Of a stretch of DNA of 64,000 nucleotides, positions 1-64,000 are shown one piece after another. The stretch's first letter is position 1, and each line of letters starts with the position of its first letter. Source of the stretch: Sphingomonas sp. LHG3406-1 (GTDB lineage Bacteria; Pseudomonadota; Alphaproteobacteria; Sphingomonadales; Sphingomonadaceae); the NCBI RefSeq assembly GCF_029637485.1, contig NZ_CP069128.1, forward strand, positions 2,140,001 to 2,204,000, given 5' to 3'. The position numbers and the translations under genes are program-made. The notes beneath the pieces are model-generated. The model searched no databases. It was not told the origin of the DNA and worked only from the letters and a program-made list of their open reading frames with translations.

Positions 1-1708
1 CGGCCGGGATGAACAGGTTCAGCGAGGTGGCCTGGTCGATGTAGGGCGTGCGGTCGGCGGCGAGCTCGATCAGCCAGCGCTGGTCGATCTCGAAGCTGGT
101 CTTGAAGGTCGCCTTCTCATCCTCGGAGAGGAAGTCGAGGTGGGCGACGCTGCCACCCTGCTCGAGAATCGAATTCCACACCGCGTCGGAGTTCTTCGAC
201 TTCTCGGTGAGGAGCTTCTCCAGGTACGGATTGCGGATCGAGAAGCTGCCGGACAACGTCTTGTGGGTATAGACGTTGGCCGGGATCGGTTCGATGCAGG
301 CCGAGGTGCCGCCGCAGATGATCGAGATGGACGCGGTCGGCGCGATCGCCATCTTGCAGGAAAAGCGCTCCATCACGCCCATGTCGGCGGCGTCCGGGCA
401 CGGCCCGCGCTCGACTGCCAGCTGGAGCGAGGCTTCGTCGACCTGCGCCTTGATGTGCTTGAAGATCTTGAGGTTCCAGCTTTTGGCCATGGCGCCTTCG
501 AACGGCAGGCCGCGGGCCTGGAGGAAGGAGTGGAAGCCCATCACGCCGAGACCGACCGAGCGCTCGCGCTCCGCGCTGTACTTGGCCCGCGCCATCTCGT
601 CCGGCGCGCGGTCGATATAGTCGGTGAGGACATTGTCGAGGAAGCGCATGACGTCCTCGATGAACGACTTGTCGCCGTTCCACTGGTCCCAGGTTTCGAG
701 GTTGAGGGACGACAGGCAGCAGACCGCGGTGCGGTCGGCGCCGAGATGGTCCTTGCCGGTCGGCAGGGTGATCTCGGAGCAGAGGTTCGAGGTCGACACC
801 TTGAGGCCGAGATCGCGGTGATGCTTGGGCATCGACCGGTTCACCTGGTCGATGAAGATGATGTAGGGCTCGCCGGTCGCAAGGCGGGTCTCGACCAGCT
901 TCTGGAACAGCGAGCGGGCGTCGACCGTGCCGCGCGGGCTCTGGTCGCGGGGGCTGCGGAGCGTGAACTCGGCGCCGTCGCGCACCGCTTCCATGAACTC
1001 GTCGGTGACCAGCACGCCATGGTGCAGGTTCAGCGCCTTGCGGTTGAAGTCGCCCGAGGGCTTCCGGATCTCGAGGAACTCCTCGATTTCGGGGTGCGAG
1101 ATGTCGAGGTAGCAGGCGGCCGAGCCGCGGCGGAGCGAGCCCTGGCTGATGGCGAGGGTCAGCGAGTCCATCACCCGCACGAAGGGGATGATGCCGCTGG
1201 TCTTGCCGTTGAGGCCGACCGGCTCACCGATGCCGCGGACATTGCCCCAATAGGTGCCGATGCCGCCGCCCTTGGACGCGAGCCAGACATTCTCGTTCCA
1301 GGTATTGACGATGCCGTCGAGGCTGTCGCTGACCGAGTTCAGATAGCAGCTGATCGGCAGGCCGCGACCGGTGCCGCCATTGGACAGGACCGGGGTCGCC
1401 GGCATGAACCACAGCTTGGAGATATAGTCGTAGACGCGCTGGGCATGCGCCTCGTCGTCGGCATAGGCGGCGGCGACGCGGGCGAACAGGTCCTGGTAGC
1501 TTTCGCCGGGCAGGAGGTAGCGGTCGTTCAGCGTCTCCTTGCCGAAGTCGGTGAGGAGCGCGTCGCGGCTCGAATCGGTGGTCACCGAGAAGCGCCGGGC
1601 GTCGACCGTCTTGCTGTCCTTCTTCGCCGACTCCTCCTTAGAGGCCTGGGGCGGGGTGGTGACGTCGGCGCTGCCGACCTCGCTGCCGCTCGAGAAGTCC
1701 ATGGTCAT
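1..1708 (-). CDS. nrdA: ribonucleoside-diphosphate reductase alpha subunit (3' end outside window)
   Basis: Large catalytic subunit of ribonucleotide reductase, which makes dNTPs from ribonucleotides. The reading frame is open from 1708 to the window edge, so the C-terminus is missing. Reading the minus strand I see MTMDFSSGSEVGSADV at the N-terminus, then PATPVLSNGG, the cysteine segment CYLNSVSDSLDGI, then NLCSEITLPTG with its catalytic cysteine, and near the edge ASISIICGGTSACIEPIP; all are typical of RNR large subunits. The start at 1708 is chosen because AGGAGG lies about 5 bases upstream; an in-frame ATG at 1702 is the alternative. The long leader carries two NrdR-like boxes. Because the C-terminal tyrosines and cysteines lie outside the window, the class assignment (I versus II) rests on overall resemblance. 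Confidence 0.93.
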   Translation of the reverse strand, partial: MTMDFSSGSEVGSADVTTPPQASKEESAKKDSKTVDARRFSVTTDSSRDALLTDFGKETLNDRYLLPGESYQDLFARVAAAYADDEAHAQRVYDYISKLWFMPATPVLSNGGTGRGLPISCYLNSVSDSLDGIVNTWNENVWLASKGGGIGTYWGNVRGIGEPVGLNGKTSGIIPFVRVMDSLTLAISQGSLRRGSAACYLDISHPEIEEFLEIRKPSGDFNRKALNLHHGVLVTDEFMEAVRDGAEFTLRSPRDQSPRGTVDARSLFQKLVETRLATGEPYIIFIDQVNRSMPKHHRDLGLKVSTSNLCSEITLPTGKDHLGADRTAVCCLSSLNLETWDQWNGDKSFIEDVMRFLDNVLTDYIDRAPDEMARAKYSAERERSVGLGVMGFHSFLQARGLPFEGAMAKSWNLKIFKHIKAQVDEASLQLAVERGPCPDAADMGVMERFSCKMAIAPTASISIICGGTSACIEPIPANVYTHKTLSGSFSIRNPYLEKLLTEKSKNSDAVWNSILEQGGSVAHLDFLSEDEKATFKTSFEIDQRWLIELAADRTPYIDQATSLNLFIPA

Positions 1709-1879
1709 TTCCTCCTGGCGGCCGATTGCGCCGCTCCTTGTTCCCGATCCGTTCACGGTGCCGGGATACGCCCGACGGCCGTGATTCGCTAGGGCCTCGA
1801 GAGGTTGGAGAGGGTTCATCCCCGCTATCCACAGGGACGCGTCTCTCCCTCGCCAGAGATATAGTTATCCCCAGCGCCA

Positions 1880-1928
1880 ACCACAAGTTTGTGCGTTGGT
1901 CCCCCGATGCCGCTACAACATCTTGTGC
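1880..1928 (-). promoter_or_regulatory. pair of NrdR-type boxes upstream of nrdA
   Basis: Two palindromic sites lie in the leader of nrdA: CACAAGTTTGTG at 1882-1893 and ACAACATCTTGT at 1915-1926. Both fit the ACAC/A-rich centre/GTGT shape of NrdR boxes, and their centres are 33 bp apart, about three helical turns, which is the usual arrangement for this repressor. The rest of the 1709-2101 gap shows no convincing gene. NrdR binding is inferred from motif and position only. Confidence 0.6.
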
Positions 1929-2101
1929 TTTGACCCGCGATTCAGCGCAAGCGGGAAAATGCCGGGGAAAGCGAAAATGCGGTGGATTGTGTGGCAACGG
2001 GGACGCAGCACGACGGCGTAGCTGCATTGCCTTCATGCGCAACTGCCAGGGTCGTCGGCAGGAAAGCCGTGCTGATCCTTGGCGGACAGTAACGGCGGAG
2101 A

Positions 2102-2932
2102 TTAGGCGCTCAACCAGTCAGCCGTGAGATGGCCCCGATGTCCTTCGGGGGCGAGCGCGGCGCGCAGGGCTTCCAGCATGTCGGGCAGGCCCTGCGAGAA
2201 GGCGTAAGGCGGGTTGACGATGAAGAGGCCCGCGCCGTTGTAGATGCCGGGCTGTTCGTAATCGTACAGCCAATGCTCGATCGTCAGCATCTTCGGGATT
2301 CCGAGCCTGCGCAGCTGCTGCTTCCAGCGCACATGGGTGTCGCGGTCCTTCAGCGGATACCAGATCACGCTCACGCCATGTGCCCATTTGCGGTTGGCGG
2401 CGGCCAGCGTGGCAGTGACGCGAGCGCGTTCGTCGGTCTGTTCGTACGGCGGGTCGACCACCACGACCCCGCGCGGCGTTTTCGTCGGCAGCATCGCCAG
2501 CCACAGCTCGTAAGCGTCGCGTTCATGCACGGCGGCAGGCGTGCCGCGCATCGCGCTGCGCAGGGCCATGGCATCCTCGGGATGCTTCTCGTTGAGGATG
2601 AGGAGGTCCTGCGGCCGCAACAGCTGTGAGAGGACGCGCGGCGAGCCAGGATAGAGGTGCCTGTCGGTCCCCGTGTTCACCGCCGCCACGGCCGCGCGAT
2701 AGTCGTCCAGCAGGGGGTTCGGATCGGCAAGGGCCCGCCGCACGCCCTCAGCGGCCTCGCCGGTGCGCTGAGCCTGTTCGCCGTCGAGGTCGTACAATCC
2801 GCAGCCGGCATGGGCATCGATCAGGGTCAGCGCGCCCGGCTTCTGCTGCAAGGCACGGACGAGGGCGATCAGCAGGCTGTGCTTGACGACATCGGCGCTG
2901 TTTCCAGCATGGAAGGAATGACGATAATTCAT
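2102..2932 (-). CDS. rlmJ: 23S rRNA (adenine(2030)-N(6))-methyltransferase
   Basis: Methylates A2030 of 23S rRNA using SAM. The 276-residue protein opens with the family-typical MNYRHSFHAGNSADVVKH, has a SAM-binding segment DAHAGCGLYDL around residue 40, and the catalytic VVVDPPYEQTDER motif in the middle, as in E. coli YhiR/RlmJ (280 residues). The ATG at 2932 is the only start that keeps the conserved N-terminus. It is a single gene with a short gap to the pseudouridine synthase on the same strand. No defect is visible. Confidence 0.95.
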   Translation of the reverse strand: MNYRHSFHAGNSADVVKHSLLIALVRALQQKPGALTLIDAHAGCGLYDLDGEQAQRTGEAAEGVRRALADPNPLLDDYRAAVAAVNTGTDRHLYPGSPRVLSQLLRPQDLLILNEKHPEDAMALRSAMRGTPAAVHERDAYELWLAMLPTKTPRGVVVVDPPYEQTDERARVTATLAAANRKWAHGVSVIWYPLKDRDTHVRWKQQLRRLGIPKMLTIEHWLYDYEQPGIYNGAGLFIVNPPYAFSQGLPDMLEALRAALAPEGHRGHLTADWLSA

Positions 2933-2983
2933 GGGGGTCCAGATCTTCCGACGACCTGTCGATAGACGGGCTGCCGACCTCGT

Positions 2984-3532
2984 CTAGACAGGAACTTCCT
3001 CATAGCGGCCCGGCGCAATTTCCGCGACCGACCAGTTGCCGACCGACCAGCGGACCAGCCTGAGCGTTGGTAGCCCAACCGCCGCCGTCATCCGGCGCAC
3101 CTGTCGGTTGCGTCCCTCGCGGATGGTGATCCTGAGCCAGCTGTCGGGGATCGACCTGCGCTGGCGGATCGGCGGATCGCGCGGCCACAGGGGTGGCTCG
3201 TCGATGCGGGCGACATCGGCCGGCAGGGTCAGTCCGTCCTTGAGCTGGACGCCCTCGCGCAAGCGCTCCAGCTCCTGTTCCCGCGGCTCGCCTTCGACCT
3301 GCACGAGGTAGGATTTGGGAAGCTTGAAACGCGGATCGGCAATCCGCGCCTGAAGCCGCCCGTCGTCGCATAGCAGCAATAGCCCCTCACTGTCGCGATC
3401 GAGCCTTCCAGCGGGATAGACGCCCTTCACCGTGATGAAGTCCGACAAGGTCGAGCGAACCGTCGGCGATCTGCGGTCGGTAAATTGCGACAGGACCCCG
3501 AAGGGTTTGTTGAACAGGAGCAGCCGGGCCAC
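2984..3532 (-). CDS. rluE: 23S rRNA pseudouridine(2457) synthase-type protein
   Basis: RsuA-family pseudouridine synthase, best match RluE. Motifs visible: [16 protein letters not shown] at the N-terminus, the catalytic [14 protein letters not shown] with its Asp, and [14 protein letters not shown] near the C-terminus. The start is uncertain. The open frame runs on to 3961, but the upstream sequence (low complexity, Arg/Pro-rich) does not look like this family, so I place the start at a GTG at 3532, just before the core; there is no good ribosome binding site. The S4 RNA-binding domain of RsuA/RluB is absent, as expected for RluE. Confidence 0.85.
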
Positions 3533-3740
3533 CGGTTGTGCATATCGCCCGCTCGCGGGAATGTCTCCAAGCAGCGGCCTGCCGTCGGGGCGCGGGCTCC
3601 CCCCTCTCGACCGCACGCCGATCAGTCCCTGCCTGATCTGCCATTCTTGAATTCGTGACCCTCCCCCCTTATCAAGGAGCAGCGGACCGGGCCCCTCTGG
3701 CGCCCCCCGACCGGCACAGAGTTGACCGGACGGAGGCGTG

Positions 3741-3827
3741 ATGTCGGACCGCATCGGAGTTTCCGATGTGAACCGGCCCGGCGCTCGCGCAAGCGCTCCC
3801 GTCACTGACGATGCTCCGATTGGCTGA
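3741..3827 (+). CDS. possible 28-residue peptide
   Basis: The 3533-3851 gap contains one small ORF: ATG at 3741, preceded by GGAGG with good spacing, reading [14 protein letters not shown] and ending TGA at 3825-3827. It lies just before the DUF465 gene. I recognise no family. It could be a leader peptide or chance; the spacing of the ribosome site is the only positive evidence. Nothing else in this gap looks functional. Confidence 0.2.
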
Positions 3828-3851
3828 ACCCGAGCCTCGAGGAGCTTACCC

Positions 3852-4025
3852 ATGAACGCCCGCCTGTTTCGCCTGATGGAGACCCACCAGCGCATCGATC
3901 GCGCCCTTGGCGACGAGATGCAGCGCCGACGTCCCGATCCCCTTCGCACGCGCCAGCTCAAGAAGCTGAAGCTCAGGGTGAAGGACCTGATGAGCCGGCT
4001 GCAGGCCCACCAGGCGACGGCCTGA
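3852..4025 (+). CDS. DUF465 (YdcH-like) small protein
   Basis: A 57-residue protein beginning [19 protein letters not shown] and containing the family signature [15 protein letters not shown] near the C-terminus; predicted to be an all-helical coiled pair, as in E. coli YdcH. The ATG at 3852 is preceded by GAGGAGC. YdcH-like proteins are widespread in proteobacteria and of unknown function; it is tempting to link them to RNA or membrane processes, but nothing here supports a role. Lysine/arginine-rich C-terminal helix. Confidence 0.8.
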
Positions 4026-4147
4026 GGCCCCCGTCATGGTCCAGCCATCGCTTTCCGAAATGTCCCTGTTTTGTCACATTGCTGCGACAATGGACGCGCG
4101 CGGCTGGCCTCTTCCGGCTTGCCCGAGAAGGCAGGGAAGCATCTCCG

Positions 4148-4798
4148 ATGAAGACAAGACTGCTCGTGGCGGCGCTCGCCGCTACCTTCGCCACGCCGGC
4201 GATGGCGGAGGAGAACCGGCTCGAAGGCTGGTTCGAGGGCTCGGTCGTGGCCAAGCTCGACAAGAAGAGCTTCGTCGAGTTCGAAACCCAGCAGCGGGCG
4301 CGCGGGAGCAGCAATCCGATCGGGGACAACCAGACCTATCGCGTGTGGCTGGGCACCAAGGTCGGCAAGACCACGCTGACCGGTGGCATCCACCGCTCGA
4401 AGGAAGGCAGCACAAAGGAAACCCGCCTGATGCAGCAGGCGAGCTACCCGCTGGGGATCGCAGGCCTGAAGGGGCGGACCCGGCTGGAGCAGCGCTTCAT
4501 CGACGGCGCGGACAAGACCGGCTGGCGGCTGCGCCAGCGCGTCGGAGTCGGCGTTCCGCTGAGCCGCGAGGATGGTGGCTGGGAGTTCGTCGCCACTGCC
4601 GAGGGCTTCCTGACGCTTCGTGCGACGAGCAACGGCGGACAGACCGGGCTGACCGGGTTGCGCACCTTCCTCGGCATGGAGCGGAGCATCGGCAAGCTCG
4701 ACCTGTCGGTCGGCTACACGCGCCAGCAGAACATTCGCGAGAACGCGCCCGACCGGGTCGGCCATGCGCCGACGCTGGGGCTCACCTTCAACCTCTGA
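4148..4798 (+). CDS. DUF2490 family outer-membrane protein
   Basis: A 216-residue exported protein. Residues 1-20 form a clear signal peptide (MKTRLLVAALAATFATPAMA, cleavage after AMA). The rest alternates short polar and aromatic beta strands, ends in phenylalanine-asparagine-leucine as many outer-membrane barrels do, and has the RVGVGVPL and GLTFNL strands of the DUF2490 family. Function of the family is unknown. The ATG at 4148 is chosen because it begins the signal peptide; a longer frame to 4079 has no such feature. It lies 42 bp upstream of the TerC gene and may share its transcript. Confidence 0.75.
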   Translation: MKTRLLVAALAATFATPAMAEENRLEGWFEGSVVAKLDKKSFVEFETQQRARGSSNPIGDNQTYRVWLGTKVGKTTLTGGIHRSKEGSTKETRLMQQASYPLGIAGLKGRTRLEQRFIDGADKTGWRLRQRVGVGVPLSREDGGWEFVATAEGFLTLRATSNGGQTGLTGLRTFLGMERSIGKLDLSVGYTRQQNIRENAPDRVGHAPTLGLTFNL

Positions 4799-4807
4799 GC
4801 CGTCACC

Positions 4808-4839
4808 GGGCGGCTCCCGCCTCTTAACAGGAGCCGCCC
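4808..4839 (+). promoter_or_regulatory. perfect hairpin covering the terC ribosome binding site
   Basis: GGGCGGCTCC at 4808-4817 pairs perfectly with GGAGCCGCCC at 4830-4839, giving a 10-bp stem with a 12-base loop. The right arm contains the GGAG that must be the ribosome binding site for the ATG at 4841. There is no run of T after the stem, so it is not a good intrinsic terminator. The structure would block translation unless opened. Confidence 0.6.
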
Positions 4840-4840
4840 A

Positions 4841-5914
4841 ATGGAATTCCTCTTCAACGACTGGCTGGGCACGCCCGTCTGGTTCTGGCTGTCGTTCATT
4901 GGCATCGTCGTCGGCCTGACCGCCTTCGATCTCGGCATCCTCCACAAGGAGGACAAGGAGATGGGGATCGGCGAGAGCCTCAAGCTGTCCGCCTTCTACA
5001 TCAGCCTCGCGCTGGCGTTCGGCGTGTGGGTCTATTTCCAGAAGACCGGTGCGTTGGGTCCCGAGGTCGGCGCCGACCTGACGATGAAATATTACACCGC
5101 CTTCTTCATCGAGAAGGCGCTGTCGATCGACAATGTCTTCGTCATCAGCCTGATCTTCACCTACTTCGCGATTCCGCCCAAGTACCAGTATCGCGCGCTC
5201 CTGTGGGGCATCATGGCGGTGATCGTCCTGCGCGGCATCATGATCGGCCTCGGCGCCGCGGTGGTGCAGCAATATGAGTGGGTGCTCTACATCTTCGCCG
5301 CCTTCCTCGTCGCGACCGGCATCAAGATGCTGTTCGCCGGCGACAAGCCGATGGACATCGAGCACAATCCCGTGGTCCGCTTCATCAGCCGCCACATGCG
5401 GGTGACGAAGGAGCTGCACGACCAGCATTTCTTCGTGAAGGTGGCGGACAGCAGGACCGGCAAGCTGGTGTGGGCGGCGACGCCATTGTTCCTGGCGCTG
5501 GTGGTCATCAACCTCGCCGACCTGGTGTTCGCGGTCGACAGCGTGCCGGCGGTGTTCGCCATCACCACCGACACGTTCATCGTCTACACGTCGAACATCA
5601 TGGCCATCCTCGGCCTGCGCGCGCTCTACTTCGCGCTGGCGGCGATGGTGCACCGCTTCCATTATCTGAAATACGCCCTGGCGCTGGTGCTGGTGTTCAT
5701 CGGCTCGAAGATCTTCATCGCCGACTTCGTGCTGGGCGGGGACAAGTTCCCGCCGGTTCTGAGCCTCGGCATCACGGCGGGGCTGATCGCCGGCGGCGTC
5801 ATCTATTCGCTGTGGAAGACGCGCGGGCAGGAGGAGCCGGACTGGCCCGCTGCCGAAGGGCCGGACGCCGCGAAGCGCCACATCGACGAACTCACCGGCG
5901 GCAAGGCCTTGTGA
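4841..5914 (+). CDS. TerC/Alx family inner-membrane protein
   Basis: A 357-residue integral membrane protein of the TerC family (Alx-like branch, implicated in manganese export and tellurite or alkaline responses). Visible signatures: TAFDLGILHKEDKE after the first helix, EKALSIDNVFVISLIFTYF and LADLVFAVDSVPAVFAITTD, the acidic membrane motifs characteristic of the family; about nine hydrophobic segments. The C-terminal tail after residue 325 is polar. The ATG at 4841 is fixed by GGAG in the preceding hairpin. Alx homologues are often controlled by Mn-responsive RNA structures; here the hairpin over the ribosome binding site suggests translational control, though it does not obviously match the yybP-ykoY riboswitch. 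Confidence 0.9.
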   Translation: MEFLFNDWLGTPVWFWLSFIGIVVGLTAFDLGILHKEDKEMGIGESLKLSAFYISLALAFGVWVYFQKTGALGPEVGADLTMKYYTAFFIEKALSIDNVFVISLIFTYFAIPPKYQYRALLWGIMAVIVLRGIMIGLGAAVVQQYEWVLYIFAAFLVATGIKMLFAGDKPMDIEHNPVVRFISRHMRVTKELHDQHFFVKVADSRTGKLVWAATPLFLALVVINLADLVFAVDSVPAVFAITTDTFIVYTSNIMAILGLRALYFALAAMVHRFHYLKYALALVLVFIGSKIFIADFVLGGDKFPPVLSLGITAGLIAGGVIYSLWKTRGQEEPDWPAAEGPDAAKRHIDELTGGKAL

Positions 5915-6013
5915 ACTTTCAGGGGCCGGAAGCCCGAACGGCCGGCCGGGACGGCGGAGATGCGGGGCCGCGAACCGGTCGGCCCGTCCCGCATCCTAGA
6001 AGTGAAGAGAGGA

Positions 6014-6046
6014 GGGGCGCTGCCGCTGTGGCGGCGGCCCTCTTCC
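6014..6046 (+). terminator. possible terminator after terC
   Basis: A GC-rich imperfect hairpin with core GCCGC-TGTG-GCGGC, flanked by GGGG and CCCTC arms, is followed by TCTT. It lies about 100 bases after the terC stop and 20 before the next gene start, so it could instead act in that gene's leader. Confidence 0.4.
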
Positions 6047-6065
6047 AATCACGAAAGGATTGCCG

Positions 6066-6563
6066 ATGAAGCTGACTTTTCTTGCCATTGCGGCCTTCGC
6101 CGCAGCGACCGGTCCGGCGCTCGCGTCCAATGCTTCTGTGCCGGGCTGCGCGGCTGCAAGCCGGATCGAGATCGAAGGGCAGATCGACCGCTTTGCGGGC
6201 GCGCTGAAGACCAACGATCCGGACAAGGTGACGGCCCTGTTCGCTGCCGACGCGGTCCTGCTGCCGACGCTGTCCAACACGCTCCGCACCAATCCGAGCG
6301 AGGTCCGCGACTATTTCGTGCATTTCCTCGCCAAGTCGCCGGTCGTGCGAGTGGACAGCAGCACCGTCCGGATCGGCTGCAACATGGCCGAGCGGGTGGG
6401 TACCTGGACCTGGACCCTGACCGATCCCAAGAGCGGCGCCAAGTCGCAGGCCGCCGCCCGCTACTCGTTCATCTATCGCCACGAAGGCGGTCAATGGCGG
6501 ATCGACCACCTGCACAGCTCGCTGATGCCGGAACCGGTCACCAAGACGGCTGCCGCCCATTGA
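6066..6563 (+). CDS. secreted DUF4440/SnoaL-like protein
   Basis: A 165-residue protein with a signal peptide (MKLTFLAIAAFAAATGPALA) and a NTF2-like fold: IEGQIDRFAGALKTNDPDKVTALFAADAV followed by a central RDYFVHFLAKSP segment and C-terminal strands ARYSFIYRHEGGQWRIDHLHSS. This order is that of DUF4440/CaMKII-association-like domains found in SgcJ/EcaC-type proteins. The substrate is unknown. The ATG at 6066 begins the signal peptide. It is convergent with the DUF3617 gene, with a strong hairpin between. Confidence 0.75.
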   Translation: MKLTFLAIAAFAAATGPALASNASVPGCAAASRIEIEGQIDRFAGALKTNDPDKVTALFAADAVLLPTLSNTLRTNPSEVRDYFVHFLAKSPVVRVDSSTVRIGCNMAERVGTWTWTLTDPKSGAKSQAAARYSFIYRHEGGQWRIDHLHSSLMPEPVTKTAAAH

Positions 6564-6572
6564 AGAACGGGT

Positions 6573-6612
6573 GATCCGCTGCCTGCCGGATTGACGCGGC
6601 AGGCAGCGGATC
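6573..6612. terminator. bidirectional terminator-type hairpin
   Basis: GATCCGCTGCCTGCC at 6573-6587 pairs perfectly with GGCAGGCAGCGGATC at 6598-6612 (15 bp, 10-base loop). It sits between two convergent genes, so it can end transcription from both sides; the following CTTGCCTC is only weakly T-rich. Confidence 0.7.
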
Positions 6613-6630
6613 CTTGCCTCAGGAACTGGC

Positions 6631-7137
6631 TTAGGCGGCGGCCGACGTCGGCGCGGCCGTGCACTGGTCGGCGACCTTGCGAGCGCTGATCTCCTCGACC
6701 AGCTTGTAGTCGCCGGGCCCCGGGAAGGCGCTGGTCGAGGTAACGGTGCCGGTGAAGCCGTCGGCCGTGTACTTGCCGTCGAGCACGGCCATCACCTTGC
6801 CTTGGCCGGTCCGGTCGCAGTCGAGGGTGACGTTCATTCGGCCCGAGCGGGCATAGGGGTTCTGGAGCTGGCAGGTGTCACCCTTGGCGGCGAGCAGCTC
6901 CGCGGCGGGCAGGCCGTCGGCGCCGACGCAGCCGCGCGTGGTCTTCCTGTCGCCTTCCTTGGTGAAGGTCGGAAGCGGGGTCTTGTCGGTCGAGGCCAGC
7001 GACGTGACGGTCGCCGTCACCTCATATTCGCCGGCCGGCAATGATGCGGGAATAGCCGCCTGCTTGGGGGCTTCGGCCTCCTGGCTGCAGGCGGCGATGG
7101 CGGTGCCTGCGGCAAGCACGAGCAGATAACGCTTCAC
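6631..7137 (-). CDS. DUF3617 family lipoprotein
   Basis: A 168-residue lipoprotein. The signal ends in a lipobox, AGTAIAACS, with the acylated cysteine at about residue 16. The body has the family pattern: GEYEVTATVTSL early on (the W/Y strand that opens DUF3617), three further cysteines (GCVG, DTCQL, LDCDR), and a final ADQCTAA. DUF3617 is a beta-barrel family of unknown function common in sphingomonads. The next gene upstream on the same strand is a second member of the same family, so the two are probably an old tandem duplication. Confidence 0.8.
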   Translation of the reverse strand: MKRYLLVLAAGTAIAACSQEAEAPKQAAIPASLPAGEYEVTATVTSLASTDKTPLPTFTKEGDRKTTRGCVGADGLPAAELLAAKGDTCQLQNPYARSGRMNVTLDCDRTGQGKVMAVLDGKYTADGFTGTVTSTSAFPGPGDYKLVEEISARKVADQCTAAPTSAAA

Positions 7138-7170
7138 GTGATGTTCTCCCCTGTTGGTCTGGTCGGCCGG

Positions 7171-7725
7171 TCAGGCATTTTCGGTGCCGTCGCAATCGCC
7201 GGTTCGGCTAGCCTTGACCTGCATGGTCAAATTCATTTGGGGCGCCCCTTCCGCGACGCGCGCCGTTTCCGTTTTCGTCGTCATGGTCATGGCGAAGTCG
7301 TCGGCCGAGTAGGTGCCGCTCATGACCAGCTCCGCGCCCTTGCAGTTCAGCTTGCTGTCGAGCTTGCCGCCGCCAAGCTCGAACGTTTCGTAGCGGCACT
7401 CATTGCCACCGCTTCCGGTGAAGAAGTCGGCGGCCGGCTTCTTCGCTTCCTCGGCCGTGAGGCAGCTGGCGACGCCGCTCTCGTTGCTGGAGGCAAAGGC
7501 GCTGCGCATCGTCTCCAGCGCCTCAGGCGGAAGGCCTGGCGCATCGACCGAGACCAGCTCGACCTTGCTTTCCCAGCGGCCGGGCCTGAGCCCGAGATTG
7601 CCGTCGCCCGAGGCTGCGAGCCTGTTCGCGACTTCTTCTGGCGAGGCATTGGTGACGCTGACGTCCGCTTCGCCGCCGCAACCCGCGAGCAGTGCCGATG
7701 TCATTGCCACGATCAGCATCCGCAT
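7171..7725 (-). CDS. DUF3617 family lipoprotein
   Basis: A 184-residue lipoprotein with lipobox LLAGCGG (cysteine near residue 16), then LRPGRWESKVELVSVDAPGLP, the start of the DUF3617 barrel, followed by ASCLTAEEAKKPAADFF, NECRYETFELGGGKLDSKLNC and a C-terminal DCDG. The ATG at 7725 starts the signal peptide; a much longer open frame upstream is arginine/proline-rich and unlikely. It precedes the other DUF3617 gene by about 34 bases on the same strand and probably shares a transcript. Function unknown. Confidence 0.78.
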   Translation of the reverse strand: MRMLIVAMTSALLAGCGGEADVSVTNASPEEVANRLAASGDGNLGLRPGRWESKVELVSVDAPGLPPEALETMRSAFASSNESGVASCLTAEEAKKPAADFFTGSGGNECRYETFELGGGKLDSKLNCKGAELVMSGTYSADDFAMTMTTKTETARVAEGAPQMNLTMQVKASRTGDCDGTENA

Positions 7726-7798
7726 GCCGGTCCCCTCTCCCCCGTCCATGGCGCAGCTTAGCGTGCGCCCATCGGCGCGCAATGCGCTTGTCGAGAGG

Positions 7799-8086
7799 TC
7801 AGCCGGTGCGCTTGCGGCGGGTAGGCGCGTGGAAGTCGGGCGGCTTGGAGGCGACCCAGGCGAGGAAGCGGCCAATTGCGGCCTTGCCGCGAAGGGTGGC
7901 CGGATCGTCGCCGATCGCCTGCAGCTCCTTGTTGGTGAAGGCGGCGTGGAGCGCGCGATGGCAGATGGGGTGGACCGGCCGCGTCTCCCGCCCCCCGCGG
8001 CTCCTGGGTACCGGATGATGATATTCCACGCGCCGGCCGAGCGGCCTGGCGCAGAGCCAGCAGGGTTGATCGTCCACGGTGGGCAA
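7799..8086 (-). CDS. HNH endonuclease-like protein
   Basis: A 95-residue protein with the HNH pattern CWLCARPLGRRVEYHHPVPRSRGG, then HPICHRALHAAFT: a Cys-x2-Cys pair, the catalytic HH, and a second Cys/His pair that would complete the zinc site. Such stand-alone HNH proteins are common in proteobacterial cores and their targets are unknown. The best start is a TTG at 8086, because the motif begins only eight residues later and the upstream gene ends at 8091; a GTG two residues further in is possible. Confidence 0.7.
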   Translation of the reverse strand: MPTVDDQPCWLCARPLGRRVEYHHPVPRSRGGRETRPVHPICHRALHAAFTNKELQAIGDDPATLRGKAAIGRFLAWVASKPPDFHAPTRRKRTG

Positions 8087-8090
8087 GAAC

Positions 8091-9308
8091 TCAGGAGGGG
8101 CGGAGCGGTGCCCCGGCGAGCCGGCCCTTGCAGTTGGCGGTCGATAGCGGCGGCGGCGCGTCGGCGCGAAGCCTTACCCGGTTCGTCAGCTGCACCAACC
8201 GGCGGACGTAGGCGTCGGTGAAGACCGTGGCGCAGGTGCGGCTGAGGTGGCTGTATTCGGGGAGGTCGAGATCTTGCGCCCGGGACAGGTCGTCGGCGTG
8301 GATACCCTTTGCCGGCACGGCGGCGAGGAGGGCGTCCCAGCCCCTCGCCCTGGGCAGGCGCTGCTGCTCGTTGACCCGAAGCTCGGGCGCGGACGGGGGA
8401 CGGACGAAGAGGACCTCGCCGCCACGGCCGCGGATGCGGGCGACGGCCGAGCGGCTCCTGGCGATGACGGCAGCGATATTGTCGGGTGCAATCGGCTTGC
8501 CCTTGAAGCCGTCCCAGGCGTGGCGGGCCTGACCCTGCAGATAGCCGGGTCGCTCGATCGGTGCCCACATGAAGCGCTGGCGATTGTCGAAGCTCTCGTC
8601 GATCTTCCAGACGTCTTCGTAGGCGCTGTCGGTGCCCTGACGCCAGCCGCGGTCAATCCGGGGAAGGAGGCGGCTGAAGCGGACGTCCTCGTCCATGAAG
8701 GCGAGGTGGCGCTGCAGCCACCGATCGATGAGGAGGCCGCTGATCTGGCTGGGCTCGCGGTTGCGCTCGAAACCATCAATCCAGGGCGCGCCGACGCCGG
8801 CGCCCGCCGCAATGGGGCGGAAGTAGCTGGTGTCGGCCATTCCGACGATCAGCAGGCCGCGATAGGCGGTATCCTCCGCCATGTTCTCCAGCAGGTTGCG
8901 GCCGTTGGTGCCGTGGATGGCGAGCTGGCGCGGGAGGACCCCGGTGAGCCGCTCGAAATGGGCGAGGTCGGTATCGAACAGGATCCGGCTGTCGCCGACG
9001 ATCACGAGGTCGTCGGGCCGGATGGAGGAGCGCATTGCGGCCCAGGCCTGCGGGCTGTCCCCGATGTCGGCGGTGCGCAGGCCATAGGAGCGGGCCCAGA
9101 CTTCCCAGCCGGCGGTGAGCAGCAGGGCCATGATCGCGACGGCCATCATGATGCGCGGCCAGGGGCGGGCGGGCACGTCGCGGGTCGGGACCGGCTGGGC
9201 CTGGCCGGGGCGATCGCTGGCGGTCAGGCGCAGGCCCTTGGGCAAGGCGCCCTCGTGGATGGTGCCGACCGGCGGCAGCGGTTCAGAAGGCGAAGTAGAT
9301 GAAGGCAT
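8091..9308 (-). CDS. SGNH/AlgX-like acetyltransferase partner protein
   Basis: A 405-residue protein with a single N-terminal membrane helix (residues about 50-70, RIMMAVAIMALLLTAGWEVW) and a periplasmic SGNH-like domain whose block I is VIVGDSRILFD (GDS serine) around residue 107; a late segment DLPEYSHLS may supply the Asp/His. It overlaps the end of the MBOAT gene by 26 bases on the same strand. In alginate/cellulose acetylation systems a membrane MBOAT protein passes acyl groups to a periplasmic SGNH protein, so a role in surface polysaccharide O-acylation is likely. The polysaccharide is not identifiable here. Confidence 0.7.
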   Translation of the reverse strand: MPSSTSPSEPLPPVGTIHEGALPKGLRLTASDRPGQAQPVPTRDVPARPWPRIMMAVAIMALLLTAGWEVWARSYGLRTADIGDSPQAWAAMRSSIRPDDLVIVGDSRILFDTDLAHFERLTGVLPRQLAIHGTNGRNLLENMAEDTAYRGLLIVGMADTSYFRPIAAGAGVGAPWIDGFERNREPSQISGLLIDRWLQRHLAFMDEDVRFSRLLPRIDRGWRQGTDSAYEDVWKIDESFDNRQRFMWAPIERPGYLQGQARHAWDGFKGKPIAPDNIAAVIARSRSAVARIRGRGGEVLFVRPPSAPELRVNEQQRLPRARGWDALLAAVPAKGIHADDLSRAQDLDLPEYSHLSRTCATVFTDAYVRRLVQLTNRVRLRADAPPPLSTANCKGRLAGAPLRPS

Positions 9309-10698
9309 TGCCGCGCCCCTGTTCGATGATGACGAGGAAGGCCATGAGTCCGAGGACCGGTGCCAGCACCCAGGCCGAGGTCCGCTCGAGCACCGCTTCC
9401 AGAGTCGTGTCGCGCATCGAGAAGTGAATGAGAAAGATGGCGCCCATCACGAGGAAGGCGGCGGCAAGGTCGAAGCCCGGCATCATCGCCGCGCCGCCGG
9501 GAGCATGGCCGGCCATGCTGGCGAGGATGGTGCCGGCGGTGGTGAAGTCCTGGGCCCGGAAGAAGACCCAGGTGACGTTGATCGCCAGGAAGGTGAGGAA
9601 GGCGAGGCCGAACAACTGCGCCTTGCTGGGCTTCCAGTCGCCGAAACGGCTCTTCAGCATGCGCTCGACAGCCAGGTAGGTGCCGTGGAGCCCGCCCCAG
9701 ACGACGAAGGTCCAGGCGGCGCCGTGCCACAGGCCGCCCAGCAGCATCGTCCCCATCAGCGCCATGTAGGTGCGCGCCGGTCCGTGGCGATTGCCGCCGA
9801 GCGGGATGTAGAGATAGTCGCGCAGCCAGGACGACAAAGTGATGTGCCATCGTCGCCAGAAGTCGGAGAAGCCGACCGCGCCGTAGGGGAAGCGGAAATT
9901 GTCCGGCATGGCGAAGCCCAACGTCAGCGCAATGCCGATGGCCGACGTCGAATAGCCGGCGAAATCGCAGAAGATCTGCCCGGCGAAGGCGAGCACGCCG
10001 GCCCAGGCGTCGAGGGTCAGCGGAACGCCCGGCCGATCGAATAGCCCCTCCGATACCGGCGCCAGCAGGCCGTCGGCGATCACCACCTTCTGGAACAGGC
10101 CGATGGTCAGCATGGCGAAGCCGAAGGCGACCATCTGCGCGTTGGCGCGGCGTGGCTGCTCGAACTGCGGGACCAGTTCGGTCGGGCGCATGATCGGGCC
10201 TGCGACGAGGTGGGGGAAGAAGGTCACGAACAGGGCGTAATCGAGGAAGTTCGTCGCCGGCTCTGCGCGGCGGAGGTAGATGTCGAGCGTGTAGGAAAGG
10301 GTGGCGAAGGTATAGAAGCTGATGCCGACGGGGAGGATGATGTCCCAGGCGGGCGGCTGGTAGACCACTCCGACGGCGGCCGCCGCGGTGACGAAGTTCT
10401 GCAGCAGGAACTCGCCATATTTGAAGTAGCTGAGCATGCCGAGGTTGACGACCACCGAGACGATCATCCACGCCCGGCGGGTCCCTTGCGTCCTCGCGCG
10501 CACCATCCACTGCGCGGCCCACCAGTCGACCACCGTCGACACCCACAGCAGGATGATGAAGGGCGGGTTCCAGGCGGCGTAGAACAGGTAGCTGGCGAGC
10601 AGCAGGTTGATCTTCTTCTGCCGCCAGCCGAACGGCGCGTTGTGGAGCGCCAGCACCACCGCGAAGAAGAGGACGAATGTCAGCGAGTTGAAGATCAT
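9283..10698 (-). CDS. MBOAT family O-acyltransferase
   Basis: A 471-residue, multi-spanning protein of the membrane-bound O-acyltransferase family, AlgI-like. Motifs: RRWHITLSSWLRDYLYIPLGGN in the middle and LLGGLWHGAAWTFVVWGGLHG carrying the invariant catalytic His, both diagnostic of AlgI/DltB proteins. The first ATG (10698) begins MIFNSLTFVLFFAVVL, a membrane helix. The protein would transfer acyl groups across the inner membrane to an extracellular polymer; the downstream, overlapping SGNH gene is the expected acceptor partner. Confidence 0.9.
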   Translation of the reverse strand: MIFNSLTFVLFFAVVLALHNAPFGWRQKKINLLLASYLFYAAWNPPFIILLWVSTVVDWWAAQWMVRARTQGTRRAWMIVSVVVNLGMLSYFKYGEFLLQNFVTAAAAVGVVYQPPAWDIILPVGISFYTFATLSYTLDIYLRRAEPATNFLDYALFVTFFPHLVAGPIMRPTELVPQFEQPRRANAQMVAFGFAMLTIGLFQKVVIADGLLAPVSEGLFDRPGVPLTLDAWAGVLAFAGQIFCDFAGYSTSAIGIALTLGFAMPDNFRFPYGAVGFSDFWRRWHITLSSWLRDYLYIPLGGNRHGPARTYMALMGTMLLGGLWHGAAWTFVVWGGLHGTYLAVERMLKSRFGDWKPSKAQLFGLAFLTFLAINVTWVFFRAQDFTTAGTILASMAGHAPGGAAMMPGFDLAAAFLVMGAIFLIHFSMRDTTLEAVLERTSAWVLAPVLGLMAFLVIIEQGRGNAFIYFAF

Positions 10699-10806
10699 GG
10701 CTTGCCCGGCTCCCCTGCCGTTCCGCGCACGCCGTCACTCGTGAAGCCCCCGCTTCACCGGCTGCAGCTTATCAGAGGTCAGTGGGCAGGCAAGCGTTCG
10801 TGGGCG

Positions 10807-11217
10807 TCAGCAGCCCGGTCGCTGGGCAGCCCAGCTCCTGCCCACGATCTCCTCAAGGACCGGCAGGTCGATGTCGGCCAGCTTGTTGACGTAGACGCAG
10901 CCGGTGCTGCGCTTGTGCTTGCCGAGGCGGGCGAGCAGGTCATCCAATCCATCGAAGCCGGCGAGGTAGAGGACCAGATTGCCCTTGCGCGGCGAGAAGG
11001 CGATCCTCGGCGCGTCGCCTTCGTGGCCGCTGTCGTAGCGGTAGTGGTAGCTGCCGAAGCCGACGATCGAGGGACCCCACATGGTCGCGGGCTCGCCCGA
11101 CACGCGCTCGAACAGGGTGCGCAGGGCCTGCCCGTCGGCGCCGCGGACGGGGTGCTCGACCGCCTGGAGGAAGTCGTCGACGCTCACTGCCGTCGCCCTG
11201 GTCCTGGTCTCCGCCAT
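10807..11217 (-). CDS. DUF1801 domain protein
   Basis: A 136-residue cytoplasmic protein with SVDDFLQAVEHPVRGADGQAL followed by MWGPSIVGFGSYHYRYDSGHEGD and IAFSPRKGNLVLYL, the signature order of DUF1801 (YdhG-like) proteins. Near the C-terminus, GKHKRSTGCVYVNKLADIDLPVLEEIV is also family-typical. The biochemical role is unknown. Single gene, short gaps on both sides. Confidence 0.85.
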   Translation of the reverse strand: MAETRTRATAVSVDDFLQAVEHPVRGADGQALRTLFERVSGEPATMWGPSIVGFGSYHYRYDSGHEGDAPRIAFSPRKGNLVLYLAGFDGLDDLLARLGKHKRSTGCVYVNKLADIDLPVLEEIVGRSWAAQRPGC

Positions 11218-11291
11218 GCACGCGTCCCCTTCGTCGCTGCTGCCTGTCCGGGCGGGCGGAGACTAGCGGAAATCGGGCGAGCAGTCTCGTC

Positions 11292-12791
11292 TCAGCGCGT
11301 GGGCCAGCGGACCGCGCAGAGGCCGACGCGCTCGACGTCCGGGCCGCGCCACTTGCCGAACACCTCCGGCTCGCAACTGGCAATCGGGCGATCGAAGGAG
11401 GCGGGCTCGGCGAGCAGGCGCGTCACCTCGAGGCCGCGGCCAGCCCAGACCAGCCGGTGCCAGCGGAGCAGGGGTGCGTAGCCGGTCTCCTCCTGCCGGA
11501 CGGTGCCCGGGTCGACGACGATGAGGTCGCGGACGCCGCGGGCTGCGAGGGCGGCGAACAGGTCGCCGTAGGTGGCAAGGGCATAATGTTGGCGCGCCGG
11601 AAAGCCCTCATAGCGCCACCACATGGCGCGTGCGGTCAGCTGCGATCCGATCAGGCAGAGGGCCAGACCGAGCGCGGCAGGTAGAAGGCGCTCTCCGGCG
11701 GTCCAGGGTTCGACGATGTAACGGTCGAGCAGGCGCTTCAGGGCGATGGCCGCAATGATCGCCAGCCACGGGAAAAGCGGCAGCGCATATTGCATCGCGC
11801 GGTTGGTCGGCACGCTGTAGACGAGTAGCGCCGTCACCAGGATGCAGCCGGTGTAGAGGGCGAGGACCCGCTCGCGGCGGTTGAGGCCGCGCAGGCCGAG
11901 TGGAAGGGCGACGAGCAGGGGGCCGGCGAAGAACCAGCCCTTGCCGAGATGTTCGAAGTAGAAGGTCCATGTGCTGCGGGTGATCAGGCTTTCGGTCAGT
12001 CGGCCGACGACGTCATTGTAGGCCACGGCCGCGAGATAGCCGGGGCCGACCGCTTCCCGTGCGGCGTAGAAGGCGAGCAGGGGAAGCAGCGCTGCCGCTG
12101 CGGCGAGCGCGTAACGCTGCCACTGGGACAGCACCCGCCCGAAACGCCCGGCGAGCAGGATGAACAGCAGGATCCCGGTGACGGGGATGAAGGCGGCGAT
12201 GCTCTTGGTGAGGGCGCCGAGGCCGACCAGCGCGCCGCTGGCGAGCAGCAGCTGCCAGGACGGACGTCGCTTGAGCAGCGCGAGATAGAGCAGCTGCAGG
12301 CCGGCGGTGACGAAGAACAGGAGCGTGGCGTCGAAGTCGGCGGTGCGCGCGCCATGCTCACCGAAGAAGCCGGGGCTGAGCAGCAGGAGGATGGCGCTGC
12401 CGATCGCCAGCCCGCGTGAGCCCGTCACCTTGCGGACGAACCAGAGGGTGGTCGCCAATGTCCCGAGCGCGGCCAGCGCCGACGGCAGGCGAAGCGCCCA
12501 TTCCGAGGGTCCGAACAGGCGCAGGCTTCCGCTCATCAGCCAGATGGCGAGCGGCGGCTTGGTGTTCCACAGGTCGGGCCTGAAGTCGTAGGTGACGACA
12601 AGGCCGAAGCCGCTCAGCGCCATGTCGAGCGCATTGTTGGCGTTGCGCGCCTCGTCGCGCAGCGCGATCGGCGCGGACAGGCCGTCCGAGCCAAGGAACA
12701 GGACGGCAAGGGCGAGGAACAGCAGGACGAGATGACCCCAGCTCAGCCCCGTGAACCGGAGGCGTGGGCGAGCCTGTGAAGGTACAGACAT
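11292..12791 (-). CDS. GT39/ArnT-like glycosyltransferase, membrane protein
   Basis: A 499-residue membrane protein of the PMT/ArnT (GT39) superfamily. After the first helix comes [17 protein letters not shown], whose acidic pair is the catalytic/metal-binding DE region of this family, then [29 protein letters not shown], the loop typical of ArnT-like enzymes. About eleven hydrophobic segments follow. It would move a sugar from a polyprenyl-phosphate donor to lipid A or another acceptor. The ATG at 12791 is chosen over 12905, whose extra residues are not hydrophobic or conserved. It is divergent from uvrB across 94 bases. Confidence 0.85.
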
Positions 12792-12885
12792 GGCAAGCGG
12801 CGCGAACACGGCGCCAACATGTAGCGGCGATTTCTTGCCGAACGGTTCCCTTTTCCAAGGGGCCGCTTGGCCCCATATCGGCACG

Positions 12886-15087
12886 ATGGAAATCCAGATC
12901 CGCACGACCCTCGCCGAACCGGAGACCGGTGCGGATTTCGTTCCCCATCGCCCGGCGCGGCCGGAGAAGGCGGAAGGCGGGCGGCCGTTCGTGCTCAGGA
13001 GCGATTACGAGCCGGCCGGCGACCAGCCGGCGGCGATCCGCGAGCTGGTCGAGGGCATCCGGGAGAATGGCGAGAAGAGCCAGGTGCTGCTCGGAGTTAC
13101 CGGCTCGGGCAAGACCTTCACCATGGCGCAGGTCATCCAGCAGACGCAGCGCCCCGCGCTGGTGCTGGCGCCAAACAAGATCCTGGCGGCGCAGCTCTAC
13201 GGGGAGTTCAAGAGCTTCTTCCCCGACAATGCGGTCGAATATTTCGTCAGCTACTACGATTATTACCAGCCCGAAGCCTATGTGCCCCGGACCGACACCT
13301 ACATCGAGAAGGAAAGCTCGGTGAACGAGGCGATCGACCGGATGCGGCATTCGGCGACGCGCGCGCTGCTGGAGCGGGACGACGTGATCATCGTCGCCTC
13401 GGTCAGCTGCCTTTACGGCATCGGGTCGGTCGAGACCTATTCGGCCATGACCTTTTCGCTGAAGAAGGGCGAGATGGCCGACCAGCGCGAGGTCATCCGC
13501 AAGCTGGTCGCGCTCCAGTACAAGCGCAACGACGCGGCGTTCAACCGCGGCAACTTTCGGGTGCGTGGGGACAGTCTCGAGATCTTTCCGTCGCACTATG
13601 AGGACAGCGCCTGGCGGGTGAGCTTCTTCGGCGACGAGATCGAGGAAATCGTCGAATTCGACCCGCTGACCGGCAAGAAGGCGGCGAGCCTCCCGTCAAT
13701 CAAGATCTACGCCAACAGCCACTATGTGACGCCCGGTCCGACGATGAAGCAGGCGACCGGCGCGATCCGGCACGAGCTGGAGGAACGGCTGAAGGAGCTG
13801 AATGCCGAGGGGCGCTTCCTCGAGGCGCAGCGGCTCGAGCAGCGCACCAACTTCGACCTGGAGATGATCGCGGCGACGGGCAGCTGCGCGGGAATCGAGA
13901 ATTACTCGCGCTTCCTCACCGGTCGCCTGCCCGGCGAGCCGCCGCCGACCCTGTTCGAATATCTGCCCGACAATGCCTTGCTGTTCATCGACGAGAGCCA
14001 CCAAACGGTGCCGCAGATCGGCGCCATGGCGCGGGGCGACCACCGGCGGAAGATCACGCTGGCGGAGTTCGGGTTCCGCCTGCCGAGCTGTATCGACAAC
14101 CGGCCGCTGCGCTTCAACGAATGGGACGCCATGCGCCCGCAGTCGGTGTTCGTGAGCGCGACTCCGGGCCCGTGGGAGATGAACGAGACGGGCGGCGTGT
14201 TCAGCGAGCAGGTGATCCGCCCGACCGGGCTGATCGACCCGCCGGTCGAGATCAAGCCGGTCGAGGACCAGGTCGACGATCTGGTGGCCGAAGCGAAGAA
14301 GACCGCCAAGGCGGGCTATCGCACCTTGGTGACGACGCTGACCAAGCGGATGGCCGAGGACCTGACCGAATATCTCCACGAGGCGGGCCTGAGGGTCCGC
14401 TACATGCACTCGGACGTCGAGACGCTGGAGCGCATCGAGCTCATCCGCGACCTGCGGCTCGGGGTCTACGACGTGCTGGTCGGGATCAACCTGCTGCGAG
14501 AAGGGCTCGACATTCCCGAATGCGGGCTGGTCGCGATTCTCGATGCGGACAAGGAAGGCTTCCTCCGGTCGGAGACCAGTCTCATCCAAACGATCGGCCG
14601 CGCCGCGCGCAACGTCGACGGGCGGGTCATCCTCTATGCCGACAGCGTCACGGGCTCGATGGAGCGCGCGCTCAACGAGACCAGCCGGCGGCGCGAGAAG
14701 CAGGAGGAGTATAACCGCATCCACGGCATCACTCCGGCGACCATCAAGCGCGACATCAGCGACATCATCGCCCATGTTTCGACCCGCGACGGGGTGGTGG
14801 TGGACACGGGCGATCCCGACACGCCGCACCTCGTCGGGCATAATCTGCGCGCCTACATCAGCGATCTCGAGGAGAGGATGCGCAAGGCTGCGGCCGATCT
14901 CGAGTTCGAGGAGGCGGCCCGGCTTCGCGACGAGATCCGCAAGCTGGAAGAGGACGAGCTTGGCATTCCCGACCACCAGAAGGCGGCGCCCCGGGTCGGC
15001 CACTCGACCGAAGGCAAGCCCGGGACGCGCAAGACGCGCTTCGGCAAGCAGCAGCAGATGCGGATGAACAAGCGGGCGCGTCGCTGA
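12886..15087 (+). CDS. uvrB: excinuclease ABC subunit B
   Basis: Helicase-like damage-verification subunit of nucleotide excision repair; loads onto DNA with UvrA and recruits UvrC. Recognisable in order: [17 protein letters not shown], Walker [16 protein letters not shown], the beta-hairpin region [21 protein letters not shown], Walker [11 protein letters not shown], helicase motif [26 protein letters not shown], and the C-terminal UVR motif with its [13 protein letters not shown] core. At 733 residues it is longer than E. coli UvrB because of a roughly 25-residue N-terminal extension and a basic tail ([13 protein letters not shown]), common in sphingomonads. The ATG at 12886 gives this length. 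Confidence 0.97.
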
Positions 15088-15199
15088 GGCCGCGCGACTG
15101 AGCCGAGGTCGGCTGACAGGGAGTGCAGGGCGGCCGCAAGCGGCTGATTGCGCTTCGTTCCCGGACCCCCTAGCGTCGGTGCGGTTCAGGGGGACGAGT

Positions 15200-16615
15200 A
15201 TGCGTAAGAGTGCGTTGGCGGCGGCGCTGCTGCTGTTGGTTTCCGGCTGCGGCGGCGGCGGCGGGAGTGGCGGCGGGGGAGGTCGTCTCAACTCGGCGCC
15301 AACGTTCGGCAATGGCAATTACAGCCTTGCCGAGAACATCACCGTCGTCTCGACGCTCGCGGCGAGCGATGCGGACAATGATGCCCTGACCTTCACCGTT
15401 ACGGGCGGGCCGGACTCGGGTCAGTTCACCACCAACGGCGCGCAACTGGCTTTCCGCACCCCGCCGAACTTCGAGGCGCCCGCCGATGCGAATGGCGACA
15501 ACGTCTACCTTGTCACGGTCACGGTCAGCGACGGCAAGGCCAGCGTCAGCGGCAACCTGACCATCGAGGTGAAGAACGACCGCGAAGGTGTGACCGTTCG
15601 CCGCATCGCCAGCATCGGCGAGCGCTGGATGGGCGGGACCGTGCTCGACAATGGCCAGGTGATGCTGTTGACCGCCCATAAGGTGCAGCGCTTCGACCTT
15701 GCGACCGAAGCGCGCAGCCAGGTGGTGGAATGGTCCGCCGACGACGGCGCCCGCGGTCGCTTCACCTCGATCGCCAGCGCCCGCACCGCCTTCTCGGGCC
15801 AGATGCTGGTGACCGCCCGGCTCGCGAACGGACTGGCGGGCATGTGGGCCCTGTCGGCGGCGGGCGGCAACGCCTTCGACAGCTACTGGTCGCCGCCGCT
15901 GCTGTCGCTGCCCTACGACAACATGGTCGAGGACGTCGGGGCGACGGTCGGGATCTGCCCGAGCGGCAACAATTGCATCGCCTGGGGCAGCCTCGGCAAG
16001 CCGGAGGGCGCGACCAGCGATCGCTATGGGAGCCTGCTGGAACTGCCGTTCAATGCCGATCCCTATGCCGGCGCCACCCTCCAGCTGTTCCAGCCTCCGG
16101 TCAGGCGTGCAAGCGGGCTTCGGCTCCCGCTGGCGTTTGCGCTCGGGCCCGATCCGAGCCAGTCTCCCGCCTTCCTCATCCTCGACCAGGGTTCGACGCG
16201 GTTCGACGAGATCAACCGGCTCCAGCCCGGCCAGACCGTTGATTTTGGCTGGCCCTATCGCGAGGGTTCGGAAGTGCTGAGTGCTGGCGGCGGTCCCTTC
16301 AACGATCCTGAACTGGTCATCGCCCGCGGCAGCGCGGCGAAGCAGTCGCTCGGGGCGACGGCACTCGCTTATTATCGCGGACCGTTGCCGTCCCTCGCGG
16401 GACGGATGCTGGTCGCCGGGCGCGACGGGCGCATCTATTCGGTCGCCAATGCCGCGCTGGCCAACGGGACGATCGACGGCGCGGCCGCCTATGAGGACCG
16501 GACGGAGGATTTCCAGCCGGACACGGGGAGCCTCGACCATGTGGTGGCGATCCTCAGCACCGGGACCAAGACCCTGCTGCTCGATCGCGACGGGGACCTG
16601 TTCATCTTCGGCTGA
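15200..16615 (+). CDS. lipoprotein with cadherin-like and sugar-dehydrogenase-like domains
   Basis: A 471-residue lipoprotein: signal and lipobox LLLVSGCGGG, then a glycine linker, a bacterial cadherin-like/Big repeat (residues about 35-130, NSAPTFGNGNYSLAENITVV and ASDADNDALTFTV), and a C-terminal beta-propeller resembling the PQQ-dependent glucose/sorbosone dehydrogenase fold, with INRLQPGQTVDFGWPYREGSE and LAYYRGPLPSLAGRMLVAGRDGRIYSV. The propeller matches are partial, so enzymatic activity is uncertain. ATG at 15200 begins the signal peptide. Confidence 0.65.
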   Translation: MRKSALAAALLLLVSGCGGGGGSGGGGGRLNSAPTFGNGNYSLAENITVVSTLAASDADNDALTFTVTGGPDSGQFTTNGAQLAFRTPPNFEAPADANGDNVYLVTVTVSDGKASVSGNLTIEVKNDREGVTVRRIASIGERWMGGTVLDNGQVMLLTAHKVQRFDLATEARSQVVEWSADDGARGRFTSIASARTAFSGQMLVTARLANGLAGMWALSAAGGNAFDSYWSPPLLSLPYDNMVEDVGATVGICPSGNNCIAWGSLGKPEGATSDRYGSLLELPFNADPYAGATLQLFQPPVRRASGLRLPLAFALGPDPSQSPAFLILDQGSTRFDEINRLQPGQTVDFGWPYREGSEVLSAGGGPFNDPELVIARGSAAKQSLGATALAYYRGPLPSLAGRMLVAGRDGRIYSVANAALANGTIDGAAAYEDRTEDFQPDTGSLDHVVAILSTGTKTLLLDRDGDLFIFG

Positions 16616-16657
16616 GCGCGGCAATCTCCTGCCATGTCGAACTCCGGGGGACGGAAG

Positions 16658-18152
16658 ATGATCGCGCACCGGCACCTGCTTGCCGCCCTTCTGCTGGGAC
16701 TGTCTTCAAGTCCGCCCGCGCTCGCGCAGGACAAGGAGAAGGCTGAAGCGGAAGCACGGGCCTACCAGCCGCAGGTGGTGACGACGCGGCACAGCGGCAC
16801 CTTCGGCGGGCAGCGGATCAGCTATTCGGCGACGATCGGCGAGACCATCCTCAAGAACAAGGACGGGGTGCCGGAAGCGGCGATCGTCACCACCGCCTAC
16901 ATCAAGGAGCCGCGCGATCCCGGTCGGCCGGTGACCTTCCTGTTCAACGGCGGGCCGGGGTCGGGATCGGTCTGGCTGCAGATGGGCGCGTTTGGGCCCA
17001 AGCGGGTCGCCATTCCCTCGGACGCGCGCGACGACGGGGCGCCGCCCTATCCCCTGCTCGACAATCCCGACAGCCTGCTGGACGTCACCGACCTGGTCTT
17101 CATCGACCCACCGGGGACGGCCTTTTCCGTCCTGCTGCCGGGAGCCGAGGCGAAGAATTTTTACGGCGTGCAGCAGGATGCGCGCGCGGTCGCCGAGGTG
17201 ATCCGCCGATGGCTGGGCGACAATGGCCGGTGGAACAGCCCCAAATATCTCGGCGGCGAAAGCTACGGCACCACGCGGACCGCCGCAGTGGTCAACCAGC
17301 TGGAAGGCGCGACCTTCAACGATGTCGGGCTGAACGGGCTGATCCTGATCTCGACCGTGCTCGACTTCGGCGCGGGATCGGATGCGCCCGGCAACGAGCT
17401 CGGATTCATCACCAACCTTCCGTCGATGGCGGTGACCGCCCTCTACCATGGCAAGGTCAATGGCGAGAACGCCGGGGCCATCGCCGAGACCGCGCGCCAG
17501 TTCGCCATCGGTCCCTATGCCGCCTTTCTGCTCAAGGGGCAGAGGGCGGGCGCGGAGGAGCGGTCGGCTGTCCGGGCGCGGCTGGCGCAGCTGACGGGCC
17601 TGTCCGAAGCCTATCTCGAGCGCGCCGACCTGCGCGTCACGCCGGACCGCTTCTACAAGGAGCTGCTGCGCGACCGGGGCCTGACCGTCGGCCGGCTCAA
17701 CAGCCGCTACACCGGGCGGGACTATGACAATGCCGGCGAGGCGCCGGACAATGATCCGAGCTTCTATGGCATCGACGCCGGCTATACGGCGGCGGTGAAC
17801 AGCTGGCAGCGCGGCGCCCTCGGCTTCCGCACCGACCGGGAATATCAGTCGATCGGCAGCGTCGGGCGGGACTGGGACTGGCGGATCGGCGGGCGCGACG
17901 CCAACGCCTATCTCAACGTCACGCCGTGGATCGGCAAGGCCATGCGCGAGAACAGCGGCCTGCGCGTGCTGGTCGCGCAGGGGTGGTACGACTTCGCGAC
18001 GCCCTTCTTCGCCGCCGAATATGCGCTGACCCGAACCGGCATTCCGCAGGACCGCGTCCGCTTCACCTGACGCCGGGCACATGATGTATGTCCGCGACGA
18101 GGACCGTGTGAAGCTCAGCCGCGACGTGAGGGCCTTCATTCGCGGGCGCTAG
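16658..18152 (+). pseudogene. S10 family serine carboxypeptidase-like protein, +1 frame break near the 3' end
   Basis: Secreted peptidase S10 (signal MIAHRHLLAALLLGLSSSPPALA). Visible: VTFLFNGGPGSGSVWLQMGAFGP (oxyanion/substrate site), VFIDPPGTAFS, KYLGGESYGTTR (nucleophile Ser) and VLVAQGWYDFATPF (catalytic Asp). The frame stops at TGA, 18068-18070, after RVRFT. In the +1 frame the missing end follows directly: DAGHMMYVRDEDRVKLSRD..., with the catalytic His of GHMM, to a TAG at 18150-18152. So the gene reads as a single-shift break (one extra base, or two missing) that removes about 27 residues and the catalytic His. Sequencing error, true mutation or recoding are all possible. Confidence 0.75.
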
Positions 18153-18658
18153 GTCGCGAGCGCCTTCGCCGCCCGTGTCGCTTCCGGCAGGCTCAATGCC
18201 GCCGTCGCCGCGCTGACCAGCGTCGCGACCTGGCACCAGCTGCACAGCGCCTTGTTCTCGGCCCATTCCTCCCGGGCGAGCTTGAGGCAGGTCGCGAGGT
18301 CGTACCAGGCCTTGGCTGCGAGGGCGACGGGCAGGAGGGGTTGCCGGGTCGCCCGCTCGGCGCCGCCGGCGGCAGCGAGGGCGGCGGTCGCGCCATAGGT
18401 CAGCACCATCAGGGTCGCGTCCGGCATCTGCATCCGCCGATAGGCATAATCGGAAGCGTCGACCTTTTCGGCGTCGAACAGCTTGCCGGGAAGGATGTCG
18501 GGCAAGCGCTTGACGATGCCGGTCTGGTAGAGCGTCACCACCCCGCCGATGGCGGCACCAACGAGACTGAGGCCGATGGTCCAGCGGCGGCGGGTGAGGT
18601 CGGCCGACTGCCCCTCGCGAAGCTCGCGGCTGAGGTCGGCGGGGGCAATGCGGTCCAT
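18149..18658 (-). CDS. VKOR-like membrane protein with CSWC motif
   Basis: A 169-residue protein with about four hydrophobic segments and a final NKALCSWCQVATLVSAATAALSLPEA, a CxxC at the start of the last helix, as in vitamin K epoxide reductase-type disulfide formers. The first helices contain RRWTIGLSLVGAAIGGVVTLYQTG, also typical. VKOR proteins oxidise DsbA-like partners; the second loop cysteine pair of full VKOR is not evident here (only ATCLK), so activity is uncertain. The ATG at 18658 is preceded by GGGAGAAGAAG. Its stop overlaps the end of the broken S10 reading frame. Confidence 0.65.
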   Translation of the reverse strand: MDRIAPADLSRELREGQSADLTRRRWTIGLSLVGAAIGGVVTLYQTGIVKRLPDILPGKLFDAEKVDASDYAYRRMQMPDATLMVLTYGATAALAAAGGAERATRQPLLPVALAAKAWYDLATCLKLAREEWAENKALCSWCQVATLVSAATAALSLPEATRAAKALAT

Positions 18659-18767
18659 CTTCTTCTCCCGGTGAGGTCGGGCTAACAACCGTTGGGACGC
18701 CGCGCCGTGCCATCGTCAGGCGCAGCGGGGCTGGTGTCCGATGTGGCGGGTGAGGGAGAGACGATCG

Positions 18768-19649
18768 ATGGCCGGATTGTTGCTATTCGCGGCGGTGGCG
18801 CAGGCGCTTGCCCAGCCGGCCGCTCCGGCGACGGGGATCGTCGGCCACTGCCGCTTCGACATCGAGCAGCTGAGCTTTGCCGGCAGCCCTGCCGATCAGG
18901 CGCGGTGCCTGATGGAGCCGGTCGGCAAGCGCGGGAAGCTCGGGCCACCGCTCAAGCGGCTTCCGACGGGCCTGTCGAGGGTGCTCGAGCGGGGCGAGCC
19001 GCTGCCGCCTAGGGACAAGGTGGCGGCGCTGCTCGTGGCGGAAGGGATCGACATCGGCGGTCTCGACGAGCCGCTGTCGCGGGCGCGCGACGGCGATTCC
19101 GCGGCCCCGCTCGCCCGCTACTTCGTCATCCACGACACGAGCACGCCTTACTACCAGGATCAGCCCTTTCCGGCGGATGTGGACAATGATGCGAGGGTCA
19201 ACGACTTCGCGCCTTACTTTCCGGTCGGCGCGGATCCGGAGCGCTTCCCGGTCGCGCATGTCTTCCTCAACCGGCTGGGGGTGGTGAGGATCGGGCAGCC
19301 CTTGTCGCGGCCGTGGCGGGCGACCAAGCTCGAGACGCGAGTGATCGGCCTTCCGGCGAAGGGGCTGTTTCTCCACATCGAGACGGTCGCGCCGCGGCGG
19401 CGGGATCCGGCGATCGAGGGCTGGAACGACGCGATCGCGCCAAGACCGGGGTTCAGCGCGCGCCAGTATGACCGGCTGGCCATCCTGTACATTGCGGCGA
19501 GCGTTCGGGCGGGGACGTGGATGATCCCGGCGCAGCATGCGACGATCGACCAGGGCCTGCCGCAGGCGCACGACGACCCGCAGAACTTCACCCTGAAGCA
19601 GTTCGACCGCGCGCTACGGAAGCGGCTGGCGGCGCTGAAGCGACGCTGA
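18768..19649 (+). CDS. amidase-like secreted protein (N-acetylmuramoyl-L-alanine amidase type)
   Basis: A 293-residue secreted protein (signal MAGLLLFAAVAQALA). The central region has ARYFVIHDTSTPYYQDQPFP, then VAHVFLNRLGVVRIGQPL, and late GTWMIPAQHATIDQ followed by AHDDPQNFTLKQFDRAL. The spaced histidines in IHDTS and HDDPQNF resemble the zinc site of type-2 amidases/PGRPs, so a peptidoglycan-cleaving role is likely but not certain. The ATG at 18768 follows GAGGGAGAG. It is the last core gene before the island; its stop is 4 bases from the left att repeat. Confidence 0.55.
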   Translation: MAGLLLFAAVAQALAQPAAPATGIVGHCRFDIEQLSFAGSPADQARCLMEPVGKRGKLGPPLKRLPTGLSRVLERGEPLPPRDKVAALLVAEGIDIGGLDEPLSRARDGDSAAPLARYFVIHDTSTPYYQDQPFPADVDNDARVNDFAPYFPVGADPERFPVAHVFLNRLGVVRIGQPLSRPWRATKLETRVIGLPAKGLFLHIETVAPRRRDPAIEGWNDAIAPRPGFSARQYDRLAILYIAASVRAGTWMIPAQHATIDQGLPQAHDDPQNFTLKQFDRALRKRLAALKRR

Positions 19650-19652
19650 AAA

Positions 19653-19699
19653 GTGGTCGGGGAGAGAGGATTCGAACCTCCGGCCCCTGCCTCCCGAAG
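19653..19699 (-). repeat. left attachment site (duplicate of tRNA-Pro 3' half)
   Basis: A 47-bp sequence starting GTGGTCGGGGAGAGAGGATT and ending CTCCCGAAG, identical to 47614-47660. It covers CCA end, T arm and anticodon arm 3' side of tRNA-Pro on the minus strand, but the sequence beyond it (GCGTATCCCC...) does not continue the tRNA, so this copy is the displaced tail left by integration. Confidence 0.93.
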
Positions 19700-19745
19700 G
19701 CGTATCCCCTCGCCGCATACGAGAGCAAGGGGCATTCTCGTTGAG

Positions 19746-19771
19746 GCACAGGATAGCACCTGGACCTGTGC
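19746..19771. repeat. inverted repeat near the left island end
   Basis: GCACAGG at 19746-19752 is the perfect inverse of CCTGTGC at 19765-19771, 47 bases inside the left att site. Such structures near att sites can be integrase or excisionase arm sites, but seven bases may also occur by chance. Otherwise 19700-19927 shows no gene; it must hold the promoter of the ATPase operon. Confidence 0.35.
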
Positions 19772-19793
19772 TTTCCGCTAAATTTCAGTAGCG

Positions 19794-19822
19794 AAGGTTC
19801 AAGTTGAACCTCGACCCCTGTC
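19794..19822 (+). repeat. inner att-like repeat, left end
   Basis: AAGGTTCAAGTTGAACCTCG with the following ACCCCTGTC matches 47541-47570 near the other island end, sharing AAGGTTCAA, CCTC and GACCCCTGTC, in the same orientation. It also resembles the att core (GAACCTCCGGCCCCTGCC). It could be a decayed att site from an earlier insertion or a paired recombinase arm site. Confidence 0.5.
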
Positions 19823-19927
19823 TAGCGCCTGACTTGTTTGCTCAGGATCATAAACGACTGTCGAGAGCTTCACTACGACGCTAAGTGAGAGTTAGAGCTA
19901 TGCGGTAGAAGGGCGAAGGTAAACGGG

Positions 19928-21775
19928 GTGTGGATCGAATCAATCAGGATCGAGGGCGGCTCGCTTGATGGTTTCCGGCAAACCCTAAGTCGCGGACTGA
20001 ACGTACTCATTGGCGGTCGCGGCACTGGCAAGAGCTCGGTGATCGAGCTCATTCGCTTTTGCCTGGGCGCTCAGCCCTCTTCTGATGCGATTGCAAAAGA
20101 GGCTCTCGAGCACGCCCTCGGCGTTTTGGGTGATGGTAAGGTTGTTGTAGCGCTGACGAACGGCCACGATCGGGTGGAAGTTTCCAGAATCGCAACCGAT
20201 GACGATGACAGCTGTCCCCTGGAAATTCTTCCGCCGTTTGTTTTCTCCCAAAAGGAAGTCGAACAGATTGGCGCCCGCTCCCAGTCCCGAATGCGCTTAA
20301 TCGATGGATTCATAAGTGGAAGGACTGTAGCTGTCGCAAAGCGCGCGCCTCTGGATGCGCGGATTAAGTCAGCATCGACGGAGATTCGCAGTCTCTTGGC
20401 CGAGGTTGCAGACATCAGCGAAAAGCTCGTGGCTTTGCCGAAGCTGCAGTCCAGACTAACTGAGCTTCAACATCAAGGCGCGCAACGTGCCGGCAGCAAA
20501 GAGCTAGACGGCCTTCGACAGCAGCTGGATCAACTAACGCCACTTCTTAGCGCCGCCACCGTCCGAGCAGGATCGATCTGCCGCTCAGCTGAGAAGCTTG
20601 TGGAATGGACAGACGAGCTCGACCTGTTGGTGAGCCGGAGACCAACCATCGAACCGTGGCCAGCGCAAGCTGTCGCAGGGGATCAACTTCATCCCCACAG
20701 AGCGGAATTAGAAACCAACCACCAGCGCGTCATCCATGCGATTGCAGAATACAGGCGCATCGCTGCTGACCTTCAAACCCTCCAGCAGAGAGAGACCGAG
20801 GAAAGGGCCACCCTTGAGGGGCAAGGTCGTGAGGTCCGGCAAAAGATCGAAGAACATCAGAAGGGCGCAAGCGTGCTCGATAGGCAGATCGCCGATCTCA
20901 GCCAGGAAATGGCCGGGTTAGGCGCTTTGTCGGACCTGAGAGCACAGAGATTACAGCGGATCGAACGCCTGCAGGCAGAGCGACAGGTCGCCCTGGAGGA
21001 GTTGCATGCGCAAGGTGCCGCGCTGACTGCAGCTCGCCAGCAAGTCGCGAGTGATCTGACCGCGGCTCTGGCGCCCGCGATCCGTGTTACCGTGAAGCCA
21101 CTTGCAGACTATCGAGCGTACATAAGCGTACTGAACGCGGCGCTCCGAGGGAGCGGACTGCGATATCGTGAGCTCGCCGAACGTATCGCCGAGACGTTTA
21201 GCCCTGAGGAAATAGCCGTGCTTGCAGAGCGCGGTGACGTTTCCGCCATCAGCAAGGCTTTGGAAATAAACGATGAGCGGGCGGCGCGCCTGACCGAAAG
21301 CTTACGAGGAGACGCGGGCGCCGATCTCTTGGTAACAGAAGTAGGCGACGAAGTTCTTATCGAACTTCTCGATGGTACCAGCTTCAAAACCACCGACTTC
21401 CTGTCGATGGGCCAGCGCTGCACAGCCGTCTTGCCAATAATCCTCCAGCACGAAGAACGAATCATCGTGCTGGATCAGCCTGAAGACCATTTGGACAACG
21501 CCTTCGTCGTCGGAACGCTCGTGAAAGCGATCCGCGCTCGCAGCGGTTCAGCGCAAACGATCATCGCGACCCATAATCCCAACATTCCAGTTCTGGGAGG
21601 CGCCGACTGGGTCGGCCACCTTGAGTCGGATGGTGACCGCTGCTTCGTCCAGGTCGCCGGGAGCCTAGATGACGCTGAGATTGTAAATTCCATCACGAAC
21701 ATAATGGAAGGTGGCCGAGAAGCCTTCCAGCGGCGCGCAGCGTTTTATGCCGAGAGTGGCGGTGATGGGCTCTGA
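19928..21775 (+). CDS. SMC/RecN-like AAA ATPase, first gene of the four-gene operon
   Basis: A 615-residue ABC-type ATPase. Walker A GGRGTGKSS at residues 29-37; a long coiled-coil-prone middle (about 150-390, rich in Leu/Gln/Glu/Arg, e.g. LQTLQQRETEERATLEGQGR); a Q/signature region DFLSMGQRCTAVLPIIL; Walker B IIVLDQPEDHLDN with D516/E519; and an H-loop THNPNIP with H549. The DQPEDxLDN form is typical of defence-associated SMC-like ATPases (TrlF or OLD relatives) that sense DNA or phage components. The start is GTG at 19928 after GAAGG. It overlaps the next gene by 11 bases, and the whole 19928-24702 run is translationally coupled. Trigger unknown. Confidence 0.8.
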   Translation: MWIESIRIEGGSLDGFRQTLSRGLNVLIGGRGTGKSSVIELIRFCLGAQPSSDAIAKEALEHALGVLGDGKVVVALTNGHDRVEVSRIATDDDDSCPLEILPPFVFSQKEVEQIGARSQSRMRLIDGFISGRTVAVAKRAPLDARIKSASTEIRSLLAEVADISEKLVALPKLQSRLTELQHQGAQRAGSKELDGLRQQLDQLTPLLSAATVRAGSICRSAEKLVEWTDELDLLVSRRPTIEPWPAQAVAGDQLHPHRAELETNHQRVIHAIAEYRRIAADLQTLQQRETEERATLEGQGREVRQKIEEHQKGASVLDRQIADLSQEMAGLGALSDLRAQRLQRIERLQAERQVALEELHAQGAALTAARQQVASDLTAALAPAIRVTVKPLADYRAYISVLNAALRGSGLRYRELAERIAETFSPEEIAVLAERGDVSAISKALEINDERAARLTESLRGDAGADLLVTEVGDEVLIELLDGTSFKTTDFLSMGQRCTAVLPIILQHEERIIVLDQPEDHLDNAFVVGTLVKAIRARSGSAQTIIATHNPNIPVLGGADWVGHLESDGDRCFVQVAGSLDDAEIVNSITNIMEGGREAFQRRAAFYAESGGDGL

Positions 21776-22652
21776 CATTGCCCGCAAGTTAGAGTCGCGC
21801 GACCCGCGCGACAGGCTCGAAGCGGCTCGATACCTGGCCGAACACGCAGACAACAAACAAATTGTCCTTATCGAGAAGGCCCTTGCCGTCGAACCTGTCG
21901 CATGGGTGTCCAGCGCCCTTAAGCGCGCACTTCAGCGCGCCCGACCCGATGGTGACGGGCTGCGAATGCAAGAACGAATAGATCTTTCGCCAGATCAAAC
22001 CGCGCAAATCTACTCTGACGCCCTGGAAGCTACAGCAAAGCAGATCATCCACGAGATCGAGCCGATACTCGGCGCCATCCGTTTGTCCGCCGAAACAGAG
22101 ATCGGTGATTTCGAAGGGTCAGACACAAAGCGCGGATTGGAACGAATGGAAGCCCTGGTCGCGGCGCTCGCTCGGTTGCGTCAGGCCGCAGGGGCGCCAA
22201 AAGTCCAGGAATTCGCTTTAGACCAATGCATTTACGCTTGGATTGCTGAGGAAACGGAGTTGAAACCGGTGAGCGTGTTGCGGGCCGGTCCGCAGCAGAC
22301 GGTCGTCGAGGGTGACAAAGGCTTGGTAGGCTTGGCGTTCGCCAATGGCCTTCGTAACGCCGTGGACGCAACGCTCGCTCTCGCGGTCGAGAACAAGAAA
22401 TACCCCGAGATCACCGTCAATTGGGGTGTCACCGACGTCGACGTTTGGGTTGCCATCGTCGACAGTGGAATTGGGTTCCGCGGCAATCTTACGCGCGCAT
22501 TTGAAATAGGCTCGACAACCAAAGCGGGACATCTTGGCATGGGCTTGGCGACAGCTCAGCAGGCCATGACATCGCTGGGCGGAACCGTCCGCCTTATACC
22601 GGGCGAAATCGGAGTTCGGTTTGAGATGCGCTGGCCAAAGGCGACCGCGTAA
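21765..22652 (+). CDS. histidine-kinase-like HATPase protein
   Basis: A 295-residue cytoplasmic protein. Residues 1-70 look like a helical repeat (RDRLEAARYLAEHADNKQIV, HEAT-like). An H-box IIHEIEP places a candidate phospho-His at H96. The GHKL ATPase domain has N-box GLRNAVDA (N198), G1 VDSGIGF (D233), and G2 GHLGMGLA (about 257-262), then GGTVRLIPGEIGVRFEM. No sensor or membrane segment is present, so any signal must come from a partner, most likely the preceding ATPase. Start chosen at 21765, overlapping the ATPase by 11 bases; ATG 21747 and GTG 21711 are alternatives. The next gene starts within its stop (TAATG) and encodes a receiver domain, a natural phosphoacceptor. Confidence 0.75.
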   Translation: MGSDIARKLESRDPRDRLEAARYLAEHADNKQIVLIEKALAVEPVAWVSSALKRALQRARPDGDGLRMQERIDLSPDQTAQIYSDALEATAKQIIHEIEPILGAIRLSAETEIGDFEGSDTKRGLERMEALVAALARLRQAAGAPKVQEFALDQCIYAWIAEETELKPVSVLRAGPQQTVVEGDKGLVGLAFANGLRNAVDATLALAVENKKYPEITVNWGVTDVDVWVAIVDSGIGFRGNLTRAFEIGSTTKAGHLGMGLATAQQAMTSLGGTVRLIPGEIGVRFEMRWPKATA

Positions 22653-24094
22653 TGCGGGTCTTGCTGGTCGAGGATAACGTCGACTTTGCGCAGGTGATTG
22701 AAAAAGCCATTCGGGCAATTCCAGGCTGCGAGCTCGCTTGGAAGCGGAGCAAAGCCAGCGCTCTCGCGGTACTCGATGAAGAGCACTTTGACGTGGTCCT
22801 GCTCGATCGACGCATACCAACGGAAGACGGGATTCTCGACGATCACCAGGACCACGGCTGGGCCGTGTTTCAGTTTATCGTGGAGCGCCTACCCGGGACT
22901 TCTGTTTGGTTTCTTACCGGGACCGTCGACGCCGACTTTCCAACGGAGGTCCTCAACGCACACAGCCGTCGCGGCGACATCCATGCATGCGGTCGTGAAG
23001 ATGCGATCTATCAAGTTTTCTGGAAGGACCGGATGACCGACTGTGTCGCTGCCGTCCGGGCATTCCGAGCGGACGTCCAGCACACGGAGGCAATCCACTT
23101 AGCGCAGGTCGGAACTCCGGCGAATTTGCGTGCTGAGGAGGAGCGGCTTCTAAGATTGTTCGGTCGATCGCACGGCGGGGCGCGTGTTGAGGTACGCATT
23201 CTGCAGGCGGGGCTATCTGGGGCTAGAGTGCTGAGAGTGTCTGTTCTGAATGCAGCGGGCGCCGTCATGATCACATCGGTCGCTCGCATTGGGACACACG
23301 GAGAAATCGCGTCAGAGCGCGACAAATATCGAACCGAGATTGTGAAGCTTGCTAATGGGGCGTTTCCGCCGGTCACGGCAGATCTCGATCTGGGCGCGGC
23401 TGGGTTCGCGGCAATCTTCTATCAAGTGGTCGGAAACGAAGTCCGGTCACTCTTCGACGAATTGACTGCTGACCCGGCTACCGCTGCCGAGGCTGTGAAT
23501 CGGCTTTGTGCGGACCAGGCGTCTTGGCGCGGGGCGCGGCAAACGGAAATGGTCAGGGTATCGACCGTGCGGCGAGATCTCATTGGCGACGTGGCCTTGG
23601 AGCTCGTCGCACCCTTGCTCGACGGTATCGACATCGCTCCAGTCGAGCTCGTCGAGATTCAAGTCGCGCGATCGGTTCAACATCGTGACCTACACTGCGG
23701 CAACGTTCTTTTCGATGCCAACGGGCGCCCTATGGTGATCGATTACCCGGACACAGGCCGGACCGCAGCGTGTCTTGACCCCGTTTCGCTTGAGTTGAGT
23801 ACCATCTTTCATAAGGACGCACCCGATCGAGCGGGTTGGCCAACGATCCACCAAGCCGAGAACTGGCCTGATTTGGACGGATTTTGCGGAGGGTCGATCT
23901 ATGAGCCATTTGTAAGAGCTTGCCGAGCGTGGGCCGTCGACGCGGCCGCATCTCAACAGGAGGTTCTCGCGGTCGCGTATGGCTACGCGCTTCGGCAGTT
24001 GAAGTATGATGATACGGACAAGGCGCTCGCAAGAGCGATAATTCGCGGCTGCATCGCGCAGCTCCTGGGTGGCGGCTCGACCGACAAAGAATGA
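22652..24094 (+). CDS. receiver domain fused to a kinase/phosphotransferase-fold domain
   Basis: A 480-residue fusion. Residues 1-140 are a complete receiver: acidic pair E7-D8, phospho-Asp D52 (VVLLDRRIP), T89 (FLTG), K125 (FWKDRM). The C-terminal part (about 170-430) has a protein kinase/aminoglycoside-phosphotransferase style catalytic loop HRDLHCGNVLF (H344, D346, N351) and a DFG-like IDYPDTG (D364), then LDPVSLELS. The N-lobe lysine is not clear. It resembles the kinase-like domains that Aravind and colleagues noted in ternary conflict systems (a TCAD-type domain), but I cannot confirm that by eye. Its stop overlaps the HEPN gene start (ATGA). Probably the output step of the system: phosphorylation by the HATPase protein could switch the kinase-like half. 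Confidence 0.7.
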   Translation: MRVLLVEDNVDFAQVIEKAIRAIPGCELAWKRSKASALAVLDEEHFDVVLLDRRIPTEDGILDDHQDHGWAVFQFIVERLPGTSVWFLTGTVDADFPTEVLNAHSRRGDIHACGREDAIYQVFWKDRMTDCVAAVRAFRADVQHTEAIHLAQVGTPANLRAEEERLLRLFGRSHGGARVEVRILQAGLSGARVLRVSVLNAAGAVMITSVARIGTHGEIASERDKYRTEIVKLANGAFPPVTADLDLGAAGFAAIFYQVVGNEVRSLFDELTADPATAAEAVNRLCADQASWRGARQTEMVRVSTVRRDLIGDVALELVAPLLDGIDIAPVELVEIQVARSVQHRDLHCGNVLFDANGRPMVIDYPDTGRTAACLDPVSLELSTIFHKDAPDRAGWPTIHQAENWPDLDGFCGGSIYEPFVRACRAWAVDAAASQQEVLAVAYGYALRQLKYDDTDKALARAIIRGCIAQLLGGGSTDKE

Positions 24095-24702
24095 CGCTCG
24101 CTATGAAAGAATACGGGCGCGCTGAGGTCCTCCAAGCTCACCTTGGACTAACCACCTCTGTTGCGACGAAGATTGCGGCTATCCTTAGCTTCGCGGGCGC
24201 AATCGAACATTTCGTCGAACGAGCGATTTGGAGGTTGAACGGCATCGATCCGCGCGGGACTAAGCCCGATACCGATGGCAAGGTGATTAGCGATCTGATC
24301 GGAATGTTATCGCGTTTTGGCGAAACGCTGGTCGATGAGGATGATCGCACGTTTATTGCAGCCTGGTGCGAAGCGGCTTCCTACGGCTTCACTATACGCC
24401 ATAACATCGCGCACGGCGTTCCCATCAAGGTCGGTGACACGCTTGCATACATGCGTAATCCGCGGTGGGAGGGAGAGCAGCGAAGGCGTGAGTTCGGCGA
24501 CTTCTGGGCCGAGCAGGCCTCTGTTGAATTGGTGTGCGACGCTATGGCGGTTCTCTATCGGTCTATTTTCAGCCTTTCAAGAGCCGATGCGAAGATAGAG
24601 GATGTCGCGACGCACTCTGCGGTGCGTGCCTTGCGAACGGCGCGGTCTGTTCTTGGTGAGTTCGCCAGCCAAACGTACAATCCGAGTTACGAAAAATATT
24701 GA
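24091..24702 (+). CDS. HEPN-domain-like protein with RX4H motif
   Basis: A 203-residue all-helical protein. FTIRHNIAHGV carries RHNIAH, R103 to H108, the RX4H active-site pattern of HEPN ribonucleases; the preceding FAGAIEHFVERAIWRLN and following ASVELVCDAMAVLYRSIF are the helices expected on either side. Start ATGA at 24091 overlaps the stop of the receiver-kinase gene, so it is made together with it. HEPN proteins in defence operons usually cut tRNA or mRNA on activation and kill the cell; here that role is inferred from motif plus operon context. The operon ends here, 62 bases from a convergent gene. Confidence 0.65.
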   Translation: MTLAMKEYGRAEVLQAHLGLTTSVATKIAAILSFAGAIEHFVERAIWRLNGIDPRGTKPDTDGKVISDLIGMLSRFGETLVDEDDRTFIAAWCEAASYGFTIRHNIAHGVPIKVGDTLAYMRNPRWEGEQRRREFGDFWAEQASVELVCDAMAVLYRSIFSLSRADAKIEDVATHSAVRALRTARSVLGEFASQTYNPSYEKY

Positions 24703-24764
24703 TTCTTTGGCGGGCGTTGGCGGGCCTGCGGCTCCTCGCCACTCTGACTACCATTTAGGTTAGA

Positions 24765-25604
24765 TCAAAGATCCGCCTCGGCTTTTAGCGTACGTAAGTC
24801 GTCCACGAAGGCGTCACGCATCTTCGTGGTGTAGATGCGTGCAATCTTCCCCTCGTTCTGGCGCGAGACGATCTTTCGAAGGTCAGAAGTCCTCTGCTCC
24901 CAGGTAGTGCCGTCTGTCACGAAGAGCAGCGTAGTGTCGTGACGTTTCGCCGCGATGATTGCATCGAGATCGCCGATGATATCGGTCATCTTGGAACCGG
25001 TGGCACCATAGCCTTTCACCTCGATCAGAATGCGGGGCCGAAGCTTGTCGGGAATGGCCATGTCGCACTTGGCGGACTCCCCGGCTGCACCTGTGAAGGT
25101 GCAACGTGTTTGGTATCCACCTTCGCCGAAAACCTCCTTGACCAACGCCTCGGCAAAGTCCTCCAAGCCCCGGCCCCGCTTCTGCCCCTGGATCGCCGAG
25201 CCGCGGCCGGAACGAAGGCGCTCAACTAGGATGTCACTCCAAACAGGCTGGTAGTTCACCGCTTTGGTCATCGCGACCGGCAAGCCCATGGCATCCAAAG
25301 CGATGTAGTAGGCGTCGGGGTCAGCTGCATAACGCCTAGCTCCGGAGCCACCGGGCCCTAACGCGCGTCGGAGATCTTCCTCCATCTTGTCCTTAGACTT
25401 AGCGAGGAACAGGCGAGCACAAAGGATTGCGGTGTTGAATGGCCCGTCGAACAAAAGCGCGATGTCAGCCGCGTCGTAACGAACTTTGTGTGGCAGGTCG
25501 GCGAGCTTTGCGATGGCCGCAGACGCTTCGTCGTCCATCCACTCAACGTCGAGCGGACTCAGATTTGCAAGGATGTCGTCGAGCGACTGGTCGATGACCC
25601 TCAT
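24765..25604 (-). CDS. DpnII-like restriction endonuclease
   Basis: A 279-residue PD-(D/E)XK nuclease. The catalytic motif is D181 in KCDMAIPDKLRP and E195-V-K197 in ILIEVKGYG, in the classical D-x(10-30)-(E)xK spacing; the preceding GRGLEDFAEALVKEVFGEGGYQTR helix-strand is also typical. It overlaps the end of the adjacent adenine methyltransferase by 4 bases (ATGA), the standard layout of a type II R-M pair, with the endonuclease second. DpnII-type enzymes cut GATC; the target here cannot be read from the protein, so only the class is claimed. Confidence 0.8.
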   Translation of the reverse strand: MRVIDQSLDDILANLSPLDVEWMDDEASAAIAKLADLPHKVRYDAADIALLFDGPFNTAILCARLFLAKSKDKMEEDLRRALGPGGSGARRYAADPDAYYIALDAMGLPVAMTKAVNYQPVWSDILVERLRSGRGSAIQGQKRGRGLEDFAEALVKEVFGEGGYQTRCTFTGAAGESAKCDMAIPDKLRPRILIEVKGYGATGSKMTDIIGDLDAIIAAKRHDTTLLFVTDGTTWEQRTSDLRKIVSRQNEGKIARIYTTKMRDAFVDDLRTLKAEADL

Positions 25605-26707
25605 GATTGGCCGACTATGAGGTACTCGGTGACGCTGGCGCGCTCGACCCGGCCGTGAGTTCCGAAGTGATAGCGATGGGGCTGCTCGAACACCGAAATC
25701 TTGCGCTTGTGTCGCCCCATTAGCTGAACCAGCTGCTCCAAGTCCGGAAACCCGTTTGAGCTATACGACAGCACGATCGTGCTGCGTGAGAAGCGCGCAA
25801 ACAGTCTGTCGAATGCCTCGACGGCACTGCGGCGGTAACTGAACGGCGTGTGCCGCTTTGCGATCTTCTTCGACTTGGTTGAAGCGTCGATCTCTAGTCC
25901 CTGCCAGTAGCAGGAAAGGCCCTCTAGGAAATGGTAGCGTTTGATGTAGCAGTTATCGTCGGCCCTCGGCACGTACGGCGGGTCAAGATACACCAGGTCG
26001 ACTGATTTCTGCGGAAGCTGGAACACGTCTGAACGAAGCGCGTGGTTCCGACGTCCGTTATCGAAGACAGCGCCATTGAAGACCTCAACCTGCTCCAGGA
26101 AGTGCTCTTCCAGAGTTAGGCGAAGATCGCGACGACCATCATCGTAGCGGGACAGGTCTCCGGTAATTGTGAAAACGCCGCGCGGCTGCCGCTTGAGGCA
26201 GGATCTGAATAGGGCAGCGAATGCGAGCGCCTGCTCATAAGGGTCATCTAGTTGCCGAATGTTGCCGGAGATCGCATCCAGGAACTTCAGGTCTTCGGGC
26301 GTGTAGAAAACGCCCGCAAACGTCTCTTGGATGAACCGGTGAGACCCGCTCTCTGGTGCCAACAACGATTTAATGGCCTTGCCACCCAGCCTTACATGAT
26401 TGTTCTCGACCAGAGCCCGGCTGATGATGCTCGTGAAGTTAAGGAAGTCGGACGCAACCACGCGGCGGCCCATGGCCTTCATTAGGTAAGCCACGGCTCC
26501 AGTGCCCGAGAACGGATCGGCGGCGCTTTCAAAATCGAGCGTGGCGAGCACCTGATGAATCCAAGACAGGAGGCGCTTTTTCGACCCCATGTACCGTAAT
26601 TCAGGGTACTTCAGTGCTCGCTCGGGGATCACCAACGGTGCTACGTCGCTTACGCCGCCGCGTTTCAGGGCAACGACGTTTCCGGTTGGTGCTCTGGCAG
26701 GTTCCAT
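25601..26707 (-). CDS. D12-class adenine-N6 DNA methyltransferase
   Basis: A 368-residue Dam-like type II methyltransferase that protects sites from the coupled endonuclease. Motif X region LRYMGSKKRLLSWI near residues 37-50; motif I AADPFSGTGAVAYLM with DPFSGTG at 64-70; motif IV VDLVYLDPPYVPRADDNCY with DPPY at 242-245. Between motifs I and IV lies the target-recognition region. The ATG at 26707 is the first start with the conserved N-terminus. The endonuclease start overlaps its stop. The pair looks intact, so the island probably carries a live restriction-modification unit. Confidence 0.88.
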   Translation of the reverse strand: MEPARAPTGNVVALKRGGVSDVAPLVIPERALKYPELRYMGSKKRLLSWIHQVLATLDFESAADPFSGTGAVAYLMKAMGRRVVASDFLNFTSIISRALVENNHVRLGGKAIKSLLAPESGSHRFIQETFAGVFYTPEDLKFLDAISGNIRQLDDPYEQALAFAALFRSCLKRQPRGVFTITGDLSRYDDGRRDLRLTLEEHFLEQVEVFNGAVFDNGRRNHALRSDVFQLPQKSVDLVYLDPPYVPRADDNCYIKRYHFLEGLSCYWQGLEIDASTKSKKIAKRHTPFSYRRSAVEAFDRLFARFSRSTIVLSYSSNGFPDLEQLVQLMGRHKRKISVFEQPHRYHFGTHGRVERASVTEYLIVGQS

Positions 26708-26860
26708 CGCCGGATCATGGCTGAAGGTTCGTCCGGATTGAAGGCCGAACTTGCGAAAATTACGCCGACCTGGATTGAGGCCTCGCCCGGCGCCAAGGGC
26801 AAAGGGCCAGACGAACGGGGCATCAGGCGAGCGGCCTCACGGGGTCGCCCCTTTCGGCGC

Positions 26861-27607
26861 TCAGCGCTTCGAGCAGTACTCGAGGAATTCACATCGGAAT
26901 GGACGATCGCAATGCGCCCCGGTCTCCCGATGTGGCTCCGACCCCTCGAGCGTGTGCCGAGCCGCGGTAGCGATCGACTTGGTACTCGCGTGAAGGCCGA
27001 TGGCCTCATCGGTCACGTCGATGTCAACAAAGGTGCGCCGGCGCCAATCGCGAGCACCTGGCCGCATGACTTGCGTCGGTAGTCGGATCGAAGCTCCCGA
27101 GAGATTCACGTCGCAGCCGGTCAGGACCCACGTTTGGGCTGCCACATCATGGATGTGGTAAGGCCGCGCTGCTGACGCGTTCTTCACTTCGACTAAGCGC
27201 CATGTGCCGTTCTTCTCGGGCTGTAGGATGTCTACCCTGACCACGACTCCCTGGTGCAGGAAGGCGGACTCAAAGAGCGGCCGGCGTAAAGACAGGGCGG
27301 AGCGGGTCTCGGCCAGGGCCGCCACCAGGTTCCGAGGATCGGGATCGATTAACACGCCCTTTGCGACTTGCAGGCGCGCGAGCTCACCAATCCGGTGTCC
27401 CGCCTCAAACACCTGGCGCGTGCGAGGATCGATTACGCCAACATCTCGGCGGTACACCTGCAGCCAGAGCCGCTTCGCGCAGTGTAGGTAAGTTGTCAGC
27501 TTCGACTTCGACAGCCTCACAGCCGGGAGATCGGCCGGCTGCTTCTGTCCATGCTGGTTGCCAGGAAACCTGTGCTGCTGAGCAGAGTCCAGAAGGCGCA
27601 TTGTCAC
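26861..27607 (-). CDS. Cas4/RecB-like PD-(D/E)XK nuclease with four cysteines
   Basis: A 248-residue protein matching the N-terminal nuclease domain that elsewhere precedes DUF2779. LSKSKLTTYLHCAKRLWLQVYRR opens the domain, with C43; D126 in VVVRVDILQP and E140-V-K142 in WRLVEVKNASA form the active site; and C233, C239, C245 in HCDRPFRCEFLEYC complete a likely [4Fe-4S] cluster as in Cas4 and AddB. It ends right after the third late cysteine, so the DUF2779 half is missing: either a natural stand-alone form or a truncation. No CRISPR array or other Cas gene is nearby. The start is GTG at 27607 or ATG at 27601. The 153-bp gap to the methyltransferase holds nothing I can support. Confidence 0.7.
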   Translation of the reverse strand: MTMRLLDSAQQHRFPGNQHGQKQPADLPAVRLSKSKLTTYLHCAKRLWLQVYRRDVGVIDPRTRQVFEAGHRIGELARLQVAKGVLIDPDPRNLVAALAETRSALSLRRPLFESAFLHQGVVVRVDILQPEKNGTWRLVEVKNASAARPYHIHDVAAQTWVLTGCDVNLSGASIRLPTQVMRPGARDWRRRTFVDIDVTDEAIGLHASTKSIATAARHTLEGSEPHRETGAHCDRPFRCEFLEYCSKR

Positions 27608-27706
27608 GCACCGTTTTCATCTGATAAATCAAGAAGTTACTGACATCACCGATTGGGTCGGATCACAGGAAACCAAACTTTTTGAGGCCAGACCCCTTTT
27701 CAGCCT

Positions 27707-27730
27707 GTTTCGGGAACACTAGATGCAACC
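27707..27730 (+). repeat. 24-bp motif shared with 43095-43118 (copy 1)
   Basis: GTTTCGGGAACACTAGATGC then AACC. The copy at 43095-43118 differs at two of 24 positions. This copy lies about 70 bases upstream of the 27800 gene. It begins GTTTCGGGAAC, a rough palindrome, so a repressor or replication protein site is possible. Confidence 0.5.
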
Positions 27731-27799
27731 CCTCAAGCGGCACCGATCGGTTTCGCTGCACTCAAGGCTGCTCCAGCCGCGTTACAATAAGGAGCCTCT

Positions 27800-28333
27800 A
27801 TGGCTGACAAGTCCAAAAAAACTGGGCCGAACTTCATGATAGCTGGGCCAAAACAAGACAGCTGGGACGCGACCTCCCTTCGTCACACAATGGGTCTCCC
27901 GCCGCTGATCATCAGTCCGCCAGAGCCGGAAAGCCGTTGGGCGAAGAAGTTTGAGCGTGCCGCTCGAGACTGGGAGAAAACGCGGGCAGAGATCGAAAAA
28001 GTCGACGGAGAACGCGCGACTGAATTGGTCTGTGATGCGGTGAAGAGGTTCGTGAACGACAAAGGCGAGGTCCGCATGAACTTCCCTTTCGTCGTCGATC
28101 ACTCTTCCGATCCGTGGCGCGTCCTGCGGGATGCCCTGAAACAGGCATACGCGCTCTTGGTGCGGAGTGCGTTTGGTCCGGCGGGTCAAGCTGTCGCCCT
28201 GCAAAGTATCGGCGAACGCCTCATCGACTTCTACGAAGCCCAGAACGACGACAGCGACGCTCGCTTCGCCCCTATCCGGCCGATTGGCCAGTGTCTGCTC
28301 GAGCTCGCTGCGCGCCTGCGGCAACCCGCGTGA
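27800..28333 (+). CDS. conserved-looking hypothetical protein
   Basis: A 177-residue soluble protein with no family I recognise. An N-terminal proline-rich stretch (TMGLPPLIISPPEPESR) precedes a helical region with many charged residues (FERAARDWEKTRAEIEKVDGE), and the C-terminal third repeats helical patterns (GERLIDFYEAQNDDSDARF). No cysteine motif, signal or membrane segment. The ATG at 27800 is preceded by AAGGAGCC, a good ribosome binding site. It lies 56 bases before the HUH-like gene on the same strand, suggesting a shared transcript and a helper role in replication or mobilization, which is inference from position only. Confidence 0.55.
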   Translation: MADKSKKTGPNFMIAGPKQDSWDATSLRHTMGLPPLIISPPEPESRWAKKFERAARDWEKTRAEIEKVDGERATELVCDAVKRFVNDKGEVRMNFPFVVDHSSDPWRVLRDALKQAYALLVRSAFGPAGQAVALQSIGERLIDFYEAQNDDSDARFAPIRPIGQCLLELAARLRQPA

Positions 28334-28389
28334 TCGTAACAAGGGTACCGCACGGCGCCGCCGTCCGCCGACAGTCATGGGAGTGACCA

Positions 28390-29466
28390 GTGTTCGATTT
28401 CGACAATTTCCCCTTTCACGAACGGGATTTCGAGACACCACTCTTCAAGGACGTCGCAGACTTCGTCTCCCAGGAGGCGAGGCCCCATATCTTCGTGAAC
28501 AAGCTGCGGGATCGGCACCAGTCCCACCATGTTCTTGCCCGACGCGGTCGACCGTCCCGCGAGCTGGGAATTCCAGAAGTCGGTTCCGCGATATCCGCAT
28601 TTGAATTCGCGGCAGCGAACGGGCTCTGGAAGGACATACACGTGACGATCGATTTCGCGAGAATGGGCGCCCACGAGCCTGCAGAGGTTCAGCAAGTCCT
28701 GAACCGGTGGTTACGGTGCCTGGCAGAGTGGTGCCGGGAACAAGGAATCCCCTGTGCGTACACCTACAGCGTCGAAATGTCGGCTTCCTACGAATATCAC
28801 GCACACGTCGCGGTCCATGTCCCGGGTGACAGCGAGTGCTCCGGCAGGCGATTGCGCACGAAATTTCGCAAATGGAATAGGGGGTATACCGGCCGGCGTG
28901 GGCCGCACGTCGCCAAGGCGATCAAGGTTCGGGGTGGAAGCGAGGCCTCTGAACTCGGGCACTGGATCGTTTTCAGCTATCTGGTGAAGGGTTTCGATAG
29001 GACTGCCGTGCTCTGCTCAGGGCGCAACAGCCCGGACGGACACGATGTGCGCTTGGGTGACATTATCGCGAAGTCGTATCGCGATCCTGGACCGGTCGCG
29101 GTCAGCCGTCGAATCAGTGTGTCGAACAGCCTTGGCCCCGCCAGGCGGGCAATCGGCGTTCCAACGGGGCTTGAAGATCGACTGGCTCAGGAACCTGACA
29201 CCAATTGGAGCGGGTTCGATTTCGAGCGCACCGCGCCAATGTCCGCGGAAGAACGGCTAACTCCGTTCAAATGGAAGCCGGTGCACAAGCCATTCCGCTC
29301 CACGTTCGAGGATGGGATTTACGATGTCCGCAGGCTCTACCCAGTTTGCTTCTACGAACACGTGACCAGGCTGCACCTTTCGCCGGTGAACGAGGTCGCG
29401 AACGACGATAACCACGACGACCACTATGATCTGACCGAGGCACTTCGCTCACTTGACGTCGATTGA
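28390..29466 (+). CDS. HUH-endonuclease-like replication/mobilization protein
   Basis: A 358-residue protein with the three-part pattern of rolling-circle Rep/relaxases: DIHVTIDFARM (motif 1, residues 82-92), YHAHVAVHVP with H137-x-H139 (the HUH pair), and a C-terminal FSYLVKGFD with candidate catalytic Y197. YL(V/L)KG is typical of RCR initiators. The region after residue 230 is variable. The start is GTG at 28390, behind a GGGAG site. In an island this would nick an oriT or a replication origin and explain how the element spreads without its own conjugation genes. I cannot name the family. Confidence 0.55.
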   Translation: MFDFDNFPFHERDFETPLFKDVADFVSQEARPHIFVNKLRDRHQSHHVLARRGRPSRELGIPEVGSAISAFEFAAANGLWKDIHVTIDFARMGAHEPAEVQQVLNRWLRCLAEWCREQGIPCAYTYSVEMSASYEYHAHVAVHVPGDSECSGRRLRTKFRKWNRGYTGRRGPHVAKAIKVRGGSEASELGHWIVFSYLVKGFDRTAVLCSGRNSPDGHDVRLGDIIAKSYRDPGPVAVSRRISVSNSLGPARRAIGVPTGLEDRLAQEPDTNWSGFDFERTAPMSAEERLTPFKWKPVHKPFRSTFEDGIYDVRRLYPVCFYEHVTRLHLSPVNEVANDDNHDDHYDLTEALRSLDVD

Positions 29467-29841
29467 GGCTCGCACCCCCGATCCGAGGACAGCGCCAAAC
29501 TCAGTGACTTTTCTGAACCCCTATCTCGGTTCATTTGACGTAGGTCTGAAGAATGGAGCGGTCGTTCTTTGACGGTCGCTTCAGATCGGCCCAGCACCAT
29601 CTGAAAGCCGAACGTCTGCAGTCGGGGTCGAAAACTGGCCAATTCGCATCTGCGTTTAACAGATGCTCCACCCCTTCTGCGCCAGCAGGAAATGTGGTTG
29701 CAGTCTGATTCGAACGCGTGGCGTCCGACATCTACTGCGGCAACGTTCCGGAGTGATTGCTATTTTCGAACTGACGGGCTTAACTCCAAACGCCGAGTAA
29801 GGGGGAAAGGTGCGTTTAGTCAGGGCGTCGCACTGGCCCGC
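29467..29841. other. intergenic region before the MORC-type ATPase
   Basis: 375 bases with no convincing gene. The ATPase frame is open back to 29692, but residues encoded there are low-similarity and lack a ribosome site, so this is treated as leader and promoter. A GTG at 29908 with AAAGGA one base before it is another possible start. Confidence 0.4.
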
Positions 29842-31395
29842 ATGCGCCAGCATGCGCGCAGGCGCGTGTATCTATCTTCGTCCACGTCTCACGTCCCGAG
29901 AAAGGACGTGACGGGCGAGGAATTCGCGGATGCTACACCAAACGCAGGCTCACTCATCCAGAGTCTGCGGGATATCGGCTACTCCTGCGAAACGGCTCTA
30001 GCCGATATCATAGACAATTCGATCACGGCGGGCGCGAGGAACATAGACGTTCTTTCGAACGCCACGGCCGACGAGCCCGCTGTTGGCGTGCTGGACGACG
30101 GTTCCGGGATGACCAAGGCCGAACTCATCGAGGCAATGCGACCCGGGAGTAGCAGCCCTCTCGCGGACCGGGCCAGCCATGATCTCGGCCGTTTTGGTCT
30201 CGGTCTCAAGAGTGCGAGCTTCTCCCAGGCAAAACGACTTACGGTGGTCACCCGAAAGGAAGGAGTGACTGTTGGCGCGACGTGGGATCTGGACCTCGTT
30301 GCGCAAACCAACCGGTGGGAGATTCAGCTTCACCATGATGTAAGCGAGATCCCCTGGGCTGATCGAATAGGCGACCAGGGGACCCTGGTGCTGTGGCGTT
30401 CGCTTGATCGACTTTCGGGCGGGATTACCGGCGACCACGCGAGGCGAGCCCAGCACATCAACCGTGCCATGGCCGCTGCGGAGCGACACATCCGGCTCGT
30501 ATTCCACCGCTTCATGAGCGAGGACCGGCCTCCGCTTGCTGTGCGGCTGAACGGCCGGCACCTTGAGCCACTGGACCCATTCGGCACCACCTTTCCGTCA
30601 CACCAGAGCGAACGCCCGGACCGCCTTAATCTCCAGCATGGCGATGTCGTGTTCCAGAGCTTCACGCTGCCACACCACAAGTCCATCAATCGTGCCGAGT
30701 GGGAGGACCTCGGTGGACCCGAAGGTCACCTCCGATCGCAGGGATTCTACGTTTATCGCGGTCGGAGACTGATTATCGCCGGCAGCTGGCTTGGTCTTGC
30801 GCGGCAGACTGAACTGACAAAGCTGTGCCGCATCAGGGTCGACATCCCGAACACGATGGATGCCGACTGGAAGATCGACGTCAAAAAGGCTTCGGCCCAG
30901 CTCCCCCCCGCTGTGAGAGAGCGGATGCGGGTTCTCGTGGAGCGCCTGTCGCTGACGTCCCGCAGAACTTATCAGAAACGGGGTCAAAGGCTCGTCGACG
31001 AGGAGTACCTCCCAGTTTGGCAGCGCATCCAGAAGGATGGCGCGATCATCTACCGACCGGACACGGCACATCCAGTATTCGCTGATTTTTCAGCACGCCT
31101 ACCGTCCGAACTTCAGGACGAATTCGCGAACCTGATCGGGCTGCTAGGGTCGACGATACCAGTGGCATCACTTCATGCAGACTTCGCAGGCCAGGCGGAA
31201 GAGGTGAAGGCCGACGAGGCTGAAGATCCCGCGATTACCCAGCTCGCACAGGCCATGATCCCTCGGCTCATCGATCAGGGAACTGATCCTGACCGGATCC
31301 CGGACATACTTCAGCAGATCGATCCATTCCGCTCGAGCTGGTCTCGTGCGGAAATGATCATCGACGACATCCTCAGGAGCTTCGACGATGAGTGA
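29842..31395 (+). CDS. MORC/MutL-type HATPase of a Z1 R-M-like system
   Basis: A 517-residue GHKL ATPase. The N-terminal part, after FADATPNAGSLIQSLRDIGYS, has the N-box ALADIIDNSITAGARNI, G1 LDDGSGMTKAEL, and G2 GRFGLGLKSASFSQAK. This exact style is that of the MutL/MORC-like ATPases which Iyer, Abhiman and Aravind linked to R-M-like operons with Z1 helicases. The C-terminus (about 430-517) is acidic and variable. Start ATG 29842 is the first ATG before the conserved core; a GTG at 29908 is possible. It overlaps the Z1 gene by 8 bases. It probably acts as a DNA-clamp switch for the helicase-nuclease partners. Confidence 0.82.
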   Translation: MRQHARRRVYLSSSTSHVPRKDVTGEEFADATPNAGSLIQSLRDIGYSCETALADIIDNSITAGARNIDVLSNATADEPAVGVLDDGSGMTKAELIEAMRPGSSSPLADRASHDLGRFGLGLKSASFSQAKRLTVVTRKEGVTVGATWDLDLVAQTNRWEIQLHHDVSEIPWADRIGDQGTLVLWRSLDRLSGGITGDHARRAQHINRAMAAAERHIRLVFHRFMSEDRPPLAVRLNGRHLEPLDPFGTTFPSHQSERPDRLNLQHGDVVFQSFTLPHHKSINRAEWEDLGGPEGHLRSQGFYVYRGRRLIIAGSWLGLARQTELTKLCRIRVDIPNTMDADWKIDVKKASAQLPPAVRERMRVLVERLSLTSRRTYQKRGQRLVDEEYLPVWQRIQKDGAIIYRPDTAHPVFADFSARLPSELQDEFANLIGLLGSTIPVASLHADFAGQAEEVKADEAEDPAITQLAQAMIPRLIDQGTDPDRIPDILQQIDPFRSSWSRAEMIIDDILRSFDDE

Positions 31396-34147
31396 CGTGG
31401 TGGACCAGCTCGATGCGGTGGTCTCGGTAATGGTCAGTTCGGATGCGGCGCCGACCGCCGACAGCATCCGCAGCACCATCGACGCAATGAGAGCTGCAGG
31501 CCCGTTTGCTGCAGTCACCGACGAGCAGGCAGAGAAGCTCGCACGTGAGCTCGAGGAGCGCATCGGCATCAGCATGGGCATCGGTGCGGTGGTCGGCCAG
31601 CGCGACTTCAAGCCATGGCTCAACGATGCAAAGGCCAGTGGTAAGATCGATCCATATTACTGGAACCGATATCGAAAGCTGCTGCAGTCGAAGAGGCTTC
31701 CTGCAGACGTAATCACCGGCATCGACACGGTTACCGACCGGATCCTCGACCGGATGGGCAATCCGCACGATGAGGGTGAATGGGATCGCAAGGGCATGGT
31801 CGTCGGCCATGTGCAGAGCGGCAAGACGGCCAATTATACTGGTTTGGTCTGCAAGGCTGCTGACGCCGGGTACCGTCTGATCGTCGTCATCGCAGGCATC
31901 CACAACAATCTCCGCAACCAGACACAGGCCCGCATTGATGAGGGCTTTGTCGGGCGGGACACAGGACGGCTGGAACAGCGCGAGACCCGCGACAGGCCGC
32001 GAACAATCGGCGTCGGTACATTCGACGACCGCCGCGCTCCCGTCAGCCTGACTACGACGCTCAAGGACTTCAACAAGTCAACCGCGACAACCAACACGAG
32101 TCAGATCGCGTCTTATGCGGTGCCGGTGGTGCTCGTTATCAAAAAGAACTCGCGCACGCTGGCGAACCTCATCGACTGGCTTCGCGAACACAGTGCTGGC
32201 CGCCGGTCGGAGATGGTGGACCAGCCGATGCTGCTTATCGATGATGAGGCGGACAACGCGTCAATCAACATCGCCTATGGCAAGGAGGAGGTCTCCCGGA
32301 TTAACGGTCAGATCAGGGACCTTCTCGGCGTGTTCCGTCGCAGCTGCTATGTGGGGTACACCGCCACCCCGTTTGCGAACATCTTTATTGATCCGGACTC
32401 GGTCGATGAGGTCTACAGCGAGGACCTGTTCCCGCGGCACTTCATTATCGGCCTTGATGCGCCGTCGAACTACTTTGGTGCACGCAAGGTGTTCGTCGAC
32501 GGCGTTCCGGATGAGGAAGGCGAACGCCCAACCTATCTTAGATACATTGACGACAATGGCGACGTGCTGCCGGTGCAGCACAAGATCAGTCACGACGTCA
32601 GCGAGCCTCCGTCTAGCCTCGTCGATGCGCTGCGTACCTTCCTCGTGGCGCGAGCCATCCGCAATCTGAGGGGCCAGCAGGCGCAGCATGCGTCGATGCT
32701 GGTCAACGCTTCTCGGTTCACCGGCATCCAGATGCAACTGCGTAACCGGCTCCACGAGCAGCTGCGGGTCATTGAGGACGCGCTGCGTGTCGATGGCGGC
32801 GATGTTGAAGCCGCCGCTCGCAATCCCGAAATTGTCGCCCTGCGCGAGCGTTTCCTAGATGAATACGCAGACTCGGGGCATGACTGGTCCGACATTCTCC
32901 GAGGTCTGCTGTCGGTGGCGGCATCGGCAACTGTGGTAGCGGTCAACAGCCAGTCGCCTGCCAGTCTCGACTATGACGTGCGTTCCGAGAACGGTCTGAC
33001 CGTCATCGCGGTTGGCGGCTTCTCCCTTTCGCGCGGGCTGACGCTGGAAGGGCTCACGGTCTCCTATTTCCTGCGCAACTCCCTCATGTACGACACTCTC
33101 ATGCAGATGGGTCGCTGGTTCGGTTACCGGCCGGGTTACGAAGACCTTTGTCGCATCTGGATGCTGCCTGATGCAGCGTCCTGGTACGCTCACATCAGTG
33201 ACGCCACCGAAGAGCTGCAGCAGGAACTCAAGCGGATGGAGCAGGCCAACGCTACCCCTGAGCAGTTCGGACTGGCAGTTCGCAGCCATCCCAGCGCGCT
33301 TATGGTGACAGCGCGCAACAAGATGGGCTCCGGCGAGAAGCACGTGCTTGTCGGGCTTTCGAACAATTTCGTCGAAACAACGAAACTTGGTGCGTCGAGC
33401 CGTGCACTTTCGGCCAATCGAGATGCGCGAGATCGGCTACTCGCTGCGCTCAGCGCGCAGGGTCACGGCGAGTCCGCCTCAACAAAGGTGTCCGGAGGGC
33501 TGCTCCTCTCCGACGTCCCGGTTGATCTGATCGATGACTTCCTGCGCGACTTTGAGAATGAGCGGGAATCGGTTCTCACCGACACTAGGCCCATCAGGCA
33601 GTACATCGGCGATCGCCGCGATGATGAGCTCGCGAAGTGGGATGTCCTTGTTTCGGCCCGGAACTCTGCACCCACGTCCGAACAGATCGACATTGGTGGC
33701 TGGTCTCTGGCGCCGATTACACGCTCCGTAGGCGCCGAAGCATTTGAGAGAGGCATTCTGGCAGTCAGCGGCAAGCGTGCGCGCGTCGCCTCGCGTGGAA
33801 TGGAAAAGGCCGGCGTGGAACGCGAACGCGCCCAGGCTGCGGAAGCGCAGTATCGATCCGATCAGAACCTGGGTGAGGATGACGACATCAACTACCCCGA
33901 TCGCATCTACCGGGAGGCGCGCACGCGGCCGCTGTTCATCCTGTTCAACATTGCGATCAAGCCTGATGGACTAAGCGAAGAGCAGCAGACGCGCCTACCG
34001 TCTGAGCCGGTAGTCGGGTGGGGAATCAGCTTCCCGAAATCGAACCGGGCGGATCAGACGGTCGAATATATTTTGAATACCACCAAGCTGCGGGAACTCT
34101 TCGGCGACGAAGACAGCGATGAAGGCCAGTTCAGTGAAGATGAATGA
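31388..34147 (+). CDS. Z1-domain superfamily 2 helicase-like ATPase
   Basis: A 919-residue protein. Walker A GMVVGHVQSGKTANYTGL (G140-T147) and Walker B MLLIDDEADNASIN (D285-E287) are clear, followed by the Z1 core YVGYTATPFANIFIDPDS, MQMGRWFGYRPGYEDLCRIW and TARNKMGSGEKHV. Z1 proteins are DNA-dependent ATPases/translocases of R-M-like systems. It overlaps both neighbours (MORC ATPase by 8 bases, DUF4420 by 8), so the four + strand genes 29842-37162 form one unit. Likely moves along DNA after target recognition and activates the nuclease. Confidence 0.85.
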   Translation: MSDVVDQLDAVVSVMVSSDAAPTADSIRSTIDAMRAAGPFAAVTDEQAEKLARELEERIGISMGIGAVVGQRDFKPWLNDAKASGKIDPYYWNRYRKLLQSKRLPADVITGIDTVTDRILDRMGNPHDEGEWDRKGMVVGHVQSGKTANYTGLVCKAADAGYRLIVVIAGIHNNLRNQTQARIDEGFVGRDTGRLEQRETRDRPRTIGVGTFDDRRAPVSLTTTLKDFNKSTATTNTSQIASYAVPVVLVIKKNSRTLANLIDWLREHSAGRRSEMVDQPMLLIDDEADNASINIAYGKEEVSRINGQIRDLLGVFRRSCYVGYTATPFANIFIDPDSVDEVYSEDLFPRHFIIGLDAPSNYFGARKVFVDGVPDEEGERPTYLRYIDDNGDVLPVQHKISHDVSEPPSSLVDALRTFLVARAIRNLRGQQAQHASMLVNASRFTGIQMQLRNRLHEQLRVIEDALRVDGGDVEAAARNPEIVALRERFLDEYADSGHDWSDILRGLLSVAASATVVAVNSQSPASLDYDVRSENGLTVIAVGGFSLSRGLTLEGLTVSYFLRNSLMYDTLMQMGRWFGYRPGYEDLCRIWMLPDAASWYAHISDATEELQQELKRMEQANATPEQFGLAVRSHPSALMVTARNKMGSGEKHVLVGLSNNFVETTKLGASSRALSANRDARDRLLAALSAQGHGESASTKVSGGLLLSDVPVDLIDDFLRDFENERESVLTDTRPIRQYIGDRRDDELAKWDVLVSARNSAPTSEQIDIGGWSLAPITRSVGAEAFERGILAVSGKRARVASRGMEKAGVERERAQAAEAQYRSDQNLGEDDDINYPDRIYREARTRPLFILFNIAIKPDGLSEEQQTRLPSEPVVGWGISFPKSNRADQTVEYILNTTKLRELFGDEDSDEGQFSEDE

Positions 34148-35105
34148 CCCCTGGCAGGGGCTCTCCGCGGGCTCGATCGATGCGCGACGCGTATCCGGAG
34201 AGGGGAAGCACGACTTCTTCTGGATCACGTCTAGCAGCAGTGAACCTGGACTGCTGCTGCGGCTTCCTGCGGGGATCGAAGAGCCGGCTTCGCTCCCGAA
34301 ACTCCGCAACCTGGAAATCGCTATCCGCGATGTTGTCGGGGGACGAGCAATCGTCATCCTCCTGAAGGATCCGGACCAGCGAGAGCTCTTCGTGAGTCTT
34401 TGCCGCGACGTCGTCGGCGCAGCCGAAACTGCAGCAACCACTCAGGACGCAGTCACACGCGCGGTCAGGCGCCTGTTGCGATGGCATCATCTGCTCAGAG
34501 GTGGTCGGTCGGACATACTGTCTCTCGAGGAGCAGAGGGGCCTGATCGGGGAACTACACTTCCTCGAGAGGCTCGTGTCGCTCATCGGACCACGAGCGGC
34601 GATCGAAGCGTGGCGAGGCCCGTTTGGTGCTTCGAAGGATTTCGAGCTCGACAGCTTGCTTGTCGAGGTGAAGGCTCGCCGGGGGGCGGCAAAGCCTTAC
34701 GTGCAGATATCGTCCGAGGATCAGCTCGCCGATGTGGCGGGCACTAGCCTGTTCCTCTGCGTCAGTCCCGTTGATGCTGTGATCAAGCCCGAGGGCCTCA
34801 CACTCGCTGATCATGTTCGACGGATCGAGGAGATCTTTATCGCAGCCGATACGGACTCGCTCGTGCTCTGGGAAGAAGCGATTCAGGCGTCAGGATATGA
34901 TGTCGCGGATGACTATTCCGACCGACGGTGGAAGGTCGGAGAAACGCTGGATCATCGGGTCGAGGGCGAGTTCCCGCGGATCGTGCCGCCGCTCACGGTC
35001 GGGGTGGGCGGAGTACGCTATTCGATCTCGCTAGGAGCCTGCTCGTCATACCGGATGCAGGAAGGCGATCTTGACGGGCTGATCAGCGGCGGAGGGCTGC
35101 CATGA
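34140..35105 (+). CDS. DUF4420 PD-(D/E)XK family nuclease
   Basis: A 321-residue protein. RGLIGELHFLERLVSLIG, then AWRGPFGASKDFELDSLLVEVKARRG: the DUF4420 signature, with D171 and E176-V-K178 as PD-(D/E)XK catalytic residues. Start taken at ATG 34140, which overlaps the Z1 stop, rather than 34119; GTGAAG lies just upstream. In MORC/Z1 clusters this protein is the DNA-cutting partner. It overlaps AIPR by 4 bases (ATGA). Confidence 0.8.
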   Translation: MNDPWQGLSAGSIDARRVSGEGKHDFFWITSSSSEPGLLLRLPAGIEEPASLPKLRNLEIAIRDVVGGRAIVILLKDPDQRELFVSLCRDVVGAAETAATTQDAVTRAVRRLLRWHHLLRGGRSDILSLEEQRGLIGELHFLERLVSLIGPRAAIEAWRGPFGASKDFELDSLLVEVKARRGAAKPYVQISSEDQLADVAGTSLFLCVSPVDAVIKPEGLTLADHVRRIEEIFIAADTDSLVLWEEAIQASGYDVADDYSDRRWKVGETLDHRVEGEFPRIVPPLTVGVGGVRYSISLGACSSYRMQEGDLDGLISGGGLP

Positions 35106-37162
35106 ATGAGATCACGAGTTTCCATCGGGAGCTGCTTGCCGACGTTCAGGGTGATGCAGACGCGATGGGAGTAATTACGGCTGAAGCGTTTCTCGAGAAG
35201 GCCGGCGACATCCTCGATGAAGCGGGGGAACTGAACTCGCTCGACCTCTGCTATTACGAAGGCAAGTTCGAGCGGAAGCCGATCCAGGTCGACGGCTACA
35301 GCTGGGATGCGACCGACGACGAAGGCGTGTTCAGCCTGATCATCTGTGACTTTGCGCTCTCGGAGGAGCCGCAGCCGATCACGGGTGCGGAAATCAACCG
35401 ATTGCTCATGCGCCTCGTTGGATTCACCAGGGCGGCTAAGTCGAGAGAGTTCCGCGAGAGCTTGGAGGAGACGAGCAACGCGTTCGTGCTGTCGGACCTC
35501 CTTGTCCGTGTCTGGAAGAAGATCAGCAAGATAAAGCTGATCCTGGTCACCAACCGCCTCAACAAAGCGAAAAAGGATGCTGATCCGATCGGTACGACCG
35601 GCGGGATCCCTGTTACGTCCAATGTCTGGGATTTGTCGCGCATCGAGAGGTTCATCTCGTCCGGCCAGACGCGCGAAGACCTCATTGTCGACTTCGCAGA
35701 GGATTTTGGGGAGCCCATACCAGCGCTGAAGGCCTCGTTCGACGGATCACCGCTCGACAGCTATATCGCCGTTGTTCCCGGCGTGCAGCTCGCCGCCATC
35801 TACGACAAGTGGGAAGCCCGACTGCTTGAGGCCAATGTCCGCAGCTTCCTTCAAGCACGCAACAAGGTGAACCGGGGCATCAGGGATACGATCCGGGACG
35901 ATCCCTCGATGTTCTTTTCCTACAACAATGGTCTGAGTGCGACGGCCGAAAGCGTCGAAGTTGCCCAGAGCCCAGACGGTGCGTTGCTTCTCCTTTCGGC
36001 CGAGAACTTCCAGATCGTGAACGGCGGCCAGACTACGGCGTCGATCCACGCAGCACGAAAACTTGCCCCCGAACAGCTCAAGCAAGTGTTCGTCCAGATG
36101 AAGCTGACGGTCGTGCCACCGGAGCGCGCCGAAGAAGTAGTCCCGCGTATTTCCGAGTACGCCAACAGCCAGAACAAGGTGAACGCCGCAGACTTCTTCG
36201 CCAATCACCCGTTCCATGTTCGCATGGAGGAGTTCTCCCGTCGTTTGCTGGCACCCGCCGGCGATGGTCAGTACCGCGAAACGAAGTGGTTCTACGAGCG
36301 GGCACGCGGGCAGTTCGCGGATGAGCGCGCGCGGCGCTCACCCGGCGAGCGCAAGAAGTTCGATGCCGAATACCCGCGCACGCAGTTCCTCACGAAGACG
36401 GATCTTGCGAAGTTCGAGAACTCCTATCGATGCCTCCCCCACGTCGTGAGCCTCGGAGCTCAGAAAAACTTCGCGGAGCTCGCGAAGGCGATCGGCGCCG
36501 ACTGGTCAAAGAAGGAAGGCGAGTTCGACGAGATCTGGTTCCGCCGACTGATCGCGAAAGCGATCATCTTCAGGGCTATCGAGAAGCTCGTGCCCGCTCA
36601 GCCGTGGTATCAGGGCGGCTACCGGGCGAACATCGTGACATATGCCTTCGCCAAGCTGGTCCACGATGCCGAGGCTAAGGGAAAGGTCATCGACCTTGAT
36701 CAGGTCTGGCGGCTTCAGAGGCTACCTGCAGCTCTCGAGAAGGCCTGCCTCGTGGCAGCTGAAGCGGCAAACCAAGTGATCACCTCTCCGCCGGCAGGCG
36801 TTCGTAATATCAGCGAGTGGGCCAAGAAGCAGGGCTGCTGGGCTGTCCTCGAAAAGCGAACGGCTCCTTATGAGGCTGACCTCGATGATGAACTTATTGA
36901 TCCCGAAGCAGCGAAATCCGTACGGCGCGATGAGCGCAAGGATCAGGCGATCACGAGCGGAGTCGAGGCCCAGTCAGAAGTCGTCCGCCAGGGGGGCGAG
37001 TACTGGTCACAGCTACTCGCGTTTGGCCAGTCGATTAAGAAGCTGACGCCAAAGGAGGTGGGTATCCTTCAAGCGTGCGCGAGGGTGCCGACGCACATTC
37101 CATCCGAGAAGCAATGCGTAATTGCCGTGCAGGTCGCCGATAAACTCGAGCAGTTTTACTGA
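35102..37162 (+). CDS. AIPR family protein
   Basis: A 686-residue protein with the AIPR (abortive infection phage resistance) core: NVRSFLQARNKVNRGIRDTI, MFFSYNNGLSATAESVEV and ENFQIVNGGQTTASIHAARKL in the middle. The N-terminal third (residues 1-240) is often nuclease-like in this family, but no catalytic set is obvious. The C-terminus is charged. The start ATG at 35102 overlaps the DUF4420 stop. AIPR proteins appear repeatedly with MORC/Z1 genes and with antiphage systems; the biochemical role is not settled. Last gene of the + strand cluster; next, convergent, is the cytosine methyltransferase. Confidence 0.8.
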   Translation: MNEITSFHRELLADVQGDADAMGVITAEAFLEKAGDILDEAGELNSLDLCYYEGKFERKPIQVDGYSWDATDDEGVFSLIICDFALSEEPQPITGAEINRLLMRLVGFTRAAKSREFRESLEETSNAFVLSDLLVRVWKKISKIKLILVTNRLNKAKKDADPIGTTGGIPVTSNVWDLSRIERFISSGQTREDLIVDFAEDFGEPIPALKASFDGSPLDSYIAVVPGVQLAAIYDKWEARLLEANVRSFLQARNKVNRGIRDTIRDDPSMFFSYNNGLSATAESVEVAQSPDGALLLLSAENFQIVNGGQTTASIHAARKLAPEQLKQVFVQMKLTVVPPERAEEVVPRISEYANSQNKVNAADFFANHPFHVRMEEFSRRLLAPAGDGQYRETKWFYERARGQFADERARRSPGERKKFDAEYPRTQFLTKTDLAKFENSYRCLPHVVSLGAQKNFAELAKAIGADWSKKEGEFDEIWFRRLIAKAIIFRAIEKLVPAQPWYQGGYRANIVTYAFAKLVHDAEAKGKVIDLDQVWRLQRLPAALEKACLVAAEAANQVITSPPAGVRNISEWAKKQGCWAVLEKRTAPYEADLDDELIDPEAAKSVRRDERKDQAITSGVEAQSEVVRQGGEYWSQLLAFGQSIKKLTPKEVGILQACARVPTHIPSEKQCVIAVQVADKLEQFY

Positions 37163-37186
37163 GGCTGAGACTCGGGCCCGACCTGA

Positions 37187-38704
37187 TCAGGCGGCGGCCC
37201 GCACTTCCGATACCTTCAGTATCTCGGCGACGATCTTTGCAATCTGGAAGGCGAGCAGCGGCGGAACGGCATTCCCGACCTGAACATATTGCGCCGTTCG
37301 GTTGCCCTCGAAGAAATAATTGTCTGGGAATGTCTGTAGACGCGCCGCTTCTCGAACGGTCAGGCTGCGGCATTGCACCGGATCAGGATGGATGAAGTAA
37401 TGCCCGTCCTTGGAAATGTGGCTGGTGATCGTGCTTGAGGGAGCGTTCCACCGCTGGGCCCGGAAGCGATCGACGAATTTGCCCGAGGTCCAGTTCGCAT
37501 GTGCAGGTGCAAGCTCGTTGGGAAACTCGTCGGCCTTTGGCGATCTTCCCCATAGTTCAGCGAACGCAGCGACGAAGGCGTAGCGGGCGAGATCATCCGG
37601 CATGTGACCGCGAGCATAATGATTGGGCAGCGCTTCGAGCCGCTTGTCGCACAGCCAGCCTGCAAGGTTCTGGTTGCGCGGCCGAGCCGGTGTTGTGGAG
37701 GAGCGCTCAAGATCTGCGCCCCGCTGCTCGATTGCAGAGGCGGCCTCGATTAGACGAGCGGCGGCTTTCCTGCTCCGATCGCCCATTCTTGAGCATGCCC
37801 GAGCGGCAAGGCGGCACCCGGCGGCGGCTGTTTCTGCCCACCGCTCCGGATCGTCAGGCCCGCGGCTCAGTCCACTCCGGAGAGCAGCGAGATTGCCGAT
37901 GACATCGCGAACGTTGACCGGCGGAGACGAGCTCAATCGGAAATCCATGTTCCCGATCGGAAGATCGGACCGGATACCGAGCAGGATGACTCGGTGACGA
38001 GCCTGCGGGACGCCGTGCAGCTCGCTCCTGATCACATAGCCTGACGGGCTGTCATAGGGAGCCAGCTGAACGATCCGATAGCTGTCCGATGTGCCACCAG
38101 CGCCGCGAAGATCCTCGAGCACCCGATCAAAAATCGCATCGCCATTGACCCGTGACGAGAGGATGCCCTTCACATTCTCCATCACGAAGACGGCGGGCTT
38201 CAGCCGCTTCAGGATGCGGATATACTCTCGATACAGGAAATGCCGATGATCCTCTCCGGCCACATACCCGACGATACCCTTGTTCCGGGCGCGGCCAACG
38301 AGTGAGTATGCCTGACAGGGTGGGCCGCCGACGAGGACGCAGGCGCCATTGGCCTCGACGGCAACCCTGTCGAGCAGCGGATCGAGAATTTCGTCCGTTC
38401 CTGCCGCGCCAAGCTCCAGCTGGTGGGTCTCCTCACAGGCGCGAAACCACTCGCGTGGATGCTTGCGGATGAGTGCGGCATGCGAGATCCGGCCTGCGAG
38501 GTAGTCGTAGTAGCTCTGGGGAGCTGAACTCTCGAACTGGCGATAGAAGCTTCGAAGCTTCAGCGTCCTGAAGGCGCTTGGTTCTTTCTCTACCGACAGG
38601 GCGATTCTGAATGCGCGCGCGCCGCCGGTTGCCACTGAGGCGAATCCCTCCGCGAGACCTCCTGGACCAGCGAACAGGTCTACGACGTGGATCGGCTTTG
38701 CCAT
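37187..38704 (-). CDS. dcm: DNA cytosine-5 methyltransferase
   Basis: A 505-residue C5-methyltransferase with the ten-motif order: I VVDLFAGPGGLAEGF, IV GGPPCQAYSLVG with catalytic Cys, VI VMENVKGIL, VIII QARHRVILLG, IX/X QVGNAVPPLLAFQ near the end. The start at ATG 38704 (MAKPIHVVDLFAG) is preferred; the open frame continues upstream into unlikely sequence. It is convergent with the AIPR gene and divergent from Vsr over 62 bases. With the MORC/Z1 proteins it should supply host-DNA protection. The sequence target is not readable from motifs. Confidence 0.9.
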   Translation of the reverse strand: MAKPIHVVDLFAGPGGLAEGFASVATGGARAFRIALSVEKEPSAFRTLKLRSFYRQFESSAPQSYYDYLAGRISHAALIRKHPREWFRACEETHQLELGAAGTDEILDPLLDRVAVEANGACVLVGGPPCQAYSLVGRARNKGIVGYVAGEDHRHFLYREYIRILKRLKPAVFVMENVKGILSSRVNGDAIFDRVLEDLRGAGGTSDSYRIVQLAPYDSPSGYVIRSELHGVPQARHRVILLGIRSDLPIGNMDFRLSSSPPVNVRDVIGNLAALRSGLSRGPDDPERWAETAAAGCRLAARACSRMGDRSRKAAARLIEAASAIEQRGADLERSSTTPARPRNQNLAGWLCDKRLEALPNHYARGHMPDDLARYAFVAAFAELWGRSPKADEFPNELAPAHANWTSGKFVDRFRAQRWNAPSSTITSHISKDGHYFIHPDPVQCRSLTVREAARLQTFPDNYFFEGNRTAQYVQVGNAVPPLLAFQIAKIVAEILKVSEVRAAA

Positions 38705-38766
38705 TGAACGAATCTGCCTCCTGTCCGTACGCTTACCAGGAAGTTCGCAGGGTTCCAGGAGAAGAA

Positions 38767-39258
38767 ATGGTCGACGTTGTCGACAAGGCGACACGCTCAA
38801 GGATGATGGCGGGAATCCGTGCAAAGAACACAAAGCCGGAGGTTGCTCTCAGGAGTGCTCTTCACAGGCTCGGCTTCCGGTTCCGCATCCACGATCGCAA
38901 ACTGCCGGGAAGCCCGGATATCGTGTTGCCTCGTTACAGGGCGGCCGTGCAGGTTCATGGATGCTTCTGGCACAGGCACGAGGGGTGTCGGTTTTCCACA
39001 ATCCCTTCTTCGAGGCCTGAATTCTGGCAGGCCAAGTTCAACGCCAACTTAAAGCGCGATCGAAGCGCCACCGTCCGCTTGAAAGAAGCGGGATGGAGGA
39101 CGGGCGTGGTCTGGGAATGCGCAATCAGGGAAAGAGGCGCTGGCGAAGTCGCGCGCGAACTTGCGGCTTGGCTCAAGAGCGACAGCGAGTTCGTTGAGTT
39201 ATCCTCAGCGCCTCGCGGCGGAGCCGGCCTGAAAGCGACTTCAACCTGTGGCTTCTGA
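38767..39258 (+). CDS. vsr: very short patch repair endonuclease
   Basis: A 163-residue Vsr nuclease that nicks at T:G mismatches made when 5-methylcytosine deaminates. Features: SRMMAGIRAKNTKPEVALRSAL at the N-terminus, PGSPDIVLPRY with catalytic D51, VQVHGCFWHRHEGC with H64 and H69, matching E. coli Vsr (156 residues). The ATG at 38767 is behind AGGAGAAG. It sits beside a C5-methyltransferase, the usual functional partnership; divergent orientation shares one promoter region. Confidence 0.93.
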   Translation: MVDVVDKATRSRMMAGIRAKNTKPEVALRSALHRLGFRFRIHDRKLPGSPDIVLPRYRAAVQVHGCFWHRHEGCRFSTIPSSRPEFWQAKFNANLKRDRSATVRLKEAGWRTGVVWECAIRERGAGEVARELAAWLKSDSEFVELSSAPRGGAGLKATSTCGF

Positions 39259-39312
39259 CAAACCACAGAACGTGACTGGCACCGCCATAAAATGTCGTTT
39301 TTAATCAATGTC

Positions 39313-40068
39313 CTACGAGTAGCGTAGGAAGCCTCGGGTCACATCCGTATTCCGCCGCTTCAAGAAGATCACAGAGGTATTGTCGTGCCCACCTGCCGCG
39401 AGGGCGGCGCTCACGATGGCTTCCGCCGGATCGCCCGGCGGCTCCGCCAGCACTTCGGCGATCCTGACGTCCGACAGCAGGTCCGTGACGCCGTCCGAAC
39501 AAAGCAGAATATCCTGTTCTAAATCGATCCACTGTGTGTGCACGTGAATAGGGACAGGTTCAGCGTAGCCGCCGAGACACTGCATGAGCGCTCCGCTCCT
39601 CGTTTTGTCATCAGTGCTCGTTTGCCGAAGGACCCCCCTATCAATAGCGTAAACGCGACTGTCACCGGCGTTAAAGGTAAGGGTCACGCCCTGCCCTGTG
39701 ACCGCGCCAGCGATCGTGGTCCCCATGCCATGAAGCTCCGGACGCATTCTCATAGCCATGAATATTGCTTCGTCGGCCAAGTTGACGGCTCGCTGCACGT
39801 CTTTCACCGTCCGAATATACGGCATCAATGGCCGCAACACTTCGATCGCCAAGGCGGCCGCGATCTCGCCTGCGACGTGTCCGCCCATGCCGTCAGCGAG
39901 AAGCGCCCAGCCGGCATCTGCAGCAAGTTCGCCACTCCAATTTGTGGGGCTGCCGTCTGAGCCGGACACGGCGCAGCGATCCTCGTTGACCTGCCTGACG
40001 CGGCCAACGTCTGATCGGAGAAAGGCTCGCACCGACCGCGACGTTGATTTAGGCGGCAGCTTGCTCAA
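39313..40068 (-). CDS. PP2C-type serine/threonine phosphatase
   Basis: A 251-residue metal-dependent protein phosphatase. All PP2C blocks are visible: VRQVNEDRCAV, LLADGMGGHVAGE, TFNAGDSRVYAID, LLCSDGVTDLLSD and GGHDNTSVIFL. No membrane or sensor domain. The start is likely TTG at 40068 (GGAAGA at proper spacing), overlapping the ArdC gene by 20 bases; GTG at 40032 is an alternative. A lone phosphatase in a defence island is unusual, and the only kinase-like partner in the island is the receiver-fused protein at 22652. A link between them is speculation. Confidence 0.82.
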   Translation of the reverse strand: MSKLPPKSTSRSVRAFLRSDVGRVRQVNEDRCAVSGSDGSPTNWSGELAADAGWALLADGMGGHVAGEIAAALAIEVLRPLMPYIRTVKDVQRAVNLADEAIFMAMRMRPELHGMGTTIAGAVTGQGVTLTFNAGDSRVYAIDRGVLRQTSTDDKTRSGALMQCLGGYAEPVPIHVHTQWIDLEQDILLCSDGVTDLLSDVRIAEVLAEPPGDPAEAIVSAALAAGGHDNTSVIFLKRRNTDVTRGFLRYS

Positions 40069-40960
40069 GCTCTTCTTCCTTGGTTGCCGGGCCGAAGCTT
40101 ACGTCGAGTTCGGTGCAGCGGACGATGTAGTCGATGGCTTCCTGCGCCTTGGCCGCTGCCGTCAGGATTGCCCGCGGATCGCTGCGCAAGACCCGGAGCC
40201 AAGAGCTCACGTAAGCCGCATGATCCGGCCGAGGCTCAACCGAAAGGCCGAGGTGAGCGGCGATGAAGGCCGAGCCGAGTTCTGCCACCAATTCTTCCAT
40301 CGCATAGTCATCGGTGCCGAACCGGCCGCTCAGATTCCGATCCAGCCGATGCTTGGCACCGCTCCAGTGAACCGTCTCGTGGGCCAAGGTCGCGTAGTAG
40401 CTGTGCGCGTCGCGGAACTGCTGGAACTTCGGCAAACAGATCTGATCGTGCGCAGGAACGTAACAGGCTCGGTCGCCGCCGTGACGAACATCGGCGTTTA
40501 TTCGCTCGAAGAAGTCCTCGGCGTTCGCGACACGATCCTGAGGATCAATGGCCACGTCCGAGGGTGCGGTGTACCCGTCCACCTGATCGGCACTGAATGC
40601 GTTATAGACCTTCGCCAGGAACCGCGGTCCTCGTGCTTCCAGCTCTTCCTCAGCGGGCCGGGCCGGGTTCGACTGCCAATACAGGACCGGGGTCGATTTC
40701 TCGCCTTTCCGAACCTGGGCTCCCCTTGAGGCCCACTGCCGATGTGTCGCCCAGCGCCCTGAGGAATAGCCGCTCGCCTCAGCGGCAGCCCAGAGCATCA
40801 GCACATTGATGCCGCGATAAGGCTTGCCGCTTACCGCGTTGATCGGGGAAGCAAGCGCCTCGCCCCATCGCGCCCATGGCATTCGAAAGTCCCCTGCCCC
40901 GGCCTCAATGGCGTCGGCTATTTGCCACGTAATCCGCTCGAAGAGGTCAGTGCTGCGCAT
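40049..40960 (-). CDS. ArdC-like antirestriction protein with zincin domain
   Basis: A 303-residue protein. The N-terminal part (MRSTDLFERITWQIADAIEAG, WARWGEALASPINAVSGKPYRGINVL, RKGEKSTPVLYW) is the DUF1738/ArdC ssDNA-binding domain; the C-terminal part has a metallopeptidase site HETVH at H194-H198 with a downstream EELVAELGSAF glutamate, as in MPTase-PolyVal. ArdC from conjugative plasmids protects incoming single-stranded DNA from restriction. Here it could let the island survive entry into a cell with restriction. The start ATG 40960 is preceded by the end of the nuclease gene, 15 bases away; the phosphatase follows with a 20-base overlap. Confidence 0.8.
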   Translation of the reverse strand: MRSTDLFERITWQIADAIEAGAGDFRMPWARWGEALASPINAVSGKPYRGINVLMLWAAAEASGYSSGRWATHRQWASRGAQVRKGEKSTPVLYWQSNPARPAEEELEARGPRFLAKVYNAFSADQVDGYTAPSDVAIDPQDRVANAEDFFERINADVRHGGDRACYVPAHDQICLPKFQQFRDAHSYYATLAHETVHWSGAKHRLDRNLSGRFGTDDYAMEELVAELGSAFIAAHLGLSVEPRPDHAAYVSSWLRVLRSDPRAILTAAAKAQEAIDYIVRCTELDVSFGPATKEEELEQAAA

Positions 40961-40974
40961 CGCCGACGGTCCGA

Positions 40975-42039
40975 TTATGCGGCGTTGGAAATCAGCGACA
41001 CGGGAGCCGGCAGCTGCGGCGCCGTGACGTGCCAACTCCTTGCCTTCGCGCGCAGCGCCTCTTCAACAAGCGCGTCGATCTTCCAGAAATTGAGATACCG
41101 GTCGTGCAACGCGTAGGCGAAGTCGAGCTCTCCGGCCCACCCAATTGCCTCGACTAGCTGCTCGAGCTCAACATTGAGGAATTGCACCGTCTCGGGCCCG
41201 GGCTCAACAAGGTGCGATGCGTATAGCTGAGCACCTTGCTGGAGCAGATGGTTCTGGCGCGGAGCAATGAGAACGAAGCGCGCCTCGGCGTAGTCGCCGC
41301 GATAGCGCGCGGCATGGGTCAGGAGATGTTCGCGGAAGAGCTGCTCACACGAGCCGGTTCGGAGCACCGCGCTCATCGGGTTCTTGTAGAGGTCTGACGC
41401 GACGGCCAACTCGTCGTAGCGCTCGCTAAGCTCCGATGAGGCTTGGCCGGGGCCTTCGCTGTACTTCATCTCGACTGCGATGAGGCCCTTCTCGCCGTCG
41501 GAGCGCTCGTAAACGAACGCCGCGTCGAAGGCGCTGCGATCACCGGTAAGATCGTCACGGTCGCGCCCGGGCGAGTGCTCGAACCAGACATGAAGAACGC
41601 GAGCGAGATCGATCGCCGGAATAAGGCTGCGAATGACCTTTGCCGCCAAGGTCGGATTAAGACGAAGCGGCGCCAGGGCGTTGAAGCACAAGGGTTGCGA
41701 GCTCAAGAGATTGCCGTAGAGGCGCCGCTGATCGATGAGCGCGCCTCTCTCCTGATAGGCAACTTCCCGCCGGACCAGATGGGCGATCTCGGGGCTGAGG
41801 AAGTTACGGCCGGCGTCGGCAGCGGTCCCTGCGAGCAAGGAGCCGATCCGGCGCTGACTGCCGTCTGGCGCAGTGTAGGTGCCGATAGGTAGCTGCTGGC
41901 TTTCCCGCCAGAGGGCTTGGAGGAGGCGGGCGCAGGCCCGAAAGCGGTTGTCGAACCTTTCGTACGCCCGGTGCTTACGGAGCACGCTCTGCGGAATGAT
42001 GGGAAGCTGACGAAGCGGGCTATTGGCCTCGGGCGCCAT
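40975..42039 (-). CDS. PD-(D/E)XK nuclease-like protein (PGN_0703-like)
   Basis: A 354-residue protein. The nuclease core is SAFDAAFVYERSDGEKGL followed by IAVEMKYSEGPGQAS: a strand with D, a linker, then E-M-K-Y, as in the PD-(D/E)XK superfamily member called PGN_0703-type putative restriction endonuclease. The C-terminal half (LVEPGPETVQFLNVELEQLVEAIGW) is conserved-looking but unassigned. Start ATG 42039 has GGAGA upstream; a TTG at 42069 is the other choice. Three genes, this one, ArdC and PP2C, are packed in one transcript, the leader of which contains the long repeats at 42104-42510. Confidence 0.65.
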   Translation of the reverse strand: MAPEANSPLRQLPIIPQSVLRKHRAYERFDNRFRACARLLQALWRESQQLPIGTYTAPDGSQRRIGSLLAGTAADAGRNFLSPEIAHLVRREVAYQERGALIDQRRLYGNLLSSQPLCFNALAPLRLNPTLAAKVIRSLIPAIDLARVLHVWFEHSPGRDRDDLTGDRSAFDAAFVYERSDGEKGLIAVEMKYSEGPGQASSELSERYDELAVASDLYKNPMSAVLRTGSCEQLFREHLLTHAARYRGDYAEARFVLIAPRQNHLLQQGAQLYASHLVEPGPETVQFLNVELEQLVEAIGWAGELDFAYALHDRYLNFWKIDALVEEALRAKARSWHVTAPQLPAPVSLISNAA

Positions 42040-42103
42040 GAACGATTCTCCAATGCCTATGACGCGCAACGATTCAGTTAAGCCCGGCAGATCTTGCGGG
42101 CCC

Positions 42104-42312
42104 GGTCGCGGCGAGCGTTGGTGATGAATGCTGGCGTCAGGCGTGGCCGGGGTCGCGGCGAGCGTTGGTGATGAATGCTGGCGTCAGGCGTGGCCGGGGT
42201 CGCGGCGAGCGTTGGTGATGAATGCTGGCGTCAGGCGTGGCCGGGGTCGCGGCGAGCGTTGGTGATGAATGCTGGCGTCAGGCGTGGCCGGGGTCGCGGC
42301 GAGCGTTGGTGA
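42104..42312 (+). repeat. 47-bp direct tandem repeat, 4.4 copies
   Basis: Units start at 42104, 42151, 42198, 42245 and a partial one at 42292. The unit begins GGTCGCGGCGAGCGTTGGTG and ends GGCGTGGCCGG; copies appear identical. Each contains an imperfect inverted repeat AGCGTT-GGTGATG-AATGCT. No spacers, so not a CRISPR. Position: leader of the nuclease gene that starts at 42039 on the minus strand. Confidence 0.9.
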
Positions 42313-42367
42313 CCTGATCGTCGATCAACTCAATCTATGGACTGAATGAAGGTGGATTGGTCGTTGT

Positions 42368-42506
42368 GAAGGAAGGAAGGATTGGGGGAAGGTAAGAGGA
42401 GGTAGAGGTAGAGGTAGAGGTAGAGGTAGAGGTAGAGGTGGAGGGGGAAGGGGGGGAGGGGGTAAGGGGGTAAGGGGGGTAAGGTAAGGGGGTCGGGGGT
42501 CGGGGG
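42368..42506 (+). repeat. purine-rich and G-run tract
   Basis: The plus strand is nearly all purine: GAGGTA repeated about seven times (about 42398-42440), then eight runs of five or more G (about 42441-42506) separated by AA, A, TAA or TC. The G runs could form G-quadruplexes on the plus strand. The minus-strand ORFs across it (Pro-Leu repeats) are low-complexity and not real genes. Confidence 0.75.
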
Positions 42507-42584
42507 TATATAGCGCCCATCCCCGCAGCCCCACAGCGACCAACAAAGAATTTTCAAAAAAGGAACTGCAGCCTTAGTGCGCGG

Positions 42585-43073
42585 TCACTTGGGCGATAAC
42601 GCCTTCTTGAGCTTCGTATATTCGCGGATCAGCGCGTCCGAGCCGCGTGACACCTTGACCGACCAAGGACCCCCACCGTCCCTCGGTTTCACTTCCGCTC
42701 CTACAGCAGTCTTAATGTGCCTCGCGATCCGGCGATTGATCGCACTTTCACGGTTTCCTCTAGTAGCAGAGTCGTAGAGGGCACGATGCTCGATCCGTAT
42801 GCGCTCGAACACAGTGAAAGTGAGATCCTCGGGAACGCTCCCAGACCGCTCTACCTCCTCCTTCGCAATTGCTCCGGCAACGTCCAGCAACTGTCGTTCA
42901 GCTCTGGCTTGCTCCGCCTCGGAACCAGAGCCGAGGAATGGCTCAAGCCCCTGCTCGACAAGGCGAGCAGCCGCATCGGCTTCCGTTACCCCGAGCTCTT
43001 TTGCGCGGCGCCTCAGCGCCTCCTGAAAAGCGGGCCGGAGGAATAGAAAAAGCGGTGCAGGTGCAGCTGCCAA
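42585..43073 (-). CDS. hypothetical protein upstream of the repeat region
   Basis: A 162-residue protein; the start is probably TTG at 43073, behind GAGGGG. The N-terminal half resembles a ribbon- or helix-containing DNA-binding domain (LRPAFQEALRRRAKELGVTEADAAARLVEQGLE), followed by a charged helical section (ERSGSVPEDLTFTVFERIRIEHRALYDSATRGNRESAINRRIARHIKTAVG) rich in Arg/Lys and with no family I can name. It could bind the shared 24-bp motif that lies just upstream at 43095-43118. Function unknown; no membrane or signal segment. Confidence 0.55.
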   Translation of the reverse strand: MAAAPAPLFLFLRPAFQEALRRRAKELGVTEADAAARLVEQGLEPFLGSGSEAEQARAERQLLDVAGAIAKEEVERSGSVPEDLTFTVFERIRIEHRALYDSATRGNRESAINRRIARHIKTAVGAEVKPRDGGGPWSVKVSRGSDALIREYTKLKKALSPK

Positions 43074-43094
43074 CTTGGCCCCTCTTGCGCGATG

Positions 43095-43118
43095 GTTTCG
43101 GGAACACTAAATGTAACC
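43095..43118 (+). repeat. 24-bp motif shared with 27707-27730 (copy 2)
   Basis: GTTTCGGGAACACTAAATGT then AACC, 22 of 24 identical to the other copy. It lies 22 bases upstream of the TTG start of the 42585 gene, in a likely promoter. Confidence 0.5.
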
Positions 43119-43278
43119 ACACGCTCCCAGTCAGGCCCAATGATCATGTCTCCACCCCCAGAAAGCAAGAGTTGCCGACGCCCCGCTGAAGGCCGCCATC
43201 AAAGCCCTCGAATGAAATCGAACAAGGACGCGCGGCGACACATATCTTCTTGCCGACGCAGTGTTCGCTGAGAACCCC

Positions 43279-43602
43279 ATGCCGCGCGCGTACACGGTGG
43301 CGTCGCTCGCCGAGGAGTGGGCCTGCTCCGAAGGTGTGATCCGGAAGGCCATCGCCAACGGTGAACTCGGCTGTTTCCGGCTGGGATCACTGATCCGCAT
43401 ACCCATTGAGGAAGTTAGGCGCTTCGAATGCCAGAATTCAGTGTGCAACGACTGCGTGGAGGATACGCCATCGTCTGGCGTGACGAAGCAGGTAAACGTC
43501 GCAGATTCACCCTTGAGGCTACCGATCGCACCACCGCGCAAGCGGAGGCGCGCGGCTGGTGGAAGCGTAATACTGGCGCAGCCAGCACGGTCGGTGGGAT
43601 AG
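43279..43602 (+). CDS. excisionase-like helix-turn-helix protein
   Basis: A 107-residue protein with an N-terminal MerR/excisionase-type winged helix: YTVASLAEEWACSEGVIRKAIANGELGCFRLGSLIRIPIEEVRRFE. This is the standard short DNA-binding domain that directs excisive recombination and often overlaps the integrase gene, as here (175-base overlap in another frame). The basic tail (APPRKRRRAAGG) may come from overlap. ATG at 43279 begins just before the domain. Confidence 0.7.
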   Translation: MPRAYTVASLAEEWACSEGVIRKAIANGELGCFRLGSLIRIPIEEVRRFECQNSVCNDCVEDTPSSGVTKQVNVADSPLRLPIAPPRKRRRAAGGSVILAQPARSVG

Positions 43603-44432
43603 TTGAGGCCTACATCGATGCGCGCGAGGCCGCGGAGATTGCGTCAACCGCGCGTCAGCGTGACGCCTGGAAAGCGATGCAACCGTACTGGGCCAAAGTG
43701 GAACCCGCGATGATCGATCATGAGATGGCGCAGGAGTATGTCCGCCGTCGCGACCGATCAGACTCAACCACTCGGTATGAACTCTCGATGCTCGCTGTCG
43801 CACTCCGGTGGGCTGCAAAGCAGGACCTGATCGACAAGGCTCCAGAGGTCTGGCGCCCAGCGGCACCTGAGCGCCGTGAGAAGCATCTTTCCCCTCGCGA
43901 GTTCGGGCGATGGTTCGCCGAAGTGAAGGCGGAGCACGCTCGTCTATTTGTGGAGATCGCGATCGCCACGATGGCACGGCCGAGTGCAATCCTCGAGCTT
44001 ACTTGGCGCCAGGTCGACTGGGAGCGAGGAATGCTCAATCTCAATCCTCCCGGGCGGCGCCAGACGAAGAAGCGCCGGCCGATTGTGGCGCTGGAAGAAG
44101 AGACGATCGCCGTGCTGAGGACGGCCTTCGAAGGTGCCCAAAGCGACTACGTGATCGAGCGCGGCGGCAAGAAGATCGACAGTATCAAGAAGGCGTTCCA
44201 GGCGGCATCAAAGCGGAGTGGGATTCATGTCACTCCGTACACGCTGCGGCATACTGGCGCCGTATGGGCGGCTGAGCGCGGAACGCCCATGACTGAGCTG
44301 GCCCAGTTCATGGGGCACGACGATGACCGAACCACGCAGAAACACTACGCGCGGTTCTCACCGACCTATCTCCGAAGTGTGTCTTCGAACCTTAGGGCTG
44401 CACGCAATGAGGCCGCCGCACTGGCCGACTAA
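43428..44432 (+). CDS. int: tyrosine integrase
   Basis: A 334-residue phage-type integrase. The N-terminal SAM-like core-binding domain (about 50-130) precedes a catalytic domain with Arg in MARPSAILELTWRQVD, His-x2-Arg in HVTPYTLRHTGAVWAAE, and His/Tyr in FMGHDDDRTTQKHYARF, so all catalytic residues are present. It begins MPEFSVQRLRGGYAI. It lies about 3.2 kb from the tRNA attachment site and reads toward it; in between are the HEPN/fusion pair. It should excise and integrate the whole 28-kb unit. Confidence 0.93.
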   Translation: MPEFSVQRLRGGYAIVWRDEAGKRRRFTLEATDRTTAQAEARGWWKRNTGAASTVGGIVEAYIDAREAAEIASTARQRDAWKAMQPYWAKVEPAMIDHEMAQEYVRRRDRSDSTTRYELSMLAVALRWAAKQDLIDKAPEVWRPAAPERREKHLSPREFGRWFAEVKAEHARLFVEIAIATMARPSAILELTWRQVDWERGMLNLNPPGRRQTKKRRPIVALEEETIAVLRTAFEGAQSDYVIERGGKKIDSIKKAFQAASKRSGIHVTPYTLRHTGAVWAAERGTPMTELAQFMGHDDDRTTQKHYARFSPTYLRSVSSNLRAARNEAAALAD

Positions 44433-44464
44433 CAAGGCTACCTTGCATACCTGCTATCTGCCGC

Positions 44465-45376
44465 TCACGGCGGCGACCAGCCGTGCATTTGTCGGGTATC
44501 CACGGGAGAGCGGACGTAGTCGGCGCTGGGGTCGCCGAGCAGTGCGACCAGCAGCCGGCAGACCACCGCCTGCATCTCCAGCGGCAGGTTCTGATTGGTG
44601 CCGACACCGTGCACGGCGAAGCCGAGCGGAGCATCCATGAAAAGGCTTTCGTGAACGGTTGCGTTGCGAATTACAGATACGGGCGAGGCGCCCGCCGTGT
44701 CGTCGGCCCAGCTAGGGACCGGGATCTGAAACAGCTCGCATAGCCACCGCACGCGACTGTGGTGCTTCACGCCGCCCTTAGGCAGTGGATGATAGTCCCT
44801 CGCCAGAGCAAAACAGGCGTCGAGCGCACCGTATAGATAGAGAAACTGCTCGAACTGCAGAGCCTGGGGCGCCTGAGCGATGTACAGTGCATGCAAGGCC
44901 GCCACCCAGAGGCGAGCCCGGAATGGTGAACTCTTGTTGGCCTGCCAGAAGCCCTCAGCCAGGCCAATGGCCCTGATCGTTTCCCGAGGGGTGAGCACAA
45001 AGTCGACCAGCTTGCGCGGCTTGGTTGCCGCAGCGTCCAAGAACCCCGCCTCCGTTGTGGTCAGCCGCATGCCAACGAAGAAGCTCAGCCCCCACACGAG
45101 GAACTCCAAATGTTCAGATCCGTCCGCACCTGCGTGGCACAGCCGGTGTGTCATCGGCAGCCCGAAGATCCGGCTGGGGTAGGCGCGCTCAATCACGCCC
45201 TCACCCATGACGTGGGTGCGGGCAAGCGGCGCATAGACCCAGTCGCCGTCCACACCAGGGCCATCGCGGACCGCCGAGACAGCCTCGTTGAGGCCCGGGA
45301 GAGTCGCGAGCGTGATAGGTCCGATGACACCGTCGAGCGGTTCCGGGTACCAGCCGAAGTCGGTCCAGCTGGTCAT
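44465..45376 (-). CDS. HEPN-like protein with RNATVH motif
   Basis: A 303-residue helical protein. VSVIRNATVHESLF contains RNATVH (R237 to H242), an RX4H site of the RNxxxH sort seen in HEPN ribonucleases of abortive-infection systems; the preceding FEQFLYLYGALDACFALARDYHPLP and SRVRWLCELFQIPVPSW are the expected upstream helices. The start at ATG 45376 is two bases after the stop of the methyltransferase-peptidase gene (TGACGATG), so the two are coupled. I do not recognise the N-terminal half (residues 1-130). Confidence 0.6.
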   Translation of the reverse strand: MTSWTDFGWYPEPLDGVIGPITLATLPGLNEAVSAVRDGPGVDGDWVYAPLARTHVMGEGVIERAYPSRIFGLPMTHRLCHAGADGSEHLEFLVWGLSFFVGMRLTTTEAGFLDAAATKPRKLVDFVLTPRETIRAIGLAEGFWQANKSSPFRARLWVAALHALYIAQAPQALQFEQFLYLYGALDACFALARDYHPLPKGGVKHHSRVRWLCELFQIPVPSWADDTAGASPVSVIRNATVHESLFMDAPLGFAVHGVGTNQNLPLEMQAVVCRLLVALLGDPSADYVRSPVDTRQMHGWSPP

Positions 45377-45378
45377 CG

Positions 45379-47181
45379 TCACCGAACTGGGAATAATATT
45401 TCGAGCCGCTGGGCCATCCAGTCGAATGCCTGGCGCGGAGTCGGACGTTTGGACGGTGGGGAGCCCGCGGGGTCGAAAAGCGCCTTTAGGAGATAAGAGC
45501 CGTTCTCCAGCGCCGGGCTGCGCTCGCCGAGGTCGAACTTCGCCGTCGCCGCCCGGAAGCGCTGGATCACGGGCGGGTGCGTCGGCCCTTGGCCGCCCAC
45601 GGATTCGAAGAGAAACAGCCAAGCCAGGGCGGTGATTACCATCAGCGCGCGGAATTCGCGGTCCAAGCCGGAGCCAGCGTCATCCAGCACCCAGCTGGTG
45701 GCGAAATCGTCCGCCTGAATTTCCTGTCGGACCATCTGGTCGGCGGGAAGAAAGGGATCATGTCCGTGATGCACGTGGCCAATCTCGTGCAGCAGAATCC
45801 AACTCAGAGCACCGAAGAACAGGTTGTTAATCTTCCCCTCGTGGGAAGTCGGAGAGGCCTGCGCGTCCGGTACGCCAAGGCCGGGCGGCCAACTCCGGTC
45901 TTCTCTAACGAGCCGTTTGGCATAGTCGACGTAGCCCTGCAGATTTAGGTCGTGCCACTGGTTGGCGAAATCGACGCCCGTAACGCTTTTGGCTTCTGGA
46001 GCCCGCGATGACAGCGAGCCCATCTGCATGACGGAGTAGGCCACATAAGCCACACACCATAAGCTCGCGAGCCCCGCCCAGGTCACATAGACGGACTTCT
46101 GATCGACCCTGGCCCAGAACTCCGCCTTGGAACCCAGCGGGGTGATGGTCCACTCGCCCGTTCCGAATACCTCCCCTGCAAGTACCTGCGCGCGTTCCGG
46201 TGCGATGTTGAAGGGAGTGCGATTGACCACGGCGAACAATCCACCGGTAGCTGCCTCCGTCGACAGTTCGCGCGCGCGCAAAAGAGTAGAAATCGCCATC
46301 TGCTGCCCGGGGATGTGGGTGCCCCCGGAGCCGCGCATCACGATGGCGCCAGGCGAGACGGGCTCGACATAGGGGTACGCTCTTACGGCGACCAACTCGA
46401 TCGGACTTCCCGCGATCGCGCGGCGCCGGTCTGCCTCGACTTCACGGCGGTGGCCGTCGATGTCGCCAGCGCCGCGCACCACGATCTGGATGAGCCCTCC
46501 AGGACGGAGGTGCCGCAGGGCGATTTTCATCGCCTCGTCCTCGATCGCCCAACGGAAGTCCTCATCACCTCGAGCACTAATGCGTTGAGCGACCTTGGTC
46601 ATCGAACGCGCTTTGTGTCCGCCGGTGAACCACAAAGTTACGGCGTCGAATGGCCCGTTGTCACGAAGCCACAGCTGGAAAGCCACGTCCTTCACCAGCA
46701 CATCCGCATTGATCAGCACTCGATCGCCCTGAACCACAATCGCTGCAGGGGCTGGAACAGTATCGTAGCGCTTCATGCCAAGTTTCCACTGGAGGCGCGC
46801 GCTAGCGACCGCCTCTGGCGCCAGTTCGAGCCGCGTTGCGGCATCCGCTAGACAGTGGGGGTTTTCGTCGATGCCGGCGATCAGTCGGTCTCGTTGCGGG
46901 ATAGCAGCTGAGAGCGCTTCCAAGCCTTGGCCTAGGCCGCAGCCAATGTCGAGCACGCGGACAACGTCGCCAGCCTCGACCAGCTCAGCCGCTAGGGCGG
47001 CGTAAAGCCCCTCCGTGACATAGTGGTCGGCATTCACCCCCCACTCCCGGGCGTAGATCTCCTGCGCGACCTCGACTGCTTTGCCGCGGGGTGCCGCAAA
47101 AATGGGGCCATGGCAGTCGCCGTAGCGTCGGCCGCTGCCGCACGCGCAATCATCATCAGGCTTCAAATCAGGCTTCGACAT
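45379..47181 (-). CDS. SEC-C / SAM-methyltransferase / HExxH metallopeptidase fusion
   Basis: A 600-residue protein with three parts. Residues 11-25 have a SEC-C-like zinc motif CACGSGRRYGDCHG. A Rossmann methyltransferase follows, with motif I VLDIGCGLGQG (76-86) and acidic loop AGIDENPH; later DAVTLWFTGGH fits motif IV. The C-terminal part has a zincin site LLHEIGHVHHGH (H465, E466, H469) and RQEIQADDFA (E487), resembling Lit-type peptidase U49/M48-like enzymes; a hydrophobic stretch (WAGLASLWCVAYVAYSVM) precedes it. The combination is unusual, and I know of no named family. Start ATG 47181 follows GAGAG. It is coupled to the HEPN gene, as in two-gene toxin or abortive infection loci. Confidence 0.6.
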   Translation of the reverse strand: MSKPDLKPDDDCACGSGRRYGDCHGPIFAAPRGKAVEVAQEIYAREWGVNADHYVTEGLYAALAAELVEAGDVVRVLDIGCGLGQGLEALSAAIPQRDRLIAGIDENPHCLADAATRLELAPEAVASARLQWKLGMKRYDTVPAPAAIVVQGDRVLINADVLVKDVAFQLWLRDNGPFDAVTLWFTGGHKARSMTKVAQRISARGDEDFRWAIEDEAMKIALRHLRPGGLIQIVVRGAGDIDGHRREVEADRRRAIAGSPIELVAVRAYPYVEPVSPGAIVMRGSGGTHIPGQQMAISTLLRARELSTEAATGGLFAVVNRTPFNIAPERAQVLAGEVFGTGEWTITPLGSKAEFWARVDQKSVYVTWAGLASLWCVAYVAYSVMQMGSLSSRAPEAKSVTGVDFANQWHDLNLQGYVDYAKRLVREDRSWPPGLGVPDAQASPTSHEGKINNLFFGALSWILLHEIGHVHHGHDPFLPADQMVRQEIQADDFATSWVLDDAGSGLDREFRALMVITALAWLFLFESVGGQGPTHPPVIQRFRAATAKFDLGERSPALENGSYLLKALFDPAGSPPSKRPTPRQAFDWMAQRLEILFPVR

Positions 47182-47614
47182 TGGCTCTCACTTCGGCGGG
47201 AATACGAGATAGTCCGCCAACGATGGGAACGACCGTAGCCCCTTCAACGGTTAGTGTGGCCAACTTCGGAATTCAGACGTCGGCCGGGCTCGGTCGCCAC
47301 TCGGACGGACCGGATGTCATTTTCTGCACGCTTGCTGTTCCGACCAAAGGCTATGAGCACCCTAGAGTTATCCAAGAAGTGCAGATCGGACCCGGGCATG
47401 GTGTATATTTAGCAGAGATAACAAACACTTAGCGTCGCGGCTGGTCGTCGCGGGTCACAGGACACATTCAAAAAAGCACTAATGGACCGTGCCAGATGGC
47501 GTCCGGTGGTCAGCGCGCTGGCTGTGCGCAACGACGGCACAAGGTTCAATGTGAGCCTCCGACCCCTGTCCTTCTGCGCGGTCGCGCAGCGATATTGCTC
47601 TCGCGAATAAGTGG
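47182..47614. other. intergenic region between the fusion gene and tRNA-Pro
   Basis: About 430 bases, holding the start region of the fusion gene, a weak + strand ORF (47223-47432, 69 residues, MGTTVAPSTVSVANFG..., without ribosome site) and an inner att-like repeat. I see no other gene. Confidence 0.4.
47541..47570 (+). repeat. inner att-like repeat, right end
   Basis: AAGGTTCAATGTGAGCCTCC then GACCCCTGTC. Matches 19794-19822 at about 26 of 30 positions with one gap and resembles the att core. It lies 44 bases from the att repeat, against 95 on the left. Confidence 0.5.
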
Positions 47615-47660
47615 TGGTCGGGGAGAGAGGATTCGAACCTCCGGCCCCTGCCTCCCGAAG
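47614..47660 (-). repeat. right attachment site
   Basis: Identical to 19653-19699; lies within the intact tRNA-Pro gene, covering anticodon-loop side to CCA. Integration replaced the tRNA 3' half with the same sequence, keeping the gene functional. Confidence 0.93.
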
Positions 47661-47691
47661 ACAGTGCTCTACCAGGCTGAGCTACTCCCCG
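47615..47691 (-). tRNA. tRNA-Pro(CGG)
   Basis: Folds as a full tRNA on the minus strand: acceptor CGGGGAG paired with CTCCCCG; D stem GCTC/GAGC; anticodon arm CTGTC-TTCGGGA-GGCAG giving anticodon CGG (codon CCG); T arm GGAGG-TTCGAAT-CCTCT; encoded ACCA end. It is the integration target of the 28-kb island. Confidence 0.95.
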
Positions 47692-47773
47692 ACCGGAACC
47701 CGCTTTGCAGCGGGAGCCAAGGCGGGGCGGTCTTTAGGCGGCGGTTCACAAGAGCGCAAGTGATATAGGCCGC

Positions 47774-49081
47774 TTATTCCTGGTCGCGCCGTCCGGCCTC
47801 GAGGAGGTCGGGGAGGCGGACCAGTTTCTCGCGCGCGAAACCGGCGCGGGCAGCCGCGATTTCGGCGGCCTCGATCTTCTGCCAGTCGGCGAACAACACC
47901 GGCTCGCAACCGCGCGAGGCGAGCAGGCGGTCGAGACCGGCGGCACCGTCGCGGGTGGAGCCTGCCGGCACCGCGGCGGCGATGGCCTCGGCGACCTCGA
48001 AGCCGTCGGGACGGTTGGTGCCGATGGTGCCGGTCGGCCCGCGCCGTGCCCAACCGACGGCGTAGAGGCGCTCGGCGATGAGGCCGGTGCGATTGGGATA
48101 CCGGCCGAGCGCCTCGTCATAGGGGATGCCGGGGATGGGCGGCGAGGAATAGCCGATGCAGGAGATGACGAGCGAGGCGGGCAGGGCGTAGGTCTCGCCG
48201 GTCCCGCGCGCCTGCCCGTCGGGACCAAGCGCGGTGCGCTCGACGATGACCTGGCTGGCGCGGCCGTCGCCTTCGATGGCGACCGGCTTGGCGAAGAAGT
48301 CGAAGGAGATGGTCTTCGGCTTGCTTCCGTCGGGCGGCGTGGCGGCAAAGGCCCGGAGCAGCTCGACGCTCTTGCGCTGGCCGGGATCGAGCGCGGCGTC
48401 CGTGCCCTGGGGCGGGAAATCGGCGGGATCGACCGAGGGCGCGGCAGCCTGAAGATGGCCGAGTTCGCCCAGCTCCTTCGGGGTCATGGCGATCTGGTGC
48501 GGGCCGCGGCGGCCAAGGATGGTGATGGAGCGCACCCGGCTGCCGCCAAGCGCCTCGAAGGCATGGGCGACGATGTCGGAGCCGGCGAACTCGGCCGGGG
48601 TCTTGGCGAGGATTCGCGCGCAGTCGAGCGCGACATTGCCGTTGCCGACGATGACGGCATGTTCGGCAGACAGCGGTGGGTCGAGGTCGGCGAAATCCGG
48701 ATGGCCGTTGTACCAGCCGACGAACGCGGCCGAGCCGATCACGCCGGGCAGGTCGTCGCCGGGAATGCCGAGCCGGCGGTCGAGCGGAGCGCCGGTGGCG
48801 AGCACCACCGCGTCATAATAATGGAGCAGCTCCTCGATCGACACGTCGGCGCCGAGGTGGACGTTGCCGAGGAAGCGGACCCCGGGGGTGAGCGCGACCT
48901 TTTCGTAGCGGCGGGCGACGGCCTTGATCGACTGGTGGTCGGGCGCGACCCCGAAGCGGATCAGGCCATAGGGGACCGGCAGCCGGTCGAGGATGTCGAT
49001 GGCGACGCCGCCGCCCTTGAGCAAAGCCTCGGCGGTGTAGAAGCCGGCAGGGCCGGAGCCGACGATGGCGACATGTTTCAT
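47774..49081 (-). CDS. ferredoxin--NADP(+) reductase-like flavoprotein (FprA/adrenodoxin reductase type)
   Basis: A 435-residue FAD- and NADP-dependent oxidoreductase. N-terminal FAD site VAIVGSGPAGFYTAEALL, then RLPVPYGLIRFGVAPDHQSIKAV, AVVLATGAPLDRRLGIPGDDLPGV, an NADP-binding AVIVGNGNVALDCARIL, and the late ISCIGYSSPPIPGIPYD, all hallmarks of adrenodoxin-reductase-like FprA enzymes. Predicted to pass electrons from NADPH to ferredoxin. It is monocistronic, just after the tRNA on the same strand. Confidence 0.9.
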   Translation of the reverse strand: MKHVAIVGSGPAGFYTAEALLKGGGVAIDILDRLPVPYGLIRFGVAPDHQSIKAVARRYEKVALTPGVRFLGNVHLGADVSIEELLHYYDAVVLATGAPLDRRLGIPGDDLPGVIGSAAFVGWYNGHPDFADLDPPLSAEHAVIVGNGNVALDCARILAKTPAEFAGSDIVAHAFEALGGSRVRSITILGRRGPHQIAMTPKELGELGHLQAAAPSVDPADFPPQGTDAALDPGQRKSVELLRAFAATPPDGSKPKTISFDFFAKPVAIEGDGRASQVIVERTALGPDGQARGTGETYALPASLVISCIGYSSPPIPGIPYDEALGRYPNRTGLIAERLYAVGWARRGPTGTIGTNRPDGFEVAEAIAAAVPAGSTRDGAAGLDRLLASRGCEPVLFADWQKIEAAEIAAARAGFAREKLVRLPDLLEAGRRDQE

Positions 49082-49298
49082 GGGCTCGGCTCCTCAGGAT
49101 CTGCGCCGGAAGAAAAGAAATTCTGCCTTGGATTTCAGTTTGTCCACTTCGCGGGCCGGGCGGGCCCCGAAGGTCCGGGATCGGCGGGCGTGAACAGCGT
49201 GGCGGACCATCAGCGGAGGATGAACCCCGATGTCCTACTAGGCAAGGCAAGCGCGGCGGCGCGGCGGCACCGAACCCCGGCAGGAGCGGGGAAACAGC

Positions 49299-49622
49299 CT
49301 ATTTCTTCGAGCGGTCCTCGAGCAGCAGTTCGCTTCCCTTCGACCGCAGCGCGGCCTCGATCGGCCTGGCCATCATGGCGAGAAGGCCGGGCAGGGCGAC
49401 GTGGACTCGGACCAGCGCATCTTCCACTTCGAGCCGCGCTTCGGCCGACTGCCCCATGGCCGCGATGACGAGGTCGAGGCGGTCGCCCTGCCATTCGTGC
49501 GTGACCGCCGCTCCGCCCGGAAAGAAGCTGGTGAGCTTGTGGATATTGTCCGCGATGCGGCGGCGGGCCTCGGTCCGGCCGAGCTTGTGCGGCAGGTCGA
49601 CATGGATTGGCTGCGTGCTCAT
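49299..49622 (-). CDS. PHA-granule-associated (polyhydroxyalkanoic acid system) family protein
   Basis: A 107-residue protein, MSTQPIHVDLPHKLGRTEARRRIADNI at the start, followed by two strand-rich stretches (HEWQGDRLDLVIAAMGQSAEARLEVED, VRVHVALPGLLAMM). This matches the small family annotated as polyhydroxyalkanoic acid system protein (PHA_gran_rgn). Function uncertain; steroidogenic acute regulatory-like small barrel is likely. Start ATG 49622 is chosen over an upstream start at 49664. Confidence 0.7.
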   Translation of the reverse strand: MSTQPIHVDLPHKLGRTEARRRIADNIHKLTSFFPGGAAVTHEWQGDRLDLVIAAMGQSAEARLEVEDALVRVHVALPGLLAMMARPIEAALRSKGSELLLEDRSKK

Positions 49623-49681
49623 GGAGGCGAGTTGTGGCCCGTCCGGTGTCTTTTCAACCCGCAATGCGTTATGAAGGGGAA

Positions 49682-50539
49682 ATGCGGATCCTTGCGGCGA
49701 TCCTTGCCGGCCTGACGCTGGCGGCCCCCTCGGCCGCGCAATATGCCGTGCCTCCCGCCTATCCGGCCCCCGTCGCGCCGCTCCGGCCAGCCCCGTACAA
49801 CGCCGTCTGGAATCCCGCCGCCGACTATGTCGAGGCGGGTCAGGACGAGCCCGGCTATCGCGTCTGGGTGACGCAGGCGCCGTGGCGGGCCGGGGCGGTT
49901 GCCGAGTTCCACCGCTATCTGCAGGCGAGCGGCGTCGCCTATGTCGCGCCGACCTGGCAGTTGCTCCGCACCGCCAGCGACTGGCGCCGCTGCGGGGCCG
50001 ATCCGTTCGAAGTGCCGCCCGCGGAGGAATGGGCGAACATCGTCAATACGCTGCGCTACGTGCGCGACCATGTCGTGCCCAAGGTCGGTCCGGTCGAGCC
50101 GGTCAGTGTCTTCCGCAACGCCGGCCTCAACCGCTGCGCGGGCGGGGCACCGGAAAGCGTCCATCGCAGCATGAGCGCGATCGACTTCGTGCCGCTGCAG
50201 CCGCTCGACCGGGGATCGATGATCCGCCGGCTGTGCGCCGAGCACCAGGCCGAAGGCCCGCGCTACAATGCGGGCCTCGGCTTCTATGCCAAGATGCGCT
50301 TTCACGTGGACAGCTGGAAATATCGGACCTGGGGCCGGACCGATCACGGCCACCTCGCCTGTCCGAAGGCCGAGCCGGTCGTGACCCTGGCAAAGACGAC
50401 GGGTGGCAGTCCGTCGGGCGCGACGCTTGCAACGGGCGTGACCGCCGCGGTGCAGGCGACCGCGCCGGCTACCGGCGCCGTCGTCCGGCCGGCTGGAGAC
50501 CCGTTGGCACCGCTGCCGGAGACCAGCGGCGGGCGTTGA
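49682..50539 (+). CDS. peptidase M15-like secreted protein
   Basis: A 285-residue secreted protein; signal MRILAAILAGLTLAAPSAAQ then a proline-rich linker. SVHRSMSAIDFVP gives the His and Asp, and YAKMRFHVDSWKYRTWG gives the second His, of the M15A (D-Ala-D-Ala carboxypeptidase/endolysin-like) zinc site. Likely trims peptidoglycan. Start ATG 49682 behind AGGGGAA. C-terminal tail is alanine/threonine-rich. Confidence 0.75.
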   Translation: MRILAAILAGLTLAAPSAAQYAVPPAYPAPVAPLRPAPYNAVWNPAADYVEAGQDEPGYRVWVTQAPWRAGAVAEFHRYLQASGVAYVAPTWQLLRTASDWRRCGADPFEVPPAEEWANIVNTLRYVRDHVVPKVGPVEPVSVFRNAGLNRCAGGAPESVHRSMSAIDFVPLQPLDRGSMIRRLCAEHQAEGPRYNAGLGFYAKMRFHVDSWKYRTWGRTDHGHLACPKAEPVVTLAKTTGGSPSGATLATGVTAAVQATAPATGAVVRPAGDPLAPLPETSGGR

Positions 50540-50540
50540 G

Positions 50541-50565
50541 CCCTTGTGTTGCTCAAGGGCAACAC
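50541..50565 (+). promoter_or_regulatory. inverted repeats in the clpB leader
   Basis: CCCTTG at 50541-50546 with CAAGGG at 50554-50559, and GTGTTGC at 50546-50552 with GCAACAC at 50559-50565: two overlapping alternative hairpins, 37 bases before the clpB start. This could be a heat-responsive RNA or a protein site, or simply the end of the M15 transcript. Confidence 0.35.
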
Positions 50566-50601
50566 TATCTTCCTCCACAGAGGTAGGGGAAGTCTAGCCA
50601 C

Positions 50602-53202
<2,601 letters not shown>

Positions 53203-53227
53203 GGGCTGCCGCCGGGCATTGCCCGAC

Positions 53228-53497
53228 CTAGTTTGGCAGCTGCCCCAGTGTCGAGTCCGACCGCTTCTTGAGATCGCCGAGGCCGCTCTGGCTCTTGGCG
53301 GCGATATCGTCCCACTGCTTCCTGGTGCGGCAGGTCCGAACCGGCAGCATCGAGCCGGTCGGAACGATCTTCTCGCAGACCTTCTCTTCCCTTGCGGGCT
53401 TGGCCGATGGCGCTTCGGCGCCGGCCTGCGGTGCCGCAGGTCCGGCCATGGCCGCACTGGCGAGGGTCAGGCTGGCGACGGCCACGAACGCTTTCAT
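53228..53497 (-). CDS. small secreted hypothetical protein
   Basis: An 89-residue exported protein: signal MKAFVAVASLTLASAAMA, a short Ala/Pro linker, and a C-terminal region with two cysteines (KVCEKIVPTGSMLPVRTCRTRKQWDDI) that probably form a disulfide. No family assigned, but this Cys-x12-Cys followed by RxxW pattern is common in sphingomonad small periplasmic proteins. Convergent with clpB, with 25 bases between. Confidence 0.6.
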   Translation of the reverse strand: MKAFVAVASLTLASAAMAGPAAPQAGAEAPSAKPAREEKVCEKIVPTGSMLPVRTCRTRKQWDDIAAKSQSGLGDLKKRSDSTLGQLPN

Positions 53498-53580
53498 GCA
53501 ACGAACTCCTTGAACGTCACGCAATGTTGGCGCCCGCGGCTGCGGCCGTCGCGCTGTTTTCGACGAAGGGGCAAAGAAAA

Positions 53581-53606
53581 TGGGCGGCGCCTTCCGGCAC
53601 CGCCCA
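53581..53606 (-). terminator. intrinsic terminator after the TonB receptor
   Basis: On the minus strand TGGGCGG pairs with CCGCCCA (53600-53606 and 53581-53587), followed by TTTTCTTTG. This is a proper terminator for the receptor that ends at 53631. Confidence 0.8.
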
Positions 53607-53630
53607 CTTCCTTACCGTTTGTCCGGGCCC

Positions 53631-56600
53631 TTAGAGGGTGACGCGGACACCGGCGCGCCACTGGCGGCCCAGGTAGTTGTTGCCGGCCGTGACCGGGTTG
53701 AACAGGTGGGCACCATAGGTCGCCGGATCGATCGGCGGGAGCTTGTCGAACGCGTTCAGCACGTTGACGTAGAAGGTGAAGCGATCGTCGACGCGGAACT
53801 GGGTGTTCAGGTCGAAGGTCGTGTAGCCCTTCACGTCGCACGGCAGGTAGCCGTTGCCGCTCGGGTCGACGCCGAGACCGCAGTCACCGCGTTCGCCGCC
53901 CTGGTCCTCGGCCGACAGGTTGTAGCCGCTGATGTAGTTCACCGTGCCGGTGACAGCGACCGCGCCGAAGTCGAGGGTGTTCTGCCACGAAGCGCGCCAC
54001 TTGGGCGTGCCCGAACCCGCAGTCAGGTTGTAGTTGCCGAGGGTGCCCTCGTAACGCTCCTTGCTGCCGTCCGGGAAGGTCGTGCTCAGCTCGAGGATAC
54101 GGCTGGCTTCGGCCGACGAGGTCCAGCGGATCCCACCGATTTCGAAGCGCGCGAGCGCCGCGAAGTCGAGACCGCGCGAACGGATCTCGTTGGCGTTGAC
54201 CAGCTGGGCCTCGATGAAGCCGATGACCGGAAGGGCGTTCGGGTTGTTCGTATCCGGCGCGCCCGGGATGACATTGTAGCCAGCCGGGATCGGGCAGGTG
54301 CCGCCGTTGAACTGGGCCGCGGTGCAGGAATAGTAAGCTGCAAGCGCCGGGGCGTTCGACGGCGAGGTGATCGAGCCGGTCTTCTTGATGTCGAAGTAAT
54401 CGACAGTGAAGGTCAGCTGACGGATCGGGTTGAGGATCGCACCGAGCGTGATGCTGCGCGACTTCTCCGGATCCAGGTTCGGCGAGGCCAGGGTGGTCAG
54501 GCCGTAGCTGTTGGTGCGGATGTAGGCCGGGCAGCTGCTGTAGGTCGCGAGCGAGCAGCCATACTGCGCCAGGAAGGAGTCGGTGAAGTTGGTCTGCGCC
54601 GTGTTCACGAAGCCGGTCGTCGGCAGGGCGTTCGCCTCACCGAAGGCTGGAATACGGAAACCACGCGACCAGGTGGCACGAAGCGCGAGCTGCTCGAACG
54701 GCTCGAACTTGGCACCGACCTTCGGCGAGAAGGCGCTCTGGCCCGACGAGTAGTGATCGTAACGACCCGACACGTTCACATCGAGCATGTCGAAGACCGG
54801 CGCATTGATTTCGCCGAACACCGACTTGACCGTGCGGTTACCCTTGGTGCCGAAGGCGTTCAGGGTGAAGAAGCGCTGGGTCGGCCCATTGTAGTCGGGG
54901 TTGCCCGACGGAGCATCGACCGACTCGTAGCGGATCTGACCACCGAAGCCGACCTGGAGCGGACCGCCCGGCAGATCGAACAGCGAACGACCGAACGACA
55001 CCTGCGCCGCCAGGAGGTCCGACTTCGCATTGGTGATGTTGTCAGGACGGACGAAGTCGTTGACCGCTTGGCTGTTCAGCTCCGGGTTGACGAGGTTCAC
55101 CGTTCCCTGGGCGATCGCCGTCAGGAAGTTGTTGATGAACACGTAGCCGGTCTGCGTACGACGAAGGTCGTTGCGCATCGCGGTGAGGTCGGCCCGGACG
55201 TCGAAGCCGGCGAACGACGTGGTGACGCCGGCAGCCGCGCGGTAAACGGTGCTGCGGGTTTCGTTGTACGTCGGGTCGGTGAACGGACGGCCGATCAGAC
55301 GGGCAACCTGGCCCTGCGCCGCGAACGGATTGTTCGGGTTGAGCGTGGCACCCGGCGTCGTGGCGGTGCAGCCGGTGTTGATACCGCTCGGGTCGGCGAC
55401 GCCGGTCGGGCAGACGTAGACCGGAAGGGACAGGACGAAGGAGCCCGGAGCCAGGTTGGCGGCCGGACCGGTCGCAGTCGAGAACGGGCGGAACAGAATG
55501 CCCGCGTTGGCGGTGCCGCGGACGACCGGCGGGAAGCCGTCGTACGAGCTTTCGCTCTGCTGGAAGTTCACCATGAAGTAGCCTTCAGTGGTGTCGTTGA
55601 TGCGGGCGGTGACCCGGCCCGAACCGCCGAAGCGGGTGATCTTCGGCGCCGCCGTTCCGAACAGCAAGGTGGTGTCGTTGGCGCAGAAGGTCGTCGGCGC
55701 AGTCGCCGACGCGGCGAGATCGTCCGCCGTCGCGGTGCTGGGCGTGCCGTAGACGCAGCCGGCAGTCGGATTCAGCAGCTGGTAGCGGCCAGCGGCAGTG
55801 GTGTTGGTCGGATCATAGGGGCGAACGTACGGCTGGTAGCCGCCAACGAGAAAACTGCCGTCGCCGTTGATGAGCCCGGTTGTCGGGTCACGGCCGTTGA
55901 CGATGTTGTTCGGACCGCAAACGCCGTTGCGGCAGATACGGCTCTGGTCGTCGGTGTTGAACGGATAGGCCAGGTCGCGGTTCATGACCTTGCCCTGGTT
56001 GAAGTAGAAGCCGCTCAGGTAGGCGTTGAGGCCGTTGGTGGCGAGATCGCCGAAGCCGACGGTGGCCGACATGCGATAGTTGGGCGCATTGCCGTCTTCG
56101 CTGATGCCGGCTTCCGCGCGGGCACTGAGACCGCGGAACTGGCGCTTGGTGATGATGTTCACCACGCCCGCGATCGCGTCGGCGCCGTAGGTCGACGAAG
56201 CGCCGTCACGCAGCACTTCGACGCGGTCGACGATGTCGTCCGGAATGGTGTTGAGGTCGACGAAGTTACGCGAACCGTCGTCGGCGAGCGGGTAGTAAGC
56301 GGCGCGCTGGCCGTCGAACAGGACCAGCGTCGAGTTGGTCGACAGGCCGCGCAGCGACACGGCCGAGGCGCCGGCCGCGAACGCGCCGTTGGCGCTGAAG
56401 CTGTTGGTGAGAGCCGGGCCGTTGTTCGAGGTCAGCGACTGGATCGCGTCCTGGACGGTGTTCTGGCCGCGCTTGTCGATCGTGTCGGCGGTCACGACGG
56501 TGATCGGCGAAACGGTCCGCGAGGTGGTGCCACGGAAGAGGGTGCCGGTGACGACAACTTCCTGCTCGGTGCTGCCGGTATTGGTGTTGGGGACCGGAGC

Positions 56601-56771
56601 GTCGGCCTGAGCCTCGTCCTCGGCCTGGGCCTGCGGGGTGGAGCTCTGTGCGCCCGGGCTATTGGTGGCGTCCTGCGCCAGGGCGGGCGACGCGATCAGA
56701 AAGGCGGGAACGCCTGCGCCGAAGATGGCGACCGCACGCAGAGCGGCGGATGCGCGTAGATAGGACTTCAT
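53631..56771 (-). CDS. TonB-dependent outer-membrane receptor
   Basis: A 1046-residue receptor. Signal ([24 protein letters not shown]), a Gln/Ala-rich linker, a TonB-box region [13 protein letters not shown], a plug domain ([51 protein letters not shown]), and a 22-strand barrel ending in [17 protein letters not shown] with a final aromatic-type strand. The substrate is unknown; this carbohydrate/peptide-type subfamily is expanded in sphingomonads. ATG 56771 is chosen as it starts the signal peptide. Divergent from the next receptor. Confidence 0.93.
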
Positions 56772-57402
56772 GTGAAACACTCTCCCCTTACAGCGCCGTG
56801 GCGCTCAAGAATTCCGCCGACGCACCTCAGAGGGCGCCCGCGCATGCGGGTTCATCGGCCGTAGGTCAGGGTGAGTAAAGGTTAACGCAGCCTCTCGGGC
56901 GATCGTGACACACCCGTTGTGACATAAAGATGACGGTATCATGGTAATCGTCTTGTTTGTGAGGCTTGACGAAAATTCCTTGTATTCCGCCACTTCCGGT
57001 CACCAGACGAAGGCAGCAGTCAGCAATTGTCCGGACAGGCAGCAGCGCCACTCTCCGAAAAAGTTGCACGGGCACCATTTTCCAGGGAACCGTGGCTCAA
57101 AAGCACATAATGATTGCGAGGAAAAACAGGACGTTATTGGTCATCTTTGTGCTGGCAAAACATTGAAGCCACAGCAGTGGTGCCATCCTGCCGCACTTGC
57201 TCTCCAACGTACGCCGCCTGGCAAGTCCACATTGTGGCCGACGAGCCACAAGGGAGGTCGAAACTGGCGAACGGGTTTGCGACACCCTTGTGACGGAGCC
57301 GGTACAACCATAGCAGGGCGGCATCGTGTGGGCGTGTGCGGGCGTCGCTTCGGCGACTCAGCTGCGTCCGGGGGCATTTTTTCAACAGGGGGAGACCCAA
57401 TC
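56772..57402. other. shared intergenic region of the two TonB receptors
   Basis: 631 bases between divergent genes, with AT-rich patches (around 56890-56960) that may hold both promoters. An open frame extends upstream of the second receptor to 56941, but its residues are unlike a leader. No RNA gene seen. Confidence 0.45.
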
Positions 57403-60400
57403 GTGCGTCACTTTACCACCCGATCGCTGCTGCTGGCGTCGACCATCGCAGCCGGCATCGCCGCCACTCCGGCTGCCGCGCAGAGCAATGCGCCTGCGCC
57501 GGGCAACGACACGCAAGCGACCGACGAAGTGGTCGAGGCGACCTCCGATGCCAACCAGCCCACCGGCGATGCGTCCGAGATCGTGGTCACCGGTTCACGC
57601 ATCGTGCGTCCGAACCTTACTGCCAATTCGCCAATCGCGGTGGTGACGGGCGAGCAGACGGTCGCACAGGGCGACATCACGCTCGACACCTATCTGAACA
57701 CCCTGCCGCAGGTGAACCCGTCGGGCACCACCACGTCGAACAACCCGGGCAATGCGGGTCAGGCGAACCTCAACCTTCGCGGTCTCGGTTCCAACCGTAA
57801 CCTCGTGCTGATCGACGGTCGCCGGCCGATGGTGTCGGCGACCGACCAGACGGTCGACCTCAACACCATCCCGCAGGGCCTGATCGAGCGCATCGAGGTG
57901 ATCACCGGCGGTGCCGGCGCCGCCTATGGTGCCGACGCCATCTCGGGTGTCGCCAACATCATCCTGCGCAGGAATTTCGAAGGTCTCGAGCTGCGCGCCG
58001 GCTACTCCAACTCGCTCCCCGAGACGGACGCGATGGAGTATCAGATCAGCGGTGTCCTCGGCGCCAACTTCTCGGATGGCCGCGGCAATGTGGTCATCTC
58101 GGGCGAATTCTCGGACCGCCAGGGCCTGATCAAGTCGCAGCGCGCCTTCGCCAGCCAGGCGACCTCGACCACCGGCGTTCCGCCGACGGGTAGGCTGATC
58201 GAAAACAACGCAATCCCGCAGGCCGCGATCGATGCGCTGTTCAACGGTGTCTATGGCGTGCCGCTCGCGCAGACGCCGCGTTCGGGCCTCAGTCAGCTGC
58301 ACTTCAACAGCGACGGCACGCTGTTCGGCTCGGGTACCTTCAACAGCCCGCTGAACGTCAGCAACTATCGCTACGACCCGCTTGGTGGCGATTCCGCGGC
58401 GGCCAACCAGAACTTCTTCCCGGATTTCTATTCGTACAACTTCGACGCCATCAACCTGCTGGTCCTCCCGCTGACCCGCCGCTCGGCGTTCGTGAAGGCC
58501 AATTACGAGATCGATCCGAAGGCCGAAGTCTTCGTTCAGGCCGGCTACACCGACTATAGCTCGGTGCAGGCGCTGGCCCCGACCCCGATCGGCGTCCGCA
58601 TCTACAATCCGGCGACGCCGGGCGGCGCCTCGTTTGCGACGTCGCCGCTGATCAACACCGGCGTGTTCATCACCAACTCGGTCATCCCCGTCACCAACCC
58701 GTTCATCCCGGCCCAACTCGCCACCCTGCTGGCGGCGCGTACCGGCGATGACACCAGCCTCGTCGGCTCGGGCGCGACGGAGCCGTTCCGCTTCGCCATC
58801 CGTACCCTTGGCGCAGGTCTGCGCGAGTCGACCTACGACAGCACCGTCACTCAGGCCCTCGGCGGCCTGCGCGGCGAGATCGTCGGCGACTGGCGCTACG
58901 AAGCCTATTGGAGCTACGGCAAGACGGTCATCGATCGTTCGGCAGCCGGCAACATCAACGTCCAGCGCCTGCAGCAGCTGCTCGAGGCTCCGGACGGCGG
59001 CGCCAGCCTCTGCGCCGGCGGCTACAATCCGTTCGGCGTCCAGCCGGTCAGCCAGGCCTGCGTCGACTATCTCAGCGTGACCGGCTTCACCTCGACCGAG
59101 TTCACCCAGAACGTCGGCCAGGCCTTCGCCACCGGTTCGCTGTTCGCCCTTCCGGCCGGCAACGTCCGCGGCGTGCTGGGCATCGAGAAGCGCGACTTCA
59201 CCTACGATTTCGATCCGGGCGCCCTGTCCGGCCCGATCGCCGGCTTCAACACCGCAAGCCCGGTCAACGGCCGCAACGGCTTCCTCGACTACTTCGGCGA
59301 GCTCTATGTTCCGCTGCTGAAGGATCAGGGCTTCGCCAAGAACCTCGACGTCACCTTCGGCTATCGTCGTTCGCGCAGCAATGCCGAGAACGTCCGCACG
59401 GCCGTGGAGACTCCGAAGGTCTGGTCGAACGCCTACAAGATCGAGGCGAGCTGGCAGCCGATCGACCCGGTCCGCATCCGCGGCAGCTTCCAGCGTTCGG
59501 TCCGCGCGCCGAACTTCGGCGAGCTGTTCTCGGGCGGCGCCTCGTTCGTGTCGGCCTTCGACCCCTGCTCGAACGGCACCAATTTTCGCGCCACCCGTGG
59601 CACGGCCGGCCGTGACCTCTGCATCCAGAACGGCGTTGGCGGCGGCTCCATTCCCGCGAGCGGCCCCTTCACGCCCACGACGGCTCAGATCAACGCGTTC
59701 AACGGCTTCGCCGCGACGCCGGGCCTTCAGGTCAACACCAATTTCACCGGCAACATCAACCTGAAGCCGGAGAAGGCCAACACCTTCACCGTCGGCGGCG
59801 TGTTCGAGGCGCTGGGGATCATCGGCTCGATCGACTATTACAACATCAAGGTCAGCGACAAGATCTTCGGCCCGGACACGAACCTGATCATCGCCGCCTG
59901 CTACGGCTATCTTGATGGCTACAATGCGACCCTGGCGGCGACCAACGACTATTGCCGCTCGATCACCCGCGCTGGTTCGAACCTGTCGTCGGTGTCGCCT
60001 CGCGTCGCCATCGGCGGCGACGGCGTCAACTTCCTCAGCGTCAATCAGGGCATTGTGAAGACCAGCGGTATCGACGTGCAGCTGGCCTGGAAGATCCCGA
60101 CGCGCTTCATGGGTCCGAAGTCGCAGATCAACTTCGATACCTACGTCAACTATCTGATCAACTTCAAGAATGAGGAACTGCCGGGCGTCGTTCTCGACTA
60201 TGCCGGAACGGTCAGCTACTTCGGCCAGGGTCTCGGCACGAGCTTCCCCGAGTGGAAGGGCACTGCCAACATCAACTGGCAGGTCGAGCCGTTCACCTGG
60301 TCGAACCGCATCCGCTACATCGACGCGATGAAGAACCGTGGTCTGGTGCAGTTCGCGGGCGAGAGCTCGTCCTTCACCGGCGTCGGCTCGGTCTGGTACT

Positions 60401-60576
60401 TCGACACCGCGCTGCAGTGGGACTTCCTGAAGCGCTACACCTTCCGGATCGGCGTGAACAACCTGTTCAACAAGCAGCCGCCGACCTACTCGCCGAACGT
60501 GCAGTCGGGCACCGACCCGTCGCTCTACGACGTTGTCGGCCGCCGCGGCTTCGTCCAGGCTCGGCTGAAGTTCTAA
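57403..60576 (+). CDS. TonB-dependent outer-membrane receptor
   Basis: A 1057-residue receptor: signal ending AAGIAATPAAAQ, the TonB box EIVVTGSRIVRPN, plug (NSPIAVVTGEQ and VEVITGGAGAAYGADAISGVANIILRR), and a barrel ending in DVVGRRGFVQARLKF. The start is GTG at 57403, after AACAGGGGGAGACC, not the ATG far upstream. It is related to, but clearly diverged from, the neighbouring receptor. The downstream TPR/oxygenase gene on the same strand is a common companion of such receptors. Confidence 0.93.
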   Translation: MRHFTTRSLLLASTIAAGIAATPAAAQSNAPAPGNDTQATDEVVEATSDANQPTGDASEIVVTGSRIVRPNLTANSPIAVVTGEQTVAQGDITLDTYLNTLPQVNPSGTTTSNNPGNAGQANLNLRGLGSNRNLVLIDGRRPMVSATDQTVDLNTIPQGLIERIEVITGGAGAAYGADAISGVANIILRRNFEGLELRAGYSNSLPETDAMEYQISGVLGANFSDGRGNVVISGEFSDRQGLIKSQRAFASQATSTTGVPPTGRLIENNAIPQAAIDALFNGVYGVPLAQTPRSGLSQLHFNSDGTLFGSGTFNSPLNVSNYRYDPLGGDSAAANQNFFPDFYSYNFDAINLLVLPLTRRSAFVKANYEIDPKAEVFVQAGYTDYSSVQALAPTPIGVRIYNPATPGGASFATSPLINTGVFITNSVIPVTNPFIPAQLATLLAARTGDDTSLVGSGATEPFRFAIRTLGAGLRESTYDSTVTQALGGLRGEIVGDWRYEAYWSYGKTVIDRSAAGNINVQRLQQLLEAPDGGASLCAGGYNPFGVQPVSQACVDYLSVTGFTSTEFTQNVGQAFATGSLFALPAGNVRGVLGIEKRDFTYDFDPGALSGPIAGFNTASPVNGRNGFLDYFGELYVPLLKDQGFAKNLDVTFGYRRSRSNAENVRTAVETPKVWSNAYKIEASWQPIDPVRIRGSFQRSVRAPNFGELFSGGASFVSAFDPCSNGTNFRATRGTAGRDLCIQNGVGGGSIPASGPFTPTTAQINAFNGFAATPGLQVNTNFTGNINLKPEKANTFTVGGVFEALGIIGSIDYYNIKVSDKIFGPDTNLIIAACYGYLDGYNATLAATNDYCRSITRAGSNLSSVSPRVAIGGDGVNFLSVNQGIVKTSGIDVQLAWKIPTRFMGPKSQINFDTYVNYLINFKNEELPGVVLDYAGTVSYFGQGLGTSFPEWKGTANINWQVEPFTWSNRIRYIDAMKNRGLVQFAGESSSFTGVGSVWYFDTALQWDFLKRYTFRIGVNNLFNKQPPTYSPNVQSGTDPSLYDVVGRRGFVQARLKF

Positions 60577-60939
60577 GGGCCGGCCTGGCGACAGTCAGGA
60601 CAGAAAAGGGGCGGGGCTGCCGGTGGCGGTCCCGCCCTCTTCTCGTCTGGACTTGCGCGCATCGGTCCTGTTTCGCGACGCGGCACTTGCCGCTCTCCGG
60701 AACCCGGCAGTGGCGGCGGCCTCCGCCGCCTTGAGGCGACCGGGAGACCGATGACGAACTGCGAGGATCGGGCAGGTAACCGGCTCGCACTTCGCCAAGC
60801 GCGTGTGCGTTGGCGGGGATGAGCTGGCCGCGCGGCGCGAGCGCGACATGCGGAGCGGGGCCGAAATCATCAACAAGCCCAACATCAATCCCAACCGAGC
60901 GGCCTTGCCGCCACCTGCTCGACCCGCTTTGATGCGGCC
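60577..60939. other. gap with terminator at its start
   Basis: GGGCGGG at 60609-60615 pairs with CCCGCCC at 60631-60637, followed by TCTTCTC: a terminator for the receptor. The rest of the gap shows no gene or RNA I can support. Confidence 0.55.
60609..60640 (+). terminator. intrinsic terminator after the second TonB receptor
   Basis: GGGCGGG/CCCGCCC 7-bp stem with a 15-base loop, 32 bases after the stop, T-rich tail (TCTTCTC). Confidence 0.6.
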
Positions 60940-62406
60940 ATGACCGCCACCGCGCTTGCCGACCGTGCCTATGAACTGCTGGACGCCGGGCGCGAGGAAG
61001 AAGCGATCGGGCCGCTCCTGGACGCGCTTGCCTGCGATGGCGAGCAGGCGGGCCTGTGGCAGGCGCTCGGCATCTGCCTGCGCGCCGCCGAGCGGCTCGA
61101 CGAGGCAGGCGCCGCCTTCGAGCGGGCATCCGCTCTGGCGCCGGGCGACCGGCGGATTCTCCAAGGGCTCGCCCAATGCCATTACGAAGCGGGCATGGAG
61201 GCGGTGCCGACCTTCGAGCGCGCGCTGGGGATGGGCGGCTTCGATCCCGCCATCGGCCAGGCATTGGCTGCGGCGATTGCCGCCGAGCAGGGGCCGCATG
61301 CGGCGCTCGAGCGCCTTGAGCAACTGCTGGTCGCGCAGCCGGACTGGCTCGCCGGCCATTGGCTTGCCAGCCGGCTCGGCGCGGCAGCAGGGCGGGACGA
61401 TCCGGTCGATCGCACCATCGCCGCCGAGATCGCGCGGCGCCCGAATGCAACGCACCTCTGGCAGCATCGGCTGTTCACCCTGATGCACAGCCGCCAGTGG
61501 GACGAGGCGCTGCGAGTGGCACGCGAGGCGCGGCACCGCTTCCCGAACGAAGCGATGTTTGCGTGGAACGAGGCTGGCGCCGCGACCGAGGCGGGCGAGG
61601 TGGAGGCGGCCGAACGGCTATACCAGTCACTTGGCGGCCTGCCCGATGTGTCGAACGCCATCTACCGTTGCCGTCACTGGCTTCGGCGCCGCCAGCCGGA
61701 GCACGTCGCCGCCCTGCACGGGCAAATCCCCGGACCTGCGGGGTTCGAGGGCCTTTACCCCTATTTCGCCATCGCCTGGCGGATGCTGGACGATGTCAAA
61801 GCCGACTGGCTCGAGCCTTCCGCCCTGGTGGCGGTCCACGATCTTGCCGGCGAGCTTCCGCCGCTGGCCGACCTGGCCGACCATCTGCGCGGGCTGCACA
61901 ATCAGGTGCGCCAGCCGCTCGAGCAGTCGGTTCGTGGCGGCACCCAGACCGATGGCAATCTGCTGCTCCGCGCCGAGCCGATGGTGAAGGCGCTGCGGGA
62001 GGTGCTGGCGCGGACCATCGCAGACCATGTCGCGAGCTTGCCCCCCAGTGATGCTGCTCACCCTCAGCTCCGCCACCGCCGCGACCGGCCGGTGCGCTTT
62101 TCCGGCAGCTGGTCGGTGCGGCTGCAGTCGGGTGGGCACCACGACGCCCACGTCCATCCCGAGGGCTGGTTCAGTTCGGCACTGTACGTGGCGCTGCCGG
62201 AAAGGATGGGCGGGGACGACAAGGCCGGCTGGCTGGCGCTCGGCGCGCCGCAGGACAGCCTTGGCCTCGATCTTTCGCCGGTGCGGATGATCGAGCCCAA
62301 GCCGGGTCGACTGGTGCTCTTTCCGTCGACCATGTGGCACGGCACGGTTCCGTTCGCCGCGGGCGAGCGGCTGACGGTGGCGTTCGATGTGAAGGTGCCG
62401 GCCTGA
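60940..62406 (+). CDS. TPR-repeat protein with a 2OG-Fe(II) oxygenase-like domain
   Basis: A 488-residue protein. Residues 1-260 are TPR-like helices (DRAYELLDAGREEEAIGPLLDALACDGEQAGLWQALGICLRAAERLDEAGAAFERASALAP). The last 130 residues have GGHHDAHVHPEGWFSSALYVALPERM then FPSTMWHGTVPFAAGERLTVAFDVKV: a His-x-(Asp/His) pair, a late His and an Arg, as in 2OG-FeII_Oxy_5 domains. It probably hydroxylates a protein or peptide linked to receptor function; its partner is unknown. ATG 60940 without a strong ribosome site. Confidence 0.7.
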   Translation: MTATALADRAYELLDAGREEEAIGPLLDALACDGEQAGLWQALGICLRAAERLDEAGAAFERASALAPGDRRILQGLAQCHYEAGMEAVPTFERALGMGGFDPAIGQALAAAIAAEQGPHAALERLEQLLVAQPDWLAGHWLASRLGAAAGRDDPVDRTIAAEIARRPNATHLWQHRLFTLMHSRQWDEALRVAREARHRFPNEAMFAWNEAGAATEAGEVEAAERLYQSLGGLPDVSNAIYRCRHWLRRRQPEHVAALHGQIPGPAGFEGLYPYFAIAWRMLDDVKADWLEPSALVAVHDLAGELPPLADLADHLRGLHNQVRQPLEQSVRGGTQTDGNLLLRAEPMVKALREVLARTIADHVASLPPSDAAHPQLRHRRDRPVRFSGSWSVRLQSGGHHDAHVHPEGWFSSALYVALPERMGGDDKAGWLALGAPQDSLGLDLSPVRMIEPKPGRLVLFPSTMWHGTVPFAAGERLTVAFDVKVPA

Positions 62407-62438
62407 GTGGACGGTGGCGACGCGAAGGTGGCCGCAGC

Positions 62439-62642
62439 CTAGCGGGCGCGGCCCTCGGCGGTGAAGCTCGCGGCGGCGTCGACATAGGGCTCTTGCCGGG
62501 CGACGCTCCAGTAGCGCAGCTGGTCGAGCGAGATCCTGGCCCCGGTGACGGCGCAGCGGACATGATCGCCGTCGCTCAGCAGGCGGAAGGTGCCGGCCAT
62601 ATAGTGGATGCGCGCCTCGCGCCCGCTGCCCTGCATCAGCAT
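62439..62642 (-). CDS. DUF2093 family protein
   Basis: A 67-residue protein, MLMQGSGREARIHYMAGTFRLLSDGDHVRCAVTGARISLDQLRYWSV...: DUF2093, a small alphaproteobacterial family of unknown function, often next to xseA. The CAVTG cysteine is family-typical. Start ATG 62642. Confidence 0.85.
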   Translation of the reverse strand: MLMQGSGREARIHYMAGTFRLLSDGDHVRCAVTGARISLDQLRYWSVARQEPYVDAAASFTAEGRAR

Positions 62643-62669
62643 GTCGTCACTCGTCCCGTCTCGTTCACC

Positions 62670-64000
62670 TCAGTCGAAGAGGTTTGGCTGGGGAGGGACA
62701 TAGGCGCGCCTGGGGCTTCGCTCAACCTTTGCGGGGGAGGGAGCGGGGGCGGGGGCAGGGGTCGTGGTGCCGTCGACCGTCGCCGGCAACTCGCCGTCCC
62801 CGAAGTGGAGCAGGAGGAGGCCGGCGGCGCGGGCGTCGGCGGCGTGGGTGAGGGTGCGGCCGTCCGCTCCCGCCGTGACCCGGACGAAGCCACGGCCGAG
62901 CGGCCGGTCGGGGTGGACGAGCGGGAGCATCTTGGCGGCGGCGCCGAGCTGGTCGGTCAGCCGGGCGAGCTTCTGGGAGAGCAAGTCGGGACGGAGGCGG
63001 GCGGCGGTGAGGTTCATCAGCGCCTCGGCCTTGTGGGCACGGGCGGAAAGACCGCGCGGGAGCCGCTCGCCCACCTCGTCGAGCCGCTGGCGCTTGGGCC
63101 CGAGCAAGGTGTCGGGCTCGGGGAAGCGGCAGGCAGTGAGGGCCAACCGCTCGCGTGCGTCGTTGGCGCGCTTGTTGAGGCAGCGGTGCTTGCGGGCGGA
63201 ATAATCGTCGAGCAGCGCCATCAGCTCGGCCCGCACCGGCACCGCCAGTTCGGCGGCGGCAGTGGGGGTGGGCGCGCGAAGGTCGGCGGCATGGTCGATG
63301 AGCGTGGTGTCGGTCTCGTGGCCGACGGCGCTGATCAGGGGGATGGGCGATTCCGCCGCGGCGCGGACCACTTCCTCCTCGTTGAAGGCCCACAGATCCT
63401 CGATCGATCCGCCGCCGCGGGCGACGATGATGAGGTCGGGGCGCTCGGGGTAGGAAGCGAAGCCCCGGATGGCGGCGGCGACCTTGCTCGCCGCGCCCTC
63501 GCCCTGGACCGGCACCGGCCAGACGATCACGCGGGTTGGGCAGCGGTCCTCGAGGCGGTGGAGGATGTCGCGGATGACGGCGCCGGTCGGCGAGGTCACC
63601 ACGCCGATGACTTTTGGCAGGAAGGGCAGCGGCCGCTTGCGGGCGGCGTCGAACAGCCCCTCGGCGGCGAGCGCTCGGCGGCGCTTGTCGAGCAGCGCCA
63701 TGAGCGCGCCTTCGCCGGCCAGCTCCAGCCGCTCGACCACGATCTGATATTTGGAGCGGCCCGGATAGGTGGTCATCTTGCCGGTGGCGATGACCTCGGC
63801 GCCGTCTTCGGGGCGGAAGGCGAGGCCGCCGGCGGCGCTGCGCCAGATGACCGCATCGATGCAGGCCGCGTCGTCCTTCAGGGTGAAGTAGCAATGCCCC
63901 GAGCTGTGCCGCTTCCAGCCCGAAATCTCGCCGCGCACACGAATCCGGCCGAACCGGTCCTCGACGGTGCGCTTCACGGCATGGGCCAGTTCGCCGACAC
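62670..64000 (-). CDS. xseA: exodeoxyribonuclease VII large subunit (5' end outside window)
   Basis: Large subunit of the single-strand exonuclease Exo[28 protein letters not shown] is the OB-fold; [49 protein letters not shown] and [31 protein letters not shown] are the catalytic-domain signatures. The last bases of the window still encode family-typical sequence ([16 protein letters not shown]), so the start lies beyond 64000. Its C-terminal tail is Pro/Ala-rich. Confidence 0.96.

What the first reader, a model, noticed from the sequence alone, without database searches (positions are those of the whole stretch)
19928..24702. Candidate new defence system: SMC-like ATPase + HATPase kinase + receiver-kinase fusion + HEPN
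Four genes overlap each other by 1-11 bases and sit at the left edge of a defence island. The ATPase looks like a sensor; the HATPase protein has an H-box (H96) and N/G boxes; the third protein has a full receiver (D52) joined to a kinase-fold with HRDLHCGNVLF; the fourth has RHNIAH, an RX4H HEPN motif. This would be a phosphorelay that unleashes an RNase. I know of Detocs, which also uses a two-component logic, but its genes are different, and I cannot match this one to a named system.
Basis: partly seen in the sequence, partly recalled or inferred. Interest (0 to 1): 0.88.

Follow-up and report, generated by a model that had tools for sequence, protein, structure and literature searches.

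The report
Phosphorelay-controlled kinase defence cassette
A mobile three-gene cassette (an ATPase, a histidine kinase, and a receiver joined to a second kinase) sits in an integrated defence island and looks like an unnamed anti-phage alarm relay; a fourth gene, thought to be its RNA-cutting weapon, is only an occasional passenger.

Summary
Four overlapping genes (A-D) lie at the left end of a 28-kb island bounded by a 47-bp repeat of tRNA-Pro. A-B-C is the unit: 23 of 28 relatives in the genome scan, and 6 of 6 plasmid loci opened, carry it in that order, across Alpha-, Beta- and Gammaproteobacteria and Actinobacteria. Its active-site residues are almost invariant and the three distance matrices agree closely. 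Flanking genes match 150 defence families, control segments 5. A is a TrlF/Ppl-type ATPase without the PHP enzyme; B a soluble histidine kinase; C a receiver fused to an APH-fold kinase (Pfam TCAD9). D, the proposed HEPN RNase, was not found in the 23 complete loci, nor in five plasmid loci scanned for it. It recurs only in close relatives and elsewhere has other neighbours, once a Gabija operon. The relay therefore most likely switches on the kinase in C, with D an optional add-on. I found no description of this cassette. Defence function, signal and substrate are untested. It resembles Detocs in logic but fails the gene-content test for it.

The parts
19653..19699 (.). left attachment repeat of the island (47 bp, copy of part of tRNA-Pro)
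   Evidence: perfect direct repeat with 47614-47660
19928..21775 (+). gene A, 615 aa: SMC/RecN-like ABC ATPase of the TrlF/Ppl kind, without the N-terminal PHP domain; probable sensor
   Evidence: NCBIfam NF045780 TrlF 248 bits (below its cut-off of 350), matching profile 291-943 of 944; Spaf_1101 family 140 bits; PADLOC Ppl 65 bits, best of 88 families; Pfam AAA_21, AAA_23; G29, Q108, S493-G495-Q496, D516 and H549 invariant in 30 of 30, K35 at least 90%
21765..22652 (+). gene B, 295 aa: cytosolic histidine kinase; H96 at 22050-22052, N- and G-boxes
   Evidence: Pfam HATPase_c 1.3e-8; H, E, two N and the glycine boxes invariant in 30 of 30
22652..23089 (+). gene C, receiver domain (residues 1-146); phospho-acceptor D52 at 22805-22807
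23129..24094 (+). gene C, APH-fold kinase domain (residues 160-480), Pfam TCAD9; D346 at 23687-23689; probable output enzyme
24091..24702 (+). gene D, 203 aa: possible HEPN protein with RHNIAH (RX4H); optional accessory, not part of the conserved core
   Evidence: 109 family members listed, the own one included; motif conservation; mostly helical model pLDDT 88.7; not found in 23 of 23 complete A-B-C loci
43428..44432 (+). tyrosine integrase of the island
   Evidence: Pfam Phage_integrase 2.7e-19
47614..47660 (.). right attachment repeat, inside tRNA-Pro(CGG) 47615-47691 (- strand)

Best explanation
A-B-C is a self-contained, horizontally moving defence cassette. Shown from sequence: A is an SMC-like ATPase lacking the PHP enzyme of its TrlF/Ppl relatives; B is a soluble histidine kinase; C is a receiver fused to an APH-fold kinase; the three are conserved together and often sit among defence genes. 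Inferred: A detects a phage-linked cue (DNA or nucleoprotein, by analogy with SMC-like sensors) and stimulates B to autophosphorylate on H96; the phosphoryl group passes to D52 of C; this releases C's kinase, which phosphorylates an unknown small molecule or macromolecule and stops phage production or host growth. In a subclade a HEPN-like gene D has been added behind C, as it has behind at least one other defence operon, as an optional second effector or guard.
For: Gene order A-B-C in 23 of 28 relatives of the genome scan, down to about 30% identity, and in 6 of 6 plasmid loci opened (L060 by annotation only). Distance-matrix correlations 0.962-0.972 over 29 sets against a maximum of 0.404 in 2,000 permutations. 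Catalytic residues of the ATPase, histidine kinase, receiver and kinase almost all invariant. The one full-length C with neither A nor B beside it (L025) is the only one of 31 aligned without D52, while its kinase residues remain. No recurrent gene was seen behind C, so the output should lie inside A-B-C. Flanking genes: 150 PADLOC families at E up to 1e-20 from 116 proteins against 5 from 111 controls; Shedu directly behind C in L002, Hachiman genes beside L043, a type III restriction gene just upstream of A in L014. Island with tRNA att repeats, plasmid carriage (48 of 72,556 records), patchy presence (3 near-full-length of 396 genomes, own included).
Against: No experiment shows defence. 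The kinase substrate and A's ligand are unknown. In the window and three near relatives the beta-3 lysine of the kinase is arginine (27 of 31 have K, 4 R), which can lower activity. The D52 argument rests on one orphan in a metagenome bin. A's TrlF score is below the curated cut-off. Flank controls are arbitrary segments, not matched mobile islands, so part of the enrichment may reflect mobility; family counts overstate the number of proteins. No copy was found in phage records or viral contigs.
Confidence: 0.5

Rival explanations
1. One reading: the four genes are one system and the phosphorelay unleashes the HEPN RNase D, with C's kinase domain a relay or antitoxin for D.
For: 4-base stop/start overlap of C and D. 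RX4H motif nearly invariant.
Against: No D relative in 23 of 23 complete A-B-C loci nor in L042-L046 and L049. D also lies behind Gabija and in other loci without A, B or C nearby. HEPN fold not firmly shown.
Confidence: 0.12
2. C's kinase domain is not the weapon: it is a phosphorylation-gated scaffold or regulator, and A (with B and C) acts directly on phage or host nucleic acid or chromosome structure.
For: A is an SMC-like ATPase, and C's beta-3 position is R in the window clade. Kinases with disrupted catalytic residues in related conflict systems are reported in PMC7159879 (passage).
Against: H344, D346, H348, N351 and D364 are kept in 31 of 31, unlike a decayed kinase; no nuclease family was recognised by me in A.
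Confidence: 0.18
3. The cassette is not a defence system but a plasmid or island maintenance (addiction) or stress-signalling module.
For: Plasmid carriage; toxin-antitoxin and transposase neighbours; no direct defence assay.
Against: PADLOC-listed restriction, SduA, HamA/HamB, LmuB, BrxL and MkoA genes flank it far more than controls; A is related to the anti-phage protein Ppl.
Confidence: 0.2

Closest known systems
Detocs (defensive two-component system, DtcA-DtcB-DtcC)
   Same: Three genes; a histidine kinase signalling to a response regulator with an effector (read as passages in PMC11249213, and PMC11728103; that the effector is fused to DtcC is recalled).
   Different: No DtcB-like phosphate buffer; an SMC-like ATPase instead. 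The output is an APH-fold kinase, not an ATP-cleaving PNP domain.
Ppl / TrlF-family PHP-ATPases
   Same: Gene A aligns to the ATPase part of TrlF (248 bits, profile 291-943), to the Spaf_1101 family (139.9 bits) and more weakly to Ppl (81.9 bits).
   Different: The region before profile position 291, which holds the PHP phosphoesterase of TrlF (recalled), is absent; a histidine kinase and receiver-kinase stand next to it instead.
TCAD9 domain of vWA-MoxR-VMAP ternary conflict systems
   Same: C's kinase domain belongs to Pfam PF19974 TCAD9. The domain is tied to VMAP systems in a figure legend of PMC10910872, and active APH-type kinases are named as rare effectors in PMC7159879 (passage).
   Different: No vWA, MoxR or VMAP gene is part of the cassette; the kinase is fused to a receiver with its own histidine kinase. 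The PMC7159879 passage says no histidine kinases were found among vWA-associated effectors.
PorX-type response regulators with enzymatic output
   Same: A response regulator carrying an enzyme domain (passage in PMC12839542).
   Different: PorX carries a PglZ phosphodiesterase domain, not a kinase.

Membership tests
Detocs | histidine kinase gene | tested here: met
   gene B, HATPase_c plus invariant H, N and G boxes; sequence homology to DtcA itself was not tested
Detocs | separate phosphate-buffer protein (DtcB) | tested here: not met
   the only receiver found in the operon is fused in C; the third core gene is an ABC ATPase
Detocs | response regulator with an ATP-cleaving PNP or alternative effector | tested here: inconclusive
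   C is a receiver fused to an APH-fold kinase, no PNP match; whether Detocs variants use kinases was not looked up
TrlF / Ppl | SMC-like ATPase module with Walker, Q-loop, signature and H-loop residues | tested here: met
   (motif names assigned by me)
TrlF / Ppl | N-terminal PHP domain | tested here: not met
   match starts at profile 291 of 944; Walker A at residues 29-37 of A; no PHP match in Pfam
TrlF / Ppl | curated score cut-off (NF045780 350 bits; NF042955 1000 bits) | tested here: not met
   248.1 and 81.9 bits
TCAD9 (PF19974) | score above the curated gathering cut-off | tested here: met
   70.5 bits against 40
vWA-MoxR-VMAP ternary system | vWA, MoxR and VMAP genes in the operon | tested here: not met
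   no such match among genes A-D
Two-component signal transduction | phospho-acceptor His and Asp with the supporting catalytic residues | tested here: met
Two-component signal transduction | phosphotransfer from B to C | not testable with these tools
   needs purified proteins
HEPN superfamily (gene D) | RX4-6H motif in a helix | tested here: met
   RHNIAH within helix 83-108
HEPN superfamily (gene D) | sequence or fold match to HEPN proteins | tested here: inconclusive
HEPN superfamily (gene D) | RNase activity | not testable with these tools
   needs an assay

The most novel reading that the evidence does not exclude
A-B-C is an undescribed class of anti-phage system: an SMC-like infection sensor that has swapped a built-in PHP effector for a dedicated phosphorelay, whose response regulator is itself a small-molecule/protein-type kinase, so that infection is turned into a His-Asp signal and then into phosphorylation of a cellular target. 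Gene D belongs to a portable HEPN-like accessory family that docks behind unrelated defence operons (this one, Gabija) as a guard or second effector.
Probability: 0.35. Interest if true: 0.8.

Novelty: new variant of a known kind. Interest (0 to 1): 0.62.

Why it matters
Two-component signalling is a main bacterial way of sensing the outside world, yet few defence systems are known to use it (recalled; Detocs is the one met here). A cassette that couples an SMC-like ATPase to a histidine kinase and a receiver-controlled kinase would show how infection sensing can be wired through a phosphorelay. It would also give a testable substrate question: what does the APH-fold kinase phosphorylate? Finally, it would link the Ppl/TrlF sensors and the TCAD9 domain, both poorly understood, to one mechanism. 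Three consecutive genes are enough to test it.

Tried and rejected
Rejected: D as the conserved effector. Rejected: a different conserved fourth gene. Ten downstream same-strand genes, picked by hand from ten loci (one of them the orphan L025), gave Shedu, two resolvases, an integrase, an HD protein, an inositol-phosphatase-like protein (L025) and four without a clear family. Rejected: spread by phages, since C is absent from 50,697 phage records and from IMG/VR by pattern scan (D likewise). A megablast of the Klebsiella plasmid version against E. coli genomes found nothing, but that search only sees close DNA.

Led nowhere: Foldseek of D against the PDB had no match with E up to 0.001, and the second look put a designed repeat protein and GPI transamidase above the HEPN-type chains. 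PDB sequence searches: no relative of B at the threshold, only distant ABC proteins for A, only receivers for C, nothing convincing for D. Literature searches (listings and abstract starts) and passages of PMC7159879, PMC8195603, PMC7824862, PMC12137116 and PMC12839542 gave no description of the cassette. The DefensePredictor paper (PMC13092281, passages only) lists HATPase and REC among abbreviations for untested predicted systems in a figure I could not see, so a mention there is possible. The ABC-ATPase classification of 2020 (NAR gkaa726) is not held and may mention it. I do not know whether PADLOC-DB 2.0.0 contains Detocs models, so the absence of such a hit is not evidence.

Counting notes: of the 29 loci, L030 was dropped as a 26-residue match. 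Of the other 28, 23 have A-B-C (L021 and L029 with broken frames), L004 has B-C at a contig edge, L027 has A and C pieces without B, L026 and L028 hold only a C piece (L028 at the contig start), and L025 has C alone. Contig pairing of D with B or C is inferred from equal 'longest contig' lengths in three lists (that of B shows 120 of 264). Matches at 3895, 16339, 19707 and 1577683 (B, C and D all three) and 3583123 (B and D) are firm; 4905 (C and D) and 5568 (B and D) could be chance. For the flank test 20 loci were used (L009, a near copy of L008, and L021, L029 left out); 116 of 126 eligible ORFs from 18 of the 20 were scanned (L023 and L024 left out for size). Of 125 control ORFs 111 were scanned: one of 16 segments and five of the largest ORFs were left out for size. 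The counts returned are of PADLOC families, not of proteins, and one protein can match many.

Full report
What is there. The four ORFs are at the stated coordinates and overlap by 11, 1 and 4 bases. Gene A begins about 230 bases inside the left repeat of a 28-kb island. A perfect 47-bp repeat stands at 19653-19699 and at 47614-47660, the latter inside tRNA-Pro(CGG), with a tyrosine integrase at 43428-44432. The rest of the island holds a DpnII-like nuclease with a D12 methylase, MzaB-C-D-E, a C5-type methylase with Vsr, an ArdC-type protein and a PDDEXK_13 nuclease. So the island is real and is a defence island.

The unit is A-B-C. A scan of species genomes with the C alignment gave 29 loci. 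One is spurious. Of the 28 others, 23 have A, B and C in that order, in Alpha-, Gamma- and (with broken frames, L029) Betaproteobacteria and Actinobacteria, down to about 30% identity; the other five are a contig-edge B-C, one decayed locus, two C pieces and one orphan. Six plasmid loci opened, one of them from a betaproteobacterium, all show the same trio, one (L060) by annotation only; C itself is in 48 of 72,556 plasmid records, 36 of them Piscirickettsia. A-B, A-C and B-C distance matrices of 29 sets correlate at 0.972, 0.966 and 0.962, with a permutation maximum of 0.404. This shows that the genes travel together, not that they act together. In one order sample C is near full length in 3 of 396 genomes, the own one included (two further matches cover only the receiver region), a patchy pattern. 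The orphan C of a Dehalococcoidia bin (L025), with no A or B found in the 8 kb either side, is the only one of 31 to have lost D52 (Gly) while keeping the kinase residues checked. One case, but it is what loss of the partner kinase predicts.

Is it defence? Flanking proteins of 18 loci (116 scanned) matched 150 PADLOC families at E up to 1e-20; the 25 shown include type I, II and III methylases, type III and IIG restriction, a type I specificity subunit, SduA, LmuB, MkoA, HamC and BrxL. Single cases: SduA (Shedu) directly behind C in L002, HamA and HamB (Hachiman) beside L043, a type III restriction gene just upstream of A in L014. This is association only.

How it most likely works. Inferred chain: A senses, B autophosphorylates on H96, C is phosphorylated on D52, and C's kinase acts on an unknown target. 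The kinase is favoured as output because no recurrent gene was seen behind C, A lacks the PHP enzyme of its relatives, and the kinase site is kept, apart from K or R at beta-3. In PMC7159879 (passage) active APH-type kinases are named as rare effectors in other conflict systems. I put about one half on this whole chain, and much more on the cassette being a real three-gene unit.

Known or new. By logic it works like Detocs (passages in PMC11249213, and PMC11728103), but it lacks the buffer protein and the PNP effector and has a different third gene, so it is not filed as Detocs. It is not TrlF/Ppl by the PHP and score tests. It is not a VMAP ternary system, although it shares the TCAD9 domain. 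PADLOC gives no family for B or D, and for C only weak receiver-region matches to PDC-M60B (30 bits) and SduA (23 bits). Within the searches made no paper describing the cassette appeared, with two sources I could not read noted under Tried and rejected.

Noticed in passing
window 19653-47660: 28-kb genomic island integrated at tRNA-Pro(CGG), with 47-bp att repeats and a tyrosine integrase at 43428-44432.
   Followed up: yes
window 29692-37162: MzaB-MzaC-MzaD-MzaE defence genes (300, 472, 62 and 265 bits to PADLOC models); no MzaA was looked for.
   Followed up: partly
window 24765-26707 (- strand): DpnII-like restriction nuclease next to a D12-class adenine methylase, directly behind D.
   Followed up: partly
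window 37187-39258: C5-type methylase (DrmMII-like) with a Vsr nicking nuclease on the other strand.
   Followed up: no
window 40049-42069 (- strand): ArdC-type antirestriction protein (ArdcN plus metallopeptidase) beside a PDDEXK_13 nuclease: an anti-defence gene inside a defence island.
   Followed up: no
window 42104-42338: Tandem repeat of a 47-nt unit, followed by GAGGTA repeats at 42399-42446.
   Followed up: no
window 28390-29466: ORF with a weak match, below cut-off, to replication-associated protein ORF2/G2P.
   Followed up: no
L052 4590-8934: A relative of gene D is the third gene, 17 bases behind a full Gabija operon: D-type genes may be portable accessories of different defence operons.
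   Followed up: partly
L060 9798-11018: Radical-SAM gene with a weak prokaryotic viperin match (41.6 bits), 1.4 kb behind an A-B-C cassette on a Phaeobacter plasmid.
   Followed up: no
window 45379-47181 (- strand): 600-aa ORF starting with a DCACGSGRRYGDCHG stretch that looks like a SEC-C zinc motif (recalled, not searched), at the right end of the island.
   Followed up: no
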